Positions 1 through 64,000 of a stretch of DNA of 64,000 nt are shown in pieces (position 1 is the first letter of the stretch; each line of letters opens with the position of its first letter). A program made the translations under genes and the position numbers. This DNA comes from Micromonospora tarapacensis (GTDB lineage Bacteria; Actinomycetota; Actinomycetes; Mycobacteriales; Micromonosporaceae): positions 3,211,324 to 3,275,323 of the forward strand of contig NZ_JAHCDI010000004.1 of the NCBI RefSeq assembly GCF_019697375.1. The letters run 5' to 3'. The notes under the pieces were generated by a model. The model did no database searches and was not told where the DNA came from. It saw only the letters and a program-made list of their open reading frames with translations.

Positions 1-10213
<10,213 letters not shown>

Positions 10214-10217
<4 letters not shown>

Positions 10218-13200
10218 AGGGTGCTTCCCTCCGTGTCGTGATCACGGTCCGGGGTGCCGAGGGCCATCCGCACCAGGTCATCGACGTCCATCGCCCGGAT
10301 GTCGCCGTCGGATCCGCCGGCCGGCGCCGGTGCCGGAGCGTCCGGCTGGTCGATCAGCCGCTGCAGCGCGTCGAGCAGCCCCGCTGCGCGCAGTCGGGCA
10401 ACCGGAATGGCCGCCAGGGCCTGCCGCAGTGCGGCATCGTCCGGTTCGGTTTCGGTAACGGCAGCTTCGTCCGGGACCAGGTGCTGGTACAGGTGCTCGG
10501 TGACGGCCGCCGGGCTGGGGTGGTCGAAGATGAGCGTGGCGGGCAGGTGCAGTCCGGTGACCGGGCCGATCCGGTTGCGCAGTTCGACCGCGGACAGGGA
10601 GTCGAAACCCAGCTCCGTGAACGGCCGGCCGGGGTCCACCGCGGACGGGTCGGTGTGGCCGAGCACCGCGGCGGTGTGGCCGAGCACGAGCGTGGCCAGG
10701 TGCTGCCGCCGCTGCTTCGGATTCAGGCGGGCCAGGGTCTGCGCCAGCTGCTCCGGGCCCGCGGTCGTCCCGGCCGCGCGACGGCGTGCCTTGCCGGGTA
10801 GTCGGGCCGGGACGAGGAGTGGGGTGCCGGTGCCCACCGCGGCGTCGAACAGCGCCAGGGCTTCGGGTGTGGTCAACGCGGCCGTGCCGGGGCGGGTGCC
10901 GTCGCGCGCGGCGAGTCCGGCTGTCATCGTCGACGTCTCTGCCCACTGACCCCAGGCAAGTGACGTGCCGGTCAGCCCGAGCCGATGCCGTTGCGCCACG
11001 AGGGCGTCCAGGGCGGCGTTCGCGGCGGCGTAGCCGGCTTGGCCGGCATTCCCGAGGACTCCGGCGACGGACGAGAACACGACGAATGCCGCGAGTTCCG
11101 TGCCGAGGGTCAGCTCGTGCAGATGCACCGCGGCGTCCACCTTGGGCCGCAGCACGGTAGCCAACCGGTCCGGGTTCTGCGTGGTGAGCACACCGTCGTC
11201 GAGGACGCCGGCCGCGTGCACGACCGCCGTGATGGGCGGTCGCACGTTGTCGAGGGCCTGGGCGAGCGCCGTCCGATCGGCGACGTCGCAGGCGACGAAC
11301 GTCGACGCACAGCCCAAGGCCGCGAGGTCTTCGGCGAGCGCGGCGGCGGTTGGTGCGCTGCCGCCCTGCCGGGACAGTAGCAGCAGGTGCCGCGCGCCGC
11401 CGGCGTCCGCGAGGTGCCGGGAGACCAGGCCACCGAGCGTCCCGGAAGCGCCGGTCACCACGACCGTTCCGCTCGCCCACCGCGGCGGCATGGTCAGGAC
11501 CACCTTGCCGACGTGCCGTGCCTCGCGCATGAACCGCATCGCTTCGCGGGCCCGTCGTACGTCCCAGCTACGCACCGGGAGGGGCCGTAGGACTCCCTTC
11601 GCGAACATCGCCATGATCTCGCCCAACATCTCCTGGATACGGTCCAGGCCCGCCTCCATCAGGTCGAACGCCTGATACGTCACTCCCGGGTAGGTGCGCG
11701 CGACGGCTTCGGCATCGCGCACGTCGGTCTTGCCCATCTCGATGAACCTGCCGCCGCGTGGCAGCAGCGACAGCGACGCGTCGATGTACTCGCCGGCGAG
11801 GGCGTTGAGGACGACGTCGACACCAGCGCCGCCGGTCGCGTCGAGGAACCGCGCCGCGAAGCCGGTGTCGCGCGACGACGCGATCCGGTCGGCCGGAATC
11901 GCCTCGGCGACGGCGGGCCACTTGTGTTCGCTGGCCGTGCCGTAGACGTCGGCGCCGAGCCGACCGGCGAGCTGAGTGGCGGCCATGCCGACCCCGCCGG
12001 CGGCGGCGTGTACGAGCACGGACTCCTCGGCACGGAGCCCGGCGAGGTCGGTCAGGCCGTAGTAGGCCGTCAGGAACGCCACCGGCACAGATGCGGCGGT
12101 CTCGAACGACCAGTCGTCGGGCATCGGGGCGAGCATCCGGTGGTCGACGACGGTCAGGGGGGAGAATCCGTTGACGAGCAGGCCGAGTACTCGGTCGCCG
12201 GGTCGGAACCGGTCGACGTCCGGGGCGACCTCGACGACGACGCCAGCGCCTTCCGCACCGAGGGAGATCGTTCCCGGGTACATGCTGAGGACCATGAGGA
12301 CGTCCCGGAAGTTGACCCCGGCAGCGTGGACCGCGACGCGGACCTCACCACACCGCAGCGGCCGATCGCCGTTGCCGGCGGCGGCACCGAGCCTCTCGAT
12401 GGACCCGCCCGTACCGCCGACGGCCAGGCGCCACGTGCCGGCCGGTCGCGGCACGATGAGGTCGGCGGGTGCGAGACCCGGGTTGTGCGGGGTACCGCCG
12501 GCGATCGCGAACTGTGCGTCGTGCAGCATCTGCGGGGCGGCCCCGAGCAACCTGGCCAGGACCGGCCAGGCGGTCTCGAGGTCGTCGACGTCCACCAGGG
12601 TGAACCGTCCCGGGGCCTCCGCCATCGCGGTCCGCAACAGCCCCCACACGGCGGCGCCGGCCGGCTCCGTCTCCGCGTTCCGGGTGACCACGACCAGGCG
12701 GGCGGCGGCGAGCCTGGGTTCGGTGAGCCAGGTCTGTACGACGCCGAGCAGGTCAGCAGCCGTTCGGTGAACCTCGCGGGGGTCGAGCACGTCGCTGGCG
12801 GCTTCGACGGGCATCACCACGAGCGGAGGTACGGGCTCGGTGGCCACCAGCGCGGCAGGGTCCGGGTACGTGTCGACGGTGACCCCGGCTCCCCGCAGGC
12901 CGGCGACGACCGGGGACGACGACGCGGCAATGACCGCGCAGCCGGTGGCGAGACGAACACCGTCCAGTCCGACGGGATTCCATGTCGGGCGGCGCAGTGC
13001 GTCGGCCGGGTCCGCAGCGGTACGGTCGGCGGTCGCGGTGAGCGCGCGGACATCCACCGGGCGGGTGGTGAGCGCCCCGACACTGATGACGAGTTGGCCC
13101 TCCGGATCGGTGGCGTCCAGGCGGAGGCCGGACTCGCCGTGTTGGCTCAGGCGGACCCGCAGGGTGGTCGCGCCGACCGCACCGAGCCGGACGCCGGCGA

Positions 13201-16200
13201 AGCTGAACGGCAGTAGCAGGTCACCGGCCGGCTCGGCGTCGGTCAGCATGAGCGCGTGCAGCGCGGCGTCGAGGAGGGCCGGGTGGATGCCGTACCCGTC
13301 CGGGTTTCCGCCGGTGGGGAGGGTGACCTCGGCGTACAGGTCCCGGCCGGCGCGCCAGGCCGCGCTGAGGCCTTGGAACAGGGGACCATAGGTGACCTCC
13401 GTGCGCCGGTCGTAGAAGCCCTCGACCGGTACGGGGACCGCGTCGGCCGGGCGCTCCACGACCGGCTCGGGTTCCGGGCCGTCGGCGGGCGCCAGGGTGC
13501 CAATGGCGTGGCAGGTCCAGGCGCGGCCGGGCACCCGGGAGTGGATGGTTAACGTCCGTCGGTCGTCCTCGGCGTTCGTGGGCGCCACGACGAGTTGCAG
13601 GTCGACCGGTGCGTTCCCGGTGAGGGTCAGCGGGGCCTGCAGGACCAGTTCCTCGACGGCTGGCTTGCCGACCACCTCTCCGGCGTGCAGGGCGGCCTCG
13701 AGCAGAGCGGTAGCGGGGACCACGACCGTCTCTCCGATGCGGTGGTCGGCGAGCCACGGTTGGCTGGTGATGGCGAGTCTTCCGGTGAGCAGGATGTCGT
13801 CGCGCCCGGCGACGCCGATTGACGCCGCGAGGATCGGGTGGCCGGACTCGGTGAGCCCGAGGCCGGCGGGGTCGGCGGACGCGCCGGTGTCGTGGAGCCA
13901 GTAGCGGGTGTGTTGGAAGGGGTAGGTGGGTAGGGGTGTGGGGGTGTGGGGGGATGATGGTGGTCCAGTCGACCGGTGTGCCGGTGGTGAAGGCGTGGGC
14001 GAGGCCGGTGAGGATGGACCGGGTTTCGTTCTGGTCGGGGTGTAGTAGTGCGATGGCGTGAATGTTGTTGTGGTGAATGTTGTTGTGGTGGGTGTCGTTG
14101 TGGTGGTGGATGAGGCTGGTGAGGGTGGTTCCGGGGCCGATTTCGATGATGGTGCTGACGCCTCGTTCACGCATGGTGTTCACGGCGTCGGTGAATCGGA
14201 CTGGTTGGCGTATCTGGTTGACCCAGTATTCGGGTGAGGTCATGTCCGCGTCGGGGTGCAGGGTGGAGATCAGTCGTGGGTTCGGTTGGTGGAACCGTAT
14301 GTTTCCGATCGCGGTGGCGAACGGTTCGAGCATCGGTGCCATCAACCGGGAATGGAATGCGTGACTGACCCGTAGTCTCTTGGTCCGCCAGCGTGTCGCG
14401 GCGGCCTCGACCGCGTCCGTGGTGCCCGAGACGACCAGTGACCGGGGACCGTTGACCGCGGCGATGTCGATGTCCAGACCGGCGGCGAGGACCTCGTCCT
14501 CGCTCGCCTCGACAGCCGCCATCGCCCCGCCCGCCGGCAGGTCCTGCATCAACGTCGCCCGCGCCGCTACCAGACGACAAGCATCGTCCAGGGAGAACAC
14601 CCCCGCCACATGCGCCGCGGCGATCTCACCGACGGAGTGCCCGAGCATCACCTCGGCCCGCACATTCCACGACGACAACAAACGATGCAACGCGACCTGC
14701 AACGCGAACAGGCCCGGCTGCGCGACACCGGTAGCGGTCACCGCATCCGCATCATCACCCCACAACACCTCACGCAACCCCGGGAACCGCTCACAGACCT
14801 CATCGAACGCGGTCCGGAACACCGGGAACGACTCGGCCAGCCCACGCCCCATACCCCGCCACTGCGAACCCTGACCGGAGAACACGAAACCCACCCCGGG
14901 CCTACCGTCAGCACGCCCAGCGAGCACCGAGAACGATCGCAGAGCGGTAACCAGATCAGCACGACAGACACCCACAGCCACCGCCCGTTCAGGCAACACC
15001 GGCCGATGCCGCACCAGAGTGGACGCCACCGCAGCGAGATCCGCACCACCCTCCAGGACCGCAGCCACCTGCCCCGCCCGAGCACGCAGACCATCCCCAC
15101 CCCGCGCCGACACCACCACCACAACCGGCAACCCGTCACCCGACGGCTCCACCACGACCGGAGCAACCGCCGGCGCTTCCTCGATGACGACATGAGCATT
15201 GGTGCCGGAGATACCGAACGACGACACCCCGGCCCGACGCCGACGACCGTCACCTACCCACGGCCGGGCCTCGGTCAACAACCGCACATCACCGCCCGAC
15301 CAGTCCACCTGCGACGTCGGCTCATCGACATGCAACGTCCGCGGCAACACACCATGCCGCAACGCCAAAACCATCTTGATAACCCCCGCCACACCCGCCG
15401 CAGCCTGGGTATGACCGACATTCGACTTCACCGACCCCAACCACAACGGACGATCCCGACCCTGCCCATACGCCGCCAACAACGCCTGCGCCTCGATCGG
15501 ATCACCCAACGCGGTACCCGTGCCATGCGCCTCCACCACATCCACATCCGCCGGCCCCACACCAGCATTGGCCAACGCCTGCCGAATCACCCGCTCCTGC
15601 GACGGACCATTCGGCGCAGTCAAACCATTAGAAGCACCGTCCTGATTCACCGCCGAACCAAGCACCACCGCCAACACCTTGTGCCCGCGACGGCGCGCAA
15701 CGGAAAGCCGCTCGAGAACCACCAGCCCGACACCCTCACCAAACCCCGCACCATCAGCCGCACCCGCGAACGCCTTACACCGCCCATCACCCGCCAAACC
15801 ACCCTGCCGAGCGAACTCCACAAACACCGCAGGCGTCGACATCACCGTCACCCCACCCGCCAACGCCAACCCACACTCCCCCGACCGCAACGACTGCACC
15901 GCAAGATGAACCGCCACCAACGACGACGAACACGCCGTATCCACCGTCACCGCCGGCCCCTCGAACCCGAACACATAAGACACCCGACCAGACGCCACGC
16001 TGCCCGAGGTCCCGGTGCCGATATAGCCCTGGACGTCGTCGGGGAGACGACCCGCGGTAGCCGCGTAGTCGTGGTACATGAGTCCCGCGAAAACCCCGGT
16101 GTCGCTGCCCCGCAAGGACAACGCATCGATCCCGGCGTCCTCAAGAGCCTCCCAACCGGCTTCGAGCAGCAGCCGCTGCTGCGGGTCCATGGCCAAAGCC

Positions 16201-19200
16201 TCACGCGGACTGATCCCGAAGAACCCCGCGTCGAAGCCCGCGGCGTCATCGACGAAACCACCGCCGACGTTCGCGGCGAGTTCATCGAGTTGGTGCAAAC
16301 TCCAGCCGCGGTCGTCGGGGAAACCGGTCAACGCGTCACGACCCTCGGCCAGCAACCGCCACAACGCCTCCGGCGAATCCGCACCACCCGGCAACCGACA
16401 AGCCATCCCCACAATGACCACCGGATCATCCGACTCAACGGCATGCGCGGTGACGGTGGGGATGCTCGTGGGCGGGGTCCCGGTGAGCTCCGTGTCGAGG
16501 AACGCCGCGAGGGCGGACGGGTTGGGGTGGTCGAAGACGAGCGTCGCGGGCAGCCGCATACCGGTGGCTTTCGCGAGCCGGTTGCGCAACTGCACGGCGG
16601 TGAGGGAATCGAAGCCGAGGTCCCTGAACGACCGCGGCGGATCGACCGAAGTGGGATCGGGGTGGCCGAGGACCGCGGCCACCTCGGTGTGGACGAGGTT
16701 TGCGAGGGCGGCGGCCCGCTCCCCGGCGGGCAGGGCGGCGAGGGATTCGGCCGTGTCCCCGCGGCCCTGGCGCGTCGGGGCGTGGCCGGTACCAGCCGCC
16801 GCAGCATCGGGGGCAACTCACCGGCGCGACCGCGGTTCCGCAGGGCGCTGCGGTCGAAACGCACTGGGACACTCGTCGCGGGAGCATCCGGGGCGGTGGC
16901 GATGTCAAACAGCCGCAGCGCGGCTTCGGTGTCCAGGGGTGCGATGCCGTTGCGGCTGAGCCGGTCGCGGTCGGTGGCGGCGAGGTGGCCGGTCATGCCG
17001 CTGCCCTCGGCCCACAACCCCCACGCCAGGGAGTGCGCCGGAAGCCCGAGGGAACGCCGTCGCCGGGCGAGGCCGTCGAGAAAGGCGTTCGCGGCGGCAT
17101 AGTTGGCCTGCCCAGCACCGCCGATGGTGCCGGCCGCCGACGAGAAGAGGACGAACGAGGTGAGGTCGAGGTGACGGGTCAACTCGTCCAGGTGCCGGGC
17201 GCCGTCGGCCTTCGGACGCAGGACGGCAGCGAGCCGGTCGGAGGTCATGGACTCCACGACACCGTCGTCAAGGACCCCGGCGGTGTGCACGACGGCGGTC
17301 GGCGGATGTTCGGTGATCACCTGGGCGAGCGCTTCGCGGTCGGCGACGTCGCAAGCGGTGAAGACCGCCGCACAGCCCACCGCGGCCAGGTCGTCGGCGA
17401 GCTCAGCCGCATTCGCGGCGTCGGCTCCCTGCCGGGACAGGAGGATCAGCCGTCGGGCACCGTGGGTACGGGCCAGATGCCGGGCGACGAGCCCACCGAG
17501 GGTACCGCTGGTACCGGTGACCAGGACCGTGCCGCCGGACGGCCAGACCACCGGTTCCGTGCTGAACGCCCGGTCCAGGACGGGTACGAGGGCGGCTCCG
17601 GAGCGGAGGGCGAGCTGTGGTTCGGCCGCCGTGACGGCAGCGGGCAGGGCGGCCCAGGACGCCGGGCTGCCGTCGAGGTCGACGAGGAAGATCCGGTGGG
17701 GGTGCTCGGCCTGCACCGCCCGGACCAGACCCCACGCGGCTGCCGCCAGCACATCGTCGCGGTGCGCGTACCGGGTCAGCACGACGAGCCGAGCGTTCTC
17801 CCGGGCCCGGTCGGTGAGCCACCTCTGCAGATAGTCGAGCAGTCGGGGCAGGGTGTCGGCGTCGGAGTCACCGGCGACCGGCAGGACCACCACGGTGCCG
17901 TCCGCCGCAGCGGGCAGGTGTACGGCCGTCTCCCGGGCCAGGTCTCCGCCGAGCACCGGATCCACGGCGTACGCCGCCGGCAGGTGATCGATCTCGACGG
18001 GGGTCCAGACGACCTCGTACAGATCGGGGGCCGGTCCGGTGTCCGGCCCGGCGGGGTCGAGGGGCCGTAGCGCGAGAGCGCCGACGGTCAGCACGGGTTG
18101 CCCGGCCGGGTCGGTAGCGGTCAGCCGCACGGTGCCGTCAGGAGAGGTCTGCACGTGGACCCGCAGCGTGGTGGCGCCGACCGCGGACAACTGGACGTCG
18201 GAGAAGCTGAACGGCAGGCGTACACCGCTGCCCGGACCGGTGTTCGGGCCGAGGGCGAGGAGGTGCAGCGCGGCGTCGAAGAGTGCGGGCGAGAGCCCGA
18301 ACCCCTCCGTCGCCGGCAGACTGACCTCGGCGTACCGGTCCTCACCGGCGATCCAGGCGCGGCGCAGGCCCTGGAACGCCGGACCGTACCCGAGTCCGGA
18401 GTCGGCCAAGCGCGGGTAGAGGTCGGTGACGTCGACGGGCGCCGCGTCCGGTGGCCATGGCAGCGTGGTGGGCTCGGCTGGGACCGCTCGGGTCAGCGTG
18501 CCGGTGGCGTGGCAGCGCCACGGGCCGCCGTCGTCGTGCGTTCGGGAGTGAACGGTCACCTCACGGCGGGGGTCGTCATGAGCACCGCCGACGACGACCT
18601 GGATATCGATGGATCCGTGTTCAGGGAGCACGAGGGGGGTCTGGAGGGTCAGTTCGGCCAGCGCCGTCCGGTCGACGCGGGCACCGGCGTCTAGGGCCAG
18701 CTCGACGAGGGCGGCGCCGGGTACGAACGCGGCACCGAGGACGCGATGATCGCCGAGCCATGGCTGCATCGCGAGGGACAGCCTGCCGGTGAGGACGAGC
18801 TGACTGGAACCGGCGACAGTGACGGCCGCCGCGGCCAGGGGGTGGCCGGTGGTGTCCTGCCCGACGGCCGCCGGGTTCTGACCGACCGGGGTGAGCCAGT
18901 ACTGGTCGCGCTGGAAGGCGTAGGTCGGCAGGTCGACGTGATGGGTGGAACGCGGTGGCAGGAGTGCGTCCCAGGCGACAGGCACGCCGGCCACGTACGC
19001 CTCGGCGACCGCGGTGAGGAATCGCTCAGGTGTGTCGTCGCCCCGGTGGAGGCTGCCGATGACGGCGCCGGCGCGACCGGCGGCGTCGAGTGTCTCCTGC
19101 ACGGCAGTGGTGAGCACGGGATGGGAGCTCGCCTCGATGACGCAGCCGATGCCGCGATCTGCGAGGGCCCGAACGCCGTCACCGAAACGTACCGTGTTAC

Positions 19201-21595
19201 GCAGATTGTGCCACCAGTACGCTCCGTCGAGCTCGCTGCCGTCGACCCATCGACTCACGGCGGTGGACCAGATGGGAAGACGGGCGGTGTGCGGCTGGAT
19301 CTCTCTCAGCGCCGCCAGGACCCGGTCGCGGATCGGGTCCATCTGCGCGGAGTGTGAGGCGTAGTCGACGGGAATCCGCCGTGCCCAGATGCCGCGTTGC
19401 GAGCAGTCGGCAAGGAACTGCTCAAGCGGCGCGACCGGGCCGGAGAGCACCACGGACGTCGGGCCGTTCACCGCCGCCAGCGCGAGGCCGTCCCCCATGA
19501 GGTCCCGCACCTCGGCCTCGGAGAGGCCGGACACCGCCACCATCCCGCCGGTCGCCGCCAGGGCACCGAGCGCCTGCGCGCGTAGGACGACGACCCGTAC
19601 GGCGTCGTCGAGGTCGAGGACACCCGCGACATGGGCCGCCGCGATCTCCCCCTGGGAGTGGCCGATGACCACCGTCGGCCGGACGCCGGACGCCGTCCAC
19701 AGCGCGGCCAGCGAGACCGCCACCGCGAACGACGCGGGCTGCACCACGTCGACCCGGGCGAGGGCCGACTCGTCAGCGAGCACGTCACGCAACCGCCATC
19801 CGGTGAGGGGCGACATCGCCGCCTCACAGGCGACCATCGACGCACCGAACACCGGCGACCTGTCCCACATCTGGAGGCCCATGCCCGCCCACTGCGCCCC
19901 TTGGCCGGCGAAGGCGAACGCGGTCGCCGGGGCCTCGATGGCGGTGCCTTTCACCACGTGCGGGACCGGTTCCCCTGCTGCCAGGGCGGCGAGCCCGCCA
20001 GCGAGGTCGCCGACGATGACGGCACGCTCGGGAAGGGCCGCCCGCGTCCGCGCGAGCGCGACGGCGAGGTCGGTGGGATCGCACTCCGAAGCCGGTTCCA
20101 CCAGGCGAGCCGCCTGGGCACGCAGGCCCGCCGCACCGTGCCCGGACAGCACCCACGCGACCGCACCGTCGAGGACCGGTGACCCGGGCACGGGCGCGAC
20201 TTCGCGTGCGGGAGGCTCCTCGATGAGGACGTGGGCGTTGGTGCCGGAGATGCCGAACGACGAGACCGCGGCCCGCCGGGAACGTCCGTTCTGTTTCCAC
20301 CCGACGGGCTCGGTCAACAGCCGCACGTTCCCCGCGGCCCAATCGACGTGTGGCGTGGGCTCGTCGACGTGCAGCGTCTTGGGAAGCAGGTTGTTCCGCA
20401 GCGCCAGGACGATTTTCATGACCCCGGCGACGCCGGCGGCAGCCTGGGTGTGGCCCAGGTTCGACTTCACCGATCCGAGCCACAGCGGACGGTCTTCGGG
20501 GCGGTCCTGGCCGTAGGCGGCGATGAGAGCCCGGGCTTCGATCGGGTCACCGAGAGGCGTACCGGTGCCGTGCGCCTCGACCGCGTCCACGTCGGTGGGT
20601 TCCAGCCCGGCGTTGGCGAGGGCCTGCCGGATCACCCGCTCCTGCGAGCGACCGCTGGGCGCGGTCAGCCCGTTCGAGGTGCCGTCCTGATTGACTGCCG
20701 AGCCGCGTACCACCGCGAGGATCCTGTGGTTCCTGCTGACCGCGTCGGATAGTCGTTCGAGCAGGAGCAGGCCTGCGCCTTCGCCCCAGCCGGTGCCGTC
20801 CGCAGCCGCCGCGAACGGCTTGCACCGCCCGTCGGCGGCGAGACCACGCTGGCGGGAGAACTCGACGAACGATGCCGGGGTGGCCATGACGGTCACGCCC
20901 CCGGCGAGCGCGAGACCGCACTCGCCCGCCCGCAGTGCCTGCGTGGCGAAATGGATCGCCACGAGGGACGACGAACAGGCGGTGTCGACCGTGACCGCGG
21001 GCCCTTCGAAGCCGAACGTGTAGGCCACCCGGCCGGTGGCGACGCTGCCCGCGGTGCCGGTGCTGAGGTAGCCGTGCACGCTCTCCGGCAGATCGCCCGG
21101 GCTCATCGCGTAGTCGTGGTACATCAGACCGGCGAAGACCCCGGTGTCGCTGCCCCGCAACGTGTTCGCGTCGATCCCGGCGTCCTCGATGGCCTCCCAC
21201 GCGGTTTCGAGCAGCAGCCGCTGCTGCGGGTCCATGGCGAGCGCCTCACGCGGACTGATGCCGAAGAAGCCCGGGTCGAAGCCGGCCGCGCCGCGTAGGA
21301 AGCCGCCCTCCCGGGTGTAGCTGGTGCCGGGCCGCTCGCCGGTCGGGTCGAACAGGTCGTCGACGTCCCAGCCACGATCGTCAGGGAACGGCCCGACGCC
21401 GTCGCCGCCGTCGGCGAGCAGCCGCCACAGCCCGGCCGGGGTGTCCACAGCACCGGAGAAACGGCAGGACATTCCGACGATCGCGATGGGTTCGCGGCCA
21501 CGCGCTCGCTCCTGCGCCAGCCTGAGGTCGGTGTCGTGCAGCTGGACGGTGACGCGCCGCAGGTACTCCCGGAGCCGTTGTTCGTTGTCGGTCAC
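10214..21595 (-). CDS. Type I modular polyketide synthase PKS-C (modules 6 and 7), interrupted by two frameshifts
   Basis: I start it at GTG 21595: GAGGAG lies four bases upstream and the N-terminus then reads [16 protein letters not shown], a typical docking helix. GTG 21607, overlapping the PKS-B stop, is the alternative. Module 6: KS, AT (GHSQG, YASH, methylmalonyl type), DH ([10 protein letters not shown]), KR ([21 protein letters not shown]). The frame is then lost near 16777; in the next frame an ACP ([11 protein letters not shown]) follows. Module 7: KS and AT (GHSVG, SHAFH, malonyl type) lie inside the 2.6-kb repeat. The frame is lost again at the G6 run 13948-13953 and resumes with [12 protein letters not shown]. 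Then come DH ([10 protein letters not shown], first-motif Gly replaced by Glu), ER ([11 protein letters not shown] near 12000), KR ([21 protein letters not shown]) and ACP ([11 protein letters not shown] near 10600). With both shifts corrected the protein is about 3,790 residues. The C-terminal tail ends in an acidic docking segment at 10214. Confidence 0.9.
13550..13552 (-). other. TTA leucine codon in PKS-C
   Basis: In-frame TTA (RRT-L-TIHS in the module-7 DH), judged in the frame that runs from the G6 site to the stop at 10214. It lies outside the large repeat, so it is independent of the one in PKS-B. Confidence 0.75.
13948..13953. other. Frameshift site in PKS-C at a G6 run
   Basis: Upstream on the coding strand the frame reads PVDWTTII. 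Downstream the expected [13 protein letters not shown] is in the next frame. Removing one base from the six-G run (six C on the coding strand) restores a continuous linker ([19 protein letters not shown]). The same run occurs at 24267-24272. Confidence 0.9.
14059..14103. repeat. 15-bp tandem repeat at the end of the module-7 AT
   Basis: Two perfect units of TGAATGTTGTTGTGG (14059-14073, 14074-14088) are followed by a degenerate third unit (14089-14103). On the coding strand they encode a His/Asn-rich run ([11 protein letters not shown]) in the C-terminal part of the AT, where ordinary ATs have no such repeat. The same array is at 24378-24422 in the second cassette copy. Confidence 0.85.
16757..16780. 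other. Frameshift region between KR and ACP of module 6 in PKS-C
   Basis: The KR frame ends sensibly at MLRRLVPAT and the ACP frame begins sensibly at [17 protein letters not shown], but they differ by one base. Adding one base to the GGGG run at 16777-16780 gives a normal KR-ACP linker ([18 protein letters not shown]). The exact site cannot be fixed within this short stretch. Confidence 0.8.
16983..17095. repeat. 113-bp identical patch in KR of module 6 (pair of 27294-27406)
   Basis: A 113-bp stretch encoding the end of the KR (from the catalytic Asn/helix region through [17 protein letters not shown]) is identical to 27294-27406 in the module-4 KR. The offset is 10,311, different from that of the large repeat, so this is a separate exchange tract. 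Confidence 0.88.
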
Positions 21596-21603
21596 GAAGC
21601 TCC

Positions 21604-24600
21604 TCACTGACCGAAGCGTTCGTCGATGAACGCGAATATGTCGTCGTCGCTCGCCTCCGCGAGCCGGTCACCCGCCTGTTCCGCCGGACTGTTTCGCTCT
21701 TGCGTGGCCGGGGTGGCGTCCTGCGGCGCTTCCGCTGACCGCAGCCGCCACAGCATCGCCTCGATCCGGGCGAAGACGGCGTCGCGAGCGTCGCCGCTGG
21801 TACCGACCGCTGTGGTGACGGCCGCCTCGATCCGGTCGAGGTCGGCGAGGATGTGCTGGGTGGCGTCGGTGCTGACGCGCTCGGCAAGGTGCTCGGCGAG
21901 CACGGCCGGTGTCGGATGGTCGAAGACCAGCGTCGCGGGCAGCGCCAGGCCGGTCGCCAGGGTGAGCTGATTTCGCAGCTGCACCGCGGCGAGGGAGTCG
22001 AAGCCGAGTTCCTTGAACGCCTTGCCCGGCGGCACGTCCGCGGCTCCGCCGTGTCCGAGCACCGATGCCGCCGTGCTGCGAACCAGGTCCAGGACGACCA
22101 AGGTACGGTCCGTGCCGGACAGGCCGGCAAGCCGGGTGGCCAAATTGAACTGCTGGGTACGGCGAGCCCTGTCACGACGGCGGCTGGTCGGCAGCAGGCC
22201 GGCCAGGACCGGTGGGGCGTCGACCGCGTCGCCGCGACTGGCCGACGCCGCATCGAGCCGGATGGCCACCACGGCGGCGCTGTCCAGCCCTGGTGCGGCG
22301 TCCAGGACCGCGAGGGCCTCGGTAACCGGCAGGGGCGCGACGCCATGGCGGGTCATCCGCAGCCGATCGGCGTCGGTGAGGTGTGCGGTCATCCCGTCGT
22401 CGGCGTCCCACATGCCCCAGGCGATGGACACGGCGGGCAGGCCGAGGCCGCGCCGGTGCGCCGCGAGCGCGTCGAGGAACGCGTTGGCCGCCGCGTAGTT
22501 GGCCTGCCCCGGGGTGCCGAACACCCCCGCCGCAGAGGAGAAGAGAACGAATGCGGAGAGGTCGAGGTGGCGGGTGAGCTCGTGCAGGTGGACCGCGGCG
22601 TCGACCTTGGGCCGTAGGACCCGGCTGAGCCGTTCGACGGTCAGCGACTCCGCGACGCCGTCGTCGAGCACCCCTGCCGCGTGCACGACGGCGGTCAGCG
22701 GGTGTGCGGCCGGGATCCGGTCCAGCACCTCCTGGAGTGCCTGCCGGTCGGCCACGTCGCACGCTTCGTACGCGACTTCACACCCGCCGGCGGTCAACTC
22801 GGCGACCAGGTCCGCCGCATGCGGTGAATCGGCCCCCCGCCGGGAGAGCAACAGCAAACGGGGTACGCGGTGCCGGAGGGCGAGGTGCCGAGCGACGATC
22901 CGACCGAGTGCTCCACCCGCTCCGGTGACCAGTACGGTGCCGTGCGCGGGCCAGACGGCCGATGCCGGGGTGCCGGGTACCGGCACGAGTCGGGGCACGA
23001 CGACGCGGCCGTGCCGGAGTGCGAACTGCTGCTCGCTCGGACCCGCCGGCGCCGCCCCCGCGCCGTCCAGGTGGGCGAGAACGATCCGGCCGGGGTGCTC
23101 GTTCTGCACGGAGGAGAGCAGGCCCCAGGCGGCGGCACCCAGCGGATCGGCGGGGTCGGCGTCGACGACGAGCCGGGAACCGGATCGCGCCGGGTCGGCC
23201 AGCCACCGTTGCACCGTGCCGAGCAGTTCGGCCAGGACCTCGCGGACCCGTTCCGGCCTCGGCAGCCCGGCCTCCGCCGGCACGCGTACCACGACCGCCT
23301 CTGACGCGGGTTCACCCGAGGGCTCCACGGTCACCCAGTCGAGGCGGTACGTCCTGACGGGCCGGGCAGCGTCGACTGGACGCAGGGCCAGTCCGTCGAT
23401 GCCGACAACGGGATTCCCGGCCTGGTCGGTGGCGGTGATGCGGAAACCGTCGGAGGTCGGGCTGAGATGAACTCGCAGCGCGGTGGCACCGTGGCTGGAC
23501 CACTGCACCCCGGTGAACGAGAACGGCAGACTGACCTCGGGTTCGTCGTCGACAAGACCGAGCGTGTGCAGCATCGAGTCCAGCAGAGCCGGATGGATGC
23601 CGAAGTCGCCGACCGTCTCGGGCGGCAGTTCGACCTCGGCGTACCGGTCGGCGCCCAGCCGCCAGGCGCGCCGGAGCCCGTCGAACGGAGTCGCGTAGAC
23701 GAGGCCGCGTGCCGCGAAACTGTCATAGATGTCGTCGATCGGGAGCGGCTCCGCACCGGGCGGCGGCCAGGCACCGGCGGCGAAGACCGGCAGGTCGCCA
23801 GTTTCGGCCGTGAGTGTTCCGGTGGCGTGGCAGGTCCACGATTCGCCACCGGACGGCCGGGAGTGAACGGCGACGGAGCGTCGATCGTTGTCGTCCTGGG
23901 CGGACACGCGCAGTTGCAGGTCGACGGCGGCGGTCGCGGGCACGACGAGCGGGACGTGCAGGGTCAGCTCGGTGAGTTCGGCCGCACCGTTCTGTGCTCC
24001 GGCGTACAGGGCCATTTCCATCAGCGCGGCCCCGGGCATCAGCACCTGGCCCATCACGTCGTGGCCACGCAACCACCCGTGGCTAACGACGGAGAGCCTT
24101 CCGGTGTAGATGACCTGCTGTCCGTCGGCCTGGTCGAGCCGCGCGGTGAGGATCGGGTGGCCGGACTCGGTGAGCCCGAGGCCGGCGGGGTCGGCGGACG
24201 CGCCGGTGTCGTGGAGCCAGTAGCGGGTGTGTTGGAAGGGGTAGGTGGGTAGGGGTGTGGGGGTGTGGGGGGATGATGGTGGTCCAGTCGACCGGTGTGC
24301 CGGTGGTGAAGGCGTGGGCGAGGCCGGTGAGGATGGACCGGGTTTCGTTCTGGTCGGGGTGTAGTAGTGCGATGGCGTGAATGTTGTTGTGGTGAATGTT
24401 GTTGTGGTGGGTGTCGTTGTGGTGGTGGATGAGGCTGGTGAGGGTGGTTCCGGGGCCGATTTCGATGATGGTGCTGACGCCTCGTTCACGCATGGTGTTC
24501 ACGGCGTCGGTGAATCGGACTGGTTGGCGTATCTGGTTGACCCAGTATTCGGGTGAGGTCATGTCCGCGTCGGGGTGCAGGGTGGAGATCAGTCGTGGGT

Positions 24601-27600
24601 TCGGTTGGTGGAACCGTATGTTTCCGATCGCGGTGGCGAACGGTTCGAGCATCGGTGCCATCAACCGGGAATGGAATGCGTGACTGACCCGTAGTCTCTT
24701 GGTCCGCCAGCGTGTCGCGGCGGCCTCGACCGCGTCCGTGGTGCCCGAGACGACCAGTGACCGGGGACCGTTGACCGCGGCGATGTCGATGTCCAGACCG
24801 GCGGCGAGGACCTCGTCCTCGCTCGCCTCGACAGCCGCCATCGCCCCGCCCGCCGGCAGGTCCTGCATCAACGTCGCCCGCGCCGCTACCAGACGACAAG
24901 CATCGTCCAGGGAGAACACCCCCGCCACATGCGCCGCGGCGATCTCACCGACGGAGTGCCCGAGCATCACCTCGGCCCGCACATTCCACGACGACAACAA
25001 ACGATGCAACGCGACCTGCAACGCGAACAGGCCCGGCTGCGCGACACCGGTAGCGGTCACCGCATCCGCATCATCACCCCACAACACCTCACGCAACCCC
25101 GGGAACCGCTCACAGACCTCATCGAACGCGGTCCGGAACACCGGGAACGACTCGGCCAGCCCACGCCCCATACCCCGCCACTGCGAACCCTGACCGGAGA
25201 ACACGAAACCCACCCCGGGCCTACCGTCAGCACGCCCAGCGAGCACCGAGAACGATCGCAGAGCGGTAACCAGATCAGCACGACAGACACCCACAGCCAC
25301 CGCCCGTTCAGGCAACACCGGCCGATGCCGCACCAGAGTGGACGCCACCGCAGCGAGATCCGCACCACCCTCCAGGACCGCAGCCACCTGCCCCGCCCGA
25401 GCACGCAGACCATCCCCACCCCGCGCCGACACCACCACCACAACCGGCAACCCGTCACCCGACGGCTCCACCACGACCGGAGCAACCGCCGGCGCTTCCT
25501 CGATGACGACATGAGCATTGGTGCCGGAGATACCGAACGACGACACCCCGGCCCGACGCCGACGACCGTCACCTACCCACGGCCGGGCCTCGGTCAACAA
25601 CCGCACATCACCGCCCGACCAGTCCACCTGCGACGTCGGCTCATCGACATGCAACGTCCGCGGCAACACACCATGCCGCAACGCCAAAACCATCTTGATA
25701 ACCCCCGCCACACCCGCCGCAGCCTGGGTATGACCGACATTCGACTTCACCGACCCCAACCACAACGGACGATCCCGACCCTGCCCATACGCCGCCAACA
25801 ACGCCTGCGCCTCGATCGGATCACCCAACGCGGTACCCGTGCCATGCGCCTCCACCACATCCACATCCGCCGGCCCCACACCAGCATTGGCCAACGCCTG
25901 CCGAATCACCCGCTCCTGCGACGGACCATTCGGCGCAGTCAAACCATTAGAAGCACCGTCCTGATTCACCGCCGAACCAAGCACCACCGCCAACACCTTG
26001 TGCCCGCGACGGCGCGCAACGGAAAGCCGCTCGAGAACCACCAGCCCGACACCCTCACCAAACCCCGCACCATCAGCCGCACCCGCGAACGCCTTACACC
26101 GCCCATCACCCGCCAAACCACCCTGCCGAGCGAACTCCACAAACACCGCAGGCGTCGACATCACCGTCACCCCACCCGCCAACGCCAACCCACACTCCCC
26201 CGACCGCAACGACTGCACCGCAAGATGAACCGCCACCAACGACGACGAACACGCCGTATCCACCGTCACCGCCGGCCCCTCGAACCCGAACACATAAGAC
26301 ACCCGACCAGACGCCACGCTGCCCGAGGTCCCGGTGCCGATATAGCCCTGGACGTCGTCGGGGAGACGACCCGCGGTAGCCGCGTAGTCGTGGTACATGA
26401 GTCCCGCGAAAACCCCGGTGTCGCTGCCCCGCAAGGACAACGCATCGATCCCGGCGTCCTCAAGAGCCTCCCAACCGGCTTCGAGCAGCAGCCGCTGCTG
26501 CGGGTCCATGGCCAAAGCCTCACGCGGACTGATCCCGAAGAACCCCGCGTCGAAGCCCGCGGCGTCATCGACGAAACCACCGCCGACGTTCGCGGCGAGT
26601 TCATCGAGTTGGTGCAAACTCCAGCCGCGGTCGTCGGGGAAACCGGTCAACGCGTCACGACCCTCGGCCAGCAACCGCCACAACGCCTCCGGCGAATCCG
26701 CACCACCCGGCAACCGACAAGCCATCCCCACAATGACCACCGGATCATCCGACTCAACGGCATGCGCGGCCGGCGCCGCTGCCACCGTCGGGGAGGCGAA
26801 CAGCGTGCTCTCCAGGTGGGCGGCGAGGAGTTCCGGGGTGGGGTGGTCGAAGACGAGCGTCGCGGGTAAACGGGTACCGACCGCCTGGGCGAGCTGGTTA
26901 CGCAGCTGCACGGCGGTGAGGGAATCGAAGCCGAGGTCACGGAAGGCACCGCGGGCGTCGACGGCGTCCGCACCCGCGTACCCGAGCACGCTGGCGGCTC
27001 GGGTACGGACCAGGTCGAGCAGGGCCGCGATCCGCTCGGCCGGCAGCAGAGCCGCGAGGCCGTCGGCGTCACCGCTGGCCACGGTCCGCCGAACACCGGC
27101 CGGGACAAGGCCCCTCAGCAGGGCGGGCAGGGCGCCGTCGCGGGCGTGAGCGCGCAGCGTCGGCAGGTCGAAGCGGACCGGTACGGGCACCGGTGCGGTA
27201 TCGGCGAGCGCGGCGTCGAACAGATCGAGGGCAGCGTCGGTCGGCAGCGGATGCAGGCCGTTGCGGGCCATGCGGGCCCGGTCGGCGTCGGCCAGGTGGC
27301 CGGTCATGCCGCTGCCCTCGGCCCACAACCCCCACGCCAGGGAGTGCGCCGGAAGCCCGAGGGAACGCCGTCGCCGGGCGAGGCCGTCGAGAAAGGCGTT
27401 CGCGGCAGCGTAGTTGGCCTGACCCGCATTGCCGAGAACACCGCTGGCGGAGGAGAACAGCACGAACGTCTGCACCGGCAGGTCGCGGGTGAGCGTGTCC
27501 AGGTGGAAGGCGGCATCCACCTTCGGTCGCAGGACGCGGCTGAGCCGTTCGGCGGTGAGCGACTCCACCATGCCGTCGTCGAGCACCCCGGCGGCGTGAA

Positions 27601-30600
27601 TCACGGCGGTGAGTGGGGCGCTGGTGGGGATACGAGCCAGGACGTCGGCGAGGGCGTCACGGTCGGCGACGTCGCAGGATTCGAAGACGGCTTCGCAGCC
27701 GGCAGCGGCGAGGTCGTCATGCAGGGCGGCAGCGCCGGCAGCGGTGTCGCCTCGCCGGGACAGCAGAACGAGGCGGCGGGCGCCGTGGGCGGTGGCCAGG
27801 TGACGGGCGACGAGCCCGCCGAGGGTTCCGGCTGCGCCGGTCACCAGGACGGTCCCGGTCGGGTCGAAGGACATCCGACCACCGGCCGCCGAGGACGACT
27901 GCCTGATCAGGCGTGGTTCCAGAACCTTACCGGCGCGGACGGCGATCTGCGCGGCCCCGAGCGCGATACCCGCCCCGGCGATGGCCGTCCACGACGCAGG
28001 GTCGTCGTCAAGATCGGTCAGGATGACACGATCGGGGTGTTCCTGCTGCACGGACCGGACGAGTCCCCAGACAGCGGCGGCCACGATGTCCGCCGGCTCG
28101 CCGCCGACGGCTCCGGTGGCGTATCTGGTGAGCACCACGAGCCGAGCGTGTTCCCTCGGCGGGTCGGCGAACCATCGCTGCACGAATTGCAGCACCTCGG
28201 CGAGGGCCTCGTGGACGGCCTCGGGCGTCTGCGCATGCCCGATGACGGGCAGCACCACGATGTCCGCCGGACCGGGCTGATCCGAGCAGGGCAGGGAGAG
28301 CCGCTCGCCGATCTCGGCATCACCGACGACCACGACCGTCCGGTGCGCCTCGTCGGACGGCGGGTCTGCCGGGACCCACTCGATGACATGCAGCGGATCG
28401 GCGACCCTGGTAGGAGCCGGCAGCTGCGTGGCGTCGAAGGGGTGCAGGGCCAACGTACCGATGTCGACGACGGGAGCGCCCGCCAGGTCGACGGCCGCCA
28501 CCTGGACACCACCGGCCACCGGACGGACACGCACCCGCAGCGTGGTGGCTCCGGTGGCGTGCAGCCGCACGTTGGTGAAGCTGAAGGGCAGCCGGATCGG
28601 ATCGCCGGCTCGGCCGGTCACGGCAAGGGTGTGCAGGGCAGCGTCCAGCAGCGCCGGGTGGATGCCGAACCGACTGGGGTCTTCCCCCTCGGCCAGGACG
28701 ATCTCGGCGTAGACGTCGTCGCCGTGACGCCACGCCCTGCGTAGTCCCTGGAACCGCGGCCCGTACTGCAGTCCCTGGTCGGCGAGCGACGGATACAGGT
28801 CGTCGAGCGTGACCGGCTGCGCCTCGCGCGGCGGCCATTCCACCACCGAGCGGGCCGGAGCAGCGGCTGCCGCGAGCGCGCCGGTGGCATGGCAGGTCCA
28901 CGTGTCGGCGCCGCGGCGTCGGGAGTGCACCGACACCTCCCGCGCGCCGACGATGACCTGCAGGTCGACGACGCCTTGCTCGGGCAGCACCAGTGGGGTG
29001 GTCACGGTCAGTTCGTCGACGCCGTCGAGTCCGACGGTGTCGGCGGCGCGGAGCAGCAGGTCGAGCAGGAGAGCTGCCGGGACGACCGGCACGCCGTGGA
29101 CCCGGTGGTCTGTCAGCAACGGATGGGTGGCCAGCGAGAGCCGCCCGGTGAGGACCGTGCTGTCCCCGTCGGCGAGCACGACGGCCGCACCGAGCACGGC
29201 GTGCGCGACACTGTCCTGCCCGACCGCGGTGACGTTGCGGCTACCGCCGCTGTTGAGCCAGTAACGGTCACGTTGGAAGGGGTACGTGGGGAGAGCGGTC
29301 GGGACGGTGCCGTGGGGGGTGAGCGTGGTCCAGTCGACGACGACGCCGGCGGTGAACGCTTCTGCGACGGCGCCGACGAACCGGCGGGCGGTATCCTCGC
29401 CGCGCCGCAGGGTGCCGACCGCGGTCCCGCGCTGTCCGGTGGCGTCGAGGGTTTCCTGTACGGCGGGACCGAGCACCGGATGAGGGCTGACCTCGATGAC
29501 GCAGTGGATGTTCTTGCCGGCCAGCGCCTGCACCCCGTCGGCGAACCGCACCGGGTTGCGCAGGTTGAGCCACCAGTACGATGCGTCGAACCCGCTCCCG
29601 TCGACCCAGCGGCCCTCCAGGCACGACCACACGGGAACGTCGGCGGCGCGTGGCCGCACGGTGCCCAGAGTGTCGAGGATCCGCTCACGGATCGGGTCGA
29701 CCTGGGCCGAGTGCGAGGCGTAGTCCACGGGTATCCTCCGAGCCCGGACCCCGCTGCTGGCGCAGTCCGCGAGGAACGACTCCAGCGGCTCGACCGGTCC
29801 GGAGACGACGACGGACGTCGGGCCGTTCACCGCCGCCACCGTGAGGTTCTCGCCGAGGAGCGTCCGCACCTCGCTCTCGCTGAGACCGGACACGGCCGCC
29901 ATCCCGCCAGTCGTCGTCAGCGCGGCGAGCGCCTGCGAACGCAGGACGACCACGCGCACCGCGTCGTCCAGTTCCAGAACCCCCGCGACGTGGGCGGCCG
30001 CTATCTCGCCCTGGGAGTGGCCGATGACGGCCGCCGGTCGGACCCCGGCTGCCTGCCACATCGCCGCCAGGGAAACCGCCACCGCGAACGACGCGGGCTG
30101 CACCACGTCGACCCGCGCCAGAGCGTCCTCGTCGGCCAGGACGTCCCGTAGCCGCCATCCGGTGAGCGCCGACATCGCCTGCTCGCAGGCGGTCATGGCG
30201 GACGCGAACACCGGTGAGGCCGCCCACAGCCCCAGGCCCATCCCGACCCACTGGGCACCCTGCCCGGCGAATGCGAACGCCGCCCGCGTACCAGCAGCGG
30301 TACCAGTGACGACGTTCTCCGGCATCTCCCCGGCGGCGAGGGCGGACAGCCCACCGTGCAGATCCCCCACGACGACGGCGCGGTGGGGCAGCATCGCCCG
30401 GTCGCGCACGAGCGCTGCCGAGACCGATCCGGGTTCGGCCCCGGCGGCGAGCAGCCGGTCGAGGTTCGTGGCCTGGCGACGCAGGGCGGGGACGTCGCGT
30501 GCCGTGAACACGAGTGGTGTCACCCCTGTGACGACCGGTGCGGCGGGGTCGCCGCTTGCCTGCGACGCGGCTGCCTCCTCGAGGATGACGTGGGCGTTCG

Positions 30601-31948
30601 TGCCGGAGATGCCGAACGACGACACGCCGGCGCGGCGGACACGCCCGTCGGCCTTCCACGCCACCGGCTCGGTCAGTAGCCGTACGTCCCCGGCCGTCCA
30701 GTCCACGTGCGGCGTCGGCTCGTCGACGTGCAGGGTCGGCGGAAGCACCTCGTTCTGCAGCGCGAGAACCATCTTGATGACGCCGGCGACTCCGGCGGCG
30801 GCCTGAGTGTGACCGATGTTGGACTTTGCCGATCCCAGCCATAACGGGCGGTCACGGTCCCGTCCGTAGGTCGCCAGGATCGCCTGGGCCTCGATCGGGT
30901 CTCCGAGGGATGTTCCGGTGCCGTGTGCCTCGACCGCGTCCACGTCCGACGGAGTCAGGCCGGCGTTGGCGACGGCTCGCCGGATGACGCGCTCCTGCGA
31001 TGGTCCGTTCGGGGCAGTCAGACCGTTGGAGGCGCCGTCCTGGTTGACCGCGCTTCCTTTGATCACTGCCAGGATCCGCCGGCCGCTACGGACCGCGTCG
31101 GTGAGCCGTTCCATGGCGATGAGGCCGACACCCTCGCCCCAGCCGGTACCGTCGGCCGAGGCGGCGAAGGACTTGCAGCGACCGTCGGCGGCGAGGCCGC
31201 GCTGACGGGAGAACTCGACGAACGCCGCGGGCGTCGTCATCACGGTCACGCCCCCGGCGAGGGCGAGGTCGCACTCCCCCGCGCGCAACGCCTGCGCGGC
31301 CAGGTGAATGGCGACGAGCGACGACGAGCAGGCGGTGTCCACCGTGACCGCGGGCCCTTCGAATCCGAACGTGTACGCGACCCGACCGGAGACGACGCTG
31401 CCCGAGGTCCCAGTACCGAGGTAGCCCTGGAGACCGTCGCCATCGGCCGCGACGCTGATGGCGTAGTCGCTGTACATGAGTCCGGTGAAGACCCCTGTGC
31501 GGCTTCCCTTCAGCCCGATCGGGTCGATGCCCCCGTATTCCAATGCCTCCCAGGACGTTTCGAGGAGCAGCCGCTGCTGCGGGTCCATGGCGAGGGCCTC
31601 CCGCGGGCTGACACCGAAGAATCCGGCGTCGAACTCCGCTACGCCGTCCATGAAGCCGCCGGCAGAGACGTAGGAGGTACCCGCCCGGTCGGGGTCACGG
31701 TCGAACAGTTGGTCGAGATCCCAGCCCCGGTCGGCCGGGAACGGGGTGATGCCGTCGCGGCCGGCGGCGACCAGACGCCAGAAGTCGTCCGGGTTGCGTA
31801 CTCCACCGGGCAGCCTGCAGGCCATTCCGACGATCGCGATCGGTCCGCTGGTGGTGTCAGTCAGCTCGCGATTGCGGCGGCGCAGCCGTTCGTTGTCCTT
31901 GACGGACGAGCGCAGCGCCCGTACCAGCTCGTCGGTGGGTATGGTCAC
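21604..31948 (-). CDS. Type I modular polyketide synthase PKS-B (modules 4 and 5), interrupted by one frameshift
   Basis: GTG 31948 overlaps the PKS-A stop, with AGGGGGA seven bases upstream. A charged docking helix ([19 protein letters not shown]) precedes module 4: KS (about residues 36-455, TACSSS), AT (556-850, RVDVVQ, GHSQG, YASH, methylmalonyl type), DH (915-1170, [18 protein letters not shown]), KR (1185-1555, [21 protein letters not shown]), ACP ([11 protein letters not shown], Ser about 1676). Module 5: KS (from 1735) and AT (GHSVG, SHAFH, malonyl type) are the second copy of the repeat. At the G6 run 24267-24272 the frame breaks, and it resumes in the next frame with [14 protein letters not shown] ([13 protein letters not shown] motif altered to YATPF), KR ([21 protein letters not shown]) and ACP ([11 protein letters not shown]) follow. 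The C-terminus ([14 protein letters not shown]) is a typical docking tail. Residue 1694, in the module-4 ACP, is a TTA leucine codon. If the shift is real the protein would stop soon after the module-5 AT. Confidence 0.92.
24148..26769. repeat. Large KS-AT cassette repeat, copy 2 (module 5)
   Basis: Second copy of the 2,622-bp block at 13829-16450. It contains the same G6 frameshift run (24267-24272) and the same 15-bp tandem repeat near the end of the AT. Repeats this long and this similar are a known cause of collapsed or cross-contaminated consensus, so the shared sequence may be real (gene conversion) or partly an assembly product. Confidence 0.95.
24267..24272. other. Frameshift site in PKS-B at a G6 run
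   Basis: Identical in sequence and context to 13948-13953. One surplus base separates the AT frame from the DH-KR-ACP frame of module 5. Either a consensus error shared by two collapsed repeat copies, a real mutation spread by gene conversion, or (less likely) recoding on the C-rich mRNA. Confidence 0.9.
26867..26869 (-). other. TTA leucine codon in PKS-B
   Basis: In-frame TTA codon 1694 (GTR-L-PATL in the module-4 ACP). In Streptomyces and relatives TTA codons need the developmentally controlled bldA leucyl-tRNA, so this could delay PKS translation. That regulatory role is inferred from the family, not shown here. Confidence 0.8.
27294..27406. repeat. 113-bp identical patch in KR of module 4 (pair of 16983-17095)
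   Basis: Partner of the patch at 16983-17095. Both flanks diverge at once, which suggests a short gene-conversion tract between two KR-coding segments. Confidence 0.88.
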
Positions 31949-34900
31949 GGCCGGTCCCCCTGGTCCTCGTCGCTGTCCTGCAGGGCCTTCGCGATGAGCA
32001 CCGCCACATCGAGATCGTCGACGTCCACCTCGTCCTCCGTCTCCGGTACGGCTTCCCTCGGCGCGGTCACGGCGGTTTCCTCGTCGGGGACGAGCCGGTT
32101 GTGGACGAACACCGCGATCGCCGCCGCTGTCGGGTGGTCGAAGACCAGCGTGGCGGGCAGCCGCAGGCCGGTCGCGGCGGCGAGTTGGTTGCGCAGCTGC
32201 ACAGCGGTGAGAGAGTCGAAGCCGAGGTCCCGGAACGTCGTCGCGGACTCGATCGCGTCCGGGCCACCGGTGTGACCGAGCACCGCAGCGACGTGGCCTC
32301 GCACGAGATCCAACAGGAAAGGGGCCCGCTCATCGCGCGGCAGGGCCGCCAGCCGGTCGGCGAGCGTCTCGTCCGGCTCCCTGGCGACGCGGGTATCGGC
32401 ACCGACGAGTGCCCGCAGCACGTGCGGCAGCTCGCCGCGGGCGGCCTGCGCGCGAAGTACCGTGCGGTCGAGCGGCACCAGCACCGGGTCGGGCAGGCCC
32501 GCGCCGAGGGCCCGATCGAGAAGGTCGAGGCCGCGCTCCGACGTCAGCGGGACGATGCCGTTCTGGGCTATCCGCCGTAGGTCCACGTCATCGAGATGCG
32601 CAGTCATTCCGCTGCTCCCGGCCCACAGCCCCCAGGCGAGCGAGTGCGCCGGCAGTCCATGCCGGTGGCGCTCCCGGGCGAGCCCGTCCTGGAACCCGTT
32701 CGCCGCCGCGTAGTTGGCCTGGCCGGGTCCACCGATGACGGCCGACGCCGAGGAGAAGAGTACGAAGGCGGTGAGACCCAGGTCCCGAGTCAGTTCGTGC
32801 AGATTGGTGGCGCCGTCGACCTTGGGCCGCAGGACAGCGGCCAGCCGCTCCGGCGTCATCGACCCGATTACCCCGTCGTCGAGGACCCCGGCGGCGTGCA
32901 CGACCGCCGTCGGCGGGTAATCCGCTATCACCCGGGCGAGCGCCTCGCGGTCGGCGACATCGCACGCGGCGAACCTCGCCTCGCAGCCCACTGCCGCCAG
33001 GTCGTCGGCGAGTTCGCGGGCGTTGCCCGCCTCGGCACCCTGGCGGGACAGCAGGACCAGGCGGGACGCGCGTCGCGTACGGGCCAGGTGCCGGGCGACG
33101 AGCGCGCCGAGTGTGCCGCTGGCACCGGTTACCAGGACGGTGCCGTCGGCGGGCCAGGCGTCGGTGGTCTCCTCCGCCGGCGGAGCTGGCAGCAGGCGGG
33201 GCACCAGGATCTCGCGGCCGCGGACGATGACCTGGGGTTCGCTGTGCAGGGCTGCGAGGACAGCCGGCGTCAAGTGGTCTCCGTGGAGGTCGGCCAGGAC
33301 TACACGCCCGGGCTGTTCGGCCTGCACCGACCGGACCAGGCCCCAGACGGCGGAGCCGGCCGGGTCGTCGTGCGGCGCGACGACGACGAGGCGGGCGGTC
33401 TCCCAGCGGGGCTCGGCGAGCCAGTGCTGAACGACCGTGAGCACGTCCGCGACGGCACGGTGCGTCCGCGCGGCCAGCTCGCCGTCGCCCGGCTCGACCC
33501 GCAGCATCACGAAGGCGGGAACGGCGGGTCGGCTCCTGAGCCCGTCCAAGTCGGGCATGTCGACGGTGCCCAGCCACGTCACGTCGGGCTGCGCGGTGGC
33601 GGAGGTCACCTCGGTGAGGGGCTGCCAGTCCAAGCGGTAGAGCGGACCGGCCGGGTGCCGTCCGAGCGATTCCGTGTCGACCGGGCGGGACACCAGTGAG
33701 GCGATGGTGATGACCGGAACTCCGTCGTGGTCGGTAGCGTCGAGGCGGATCCCGTCGCCTTCGCCGCCACGGACGTGGACCCGCAATGCGGTGGCACTGT
33801 TGCCGGTGCGACGTACGCCGGTGAACAGGAACGGCAGCCGTGCCGGGGAGTCACCGATCTCGGCGAGTGTCGCGGTGTGCAGCGCGGCGTCCAGCAGCGC
33901 GGGATGCAGCGTGAAGCCGGAGGTGGCAGCCGGATCGGGGAGCACCACCTCGGCGAACAGGTCGTCGGCGTGACGCCATGCGCGGCGCAGTCCCTGGAAC
34001 AGCGGGCCGTACTCCAGACCCCGGTCGGCGAGTCGCTCGTACAGGTCACCGATGGGCAGGGGTTCGGCACCGGCCGGCGGCCAGGCATCGGTGCGAACGG
34101 TTTCTGCCACCACGGACGGGTCGGCGTCATCGGCGAGCATTCCGGTGGCGTGGCAGGTCCACGAGCCGTCACCGGTACGGGCATGGACGGTGACGCGGCT
34201 GCGATCGTCGCCGTCCGGGCCCGCGATCACCTGCAGATCGACGCTACCGGTATCCGGTATGACGAGTGGCCGGTGCAGGGTGAGCTCCTCGACGAGCGGG
34301 CGGCCCGCGGCATCTGCGGCCGACAGGGCCAGTTCGACCAGCCCGGTACCGGGAACGACGCTCCGGCCGGTAATCCGGTGATCGGCGAGCCACGGCTGTG
34401 CGGCAAGGGAGAGCCGGCCGGTGAGCAGGACCTGGTCGGTGGCGGCCAGGTGGACGGCGGGGTCGAGCAACTGGTGACGATCGGGCTCGGTCTCGTCCAG
34501 CCAGTAGCGGGTGCGCTGGAACGGATACGCAGGTAGCACGGTCGGCGGCCGGGCCGGCGCCAGAGCGCTCCAGTCGACGTGTGCGCCGGCGGTGAAAGCC
34601 TCCGCCACCCCCGTCAGCACCGAGGCGACCTCGTCACGATCCTTGCGCAGCAGCGAGACCGCTCGTACGCCGTCCTGCTGCACCAGGGCGGACAGCCCTG
34701 TTCCGGGCCCGACCTCGATGACCGTGGTGACCTCCCGCTCCAGCATCGCGGCGAGGGCGTCCGCGTACCGGACCGGCCTGCGTACCTGCCCGACCCAGTA
34801 GGGAGTCGAGGTCATGTCCGCGTCGACGTCCGCCGTGGACAGCAGACGCAGGGTCGGCTCGTGGTACGACACCCCGGCGATGGCAGCCGCGAACGGCTCG

Positions 34901-37900
34901 AGCATCGGCTCCATCATCCGCGAATGGAATGCGTGACTGACCCGGAGCTTCTTGGACCGCCACGCCGCCGCTGCCGCATCGACCGCGTCCGCCGCGCCGG
35001 AGATGACCACTGACCGGGGTCCGTTCACGGCGGCGACGTCGACGTCGAAGCCGGCTGCGAGCACCTCCTCCTCGGTCGCGTCGACGACCGCCATCGCCCC
35101 GCCGGAGGGCAGCTCCTGCATCAACCCGGCACGCGCGGAGACGAGACGGCACGCGTCGTCGAGGGAGAAGATGCCGGCCACGTGGGCGGCCGCGATCTCG
35201 CCGACCGAATGGCCGAGCAGTACGTCCGCGCGGACACCCCACGACTCCAGCAACCGGTGAAGCGCTACCTCCACGGCGAACAGGGCGGGTTGCGCGAAGC
35301 CGGTCGCGGTCAGGGCGGCGGCATCGGAACCCCAGACCACCTCGCGGAGACCCGCGAAGCGGTCACACACGTCGTCGAAGACGGCCCGGAACACCGGGAA
35401 GGACTCCGCCAGGCCGCGGCCCATGCCGGGCCACTGCGAACCCTGCCCGGAGAAGACGAGACCCACTGCGCCGGCCGGAGCGGCGCGACCGGTGACCAGG
35501 CCGCCGACGACCTCACCGGCGGCGAGGGCCCGCAGCCCGGCGATGAGGTCCCGCCGGGTGGCGCCGAGGACCACGGCCCGGTCCGGCAGCACGGAGCGGC
35601 GCCGCACAAGGGTCGAGGCGACGGCCGCCAGGTCCGCGTCGCCCTGGTCCAGAGCGGCGGCGATCCCGGCGGACCGAGCACGCAGTGCAGGTACCCCGCG
35701 GGCGGAGAGCACCAGCGGGGTCACCGCGACGGGGGCCGGGTCGGCGTCGGTCGTCGCTTCGACCTCCGGTGCCTCGCCGATGACGACGTGCGCGTTGGTG
35801 CCGGAGATGCCGAAGGACGAGACACCGGCGCGGCGGGACCTACCGTTGGCCTTCCACGCCACGGGCTCCGACAGCAGGCGTACGTTCCCGGCGGCCCAGT
35901 CGACGTGCGGGTTTGGCTCGTCGACGTGCAGGGTGGGCGGGAGCAGGTCGTTGCGGAGCGCGAGGACCATCTTCATGACGCCCGCGATGCCCGCGGCCGC
36001 CTGGGTGTGGCCGATGTTCGACTTCACCGATCCGAGCCACAGCGGGCGGTCCCGATCTTCGCCGTACGTGGCGAGCAACGCCTGCGCCTCGATCGGATCG
36101 CCCAGCGCCGTACCCGTACCGTGTGCTTCCACGGCGTCGACGTCGCCGGGTGCCAGACCGGCATTGGCAAGGGCCTGCCGGATCACCCGCTCCTGCGACG
36201 GGCCGTTCGGGGCGGTCAGACCGTGCGAGGCGCCGTCCTGGTTGACTGCCGAACCCAGCACCAGGGCGAGAACCCGATGGTTGTTGCGGCGAGCGTCGGA
36301 GAGCCGTTCCAGCACGACCACCCCGACTCCCTCGCCCCAGCCGGTGCCGTCAGCGGCGGCGGCGAAGGACTTGCAGCGACCGTCGGCGGCGAGGCCGCGC
36401 TGGCGGGAGAACTCGACGAAGGCCGCCGGGGTCGACATCACCGTGACCCCACCTACCAGCGCCAGGTCGCACTCCCCGACGCGCAGTGACTGCCCGGCCA
36501 GGTGCAGGGCGACCAGTGAGGATGAGCACGCGGTGTCGACCGTGACGGCCGGCCCTTCGAAGCCGAAGGTGTACGCGACCCGGCCCGACACCACACTGGC
36601 CGAGTTGCCGGTGCCGACATAGCCCTCGACCTGATCGGGGATGTGCTTCAGGCGGGCCACGTAGTCGTGCGCGTTGGTGCCCATGAAGACCCCGGTGGGT
36701 CGACCGCGCAGCGCGGCGACGTCGAGACCGGCGTCCTCGATCGCCTCCCACGAGGTCTCGAGGACCAGCCGCTGCTGTGGATCCATAGCGAGGGCCTCGC
36801 GCGGGCTGATGCCGAAGAACGCTGCGTCGAATTCGGTGGCGTCGCGGACGAAACCACCCGCGCGGACGTAGGTGGAGCCGGGACGTTCGCCGGTGGGGTC
36901 GAAGATGGCCGCGACGTCCCACCCCCGGTCGGCGGGGAAGGGACCGAACCCCTCGCGGCCGCCGGCGAGCAGATCCCACAGCGCGTCCGGGGTGTCCGCG
37001 TCGCCGGGGAACCGGCATGCCATGCCGACGATGGCGATCGGCTCGCCGCTCGGCGTGGCGACGGCCGAGGGCATCGGGGCTGTCGCACCGGGCTCGTGGT
37101 AGAGCATCGCTTCCAGGTGGCTGACCAGCCGCTCGGTGTCGGGATAGTCGAAGACGAGGGTGGCGGGCAGCTTCCGGTCGATCGCCTCGCTGAGCTGGTT
37201 GCGCAGTCGTACGGCGGTGAGCGAGTCGAAGCCGAGTTGCTTGAAGGAGCGCGACGGCGCGATCTCCTCGACGGAATCGTGGTTGAGGACGTCGGCGACG
37301 GCGGCTCGGACAAGCGTGGTGAGCGCGTGCTTGCGGTCACTGGACGGCAGGTCGGCGAGTCCACCGGCAGGGTTCTCGGCAGCGGGCCGGGCCGGTGCGG
37401 CCTCGGGGATCTCGTCGAAAAGACGGCTGCGGCGGATGCCGGTCAGCGCCGGGCCGAACACCGGCCAGTCGATCTCGGCGACCAGCCCGCCGGTGCCTGC
37501 GGCGAGCACCCTGTCCAGAGCGGTGAGAGCGAGATCGGGTGTCATCGGCGCGGTGCCCGCGCGGCGTAGCCGGTCGGCCGTCGCCGGATCGGCCGCCATG
37601 CCGACTTCGGCCCAGGCGCCCCAGGCGACCGCGACGGCCGGGCGGCCGGTGGCGCGGCGGGCGTCGGCGATCGCATCGAGGCAGGCGTTGGCGGCCGCGT
37701 AGTTGCCCTGCCCTGCGCTACCCACCATGCCAGCGAGGGAGCTGAAGAGGACGAAGGCGGTGAGGTCGAGGTCGCGGGTCAGTTCGTCGAGGATCCGGGC
37801 TCCGTCGACCTTCGGGCGCAGGACGGTGGCCAGACACTCCGGGCTGAGCGTCGGGATGGTGCCGTCGTCGAGGACGCCGGCGGCGTGCACGACGCCGGTC

Positions 37901-40900
37901 AGCGGCCGCCCTTGGCGGCCGATGTCGTCGAGCAGCACGGCGACGGCCGCCCGGTCGGAGATGTCGCAGGCGGCGACGGTGACGTCGACGCCCGACTCGG
38001 TCAGTTCGACAGCGAGCTGGGCGGCACCGGGTGCATCCGGTCCGCGACGGCTGGTCAGTACGAGCCGTCGCACGCCCTGTGCGGCGAGTCGGCGGGCGAC
38101 CTCGGCGCCGATGCCGCCGGTGCCACCGGTGACCAGGACAGTGTCCGACGGGCCGAAGCGAGCCGGCGGAGTGACACCGGAGACCGATTCCCGGACCAGG
38201 CGTCGGGCGAGCACGGTCCCCGAGCGGACGGCGAACTGGTCGTCGCCGTCGGGCGCGGCCAGGATCGCGGCGAGAAGGCGAGCGTCGCGTTCGTCCCGAG
38301 TGGGTGACAGGTCCACGAGACCACCCCAGCGCCGCGGCTGTTCCAGGGCGGCGACACGACCGAGCCCCCAGACCTGGGCCTCGTCGGTGCTCGTAGGGGG
38401 GTCGTCAGGGCCGGTGCCCACGGCACCTCGGGTGACACTCCAGAGTGGGCCGTCGAGATCCGTCTGCAGGAGAGCGAGCGTCAGCGCGAGGCCGTGCGAC
38501 TCGTCGAGGGCCAGCAACGACAGGACACCGCCCGGAGCGGAGGCCAGGTCGGCGAGGTCGGCGGCACCGCCGATCCGGGCGGTGCGGAGCTCGATGCCAA
38601 CGGCGCCGAGACCGTCCAGCAGGCTGGTCACCCACGGGTCGGCGGCGGCGCTGCGCGGCACCAGGACCAGGAGGGACCCGGCGAGAGTAGTGGTAGCGGT
38701 GGAGGGCGCCGGTCGCCACGCGATCCGGTAGTGCCACGAGGTGGTCGGATCGGCGGTCTGCCGGGTGCTGCCGACGGCCGCGCTGTCGAGCCAGAACCGC
38801 CTGCGCTGCAGGGGATAGAGCGGCAGGTCGGCGCCACGACCGCCGGTATCGCCGAGCAGTCCGTGCCAGTCCAGCCGCACCCCGCCGGCGTACAGCCGTC
38901 CACACGCGGTGGCCAGGGCGAGCGCCTCGGGGCGCTGTCTGCTCAGCAGGGACACACAGAGAGCGGAGGGGTGCGAGTCGGTCAACGCGGTGAGCACGTC
39001 GTCCGGTCCGAGCTCCACGATCGTGTCGACGCCGTGGCCGTACAGCCAGGCGACACCGTCGCCGAAGCGCACCGTCTGACGGATGTGCCGGACCCAGTAA
39101 TCGGGGGTGCGGAACTCGGCGGAATCGACCGGTGCACCGGTCAGGTTGGACACCACCGGGATGACCGGCTCGTGGTAGTCCAACTCCTCGGCGACCGCCC
39201 GGAACTCGGCGAGCATCGGCTCCATCAGTGGCGAGTGGAAGGCGTGGCTGACCGGCAGCCGTCGGGTCCGGCGGCCACGAGCCCGCCACAGCCCGGCGAC
39301 CTCCTCGACGGCCTGCTCGTCACCCGAGACCACCGTGGCGTCCGGGCCGTTGGCGGCGGCGATGCCGATGGACCGCTCCCGGTGTACGAGGGTGGGGGCG
39401 ACCTCGTTGACGGAGGCCTGGATGGCGGCCATCGCTCCACCGGTCGGAAGCGCCTGCATCAGCCGGCCCCGTGCGGCGACCAGACCGCTGGCATCGGCGA
39501 GCGACAGCGTGCCGGTGACGTGGGCGGCGACGAGTTCGCCGATGGAGTGGCCGAGCAGGTAGTCCGGCCGCAGCCCCCAGCTCTCGACGAGGCGGTACAG
39601 CGCGACCTCGAGCGCGAAGATCGCGGGCTGGGTGTAGCCGGTCTGGTCGAGGAGCAGCGCATCGGGGGTACCGGGCGCGGCGAACATCAGTTCCTTGACC
39701 GGCCGGTCGAGGTGCCGGTCGAGTTCGGCGCAGACGGTGTCGAGGGCGGTGGCGAAGACGGGGTGGCGCCGGTAGAGCTCAGCACCCATCTCGGCACGCT
39801 GGCTGCCCTGCCCGGTGAACAGGAACGCCGTCGTGGCCCGCTCGGTGGCCGCGCCGATGACCAGGTTCGGGGCGCGTTGACCGGCGGCCAGGGCGGCCAG
39901 ACCGCGGCGGGCGTCGACGGCGTCGCCCGCGACGACGGCCGCTCGGTGCTCCAGCGCCGCCCTCGTGGTGGCGAGGGACATCGCCAGGTCGGCGAGCGGC
40001 AGGTCGGCGGCCAGCAGTGCCGCGGCCCGGGCGCGCAGTGCCACCGGGGTACGGGCGGAGATCACCAGCGGCAGCGGCCGGTCGGGTTCGGCCGGTACCG
40101 GCCGCGGCGCGGGCTCCGGGGCCTGTTCGAGGATGACGTGAGCGTTGGTGCCGCTGACTCCGAACGAGGAGACGCCGGCGCGGCGAGGGTGCTCGGTGGC
40201 GGGCCAGGGCACGGCTTCAGTCGCCAGGCGTACGTTCCCGCTCGTCCAGTCGACGTGCGGGGTCGGCTCGTCCACGTGCAGCGTGCGCGGGACGACGCCG
40301 TGTCGCAGCGCCAGGACGGTCTTGATGACGCCGGCGACGCCGGCGGCGGCCTGGGTGTGGCCCAGGTTGGACTTCACCGACCCGAGCCGTAGCGGACGAT
40401 CGGTGTCGTGCGCGACGCCGTAGGTGGCGAGCAGTGCCTGCGCCTCGATCGGGTCGCCGAGGACCGTACCGGTGCCGTGGGCCTCGACGACGTCGACCTG
40501 CTCCGCGGTGAGCCCCGCATCGGCGAGCGCGGCACGGATCAACCGCTGCTGCGACGGACCGCTGGGAGCGGAGAGACCGTTGGTGGCGCCATCCTGGTTG
40601 ACGGCGCTGCCCCGAACCACGGCAAGAACCGGGTGGCCGAGCCGGCGGGCCTGCGAGAGCCGCTCGACGACGAGGACGCCCACGCCTTCGGCCCAGCCGG
40701 TGCCGTCGGCCGCGGCGGCGAACGGCTTGCAGCGCCCGTCCGGAGCGAGGCCGCGTTGCCGGCTGAACGCCACGAAGCCCGTCGGAGTGGACATCACGGT
40801 GACCCCGCCGACCAGCGCGAGCGTGCACTCCCCCTCGTACAACGCCCGCGCGGCCAGGTGCAACGCGACCAGGGACGACGAGCACGCGGTATCGACGCTG

Positions 40901-43900
40901 ATCGCGGGGCCTTCGAGACCGAGCGTGTACGCGACGCGGCCGGAGAGAACGCTGGCCGAGCCGCCGGTGATCAGGTAGTCGCCGCCCTCCGGCGTGGCCG
41001 CGAGCAGCGTCGTGTAGTCGCTGCCGTTCGTTCCGGCGAAGACTCCGGTCGCCGTCCCGCGCAGCGACGACGGGTCGATCCGCGCGGATTCCAGAGCATG
41101 CCAGGAGGCTTCCAGCAGCAGCCGCTGCTGCGGATCCATCGCCCTGGCCTCACGTGGGCTGATGTCGAAGAACTCGGCGTCGAAGTCGCCGGCGTCGTGG
41201 AGGAACCCACCGGATCGCACGTAGCTGGTGCCGGCCCGGTCGGGATCCGGGTCGAACAGGGCGCCGAGGTCCCAGCCCCGGTCGGTCGGGAAACCGGCGA
41301 TCGCGTCGCGTTCGTCGAGCAGCAGCTGCCACAGGTCCGCGGGCTCACGGACGCCGCCGGGGAACCGGCAGCTCATACCGACGATGACCACCGGATCGGC
41401 GGCCCGGTCGGCGGTGGTGGACGCAGCGGCTGCCGCTCCGGTCTCCCGGTCGGTGCCCGGACCACCGAGCAACACCGCTCGCAGGTGCTCCACCAGGGCC
41501 GCGGGGGTCGGGTGGTCGTAGGCGACGGTGGTCGGCAACCTGAGGCCGGTGGTCCGGTTGAGCCGGTTGCGCAGTTCCACCGCGGTCAAGGAATCGAAGC
41601 CGAGATCCTTGAAGGGCCGGTCGAGCGGAAACTCGTCGAGGTGACCGTAGCCGAGTGTGCCGCCGGCGTGGGTACGCACCAGATCACGCAGCACCGCCGT
41701 CCGCTCGGCCTCGGAGAGGGCGGCGAGACCGGCCGCGAACGAGGTTTCGGCGGTGAACTGCGTCGCGTCGCGTTGCCGGGCGGTGTCCGCGCGCGGCCGG
41801 ACCGGGGCCGCGCGCAGCAGAGACGGAGTGGCGCCGAGCCGCGTGCGCAGGGTCGCCATGTCGAGCCGGGCCGGGACGAGAACCGGGTGGCCGCTGCGCA
41901 GGCCCTCGTCGAAGAGGGCCAGCCCGTCCTCGGCTGACAGTCCGACGACGCCCGACCGGCCGAGCCGGTCCAGGGCGGCCTCGTCGAGATGCCTCGTCAT
42001 ACCGCTGGGATCGGCCCACAATCCCCAGGCGAGCGCGGTGGCGGGCAGGCCGAGCGCCTGGCGATGTTGGGCGAGTCCGTCGAGATAGGCGTTGGCGGCG
42101 GCATAGTTGGCCTGGCCGGCAGTGCCGAGCGTGCCGGCGATCGAGGAGAACAGGACGAAGGCGGCGAGCGGGGTGTCTCGGGTCAGCTCGTGCAGGTGCC
42201 GCGCAGCGTCCGCCTTGGGCCGCAGAACCGAGGTCAGCCGCGCGACGTCGAGGGCTTCGATGGTAGCGTCGTCGAGGGCGGCAGCCGCGTGCACGACGGC
42301 GGTCAACGGGTGAGATGTCGGAACCGACGCCAGCAGGCCGCGTACCTGCTCGCGGTCGGCGACGTCGCAGGCCACGAGCGTGACGGTCGCGCCGAGTTCG
42401 GTCAGTTCCGCCTGCAGGGCGGCCGCGCTGTCTGCGGCGGGTCCGCGGCGGCTGGCCAGCAGCAGGTTCCGGACCCCGTATGCCCGGACGAGGTGGCGGG
42501 CGAGGAGCCGCCCGATGGTGCCGGTGGCGCCGGTCAGCAGGACGGTGCCCGCGGGGTCGAGCGCCGGCGGCCACGCGTCTGCGTCCGGCCGCACCCGGCG
42601 CAGTCGTGGCGCCAGCACGGCACCGTTGCGAACGGCCAGCTGAGGTTCTCCGGTACGGGCGGCGGGCACCGGGTCGGCCGCTGGATCGTCGAGGTCGACG
42701 AGGACGATCCGGTCGGGGTGTTCGGTCTGCGCCACCCGTACCAGGCCCCACACCGCCGCGGCCTCCGGGTCCACCAGGGCCTCGCCGGGCTGCCCGGTGG
42801 CGACGGCCGTGGTGGTGACGACGGCGAGTCGGGCGGCGACGAAGGTCGGTTCGGCCAGCCATGCCTGCACCGCCGCCAGCACGTCGGGCAGCGCGCCGGC
42901 ACGGGTGACGACGAGGTCCGGGACGGATTCCCCGGCGAGAGCTGCCAGAGCGGCCAGGTCGTCGACGAAGGCAGCCCTCCCCCGCGAGGACGGCGCCGGC
43001 AGTGCGGTCCAGGTGAGTCGGCGCAGGTCGCCGGAGACCACTGTCGCGCCGGAGGGTCGGACGCGTTCCGTGCGTTCGACAGTTACCACCTGGATGCCGT
43101 CCACGTCGACCGCCGACAGCGAACCGTCGGCGCCCGCCGTGCAGCGCAGGTGGCTGGCGCCGGAGGTGTGCAGGGTGACGCCGTGCCAGGTGACGATCGA
43201 GGGGCCGCCCGGCGGGACGTGCGCCGCTGCGTCCAGGAGGGTGGGGTCGAGGGCGAAGCCCTCCCGATCCTCACCCGCGACGTGCGCCGTCTCGATGTGC
43301 CATGCCGAGGGGCTCTGCGCGACCGAGCGCAGGGTACGGAAGGACGGTCCGTGGTCGAGACCGGCCTCGGCAAGCCGGTCGTGGATCTCTTCGACGTCAC
43401 GGGACCGGGCATCGGATGGTGGCCACGGCGCGTCCTCGACGGCCGGTGCCGCTCCTGCCAGCGCGAGGGTGCCGGAGGCGTGACAGGTCCAGTCGGCGGC
43501 GGGATCGTCGGCCGGGCAGGCATGGACGGACACCGGGCGCCGGCCGGTCTCGTCGGCGGCGCCGACGGCCACCTGGAGCCGGCTGCCCTCGGCGGTCAGC
43601 GGCAGCGGTGCATCGATCCGCAGGATGTCGAGGCGGTGCAGGTTCGCAGCCTCGCCGGCCCGAAGCGCAAGGTCGAGGAAGGCCGCCGGAGCGAGCTGCG
43701 GCACGCCGTCGACCCGGTGCTCGGCCAGCCATGGATGGCTGCGGGTGGACAACTGCCCGGTGAAAACGTGGCCGCCGTCGCCGGGCAACACGATCGCGGC
43801 GCCGAGCAGTGGGTGTCCGGGCCGGTCCAGCCCAGCGGTGGAGACGTCGGCCGCGGCCGGGCTGCCGGTGAGCCAGAAACGTCGCCGCTGGAAGGGATAC

Positions 43901-46900
43901 GTGGGAAGCCCGGCCGGGTTGCCCCGAGAACCGACGAACCAGCGGGACCAGTCCAGTGCCACGCCGTGCAGATGGGCTTCGGCGAGCGCCTGCGCGATCC
44001 TGTCTCGGCCGCCCTCCTCGCGACGCAGCGTACTCACCACCGAGGCGTCGGCCGACGTGTCCTCGATCGCGCCGCGCAGCAGCGGATGCGGGCTGACTTC
44101 GAGAAAGACCGGGTGGCCCGCCTCGACCAGCGCGGAGATCGCGTCCTGGAAGCGCACGACCTCACGGATGTTGCGGTACCAGTAGGTGGCGTCCAGCCCC
44201 TCTGTGTCGAACAGGCCGCCGGTGACGGTGGAATAGAACGGCACTGCGGACTTCCGCGGCGCGACCGGTGCCAGGGCGTCCAGCAGTCGGATACGCAGCT
44301 GGTCGACCTGGGCGGAGTGCCCGGCGGTGTCGACGCCAGGGATGCGGCGGGCCTGCACGCCCTCGCCGTCGAGGCTGGCCGCGAGGTCGTCGAGAGCGGC
44401 CGGTTCACCCGAGACGGTGACCGAGCGCGGCGAGTTGACAGCTGCGATGGAAAGCCGGTCACCCCAGCGCGTCAGGCGGGCGGCGATGTCCTCGACGGGC
44501 GCGTTTACCGCGAGCATGCCGCCACGACCGGCCAGGCTGAGCCAGGCCCGGCTGCGCAGTGCGACGATCCGAGCCCCGTCCTGCAACGAGAGCCCACCAG
44601 CGACGCAGGCGGCGGCGATCTCGCCCTGGGAGTGACCGACGACCGCGCTCGGCTCTACGCCGTAGGAGCGCCAGAGCGCCGCGAGTGCGACCATCGTGGT
44701 GAACAGCGCTGGCTGGACCACGTCGACCCGTTCCAACGGCGGCGCGTCCGGCGCTCCCCGGATAACGTCCAGCACATTCCAGTCGAGGAACTCGGCGAGC
44801 GCGTCGGCGCACTCCCGGGCTCGTGCGGCGAAGACCTCGGAACTGGCGAGCAGCTCGGCGCCCATCCCACGCCACTGGCCGCCCTGCCCCGGGAAGACAA
44901 AAGGCGCCCGGATCCCGGCTCCGTCGTCGGACACCCGGCGGATCTCGGCGGCGCCGCTCGCGAGCGCGGTGAGTCCGGCGAGGAGTTCGTCCGGGGAAGA
45001 CGCCAGCACGGCGGCGCGGTGGGTCAGGTTGGCCCTCGTCGTCTGGGCGGCGGCGACGTCGGCGACAGGAGCGTCAGGTCGGGTGGCCAGGTAGCGGAGC
45101 AGTCCGGCGGCGTGCGCCCGTAGCGCCTGCTCCCCACGTCCGGACAACAGTACGGGAACGGTGCCCGGCGGCGGATGTACGGCGACGGCAGGTTCGGGTT
45201 GCGCGGTGGGTTCCTCGATGATCACATGGGCGTTGGTGCCGCTGACACCGAACGAGGAGACCCCGGCCCGGCGTGGGCGGGTGCCGATCTCCCACAGTCG
45301 GGACTCGGTGAGCAGCCGGACGGCGCCGGCGGTCCACTCGACGAGAGTGGATGGCTGCTCGGCGTGCAGGGTGCGGGGCAGTTCAGCCCACCGCATCGCA
45401 AGCACCATCTTGATGAGACCCGCAACCCCGGCAGCGGCCTGGGTGTGGCCGATGTTCGACTTCAGCGAGCCCAGCCAGAGCGGCCGGTCCGGGTCGCGGT
45501 CGCGACCGTAGACGGCGAGCAGTGCGCCCGCCTCGATCGGGTCGCCGAGGGCGGTGCCGGTGCCGTGTGCTTCGACGGCGTCCACGTCCGACGGCGTCAG
45601 CCCGGCGTTTGCGAGCGCCTGCTCGATGAGCCGCTGCTGCGCGAGTCCGCTGGGTGCCGTGAGCCCGTTACTGGCGCCGTCCTGGTTGACCGCGCTGCCG
45701 CGGATGACGGCCAGGACCGGGTGACCGTTGCGCCGGGCGTCAGAGAGGGTCTCGAGCAACACGATGCCGGCACCCTCGGCGAAAACGGTGCCGTCGGCGT
45801 CGGCGGAGAACGGCTTGCACCGCCCGTCCGGGGCAAGCGCCCGCTGTCGGCTGAACTCCACGAACGGCCCAGGGGTCGCCATCACGGTGACTCCGCCGGC
45901 CACGGCGAGAGTGCACTCCCCGCGCCGTAGCGCCTGCGCCGCGAGATGAACGGCGACGAGCGAGGACGAGCAGGCGGTGTCGACGGTGATGGCGGGTCCT
46001 TCGAATCCGAACGTGTAGGCGAGGCGACCGGAGGCCACGCTGCCGGCGCCACCGGTGCTGAGGTAGCCCTCCACCTCCTCCGGCAGACCGGTCAGACCGG
46101 TGCCGTAGTCGTGGAACATGACGCCTGCGTAGACGCCGACTCGTGCTCCGCGCACGGTGTGCGGAGCTATCCCGGCCCGTTCGAGGGCCTCCCATGTGGT
46201 TTCCAGCAGCAGTCGTTGCTGCGGATCCATCGCCGTGGCCTCGCGAGGACTGATACCGAAGAAATCCGCGTCGAATTCGGCGGCACCCCGGAGGAATCCT
46301 CCCCTGTCGACGTAGGTGGTTCCTGGTCGCTGCCCGTCGGGGTCGTGCAGCCGCTCCAACAGCCAACCGCGGTCGACCGGGAACGTACTGATGGCCTCGC
46401 CACCGTCGGCGAGCAGGCGCCACAACTCTTCCGGGTCGTCGACCCCGCCGGGCAATCGGCAGCTCATGGCCACGATCGCGATTGGCTCCTCGACGGGTAC
46501 GCGCACCGCGGGCCGGCTCTGCACGACCGGGCGTACGCCGGTGAGGGACGCGTGGATCGACGCGGCCAGATCGGCCGGCGTGGGATGGTCGAAGATCACG
46601 GTGGCCGGCAGCGGCAGACCGGCGCGGGCGGCAATCCGGTCGCGCAGCCGCACCGCGGAGACAGAGTCGAAGCCGAGATCCCGGAAGGACCGGTCGGCCG
46701 GCAGGGTGGCGGCATCGACGCCCAGCACCGCCGCCGTTTCCTCCTGAACCAGGCGCCGCAGCAGGCCGGCGTCGAGAACCTGCGGCGCGCATTCGACCTG
46801 CGCTTCGGGAGAAGGCCCGGCGGTGACGACGACGGTGCTGCCGATGCCACGCGCCACATCGAACACAGTGGCGGCCTCGGCGCTGTCCGGATCCCACTCT

Positions 46901-49410
46901 CCCCAGCCGATCGACACGGCAGCCAGGCCGAAGGCGGCCCGGTGGCGGGCGAGTGCGTCGGCATGCGCGGCGGCTGCGGCCAGCTCAGGCCGGTCGGGGT
47001 CGCCGAGTGTGCCGGCTGCGCTGGAGAAGATGACGAACGCGGCGATATCGAGGTCCCGGGTCTGCTCATGCAGCTCGACCAGGTCGTGGACGGCCTCGAC
47101 GTCGGTGTGCACAACGGCAGTCAGGGGCCGGTCGGCGGGTATCGTCGCAAGCGCGTCCCGCACGGTTGCGTGCGTCGAGACGGTGGCGTCGGCGAAGGCT
47201 TCGACCGGCCCGTCGTGCACGACGCTCACGTGCCGTACGCCGTGCGCCTGTACCAGGCGCCGCGCGGCGAAGCTGACGGCTTCGGTGGAGGTTCCGGTCA
47301 CCAGGGCGGATCCGCCGGGGTGCAGCGCCGGGATGGCCGCGTCGGTTCCCACGGGGGCCGGGACGAGCCGTGGCACGAGCACCGCACCCGCCCGGATGGC
47401 GAGGTAAGGCTCGCCGAGGGTGAGCGCGGCGGTGAGTGTGTGCGCCGAGGCCAGGTGCTCGTCCAGGTCAACCGCGACGACCCGGTTTCGCTGTTCCTCC
47501 GGCAGCGAACGGATGGTGCCCCAGATCCCGGCGTGAGCCAGGTCCGGCACGTCCTCACTATCCGCCGTTGACACCGCACCACGAGTGACGACGATGAGCC
47601 GGGTGGAGCGGGCGTGCGGTGAGTCGAGCCAGTCCCGGATCGCCCGCCCGTCCTCGTCGGCGGTCGCGACGACGACGGGTGGCGGTTGGGCGCCGACCGA
47701 TGTGGCGCGCAGGTCGGCGGCGGTCCGTTCGATGCCGGCGGCAGCAGCGGTGGCCGGGTCGAGGCCGACAGCGATCCAGTCGGTCGGTGGCGGTGCGCCC
47801 TGTGGCACCGCGGTCGGTGTCCATTCGAGTCGTCGCAGCGGGTCGCGGTCACCGATCCGGACGGCGAGGATCCGGGTGGGCCGGTCGCCGAGCAGGTGCC
47901 GGCGGATCTTCCCGGAGCTGGTGCGCGGGATGTCGGTGACCTCGTGCAGTTCCTGGGGGATCTTGAAGTACGACAACTGCTCCCGGCATGCCGCCAGCAC
48001 GTCGTGCGAACGGATCGACCCCGGCGCGGCCGCAATCAGGTAGGCGACCGGGACCTCGCCGAGGACCTCGTGCGCCCGGCCGGCGACCGCGACGTCGGCG
48101 ATGCCGGGCACGGCTCGCACCACGTCCTCGATCTCAGCGGGGTGAATGTTCTCCCCGCCCCGGATGATGAGCTCCTTGCTGCGGCCGGTGATGGTGAGGT
48201 ATCCGGCGGCGTCGACGTACGCCAGGTCCCCGGTGCGGTACCAGCCGTGGCGCAGTGCCTGCTCGGTCGCGGCGGGCTGGTCGTGGTAGCCGAGCATGAT
48301 GTTCGGCCCGCGGACCCAGACCTCCCCCTCGTCGCCCGGCGGCAGGTCACGGCCCGTCTCGCGATGGACGACACGGACGGTCAGGCCGGGCACCGGGAGG
48401 CCACACGAACCCGGTACCCGGGTTCCGGTCGGCCAGTTGACGGTGATGGCGCCGCAGGTTTCGGTGGAGCCGTAGGTATCCAGCAGCGGCACGCCGAAGG
48501 CTGACTCGAACGCATCCCGTAGCGCTGCGCTCGCCACCGATCCGGTCACCAGGCAGCGACGCAGACCGTGCACCTCGAGCCGGTCGCCCCCGACCGCCTG
48601 CAGGAGGTAGTGGAACATCGTCGGTACGCCGGGCAGGAACGTCACTGGCTCCCGCTGAAGCCAGTTCAGGACGTCCTCGGCGGCGAACCCCGACATGATC
48701 CGCACGCTCGAACCCACGGCGACGGTGCCCTGCACGCACAGCACATGGGCGAGGCTGTGAAACATCGGCAGCGGCCACAGCATGCGGTCGTCCGGCGAGA
48801 GGCCCAGAATCGGGACGTAGCAGGCGGCGACCGACCACAGGCAGGTGCGCTGGGTCGACAACACGCCCTTGGGGCGGCCGGTGGTGCCGGACGTGTAGAG
48901 CATCCACGCGGGGGCGTCCAGATCGAGGTCGTCGCGGGCGGGCTCGGCCGGGTCGGTGGTGGCAAGTCGCTCGTATCCGAGCACCTGGCCGTCGGCCGGT
49001 ACGCCGTCACCGGTAACCAGCAGGGTCGTGCGCCGACCCGCGGTGACCCGGGCGACCTCGGCTTGGTGCCGCTGGTCGGTGATGATCGCGATGGCGCCGC
49101 TGTCATCGAGCAGGTAGGCCAGCTCGGCGTCGCTGGAGGCCGGGTTGAGCGGCACGGCGATCGCGGCGGCCCGGAGCACGGCGAGGTAGCTCTCCGCCAC
49201 CTCGACACTGTTGGCGAGGAAGACGGCCACCCGGTCGCCACGCCCGACACCCTCGGCGGCGAGGTGACCCGCGAGGCGAGCGGTGCGTCGCTCCAGTTGC
49301 GCGTACGTCAGGGCGCGACGGTCATCGGCGAACGCGACCTTGTCGCCGGTCGTCGCGGCGTGCTCGTGCAGCAGCTCGGACAACGGCCTGATCAGGTCAG
49401 TTCGAAGCAT
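31945..49410 (-). CDS. Type I modular polyketide synthase PKS-A: CoA-ligase loading unit plus modules 1-3
   Basis: About 5,820 residues. ATG 49410 has GGGGG just upstream and is preferred over GTG 49428. Loading unit: acyl-CoA ligase (about 5-510; [26 protein letters not shown]); a KR-like domain (525-860) whose nucleotide loop reads TGTSTEAVS and whose catalytic Tyr/Asn region reads [11 protein letters not shown], so probably dead; ACP (Ser about 916). Module 1: KS (975-1400), AT (1500-1795, GHSQG but TAGH), DH-like (1865-2125, [12 protein letters not shown] lacking the conserved Pro), KR ([12 protein letters not shown]), ACP. Module 2: KS, AT (GHSIG, SHAFH, malonyl), KR (GNYAAANAC), ACP; no DH. 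Module 3: KS, AT (GHSVG, SHAFH), DH ([18 protein letters not shown]), KR, ACP (Ser about 5733). An acidic docking tail ends the protein. It begins the assembly line: the ligase should activate a free carboxylic acid and load it on the first ACP. The starter cannot be named from sequence. Confidence 0.95.
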
Positions 49411-49484
49411 CGGCGCCCCCGCAATCACGCTCGTCGGTGCGGCCTCAGCCTCGCCGGCACGCCGATCCGGACGACACCCCTTGC

Positions 49485-49506
49485 GCTCCCCTAGGCCCCC
49501 CTAAGG
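49485..49506 (-). promoter_or_regulatory. Paired TAGGGG motif upstream of PKS-A
   Basis: On the minus strand two TAGGGG hexamers (49503-49498 and 49493-49488) lie ten bases apart, about one helical turn, some 80-95 bases before the PKS-A ATG. The 168-base gap to the KASIII gene holds no other feature I can support. Similar motifs precede the KASIII and methyltransferase genes. The binding protein is unknown. Confidence 0.4.
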
Positions 49507-49578
49507 TCACCACCGCGCGGACCCTCCGAAAACACGAACCCCTGGCCGTCGGCGAGGGGTTCGGTCGCGCAGACCGGG

Positions 49579-50562
49579 TCACCAGCGCAGGAGGCAGGCT
49601 CCCACCGACATGCCACCGCCGAATCCCGCCAGCAGCACCAGATCGCCCCGACCGATGTGGCCCTCGCGGCTGGCCTCGTCGAGGGTGACCGGGACCGACG
49701 CGCCGCCGGTGTTGCCGTACCGCTCGACCGTGCGATGGACCTCAGCGCCGGTCAGCCCCGCCGTCTTCGCCAGGTCGTCGAGCATGACGCCGTTGGCCTG
49801 GTGCGGAATGAAGTGGTCAACCTCGCAGGTCGCGGTCCCGTGCGCCCGCAGCAGCTCCGACAGCACCGGCGGAACGTGCTCGGTGACGAACCGGCGCACC
49901 TCACGGCCGCGCATTCGGAAGAAGTTGTCACCGGCGTCCAGGGTGTCGGCGGTCGTGGGCCGGCGGGTGCCGCCGGCCGGCACACTGATCAGGTCGTGCT
50001 CGGAGCCGATGCTTCGCAGCTCGGTACCGAGAATGCCTCCACCCGGCTGGCATGACCCGAGCACGACCGCGCCGGCGCCGTCGCCGAAGAGGACCACGGT
50101 GCCGCGGTCCGCCGGGTCGAGGATGCGGGAGTAGACGTCCGCCGCCACCACCAGCGCGTGGCCGCCCGGCCGCGTGGCGAGCAGACCACGGGCCACCGCC
50201 AAGCCGTAGACGAAGCCGCTGCAGACCACGTTGATGTCCAGGCACACGGCCCGGGTGGCACCGAGCGCGTGCTGGACGAGGTACGAGGTCGGTGGCTGGG
50301 GATGGTCCGGCGTCGAGGTGGCCAACACGAGATAGTCCACCTGGCGCGCGGTGATGCCGGCGGCGGCCAACGCCCGTGCGGCCGCCCGCGTCGCCAGGTC
50401 CGACGTCGCCTCTTCCGCAGCCGCGTACCGCCGGCATCGTATGTGCGTCCGGGCGGCGATCCACTCGGGCGTGACCCCGGCCGGGCCCGCGATCTCCGCA
50501 TTCGGCACGACACGCTCGGGAACGTAGGAACCGGTGCCGAGCACCCCGACAGCTTGTCCCAC
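49579..50562 (-). CDS. Free-standing beta-ketoacyl-ACP synthase III (FabH-like)
   Basis: A 327-residue KASIII. GTG 50562 is chosen because GGAG lies six bases upstream; TTG 50574 would overlap that site. The N-terminus (VGVLGTGSYVPERVV) is typical of FabH. The catalytic triad is complete: Cys in NVVCSGF, His in FIPHQAN and Asn in RYGNTGGAS. KASIII enzymes condense an acyl-CoA with malonyl-ACP, and cluster-associated relatives can instead transfer acyl groups. Lying directly before PKS-A, which has a ligase loading unit, it may make or extend the starter acid or act as a tailoring acyltransferase; sequence alone cannot decide. It has its own upstream region with a TAGGGG pair. Confidence 0.88.
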   Translation of the reverse strand: MGQAVGVLGTGSYVPERVVPNAEIAGPAGVTPEWIAARTHIRCRRYAAAEEATSDLATRAAARALAAAGITARQVDYLVLATSTPDHPQPPTSYLVQHALGATRAVCLDINVVCSGFVYGLAVARGLLATRPGGHALVVAADVYSRILDPADRGTVVLFGDGAGAVVLGSCQPGGGILGTELRSIGSEHDLISVPAGGTRRPTTADTLDAGDNFFRMRGREVRRFVTEHVPPVLSELLRAHGTATCEVDHFIPHQANGVMLDDLAKTAGLTGAEVHRTVERYGNTGGASVPVTLDEASREGHIGRGDLVLLAGFGGGMSVGACLLRW

Positions 50563-50619
50563 TGACCACTCCAAACCTAGCGGTCGGCACTCATCCGGGG
50601 AACCGTACGGTCGGCCAAC

Positions 50620-50638
50620 CCCCTAGCCTCAACCCCTA
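50620..50638 (-). promoter_or_regulatory. Paired TAGGGG motif upstream of the KASIII gene
   Basis: Minus-strand TAGGGG occurs at 50638-50633 and 50625-50620, 13 bases apart and about 60-75 bases before GTG 50562. Position and sequence resemble the pair before PKS-A. No -10/-35 pair is clear. Confidence 0.35.
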
Positions 50639-50846
50639 CCGCCCCACGAAACAGCACCGGCCGGGCGGCCGTGGTGCTCCGGACACCCGGTGCTCGCGGT
50701 CGGGCCCGGACCGCTCCTGGTGCCGGTGCTGCCAATCCGGGACGCCGCGACGCTCCGACGCGGGCCGCCCAGCATCAGCCCACCCAGCAGGACGAGTGCG
50801 AAGACCGGCAACCAACCGAGGCGGGCGAGGACCCACCCACGGCGTC

Positions 50847-51194
50847 TCAGGTGCGGTGTGCAGTCCGCCGCGGCCCCACCGAACAGTTGCCCGACCGCCG
50901 GCAGCCGGGCACCTCGGGCGCAGGCAACCCCGAGGCAGAAGGGCACGAGCCAACCACTACCTGCCCGCCGCACGCGACGTGCAACTGCCGGGCCTGCCAG
51001 TGAGGCGAACGGTGCACCACGTCACCGTGCCCACGGTCGAAGTTCTCAGGTGTGGTGTCCACGCCAGGCACGAATACGACGATGCGGTCGGCGGCACGCA
51101 GATCACCCACGGTCCGCACCACCGGCGGACCGGTCGGCACCGCACTCGGGGCCGGGCACACCGCGGTCAGCAGCGCCGCGGTGGCCGGCCGCAA
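50847..51194 (-). pseudogene. DUF1023-type alpha/beta hydrolase fragment
   Basis: The frame contains ADRIVVFVPGVDTTPENFDRG and SPHWQARQLH, hallmarks of the DUF1023 alpha/beta-hydrolase family of actinomycetes, preceded by a Pro/Ala-rich lead (51194 downward). Homology fades after about 50990 and no nucleophile Ser motif follows, so only an N-terminal piece remains. It abuts the response-regulator fragment in another frame. A hydrophobic stretch in a third frame (about 50770-50820) may be another remnant but is too short to assign. Confidence 0.55.
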
Positions 51195-51372
51195 CCACCG
51201 GCATACGGATGTCCATCAGTACGACGTCAGGGTCGTACCGGCGCGCGGCGGCGACCGCCTGCTCACCGTCAGCGGCGTCTGCGAGGACCACCATGTCCTC
51301 CTGGGCGGAGAGCAGCGCCCCGAAACCCTCCCGGACCATTGCCTGGTCGTCGACGAGCAGCACCTTGATCAC
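51190..51372 (-). pseudogene. Truncated response-regulator receiver domain (NarL/LuxR type)
   Basis: GTG 51372 begins IKVLLVDDQAMVREGFGALL, with the paired Asp of a receiver domain, and continues to the phosphoacceptor region (DPDVVLMDIRMPV). There the homology stops and a DUF1023-like frame takes over. Helix 4 onward and the LuxR DNA-binding domain are missing. It starts at the very point where the transposase remnant ends. Only about 60 residues are genuine, so it cannot be a working regulator. Confidence 0.75.
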
Positions 51373-51770
51373 GTCTGGCCGTTGGCGACCTTACCGAGGG
51401 CTCCGGAGTACTGCCGGGCCACACACGCCGACGCCTTACCGTCCTTCGGAAACCCGGTGTCGTCCACCACCCACACCTGCGGGCCGACCACGTCGACAGC
51501 AGCCCTGGCCGACCGCCGCCGCACATCCGTGACGTCCCAGGTCGACGACGTCAGGAACTGCCGCAACTGCTGGTGATCCACCCCAAGGCGCTGCGCCATC
51601 GGCTGCATCGACTTACGCCGACCATCCAACATCACCCCCCGCAGATACCGCAGACCAGTCGCCCGCTGATCCGACCGCGGCAACCCCGCGAACACCCCAG
51701 CAGCGAAGTCCTCCAGCCGCGACCGCACCCGTGTGAGTCCTCGCTCGTCCACCAGAGGGGCCATACACAT
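51369..51770 (-). mobile_element. IS701-family transposase N-terminal remnant
   Basis: About 133 residues matching the N-terminal third of IS701-type DDE transposases: APLVDERGLTRVRSRLEDF, a DQRATGLRYLRGVMLDGRRKSMQPMAQRLG segment, and the first catalytic-Asp motif VVDDTGFPKDGKASACVARQYSGALGKVAN. The frame then stops (TGA overlapping the response-regulator GTG), so the rest of the catalytic core is lost. The AT-richer sequence before it (51750-51850) is probably the element's end. It marks a past insertion and deletion between the PKS genes and matB. Confidence 0.8.
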
Positions 51771-52251
51771 CCCCAAAAAGCCCTACAAGCGACACACCGG
51801 AACAACCTAACAAAGCACTACTAGTCATGCGCCCACCGTTTTCCACTTAGGTCGGTCAGCCCCCGGGCGGTCGGCCGCGGAACAGGAGCCTCGTGAACCG
51901 AGGTCACGGCCCCGACGCAGCCGGGACGAGTGCGATGGTGACCAGGCCGATCGGGGTGGCCAGGGGCTCGCACGTCCCCTCGCCAGGTCTGCCCGGGGCC
52001 TGCCCGACGTTGGCAGGTGCGGATGACCCCGGCGCACGCCGCGCCGTCGGGGTCGGCATCGGCGCCACCTGCTTCCGCGCGCGGGGGTGACAGGGGTGGT
52101 GCCGCCGGTAGGGGTGGCCTGCTCCGGCACGCCCAACTACCGTCGGAACGGCCGGGCACCGCGCCGGCGTCACCGCGCGACTCCGGACGACCCAGCCGTC
52201 GCGGGGCGGTGGCGCGCGCCGCCGGGTACGACGGGAAGGGCTGGTTGCGCA
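51771..52251. other. Region without a recognisable gene
   Basis: About 480 bases between the transposase remnant and matB. The left 80 bases are unusually AT-rich for this window and may include the insertion-sequence terminus. The remainder is GC-rich; one plus-strand frame runs into matB from 52087, but its extra N-terminal 55 residues (Arg/Pro-rich) resemble no MatB and are treated as untranslated. Confidence 0.5.
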
Positions 52252-53661
52252 GTGGGGCTGCTGAGTGGGCTGTCCGGGTCGACCGACGAGCGCCGGGATG
52301 CGATCCGGATCGCCGACCGGACGGTGTCCTGGGTGGAGTTGCGGCGGCTCGCCGCCGCGGTGGCCGACGATCTGGCTGGCGTGGACCGTGTGGCTGTGGA
52401 CGCGACGGCCAGCCTCGGTACGGTGGTCGGTGTCGTCGGCGCGCTGCTGGCCGGGGCGGCGGTCGTACCTGTGCCGCCCGACGCCGGGCCCACGGAACGT
52501 GAGCACATACTGCGCGACTCGGGCGCCGGGGCGTTGCTCGTGCCGGCGGACGGTGAGTGCCGGGATGCCAGCCCGGGGCCACCCGTTGTTCCGATCGACC
52601 TGAAACGGCGCTCGGACACCAATCATCCGGAGCCGGACCAGGCCGGCAGCGCACTGATCCTCTACACCAGCGGAACCACCGGCGCGCCCAAGGGCGTGGC
52701 GCTTTCCCGCCGCGCCGTCGCCGCCTGCCTGGACGGGCTCGCCGCGGCGTGGGAGTGGACGCCGGACGACCTGCTCGTGCACGGCCTGCCGCTGTTCCAC
52801 GTGCACGGCCTGGTGCTCGGCACGCTCGGCCCGCTACGGGTGGGCAGTCGGCTGCACCACGTAGGTCGGCCCCGACCCGATCGGTACGCGGCCGCCGGCG
52901 GCTCACTCTTCTTCGGCGTCCCCACAATCTGGTCCCGGATCGCCGCCGACGCGACCTCGGCCCGGGCACTGCGCTCGGCGCGGCTGCTCGTGTCGGGCAG
53001 CGCCGCCCTCCCCGCGACGGTCTTCGCCGACATCGCCACGCTCACCGGCCATCAGATCGTCGAGCGGTACGGGATGACCGAGACGTTGATCACTGTGAGC
53101 GCCAGTGCCGCCGGACCTCGCCGCCCGGGTGCCGTCGGGCTGTCGTTGCCGGGGGTGAGGACCCGCCTGGTGGACGAGCGGGGGCAGCCGGTGCCCACCG
53201 ACGGGATGGCGACCGGCGAGCTCGAGGTGTGCGGCCCGACCCTCTTCGACGGGTACCTCAACCGGCCGGACGCCGACGCGGCCACCCGCACCGACGACGG
53301 CTGGTTCCGCACCGGGGACACGGCGGCGATCGGTCCGGACGGCTGGCATCGCATCGTCGGCCGCACATCTACCGACCTGATCAAAAGCGGTGGCTACCGG
53401 ATCGGCGCCGGCGAGGTGGAGGACGCGCTGTTGGCACATCCGGGTGTCCGGGAAGCCGCGGTCGTGGGCACCCCGCACCCCGACCTCGGTCAGCAGGTGA
53501 CGGCGTACGTGGTGGGCGACGGCGTCCAGGAGCTGGACCTGATCGACTTCGTGGCCCGGCACCTGTCGGCACACAAGCGCCCTCGGCAGGTGCGGCTGGT
53601 TGACGCCCTGCCCCGCAACGCCCTCGGTAAGGTGCAGAAGAACCGGCTCCAGGCGGATTGA
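52252..53661 (+). CDS. matB: Malonyl/methylmalonyl-CoA synthetase (MatB type)
   Basis: A 469-residue acyl-CoA synthetase very like actinomycete MatB. GTG 52252 is chosen because it brings the N-terminus (GLLSGLSGSTDERRDAIR) into family register. Motifs seen: YTSGTTGAPKG (about 138-148), LPLFHVHGLVLG, LVSGSAALP, ERYGMTETL, WFRTGD, GRTSTDLIKSGGYRIGAGE and the C-terminal Lys in NALGKVQKNR. MatB enzymes ligate malonate or methylmalonate to CoA with ATP in the cytosol, so this would supply PKS extender units. It is the only well-formed plus-strand gene near the PKS block and is separated from it by the fragment zone, so it has its own promoter or belongs to an older arrangement. Confidence 0.87.
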   Translation: MGLLSGLSGSTDERRDAIRIADRTVSWVELRRLAAAVADDLAGVDRVAVDATASLGTVVGVVGALLAGAAVVPVPPDAGPTEREHILRDSGAGALLVPADGECRDASPGPPVVPIDLKRRSDTNHPEPDQAGSALILYTSGTTGAPKGVALSRRAVAACLDGLAAAWEWTPDDLLVHGLPLFHVHGLVLGTLGPLRVGSRLHHVGRPRPDRYAAAGGSLFFGVPTIWSRIAADATSARALRSARLLVSGSAALPATVFADIATLTGHQIVERYGMTETLITVSASAAGPRRPGAVGLSLPGVRTRLVDERGQPVPTDGMATGELEVCGPTLFDGYLNRPDADAATRTDDGWFRTGDTAAIGPDGWHRIVGRTSTDLIKSGGYRIGAGEVEDALLAHPGVREAAVVGTPHPDLGQQVTAYVVGDGVQELDLIDFVARHLSAHKRPRQVRLVDALPRNALGKVQKNRLQAD

Positions 53662-54000
53662 TCGTGCCTCGGCGCTTACGCCCCTAAGCTCAGACCGTTC
53701 GAGCGCCCCGCAGGCAGGTCACCAGGACGACCGTAACCAGCCTGCGTACCGCTAGGGCACCGATCAGCGGTGGGCTCTGCGGCAGGGTGTCGGCGAGTAG
53801 ATCGATGCGGTCCGGCCGTGGACAGCGCCACCGGCGACACCCCGTTGACCGCGGCCTCCGCGTCAGCGTCGGGAGGGTTCGGGGCAGCGGCGCGTTCCGG
53901 GCGCGCCGACTGGGCGAAGATCCGGCGGCCCGGCGGCCGTGCCCAGGCGTCATCCGTACCTGTGATGTCGGCCCTGAGATGTGAGCACCCGGGCCCGAGG
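53662..54000. other. Intergenic region between convergent genes
   Basis: About 340 bases after the matB stop and before the methyltransferase stop, two genes that converge here. A CCCCTAAGC motif is at 53681-53689, close to the matB stop. I see no convincing gene or long hairpin terminator. Confidence 0.5.
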
Positions 54001-54729
54001 TCACGGCATCCGGAAGAACAGCATGGGATCGTCGCGGCCGTCGTGGATGGGCTTCAGCAGGCCGAGGCGCTGCTTCAATTCCTTGAGCTCTCGGTTGACC
54101 TGCGCGGCGGCGAGGCGGGACGGGGTGAAGTATCCGGCGCCGTTGTTCGCGAGCCAGGACAACACCACCCGGCCCTCGCTGACGGGCCAGGGCCGGCGCC
54201 TGTGGAAGACGTCGTGGACGCTCACCGTGGTCCCGGCCCGGACCGTCGGGAAGAGATCGCCGACGAACCAGCGGGCGAAGGGCGCGGTATGCGCGGCGTC
54301 GATGAAGAGGTGGTCGATGCTGTGCCGGTGACCGCGCAGCGTCTTCCGGGCGTTGCCCGGCACGAACGTCCAGCGCCCCTCGGCGAGTTCGGCGGGCACA
54401 TTGTGCCGGGCGTTGTCGATCAGGTCGTGGGTGACGAGCGCGCCGGCTCGGTTGTCGCGCAGCGCCCGCAGGATCCACGTGGTGGACCACCCGTGCAGCG
54501 ATCCGATCTCCACAACGGTCGCGGGCCGCTCCTCCCGCAGCAACAGATAAGTGATCTCTGCCTCGAGGTCGTCGACCTGGGTCTTCATCTTCGGATACGA
54601 GGTCCGAAACTCCTGCTGCTCCTTCCGTACCGTTCGGAGGTCTTCCTGGTATTTGTGGTACAGATAGGAAACGTGCTGCAGGGTGATCGCAGCACGCGAC
54701 GATTGCGCAACACCGGATGAATTGTTCAC
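54001..54729 (-). CDS. Class I SAM-dependent methyltransferase (Methyltransf_24-like)
   Basis: A 242-residue protein. GTG 54729 follows a strong AGGAGGAAGC. The N-terminal 60 residues are charged and helical (LYHKYQEDLRTVRKEQQEF), followed by the SAM-binding loop VVEIGSLHGWSTTWIL, then VTHDLIDNARHNVPAEL and an acidic motif LFIDAAHTAPFARWFVGDLFP. These features match cephalosporin-hydroxylase/macrocin-type O-methyltransferase relatives that act on small molecules in the cytosol. It is a candidate tailoring enzyme for the polyketide, but it is separated from the PKS block by about 3.5 kb and its substrate is unknown. A single TAGGGG lies about 135 bases upstream. Confidence 0.8.
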   Translation of the reverse strand: MNNSSGVAQSSRAAITLQHVSYLYHKYQEDLRTVRKEQQEFRTSYPKMKTQVDDLEAEITYLLLREERPATVVEIGSLHGWSTTWILRALRDNRAGALVTHDLIDNARHNVPAELAEGRWTFVPGNARKTLRGHRHSIDHLFIDAAHTAPFARWFVGDLFPTVRAGTTVSVHDVFHRRRPWPVSEGRVVLSWLANNGAGYFTPSRLAAAQVNRELKELKQRLGLLKPIHDGRDDPMLFFRMP

Positions 54730-55376
54730 GCTTCCTCCTCTTCCGAATGGCTCGTGACGAATCTAGACAGCGACGGATCTACTGTCGTCACTCTCTAGTA
54801 CGATCTCTCATCCGGCGCGTATCGCCTGTTCAGAGCGGATCGTTGGGCCCGGCGAGCGGCCCCCTAGCTCTGAAGTACTACAGGTTCGGACTCTCCGCGG
54901 ATGGACGACACCGGTCCTTCCGCGCCTACCTTCGCCCTGCGTGAGAAGGGCCGAAGAAGTGGATTATCAGGTCGAGCCACGGCTGTGCACCGGCTTCGTG
55001 GGCAGGTGCTTCGCCAACACAACTGCCGGCGCCGAGCCTGTTCTCGCTGCCGATCACCACTACCGAGTAGCGGGACCGCCTTCGGTGCTCCCACTGATCG
55101 AACGTGAGCACGACAACACGACAAGGTGATCGCCGCAGTGGCGAAGACGGCCCTGGGTCGGCCATGCCTTCGCCGTAAGGGATACGGCGCCTCACCGAGC
55201 GCGGGGAGCATGGCGATGAGCCTTCAGCACGAGTGGACCCTGTCGATTCGGCTGCGTCTGGATCCCGTCTGGATCCGCCCGAGTCCGCCCTGCAGCGGCA
55301 GCCTCAGCCCGGTCCGTCGCCATGCCGACCATGGTCGCCGGTCGCCGGCGGTCACCGTCCCGAGGCGGCCTCGACC
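54730..55376. other. Region without a recognisable gene
   Basis: About 650 bases. The left 150 bases are AT-richer and look like the methyltransferase promoter region. The rest has short open frames on both strands (for example minus 54926-55195 and plus 55126 onward), but their products resemble nothing I know and have no good ribosome-binding site. Confidence 0.5.
54862..54867 (-). promoter_or_regulatory. Single TAGGGG motif upstream of the methyltransferase
   Basis: CCCCTA on the plus strand (GCTAGGGGG on the minus), about 133 bases before GTG 54729, in a stretch that is AT-richer than its surroundings (54740-54890). It matches the motif seen in pairs before PKS-A and the KASIII gene. A single short match is weak evidence. 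Confidence 0.25.
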
Positions 55377-55655
55377 TCATGCCTCGACGGCTCGCTGCGC
55401 CACCGGTGCGACCTCGATCAGGCCCACGGTGTCGACGCCGCAGCGCACCGGCGTACGGGCCAACGCCTCCAGCCCGACCCCATCGTGGCCGAGCGCCCGC
55501 AGGCCGTACGCCACCAACGCCGGAAGCGCCCGTTGTGCACCGTCCTTGGCCATGGCGCCCGGCAGCGCGTCGGCGAGCCGGGCCGGCAGCCGCCCGAGGT
55601 GGGTGCTCTCGACCACGCCGTTGCGGGTGACCAGCACCTTGAGAGTCGCGGTCAC
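55377..55655 (-). CDS. Small conserved-looking protein of unknown function, coupled to the PrnB-like gene
   Basis: A 92-residue frame (TATLKVLVTRNGVVESTHLG at its N-terminus, then an Ala/Leu-rich helical part and IEVAPVAQRAVEA at the end). I do not recognise the family. GTG 55655 overlaps the stop of the PrnB-like gene (GTGA), the usual sign of translational coupling, so it is probably expressed with that enzyme. There is no signal peptide, membrane segment or metal-binding motif. It could be a small partner protein or a remnant of a longer gene. Confidence 0.5.
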   Translation of the reverse strand: MTATLKVLVTRNGVVESTHLGRLPARLADALPGAMAKDGAQRALPALVAYGLRALGHDGVGLEALARTPVRCGVDTVGLIEVAPVAQRAVEA

Positions 55656-56811
55656 ACCGGCGTGCCGCTCTGAGCCGGCTCCCCGACGGCCGCGTCGCGC
55701 CCACCGGAGCGTGGCTTCGGCACGGCCGCCGCGGGGGAGCCGACGGCGAGCCGGGCGTTCTCCTTGGTCAGGGTGAGGACCCCCCGCAGCAGCTCGACCG
55801 AGCCGCCGCCGCTGCCGGTGGTGAAGCGGTCGGTCTCCACCTCGTACACCCGCTGCGCGATGCCCAGGTGTCGCCCCCGGAAGGTGACCAGGGTCCGCAT
55901 GGCGCGCAGCAGGGCGACCGCGCTCTCCCTGACCTCACCGGTCGACTCCCGGCCGGCGACCACATCCGCGCTGAGGATCTCGGTCAGCCGGCCGCCCAGG
56001 CAGCGCCGCTCGGCCCACATCTCGTGGGTCTCCCGCCACCGGGCCGGGCTGTAGGGCACCAGGGCCCGCCAGAACGCGCCGTACTCCTCGTCCGGACGCT
56101 CGGTCGACCACAGCAGCTCGTCGAGCAGCCAGATCGGGAGTTGCGCCGCCGCCGGGCCGAACCAGGCTTCGCCGTCGACGACCACCGACTCCAGGTACGG
56201 GCGGAGCCCGTGGGCGAAGAACTCCGGGTGACCTTGCGGATCACCAGATCCATCGAGTCGACCAGGATCCCGAGGTGATCGGCGAAGGCGTGCAGCCGGT
56301 CGGCGAAGCCGTCCTCGGTCGGCGGCCGGTCCAGCAGGTCCCGCGAGATCTCCAACGCGGCGTACAGGTCGGCGAAGACCATCCGGACGGACTCCTGGAG
56401 GTAGCCCTCCTGCGGGTCGTCGGTGTAGGCCCGGCACCGCTCGTCCGGCGGGTTCCACGTGCCGTAGTGCAGCACGGTGTCCCTCGGCACCATCCGGGTG
56501 CGCTCGCCGAGCAGCCGCAGAACCGGCACCACCTGCGGCACCAGGGTGACCGGCTCGGTGTCGTGCCGGCGGATGGATCCGAGCAGGAAACCGAGGTCGC
56601 GCATCGCGGCCATGGCCTCGGCCACGTCGAGGCCATCCGCCACCGCCGGGCTGGGCAGCAGGTCGCGCAGCATCGCGGCGAGGCCGGCGACGTCCCCGGC
56701 GGCGTTCCGGCGCGCCAGGTCCCGGAGCACCACGTCCGCCGCCAGGGGGTCCAGCGAACGGATCCGCTCGACCTGCTCGGGACGCTGTTCAGGGATGTCG
56801 GTCCCGGTCAC
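55652..56811 (-). CDS. PrnB-like protein of the indoleamine/tryptophan dioxygenase superfamily, with frameshift
   Basis: GTG 56811 follows GGAAGGAG. The first frame carries DLARRNAAGDVAGLAAMLRDLLP, AAMRDLGFLLGSIRRH and VLHYGTWNPPDERCRAYTD. Homology then jumps to the next frame at PEFFAHGLRPY and continues through GEAWFGPAAAQLPIWLLDELLWS, TFRGRHLGIAQRVYE and GSGGGSVELL. This order matches PrnB (DUF1864), the heme enzyme that rearranges chlorotryptophan in pyrrolnitrin synthesis; the His in FRGRH is the likely heme ligand. Restoring one C near 56226-56228 rejoins the frames and gives about 386 residues, close to PrnB. The nearby trpA and trpB would supply tryptophan. A PrnB-type reaction on tryptophan is inferred; the true substrate is unknown. 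If the frameshift is real, the gene is dead. Confidence 0.75.
56226..56228. other. Frameshift site in the PrnB-like gene
   Basis: The first frame ends its homology at LVIRKVT and the next resumes at PEFFAHGLRPY. On the coding strand the sequence is GTCACCCGGAG; one more C gives VTPEFF, as expected for the family. It is a third case of a one-base defect in a short G/C run. Confidence 0.8.
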
Positions 56812-56846
56812 CGGGCCGCTCCTTCCGTGTCGTGCGGCAGCGGTAA

Positions 56847-57467
56847 TCAGACGTTGAGGGCGAACGAGAGGCCCACGACGACCAGGGCCGCGCCGGTGAC
56901 GCCGTTGACGATCTTGCGTGCGGTCGGCTTCTGGAACACCCACCGGAACAACGACACCAGCAGGGCCACCGCGCCGGACCAGGCCAGCACCATCACCACG
57001 CTGACCGTGCCGAGGATGACCCGCTCGGCCATGGTCGGGTCCTCCGGCAGGAACTGCGGCATCAGGGTGACCAGGAAGACGACCACCTTCGGGTTGAGGA
57101 AGTTGGTCAGGAACCCGCGTCGGAAGGCCGTCCAGCCGAACACCCGCTCGTTGCCGGCGTCCTCGTCGCCGCCGAGCCCACCGGATTCGCTGCGAATCGC
57201 GAGCAGCGCCCGTATCCCCAGGTAGAGCAGATGGGCCGCGCCGACGAGTCGGACGGCGGTGTAGAGCTTCGGGGATGCCGCGACGATCGCGCCGATGCCG
57301 GCGATCGCGGCGATGGTGTTCACCGCCATGGCCGAGGCCACGCCGGCCGCCGCCGCGAGGCCCGGCCCGCGTCCGCCGAGCGCGGAGTGCCGCGTCACCA
57401 CGGCGAAGTCGGGACCGGGCGACATCGCACCCAGCGTCACCACAGCGGCGTACGGCAGGATCTCCAC
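56847..57467 (-). CDS. LysE/RhtB-family amino-acid exporter
   Basis: GTG 57467 gives 206 residues, the normal length for RhtB-type exporters. The N-terminal signature AAVVTLGAMSPGPDFAVVTRHS contains the conserved SPGPD. Further hallmarks are AHLLYLGIRALL and FRRGFLTNFLNPKVVVFLVTLMPQF. Five or six hydrophobic segments are evident, so it is a cytoplasmic-membrane protein. The family exports amino acids or their derivatives by proton antiport. It sits 35 bases upstream of the PrnB-like gene in the same direction, so it may export the product or excess tryptophan. Its start lies inside the ornithine-cyclodeaminase fragment, and a perfect 20-bp palindrome is located about 145 bases upstream. Confidence 0.88.
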   Translation of the reverse strand: MEILPYAAVVTLGAMSPGPDFAVVTRHSALGGRGPGLAAAAGVASAMAVNTIAAIAGIGAIVAASPKLYTAVRLVGAAHLLYLGIRALLAIRSESGGLGGDEDAGNERVFGWTAFRRGFLTNFLNPKVVVFLVTLMPQFLPEDPTMAERVILGTVSVVMVLAWSGAVALLVSLFRWVFQKPTARKIVNGVTGAALVVVGLSFALNV

Positions 57468-57571
57468 TCGCCGGCGGCCAGGGCGTCCAGGGCGTCCCGC
57501 ATGACGGTGACGCACTCGTGCGTGGGCAGCAGCTTCCGGATCTCGTCGTTGCTGAGTACGAGGATCGGCAT
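57437..57571 (-). pseudogene. Ornithine-cyclodeaminase/mu-crystallin N-terminal fragment
   Basis: ATG 57571, with GGAGA six bases upstream, opens a 44-residue frame starting MPILVLSNDEIRKLLPTHEC followed by VTVMRDALDALAAGE, the classic N-terminus of the ornithine-cyclodeaminase family. It then runs out of homology and stops at 57437, having overlapped the LysE start in another frame. The NAD-binding domain is absent. It may now serve as a translated leader for lysE. It probably arose by deletion between two genes of the operon. Confidence 0.65.
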
Positions 57572-57610
57572 GATTGTCTCCGCGTCGACGACAGGGCACG
57601 CACCGGCAGC

Positions 57611-57630
57611 GAGGAGTTCTAGAACTCCTC
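57611..57630. promoter_or_regulatory. Perfect 20-bp palindrome, candidate GntR operator (site 1)
   Basis: GAGGAGTTCTAGAACTCCTC is a perfect inverted repeat centred on CTAG, a tetramer that is rare in high-GC actinomycete DNA. It lies 40 bases upstream of the ornithine-cyclodeaminase-fragment ATG, where a repressor of the leftward lysE-prnB-like operon would bind. The core GTTCTAGAAC recurs at 57727 and, as TTCTAGAAC, at 61185. GntR proteins of the HutC/DasR group bind similar palindromes (for DasR, GGTCTAGACC-like sites). Confidence 0.65.
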
Positions 57631-57713
57631 GTTCGTAACGTAGATGACGAATCGGACCGGGTCAAGGCGGCGCGGCGGTCGCGACCTTGACATCCGGCAC
57701 CAAGGACCCCATC

Positions 57714-58298
57714 GTGTGGACACGTCGTTCTAGAACTTTGGCGGGACAACGGGGTGGTCGATGGTGGCTGGTCCTCGCCGGCGGCGGCAGCCGCTCGACG
57801 ACCTGGCGGCAGGTGATCGCGGACGTGCTCGGCCGGCCGGTGCTACCGGTGCCGCGCGACGCGGCGGCCCACGCCGCGGCGTACGGCGCGGCGCGCTGCG
57901 GCGCTCGGCTTCTCGGTCTCGACCTGCCGCCCCCGGCCCTGGACCCGGCGCTCCTCGTCCACCCGGGGCCGGACGCCGCCGGCTACCCGGCGCTTCGCCC
58001 GGTGTGGCACACCCTGCCCGGCAACCGGGTGGACGGGATCTGGGCGGCCTGGGACGAACCGGCGCTCGGCGCCGCCCAGGCGGTGCAGCAGGCCGGCGGC
58101 AGGCAGGTCGTGGTCGGTGTCGACGGTCAGGACTTCGCCCTCGCCGAGATCAAGAAGGGCGGCCCGTTCCGGGCGACGGTGAAGCAGGACTGGGCCGCCA
58201 TCGCGCGGCGCACCACCGATCTGATCGCCGGTCAGTTCGACGGGCAGCAGTCGACCGAACGCGAGTACGCCCTGCCGGGCACGCTGGTCACCGGCTGA
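57714..58298 (+). pseudogene. Chimera of FGGY sugar-kinase C-terminus and sugar-binding-protein C-terminus
   Basis: The first half (LAGGGSRSTTWRQVIADVLGR, then AAYGAARCGARLLG and PALRPVWHTL) matches the last 80-90 residues of xylulokinase-type FGGY kinases. From VDGIWAAWDEPALGAAQA and VGVDGQDFALAEIKKGG to LPGTLVTG it matches the C-terminal lobe of ribose-type periplasmic binding proteins. The two parts are joined in frame with no linker. The kinase ATP lobe and the binding protein's N-terminal lobe and lipoprotein signal are missing, so neither function is likely. The start is unclear: GTG 57714 precedes the homology and lies across operator site 2. A deletion between adjacent genes of a sugar-uptake operon, or a misassembly, would explain it. 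Confidence 0.7.
57727..57736. promoter_or_regulatory. GTTCTAGAAC palindrome, candidate GntR operator (site 2)
   Basis: A perfect 10-bp palindrome 107-116 bases from site 1 in the same divergent region, just before the coding homology of the plus-strand chimeric frame. TTGACA at 57687-57692 could be a -35 element for rightward transcription, but no good -10 follows. Confidence 0.55.
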
Positions 58299-58322
58299 CC
58301 CGGGTCGACGGCGCGGCCGCCG

Positions 58323-59159
58323 TCAGTGCACCAGGTTCCAGGACAGCGACATCGCGGTGGTGACCCGGTCCGCGCGGATCTGCAGCCGGTCACCGAGCAT
58401 CACCGCGCGGTCGAGCACCACCGCCTCCTGGTTGACGCCGTAGGTCAACCGGTCGCTGAGGAAGACGGGAGTGCCCGCCGCCCGCCGCAGCAGCGGGGCC
58501 AGCGTGGCGGGGAGCAGGCCGGGCTTGATGGTCTCCGTGGCCGCCGCGACGGCCACGCCGCAGATCTCCGCGAGTGCCACGTACAGCGGTGTGGTGCGGA
58601 AGTCGGCGCGCTGCACCGCGCGGGCGTACGGCGGCGCGACCCACGAGACCTGGTGCACCAGGGGCGTGCCGTCGACCACCCGGAGCCGGTGCAGACGCAG
58701 CAACCGGACGTCGTCGGCGAGACCGAGCTGCGCGGCGACGTACCGGGGGGCGCTGCGCAGCTCGGTGCGCAGCACCTCGGTGGTGACGTCGATGCCCTGG
58801 GTGTGCAGCTCGTCGGTGAGGCTGCGCAGCGTGGTCAGGCGATAGGAGGCCGGCGGCGGGGCCACGAACGTGCCTCGGCCGGCCTGCTGGACGATCAGCC
58901 CTTCCTCGCTCAACGCCTGCAGGGCCTGGCGCAGCGTCATCAGGGTAACCCCGAAGTCGCGGCACAGCTCGCGCTGCGGCGGCAGTACCTGCCCGGGCCG
59001 GTAGGTGCCGTCCTTGATCCGAGCGGCGATCTCGTCCTGGATGACCCGGTACTTGGGACGCCCACCCCGGCGGGTGCCGTTCGCCGCGACGGCCGAGGGC
59101 CAGCGGCCACCGGCGGACGGGGTGCCGGAGGACGGCGGCGCGGGGACCGGTCCGCTCAC
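58323..59159 (-). CDS. GntR-family transcriptional regulator (HutC/UTRA type)
   Basis: A 278-residue regulator. After a 35-residue Pro/Arg-rich lead, the winged helix-turn-helix is clear (YRVIQDEIAARIKDGTYRPG, LPPQRELCRDFGVTLMTLRQ, then LSEEGLIVQQAGRGTFVA). The effector domain is UTRA-like (LLRLHRLRVVDGTPLVHQVSWV to PVFLSDRLTYGVNQEAVVLD). GTG 59159 overlaps the trpA stop (GTGA), making it the last gene of a trpB-trpA-gntR operon. Proteins of this group usually repress and release DNA when a small metabolite binds. The TTCTAGAAC sites before trpB and before lysE are its natural candidate operators, which would make the circuit self-regulating; this is inferred. Confidence 0.88.
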   Translation of the reverse strand: MSGPVPAPPSSGTPSAGGRWPSAVAANGTRRGGRPKYRVIQDEIAARIKDGTYRPGQVLPPQRELCRDFGVTLMTLRQALQALSEEGLIVQQAGRGTFVAPPPASYRLTTLRSLTDELHTQGIDVTTEVLRTELRSAPRYVAAQLGLADDVRLLRLHRLRVVDGTPLVHQVSWVAPPYARAVQRADFRTTPLYVALAEICGVAVAAATETIKPGLLPATLAPLLRRAAGTPVFLSDRLTYGVNQEAVVLDRAVMLGDRLQIRADRVTTAMSLSWNLVH

Positions 59160-59959
59160 GTGGCCGACCCGGCGTCCAGGCCCGCGCGCAGGGCCGCGAC
59201 ACTCGCGCCGACCTCGGCGGGGCCACGTCCAGAGAGAACCTCACGCATGAGGCTGGACGCTACCACCACGCCGTCGGCGCACCCGGAAGCCTGCGCCGCC
59301 TGCCCCGGGGTGCTGATACCGAAGCCGAGCAGCACCGGCCGGGTCGAGTGACGGCGCAGCGCGGTGGCGACCGCGCGGGCGGAGTCGGCCAGCTCGGCGC
59401 GTTCTCCGGTGGTGCCCATGACGGTCACGCCGTAGACGAAGCCGCGGCTGCGCTCGGCGATGGTACGCAGTCGCGACGGCGCGGTCGACGGCGCGGCCAG
59501 CAGCACCAGCTCGATGCCCGCGTCCGCGGCGACCGTGGACAGCTCGTCGACCTCGTCGCAGGGCACGTCCGGCACGATCAGGCCGGAGACACCCGCGTCG
59601 GCCAGTTGGTCGCAGAACACGGTGGCGCCGTGCCGGAAGACGATGTTGGCGTAGGTCATGACGGCCAGCGGGATCCCGGCCCGGGCCCGGGCCAGTCGGG
59701 TCAGCGCATCGATCGTGGTGGCACCCAGCGAGAGCGCCCGGTGGGAGGCCTCCTGGATCGTCGGGCCGTCGAGCATCGGGTCGGAGAACGGCAGGCCCAC
59801 CTCGACCGCGTCGGCACCCGCGTCGGCGTAGGCGTGCAGGTAGTCGGTCCAGTCGGCGGTGACGCCGGCCGTCACGTACGGGACGAGCAGCGACCGGCCG
59901 GCGTCCCGCCGGTCGCGCAGGTGTGTTTCCAGGCGGCCGTACCGCTCGTGAGCGCTCAC
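59156..59959 (-). CDS. trpA: Tryptophan synthase alpha chain
   Basis: A 267-residue TrpA that cleaves indole-3-glycerol phosphate to indole. The catalytic Glu lies in [11 protein letters not shown] and the Asp in MLDGPTIQ. Further family motifs are [46 protein letters not shown] and [16 protein letters not shown] 59959 overlaps the trpB stop (GTGA), so the two subunits of the complex are translationally coupled. It lies away from any other tryptophan-pathway gene and beside a GntR regulator and a PrnB-like enzyme, so it is more likely an accessory copy feeding secondary metabolism than the housekeeping copy; the rest of the genome would be needed to confirm this. Confidence 0.93.
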
Positions 59960-61173
59960 AGCAGTTCCACCAGTTGAGCGGCGTCCTTGTCCCCGCGCCC
60001 GGAGAGCGTGACCAGCACGGTGGAGTCGGTGGGCAGCTGCGGCGTCCCGGCCTCACGCAGCACCCAGGCCAGGGCGTGCGCGGACTCCAGGGCCGAGACG
60101 ATCCCCTCGGTACGGGCCAGCCGGAGCACCGCGGCGACGACCTCCTCGTCGGTGACGGACGGGTATTCGGCCCGCCCGATGTCGGCAAGGTGGGCGTGTT
60201 CCGGGCCGATGCCGGGGTAGTCGAGGCCCGCGGAGATGGAGTGCGCCTCGAGGATCTGGCCGTTCTCGTCCTGCAGCACGCGGGACCGGTATCCGTGCAG
60301 CACGCCCGGAGCGCCGCTGCTGATCGCCGCCCCGCCGGCCGCTTCCACGCCTACCAGCCGCGCGTTGGTGTCGACGAAGCCGGCGAAGGTGCCGGCGGCG
60401 TTGGAGCCGCCGCCGATACAGGCGACGACGACGTCCGGCTGCCCCTGCGGCAGCAGCGCGGCGCACTGTTCCCGCGCCTCCTCACCGACGACGCGCTGGA
60501 ACTCGCGCACCATCCACGGGTAGGGGTGCGGGCCCATCACCGAGCCGGCGCAGTAGTGCGTCTCGTCCACCTGGGACACCCAGTTGCGCAGCGCCTCGTT
60601 GCAGGCGTCCTTGAGGGTGCGGCTGCCGCTGTGCACCGGGACCACGGTCGCGCCGAGCAGTTGCATGCGGAAGACGTTGAGTTCCTGGCGCTCGATGTCG
60701 CGCTGGCCCATGAAGACGACGCACTCCAGGCCGAGCAGGGCCGCGGCGGTGGCGCTGGCGACGCCGTGCTGACCGGCGCCGGTCTCGGCGAGCAGCCGGA
60801 CCTTGCCCATGCGTTTGGCGAGCAGGGCCTGGCCCAACACGTTATTGATCTTGTGGGAGCCGGTGTGGGCCAGGTCCTCGCGCTTGAGCAGCAACGTGAC
60901 GCCGAGTTCGGCGGAGAGGCGCAGCGTCGGCGTGACGGGGGTGGGTCGACCGGCGTAGAGCGACAGGGTGCGGGCCAGACCCGAGCGGAAGGCCGGGTCG
61001 GCCCACGCCTCCCGGAAGCCCGCCTCCAACTGCTCGCATGCCGGGACCAGCGACTCGGGCACGTATCGGCCGCCGAACTGACCGAACCGGCCGGCGCTGC
61101 CCGGGTCGGCCATCAACGACCGGCTCCGGCCGGCGACCGCGTCGACGCCGGGCGTCGAAATATCGATACTCAT
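59956..61173 (-). CDS. trpB: Tryptophan synthase beta chain
   Basis: A TrpB1-type beta chain of 405 residues that joins indole and serine with pyridoxal phosphate. ATG 61173 is chosen for GGAAG six bases upstream. Motifs: [13 protein letters not shown], the PLP Lys in [16 protein letters not shown], the catalytic Glu in [15 protein letters not shown], the phosphate loop [12 protein letters not shown], and SGRGDKD near the C-terminus. All key residues are present, so it should be active with TrpA. The CTAG-centred operator-like site overlaps the leader just upstream of its ribosome-binding site. Note that a separate TrpB2-like fragment is present at 63.4-63.7 kb. Confidence 0.94.
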
Positions 61174-61183
61174 TGCCACTTCC

Positions 61184-61194
61184 ATTCTAGAACT
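61184..61194. promoter_or_regulatory. TTCTAGAAC site before trpB, candidate GntR operator (site 3)
   Basis: The sequence ATTCTAGAACT shares the TTCTAGAAC core with sites 1 and 2. On the minus strand TTCTAGAA ends only a dozen bases before the trpB ATG, abutting the GGAAG ribosome-binding site. A bound repressor here would block the trpB-trpA-gntR transcript. The match is one base short of a perfect 10-bp palindrome. Confidence 0.55.
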
Positions 61195-61279
61195 ATCGTC
61201 AGTATGCCGCAGAGCGCGGAGCAAACACAAACAATCGGGCATGTCCGGAACGCACATCCGTACCGGTTCCCGCCCGTGG
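61195..61279. other. Leader region of trpB
   Basis: An 85-base gap between the GNAT stop and operator site 3. It is AT-richer than its surroundings (a run of CAAACACAAACAATC on the plus strand) and is the likely promoter of trpB-trpA-gntR. No attenuator-like leader peptide with Trp codons is visible. Confidence 0.4.
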
Positions 61280-61777
61280 TCAGGCGACGGACCGGCGCAG
61301 GTGCACCAGTCGCAGCACCGGCGAGACGGTCTCCTCGCGGTCGACCCGGTAACCGGCCGCGCGGTACAGACCGAGGAACTCCTCGCTGCGGTGGCCGGTG
61401 AACGCCTCGTACGTCGTCACGCCCGGGATGGCCTCCTCGATCGCCGCGAGCAGCCGCGGGGCCAGGCCCTGCCGACGGACGCGGGGGTGCACCACCACCC
61501 GCCCGACGTGGCACACCCCGCCGTCGACGTGCCCGCGCACCGACCCGACCACCTCGTCACCGAGCCGGACGACCAGGAACACCTGGCCGACCGGGTCGTC
61601 ACGGATCTCGGCGAGCGTCTGGGTGAGCGCCGGCAGCTGCCAGGCGTCGTACCGCTCACCCTCGATCTGGTAGCAGAGGTACTGGAGCTTCAGCGCCCAC
61701 TCCAGGTCCTCCTCCCCGGCGGGCACCACCGGTAGCTGCGCGGTGTCGGGCACGGGGGCCGGCGCGGATACGGTCAT
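61280..61777 (-). CDS. GNAT-family N-acetyltransferase
   Basis: A 165-residue protein. ATG 61777 has GAGGAGAAGAG directly upstream and overlaps the end of the enolase frame (ATGA), indicating coupling. After a Pro-rich lead, the GNAT fold is clear: [40 protein letters not shown] (acetyl-CoA pyrophosphate loop RRQGLA) and [16 protein letters not shown] near the C-terminus. It would acetylate an amine in the cytosol. With DUF1611- and enolase-type neighbours, whose relatives handle N-acyl amino acids, an amino-acid substrate is a reasonable guess, not more. Confidence 0.85.
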
Positions 61778-62679
61778 CTCTTCTCCTCTGGCAGTCGGGA
61801 TCGATGCGGGACCGGGCCGCCCGGGCACGGTTGCGGACGCGGCGTCGACGGGATCAGTCGGCGAGCGCCGGCACACCCGGGGTCGTGGGGTCCAACCGCA
61901 GTAGGTCCCCGCCGGACGCCGTCGGCGCGCACGGTCGACTCGTGCGCCGAGGCCAGGTCGGTGACGCCCTCGTCGAGCAGGACCGGAACCCCCGGGAGGT
62001 CGGCGCGGACCTCCGGCAGCAGGCGCGGATCGGCGACCGGGTCCTCCAGCGCGGTCGGGCGGACGGCGGCCACCCGGTCCCGCAGCCGGCGCCAGTCGGC
62101 GGCGTCCCAGCCCCGGTTGACGTCGACCACCACGGCCCGGTCCGGCCGTGCGGTGGCGGCCAGCAGTTCGAGCGTCGCGGCGTCCTGCGGGCCGCCGAGC
62201 TTCACCTTGAGCCGGTCGCCGGGGATCGGACCGGCGACGGCGCCCCGGGAGACCGTGCGCCACAGCCGCAGCGGGACGGGCGGGCGCAGCCCGAGAAGCA
62301 GCCACAGCGGCTGCCCGGCGACGACGCCGGCCAGATCCAGCAGCGCCATCTCGGCCAGCATCCGCGCGGTCGGCAGGCCCGCGCGCAGCGGGCCGACCTC
62401 GGTGGCTGCGGCGACCTCGGCGACGGTGGGCGCCGCCGGCGCGCCGCGGGCCGGCTCCTCGGCGGCGCCGGCGAGCATCGCGGCGGCCATCCCGGCCGCG
62501 CACTCGCCCACCACGGACGCATCCTCGTCGGTCCACGGGCCGACGGCGACCTGCCCCTCCCCCACCCGCCCGTTCACCGAGACCCGCAGGGTGACCAGCG
62601 CGACCTCGGCGACCACCGTGTGCGACACCACGAGTGGGTCGGCCAGCCGCTGTCGGACGATCTCGAAGCCGACCACCAT
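61774..62679 (-). pseudogene. Enolase-superfamily protein (dipeptide-epimerase-like) lacking its C-terminal catalytic part
   Basis: The N-terminal capping domain and the start of the barrel are present: LPTARMLAEMALLDLAGVVAG, the catalytic KxK (LKVKLGG), the metal-ligand Asp (VVVDVNRGWD), Glu (ALEDPV) and Asp (VLLDEGVTD). After HESTVRADGV the homology ends; the second catalytic Lys and the remaining strands (perhaps 70 residues) are absent, and the frame finishes with a Pro/Arg-rich tail. In the next frame LLRLDPTTPGVPALAD followed by a stop looks like an original C-terminus, which suggests an internal deletion. Start: ATG 62679, or GTG 62676 with better spacing from GGAGG. Family members racemise or epimerise amino-acid derivatives. 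Confidence 0.65.
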
Positions 62680-62685
62680 GCCCTC

Positions 62686-63723
62686 CTAGAACTCGGCGAT
62701 CAGGCCGGCCAACTCGCCGTACCCGTCCGGGGTCGGCGCCACCACGGGGCGACCGAGCCGCATGGCCAGTCGCCGCCGCTCCGCGCTCGCCGCAGCCGGG
62801 TCGAACTCCCGGGACATCGCCACCACGCCTAGCACCGTCGCCTTGCGCCGGTGCCCGGCGAGCTGCTCCAGCAGGTCGATCTCCTCGGCGACGTCGGCGA
62901 CCGCGTCGTCGAAGTAGGCCAGTCGGGAGCGGTCGAGGTCATGGCAGAACACCAGCAGATCGGGCGCGGCGCCGTGCAGCAACGCCAGGCTGACCCCGGA
63001 GTACGCCGGATGGAGCAGCGACCCCTGCCCCTCGACCAAGACGTAGCGGTGGCGCTCGGCGGCGTCGAGGACCAGCTGCTCGACGGCGCCGGCGGCGAAG
63101 TCGGCGCGGACCGCGTCGATCGCCACCCCGTCACCGGCGATGTACATCCCGGTCTGCCCGGTCGCCACGAACTGCGCCGCCAGCGAGCGGTCGACCAGCC
63201 GGTGCCACAGCTCGATCGCCGTGGTCATCTTCCCGGACGCGCAGTCGGAGCCGACGGTCAACAGCACCGTGGCGTCGAGCCGGGCGGCCGCCCCGGAGGC
63301 CACCCGCTCGGGCACCGCCCGGTGCCGCAGCTCGACGATCCGGTCCGTCACGTCGGCCAGCTCCCGACTCGGGGTGTAGTAAGCCTGGGCGACACCGGAG
63401 TTGGCCTTGTGGCTGCCGATCGGTGAGGAGCCCTCGTACTTGTAGAAGATCCGGCACCGGGTGCCCAGGGCGCGTTCCAGCGCCACCGCGCGCACCACCG
63501 GCGTCGGTCGCCAGCGGGCGTACATGTCCAGGACCTCGTCGGGGATGGGCACGAGCCGGCGGCTCTGCTCCAGCTCCTGCTCAACCAGGTCGGGTGCGAA
63601 CAGCTCGCCGAGGCTGTCGTCACCGACCGGCCGGCCACTGACCGGGTCGAGGTAGGGCTCACCCAGCTCCGGCAGGTCGGCGGTGACGTTGTACCAGTGG
63701 CGGGGGATCAACGGGGAACTCAT
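62686..63723 (-). CDS. Chimera: TrpB2 N-terminal piece fused to DUF1611 P-loop domain
   Basis: 345 residues. Residues 5-117 follow the N-terminus of TrpB2-type tryptophan synthase beta chains (PRHWYNVTADLP, IPDEVLDMYARWRPTPVVRA, FYKYEGSSPIGSHKANSG with the PLP Lys at about 106, AQAYY). There the match stops. From about residue 125 the chain follows the C-terminal P-loop domain of DUF1611 (DgcN-like) proteins: TVGSDCASGKMTTAIELWH (Walker A), FVATGQTGMYIAGDGVAIDA, VLVEGQGSLLHPAYSGVSLA. The DUF1611 N-terminal domain and most of TrpB2 are missing. ATG 63723 overlaps the microcompartment gene's stop (ATGA). Either a deletion fused two neighbouring genes, or the join is an assembly error. DUF1611 relatives are reported next to enolase-type racemases, as here. 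Confidence 0.8.
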   Translation of the reverse strand: MSSPLIPRHWYNVTADLPELGEPYLDPVSGRPVGDDSLGELFAPDLVEQELEQSRRLVPIPDEVLDMYARWRPTPVVRAVALERALGTRCRIFYKYEGSSPIGSHKANSGVAQAYYTPSRELADVTDRIVELRHRAVPERVASGAAARLDATVLLTVGSDCASGKMTTAIELWHRLVDRSLAAQFVATGQTGMYIAGDGVAIDAVRADFAAGAVEQLVLDAAERHRYVLVEGQGSLLHPAYSGVSLALLHGAAPDLLVFCHDLDRSRLAYFDDAVADVAEEIDLLEQLAGHRRKATVLGVVAMSREFDPAAASAERRRLAMRLGRPVVAPTPDGYGELAGLIAEF

Positions 63724-64000
63724 GCGGCGTTTCGGGCCAGCCCGAGGGCGTCGGCGGTGGACCGGTACGGACTGGCGATCACGTTGACGCTGATCACCTC
63801 GCCGTGCCGGGTGGCCGCCTCCGCGCCGGCGTCGATCGCCGCCTTGACCGAGGCGACGTCACCGCGCAGCAGCACGGTCACGTACGCCGACCCGATCTGC
63901 TCGACCCTGACGATCTCCACCTCGGCGGCCTTGACCATGGCGTCCATGCCGGCGATGGCAGCGGTGAAACCGCGCGTCTCCAGCGTGCCGAGCGCATTGT
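63720..64000 (-). CDS. Bacterial microcompartment shell protein (BMC domain), 5' end just outside window
   Basis: The frame enters at the right edge and reads NALGTLETRGFTAAIAGMDA then MVKAAEVEIVRVEQIGSAYV, LLRGDVASVKAAIDAGAEA and GEVISVNVIASPY. This is a complete single BMC (Pfam BMC, PduA/CcmK-like) domain lacking only the first one or two residues. Such proteins form hexameric tiles of protein shells that enclose enzymes; the pore loop here is IGSA. The short C-terminal tail (RSTADALGLARNAA) may be helical. Its stop overlaps the start of the TrpB2/DUF1611 chimera. Other shell genes and the signature enzyme, if any, must lie beyond the window. Microcompartment loci are uncommon in this kind of actinomycete. 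Confidence 0.9.
   Translation of the reverse strand, partial: NALGTLETRGFTAAIAGMDAMVKAAEVEIVRVEQIGSAYVTVLLRGDVASVKAAIDAGAEAATRHGEVISVNVIASPYRSTADALGLARNAA

Follow-up and report, generated by a model that had tools for sequence, protein, structure and literature searches.

A gene for a bacterial microcompartment (BMC) shell protein lies at the right-hand edge of the 64,000-nucleotide stretch of Micromonospora tarapacensis DNA analyzed here (the window), among genes related to tryptophan and amino acid enzymes. What compartment would such a shell gene serve? Most known microcompartments degrade small carbon sources; the established example of an anabolic one is the carboxysome. A first-pass annotation of the window described a shell gene followed by TrpB2/DUF1611, enolase-like and GNAT genes, with overlaps at most junctions, and suggested that these might mark the edge of a compartment for N-acylated or D-amino acids, next to a tryptophan synthase and its regulator.

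The shell-gene operon and its surroundings

The gene order so described is correct. The BMC-H, TrpB2/DUF1611, enolase-superfamily and GNAT genes form a single operon, and their products score above the cut-offs for PF00936, DUF1611, MR_MLE_C and PF00583 (Table 1); the MR_MLE_N score of the enolase-superfamily protein is slightly below its cut-off. The spacings at the three junctions from BMC-H3 to GNAT are -4, +6 and -4 bases, such that two of the three overlap. At least 67% identity to BMC-H3 is found in 24 of the 80 other proteins recovered. The expected tryptophan synthase and regulator come next after GNAT, from 61113 down to 58323, and both synthase subunits exceed their equivalog cut-offs. 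A cluster in Paractinoplanes pyxinae encodes homologs of TrpB (82% identity), the regulator (58%) and GNAT (55%), and a further trpA copy is present elsewhere in the M. tarapacensis genome.

Table 1. Features of the M. tarapacensis cluster within the window (bit scores are followed by cut-offs)
Feature	Position	Strand	Match or remark
BMC-H3 shell gene, 94 aa	63720-64004 (start 4 bases past window edge)	-	PF00936, 92 bits (24.5), Pfam scan
TrpB2/DUF1611 chimera, 345 aa	62686..63723	-	
DgcA-like enolase-superfamily gene	61774..62679	-	MR_MLE_C, 44 bits (29)
GNAT acetyltransferase	61280..61777	-	PF00583, 39 bits (20.7)
Palindrome, candidate GntR operator	61183..61194	none	Upstream of trpB
trpB, tryptophan synthase beta	59956..61113	-	TIGR00263, 540 bits (392)
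trpA, tryptophan synthase alpha	59156..59959	-	TIGR00262, 212 bits (102)
GntR/UTRA regulator	58323..59159	-	PF07702 and PF00392, over cut-off
Remnant: FGGY sugar kinase end joined to sugar-binding protein end	57768..58298	+	
Palindrome, candidate GntR operator	57726..57737	none	
Perfect palindrome AGTTCTAGAACT, candidate GntR operator	57615..57626	none	
Possible OCD remnant (weak), 32 residues	57476..57571	-	46.9% identity, E 0.002
LysE-type exporter	56847..57467	-	57% identity with P. pyxinae homolog
PrnB-like gene, frameshifted	55691..56763	-	PF08933

Beyond the window edge are a BMC-P gene, two further BMC-H genes, a tryptophan-dioxygenase-like gene and a PPDK_N gene. All four shell genes lie in one operon and score over cut-off, three for PF00936 and one for PF03319; hexameric and pentameric shell genes occur together, as in a bacterial microcompartment locus. 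The BMC-P and additional BMC-H genes rule out an orphan shell gene, and the suspicion that the window ends at the edge of a larger locus is borne out. A tandem BMC-T gene, also anticipated to the right, was not found in the rightward extension of the operon. Pfam scans detected no RMM, Pdu or Eut enzyme and no aldehyde dehydrogenase in the 20 right-hand ORFs, and no RMM/Pdu/Eut signature enzyme with aldehyde dehydrogenase in the scanned left-hand genes, consistent with the first-pass annotation's remark that standard cargo is missing.

The dioxygenase-like protein belongs to family PF03301 (126 bits; cut-off 34.9). Against the tryptophan 2,3-dioxygenase equivalog TIGR03036 it scores 152.5, and its P. 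pyxinae counterpart 170.6, both below the cut-off of 390.7. The palindrome AGTTCTAGAACT occurs five times, in every case within the cluster. Palindromes are common to the trpAB and GntR genes and are also found in P. pyxinae; they are candidate operators, and trpAB and the dioxygenase-like gene would lie in one regulon.

Intact relatives and a candidate shell anchor

A core of BMC-P, BMC-H3, TrpB2, DgcN-like and DgcA-like genes is shared with four other genomes, namely those of P. pyxinae, a Pseudonocardia MAG, Glycomyces luteolus and Ruminiclostridium sufflavum. The shell gene is part of a rare bacterial-microcompartment gene cluster. The relatives carry PrnB-like, carrier-protein, adenylation, ADH-synthase-like and exporter genes, and dioxygenase-like and kynureninase-like genes are also found with the cluster. 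PrnB-family proteins (PF08933; cut-off 27) score 129 bits in P. pyxinae and 137 bits in Glycomyces, and the P. pyxinae LysE homolog scores 122 bits against PF01810. The annotations DgcN, DgcA, TDO, kynureninase, DHQS-II, 3,4-AHBA synthase and adenylation domain denote matches below curated cut-offs, and no solved relative of the DHQS-II protein was found. No close plasmid-borne TrpB2 was found in PLSDB, the 130 records obtained from it all being below 60% identity. The N-acyl or D-amino acid chemistry suggested at first is plausible, because of the resemblance to DgcN and DgcA, but what the intact relatives point to is broader than a D-amino acid compartment, namely an aromatic pathway, probably biosynthetic, in which TrpB2 is full length.

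In P. pyxinae, genes for an RbsA-like ATPase, a permease, a binding protein and an FGGY kinase adjoin the cluster, and palindromes with two mismatches precede the importer and kinase genes. An importer and a sugar kinase beside the cluster speak against biosynthesis and fit catabolism.

The TrpB2 proteins of the relatives end in a linker and a module of ~50 residues. This module is present in 11 of the 12 aligned cluster TrpB2s (P0037 is the one without it), is lacking in all 71 other TrpB2s, and recurs in a single protein from a different BMC locus. Because of this distribution, the tail is likely to be a shell anchor, and it would provide a direct handle on cargo targeting. A structure model, poor overall (mean pLDDT 64) and used for the tail alone, predicts a small folded unit (pLDDT 75-89) after a linker below 50. 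Comparison of the tail profile with solved structures gave chance-level matches, mostly to histones, and a protein search restricted to the tail returned two close TrpB2s and nothing else. The tail matches the EutQ profile weakly (11.5 bits). In the available part of its description (PMC12487888), the shell-cargo adaptor of EutQ is, like the tail, a short helix-strand-helix with an ITPxA-type motif. However, the adaptor is N-terminal and the TrpB2 module C-terminal, and the cluster has no other Eut enzyme.

From the sequence we took the shell genes, gene content, conserved core, TrpB2 tail, shared palindromes and lesions of the window copy. We give a probability of roughly 0.45 to the reading that the window takes in the edge of a rare, here decayed, microcompartment cluster, the intact copies of which anchor TrpB2 and make and export an aryl-amino acid product. 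For these copies we infer encapsulation, substrates, reaction order, product and an anabolic direction as follows. TrpB2, a TrpB-like PLP enzyme, would probably be held at the inner face of the shell via its C-terminal module, where it would couple an aminoacrylate derived from serine with an aromatic amine, a phenol or indole that neighboring enzymes deliver. The aryl-amino acid may then be N-acylated and epimerized by the DgcN-, DgcA- and GNAT-like enzymes, oxidized by other cluster enzymes and exported as product by LysE or ABC pumps, and the shell would retain reactive intermediates. Judging by the neighboring genes, aromatic amines would be supplied, oxidation would be PrnB-like and the product would be exported, so that biosynthesis is the probable direction.

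It is possible, although doubtful on balance, that these clusters form a microcompartment class for a specialized metabolite, in which TrpB2 anchored inside the shell couples aminoacrylate to aminophenol, anthranilate or indole, and that such a compartment is anabolic and unrelated to carboxysomes. If so, compartments would extend to specialized metabolism, with tryptophan synthase, tail-bearing TrpB2, PrnB-like, carrier-protein and exporter genes in a shell cluster. No literature on a tryptophan-linked or specialized-metabolite microcompartment was found, the 2021 catalogue (PMC8217296) being represented by its main text.

Alternatively, the compartment might be catabolic. An aromatic glycoside, a polyol or a derivative of tryptophan would be taken up, and the shell would confine a toxic intermediate of the aminophenol or anthranilate type, as has been suggested for ARO. 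The P. pyxinae importer and kinase genes with their palindromes would agree with such a role, as would the dioxygenase-like and kynureninase-like genes and the resemblance of the H1 and H2 shell proteins to those of ARO. We consider it unlikely, however, given that a dedicated tryptophan synthase and a dioxygenase in the same regulon would be futile for growth, that carrier-protein, adenylation, PrnB-like and exporter genes seem better suited to synthesis, and that no scanned ORF encodes an aldehyde dehydrogenase.

Lesions in the M. tarapacensis copy

The enzyme genes listed in the first-pass annotation are present in the operon, but in M. tarapacensis those for TrpB2, DUF1611 and enolase are broken, which the first-pass annotation does not mention. 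The TrpB2/DUF1611 gene consists of two broken genes joined in frame near 63363-63373, with TrpB2 residues 1-118 (of ~530) followed by residue 116 onward of a DgcN-like (DUF1611) protein, which lacks its N-terminal domain. The N terminus is of TrpB2 type, with scores below cut-off for PALP (26.5 bits; cut-off 35) and, over residues 5-125, for PRK12391 (139 bits; cut-off 366), whereas the DUF1611 P-loop domain scores 218 bits against a cut-off of 25. Among the matches listed (120 of 2270), PF00291 and PF07755 occur in one protein only in this chimera; a conserved TrpB2-DUF1611 fusion family was considered and rejected for want of a second case among them.

Homology of the enolase gene ends near 61918-61858, with loss of the C terminus and of a conserved lysine-bearing stretch that all four relatives keep. 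The PPDK_N gene carries a fused HAD remnant. The PrnB-like gene has a frameshift at about 56227, a point event with no residues lost, and its two adjoining pieces, in two frames, match residues 18-196 and 197-372; against PF08933 they score 55.8 bits (over the cut-off of 27) and 24.5 bits (below it). The TrpB2 core and its tail, the candidate targeting module, are absent, as are the PEP-utilizer and most or all of OCD. Searches for these three elsewhere in the genome gave generic paralogs only. Judged by these lesions, the window copy is decayed: shell genes are kept and several enzymes are lost. M. tarapacensis would thus exemplify a shell cluster that has outlasted most of its chemistry.

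That the copy is instead functional, with both chimeras acting as new fusion enzymes and the shell holding a simpler tryptophan-linked pathway, is improbable. Both chimeras are in frame, the palindromes are retained, and open frames are present for all four shell genes, trpAB, GNAT, the regulator and the dioxygenase-like gene, but the shortened TrpB2 and DgcN parts, the missing enolase stretch, the PrnB frameshift and the uniqueness of the fusion among the matches listed argue otherwise. Equally hard to credit is an assembly or sequencing error that fused separate genes and produced the lesions. Several lesions do fall within about 11 kb, and the frameshift left every PrnB residue in place; however, the contig spans 5.6 Mb, the missing parts are represented elsewhere only by generic paralogs, and the frameshift is outside any long homopolymer.

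Comparison with known systems

Assignment to the RMM, Pdu, Eut or ARO types was rejected, as signature genes of all four were not found in the scanned ORFs. According to the portion of the ARO description at hand (PMC10470539), ARO is, like this cluster, actinobacterial, with related H1/H2-type shell proteins and aromatic, possibly aminophenol chemistry, but its enzymes include an aldehyde dehydrogenase and two LigB subunits where this cluster has TrpB2, DgcN-like, DgcA-like and trpAB genes. Neither a LigB-type ring-opening dioxygenase nor an aldehyde dehydrogenase was found in the scanned ORFs, and ARO-like loci have both. That the cluster is a variant of ARO is very improbable. H1 and H2 share 48-58% identity with the BMC-H pairs encoded in ARO-like loci and group with them, and a route via 2-aminophenol is conceivable for two clusters. 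However, LigB lies beside the shell genes in all three ARO-like loci examined, and H3 and the TrpB2-DgcN-DgcA core are particular to this cluster. BUF types of unknown function, compared through the main text of the 2021 catalogue (PMC8217296), likewise have shell genes without aldehyde dehydrogenase, and BUF2 or BUF3 may be the type to which this cluster belongs.

As in the DgcN-DgcA D-glutamate pathway, DUF1611 and enolase-superfamily genes are adjacent; unlike in that pathway, the pair sits with shell genes and TrpB2. The truncated window proteins score 169 (DgcN; cut-off 480) and 40.5 (DgcA; cut-off 400) against the NCBIfam equivalogs. Phenylphosphate/phenylphosphoamidate synthase, in the part of its description available (PMC7500099), divides PEP-synthase-like functions over two proteins as is seen here, a likeness in described organization. 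The P. pyxinae PEP-utilizer carries a catalytic-His motif, and one partner of the pair is missing in the window genome. Finally, the P. pyxinae homolog matches the solved pyrrolnitrin enzyme PrnB (2v7i) with an E value of 1e-63, its counterpart in the window being the frameshifted gene.

An operon of shell and enzyme genes across the window edge

The first-pass annotation described a BMC shell gene followed by TrpB2/DUF1611, enolase-superfamily, and GNAT genes, with overlaps at most junctions. Domain searches bear out this order, and the spacings are -4, +6, and -4 bases. The tryptophan synthase and regulator said to adjoin the operon are also present, as trpB, trpA, and a GntR/UTRA gene come after the GNAT gene. 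A rightward search for further shell genes and a signature enzyme was answered in part: the pentameric BMC-P gene and two more BMC-H genes were found, but no aldehyde dehydrogenase was detected by Pfam among 20 scanned right-hand ORFs (of 100 with at least 80 aa). In the whole genome, PF00936 has three matches, all in the cluster, and PF03319 has one.

Genes at and beyond the right edge of the window, in window numbering (window, G000:C4:3211324-3275323; positions in L004, the stretch fetched from the window rightwards, equal window position minus 63176)
Gene	Position	Strand	Remark
Luciferase-like gene	start 67102	plus	right of BMC-H1
BMC-H1	66896-66576	minus	beyond window edge; first in 5'->3' order
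BMC-H2	66573-66190	minus	after BMC-H1
PPDK_N gene	66208-65225	minus	after BMC-H2
Tryptophan-dioxygenase-like gene (TDO)	65150-64368	minus	after PPDK_N
BMC-P	64257-64009	minus	between TDO and BMC-H3
BMC-H3	63720-64004	minus	right edge of window; PF00936, 92 bits versus cut-off 24.5

Across the joined 83 kb, the palindrome AGTTCTAnAAYT is present five times with at most one mismatch (57615, 57726, 61183, 64352, and 66973). All five sites fall inside the cluster, and this clustering is the argument for a regulon. At the same stringency, the 38.9 kb Paractinoplanes pyxinae locus has the palindrome before BMC-H1, before trpB, and between GNAT and LysE. Allowing two mismatches adds six places, two of them directly before an ABC transporter and with the TTCTAGAA core intact; the remaining four look like chance. 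The GntR proteins of the window and P. pyxinae are 58% identical.

To the left of the cluster, window 16328-21595 encodes a modular type I polyketide synthase (KS-AT-DH-KR), and KAS III, AMP-ligase, and methyltransferase genes follow at 49579-50562, 52252-53661, and 54001-54729. This region also has further very long ORFs on the minus strand. No polyketide synthase was found among the inspected P. pyxinae genes flanking its cluster. A second trpA (G000:C1:63005-63745) adjoins a trpB-like match (C1:63825-65012), and this pair is presumably the housekeeping tryptophan synthase.

Decay of the window copy

Comparison with P. pyxinae genes over 17 kb points to a decayed copy. PPDK_N matches to residue 275 and then runs on as HAD from 187, TrpB2 matches to 118 and continues as DgcN from 116, and DgcA matches to 240 of 324, the enolase gene being without a lysine-bearing stretch kept in all four relatives. 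PrnB has a frame shift between residues 196 and 197, and the end of FGGY is joined to that of PBP. A 32-residue stretch (E 0.002) is perhaps an OCD remnant, whereas PEP-utiliser and hydrolase are without a match over these 17 kb. The rest of the genome yields only generic matches to TrpB2 (49% identity), PEP-utiliser (36% over 103 residues), and OCD (35%). H1, H2, H3, BMC-P, TDO, TrpA, TrpB, GNAT, LysE, and GntR keep open frames. Being in frame, the junctions may have allowed translation to continue downstream. Immediately right of the cluster are two transposase genes (L004:6720-7694, Mutator type, and L004:11413-12459, DDE_Tnp_1_4), which might have helped its decay.

Rare relatives and their proposed chemistry

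Within the family, 29 of 354 genomes have PF03319, at 32 places in all. Thirty of these places were fetched as loci: that of the window itself, two of the same type (L011 and L033), 21 ARO-like ones, with paired BMC-H genes similar to H1 and H2, and six others. ARO is a known aromatic microcompartment type with LigB (PMC10470539), and a LigB gene adjoins the shell genes in all three ARO-like loci examined by Pfam (of 21). One, L037, also has a second LigB, an HMGL aldolase, an acetaldehyde dehydrogenase and, unlike the scanned ORFs of the window cluster, an aldehyde dehydrogenase.

In a tree of 21 shell proteins, the five H3 proteins form their own group (91/84), whereas H1 and H2 side with ARO proteins: the three H1 proteins (95/89) share one side of a 97/99 split with Ha and a very long Ruminiclostridium sufflavum branch, and H2 joins Hb at 82/82. 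This grouping is only indicative, with 7 of the 18 inner branches open and several long rows. The word tryptophan is absent from the main texts of the ARO paper and the 2021 BMC catalogue (PMC8217296). The comparison covered these main texts, and the cluster may belong to an existing catalogue type, for example BUF2 or BUF3.

In a class sample (n = 394), the window genome alone scores above 140 bits with the BMC-H3 profile (next best 115 bits); in an order sample (n = 397), only it and genome G118 do so (next best 112 bits). A BMC-H3 query against proteins matched 81 entries, itself included, and 24 of the others are at least 67% identical. Contigs were also scanned with the cluster-type TrpB2; BMC genes lie beside it in 4 of 80 loci (kept from 130), although some loci are short contigs, so BMC neighbours may be missed.

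These four relatives, from P. pyxinae, a Pseudonocardia MAG, R. sufflavum, and Glycomyces luteolus, share BMC-P, H3, TrpB2, and DgcN and DgcA homologues. The P. pyxinae locus further contains H1, H2, PPDK_N, PEP-utiliser, HAD, TDO, hydrolase, OCD, trpAB, GNAT, LysE, luciferase-like, PrnB-like, GntR, importer, and FGGY kinase genes. Beyond the core, the Pseudonocardia MAG has H1, H2, trpAB, OCD, PPDK_N, PEP-utiliser, HAD, luciferase-like, kynureninase-like (191 versus its model's cut-off of 246), TDO-like, adenylation, carrier, and acyl-CoA-dehydrogenase-type genes. Glycomyces has UbiD, UbiX, aldolase, DHQS-II, GNAT, OCD, LysE, and PrnB-like genes. R. sufflavum has a divergent second BMC-H (27.8 bits versus cut-off 24.5) and GNAT-like, aldolase, DHQS-II, adenylation, carrier, dehydrogenase, UbiD, and UbiX genes. 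With 245 versus a cut-off of 241, the Glycomyces aldolase qualifies for the ADH-synthase subfamily (PRK07226), but it misses the equivalog cut-off (222 versus 299). DHQS-II falls under the 3,4-AHBA synthase BagC/FevH cut-off (231 versus 750), and UbiD under that of VdcC (294 versus 650). The R. sufflavum locus, from an anaerobic Firmicute, combines the same core with 3,4-AHBA-type genes and has no dioxygenase match; horizontal transfer is the likely origin of this shared core.

TrpB-type enzymes make aminoacrylate from serine and then add a nucleophile. In two clusters, UbiD could decarboxylate 3,4-AHBA to 2-aminophenol; in another, TDO and kynureninase could yield anthranilate. The stretch GGIMSHTAI, which we take to be the catalytic-His motif, occurs in the PEP-utilisers of both P. 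pyxinae and the Pseudonocardia MAG. In Desulfatiglans, aniline or phenol is described as being phosphorylated by a two-protein PEP-synthase-like enzyme (PMC7500099). Judging from gene content, we favour biosynthesis as the probable direction, because tryptophan synthase and TDO fall in one regulon and PrnB-like, carrier-protein, and exporter genes are present. The main evidence against biosynthesis is the importer and kinase of P. pyxinae.

A C-terminal tail on TrpB2

A variable linker and conserved C-terminal module are present in 11 of 12 aligned cluster-type TrpB2s. The exception, P0037, has an unrelated C-terminus, perhaps through a frameshift. P0037 lies on a 378,689-base contig, and the BMC-H3 relative P0124 on a contig of equal length.

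We searched 303 proteins with a profile built from 13 tails, which excluded P0037 and included the Pseudonocardia and R. sufflavum proteins. Scores are 67-91 bits for the training TrpB2s (five entries representing four genes), at most -0.1 for 71 other TrpB2s (from 76 loci), and at most 6.7 bits for reversed sequences. The next-best match, L038:9324-9848 (29.6 bits for the best stretch, E 2e-9), is a 174-residue protein with no Pfam match that ends in a TrpB2-type tail module; its BMC locus has class III aminotransferase and aldehyde dehydrogenase genes. Profile A6, which already included this tail, has strong matches in seven genomes only to four TrpB2s and the L038 protein, and none below E 0.09 in G174 or G271.

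Escherichia coli EutQ and EutT score 11.5 bits (E 0.0016) and 9.2 bits (E 0.009) with the tail profile. The possible relationship to EutQ is suggestive and no more, because a four-sequence tail profile gave only chance-level matches (up to 15.9 bits) to solved structures. The N-terminus of Salmonella EutQ is described as connecting shell to cargo, with its helices H1 and H2 facing the shell (PMC12487888). In a structure model of TrpB2 that is weak overall, residues 481-530 (pLDDT 75-89) are placed as two helices after a linker with pLDDT below 50.
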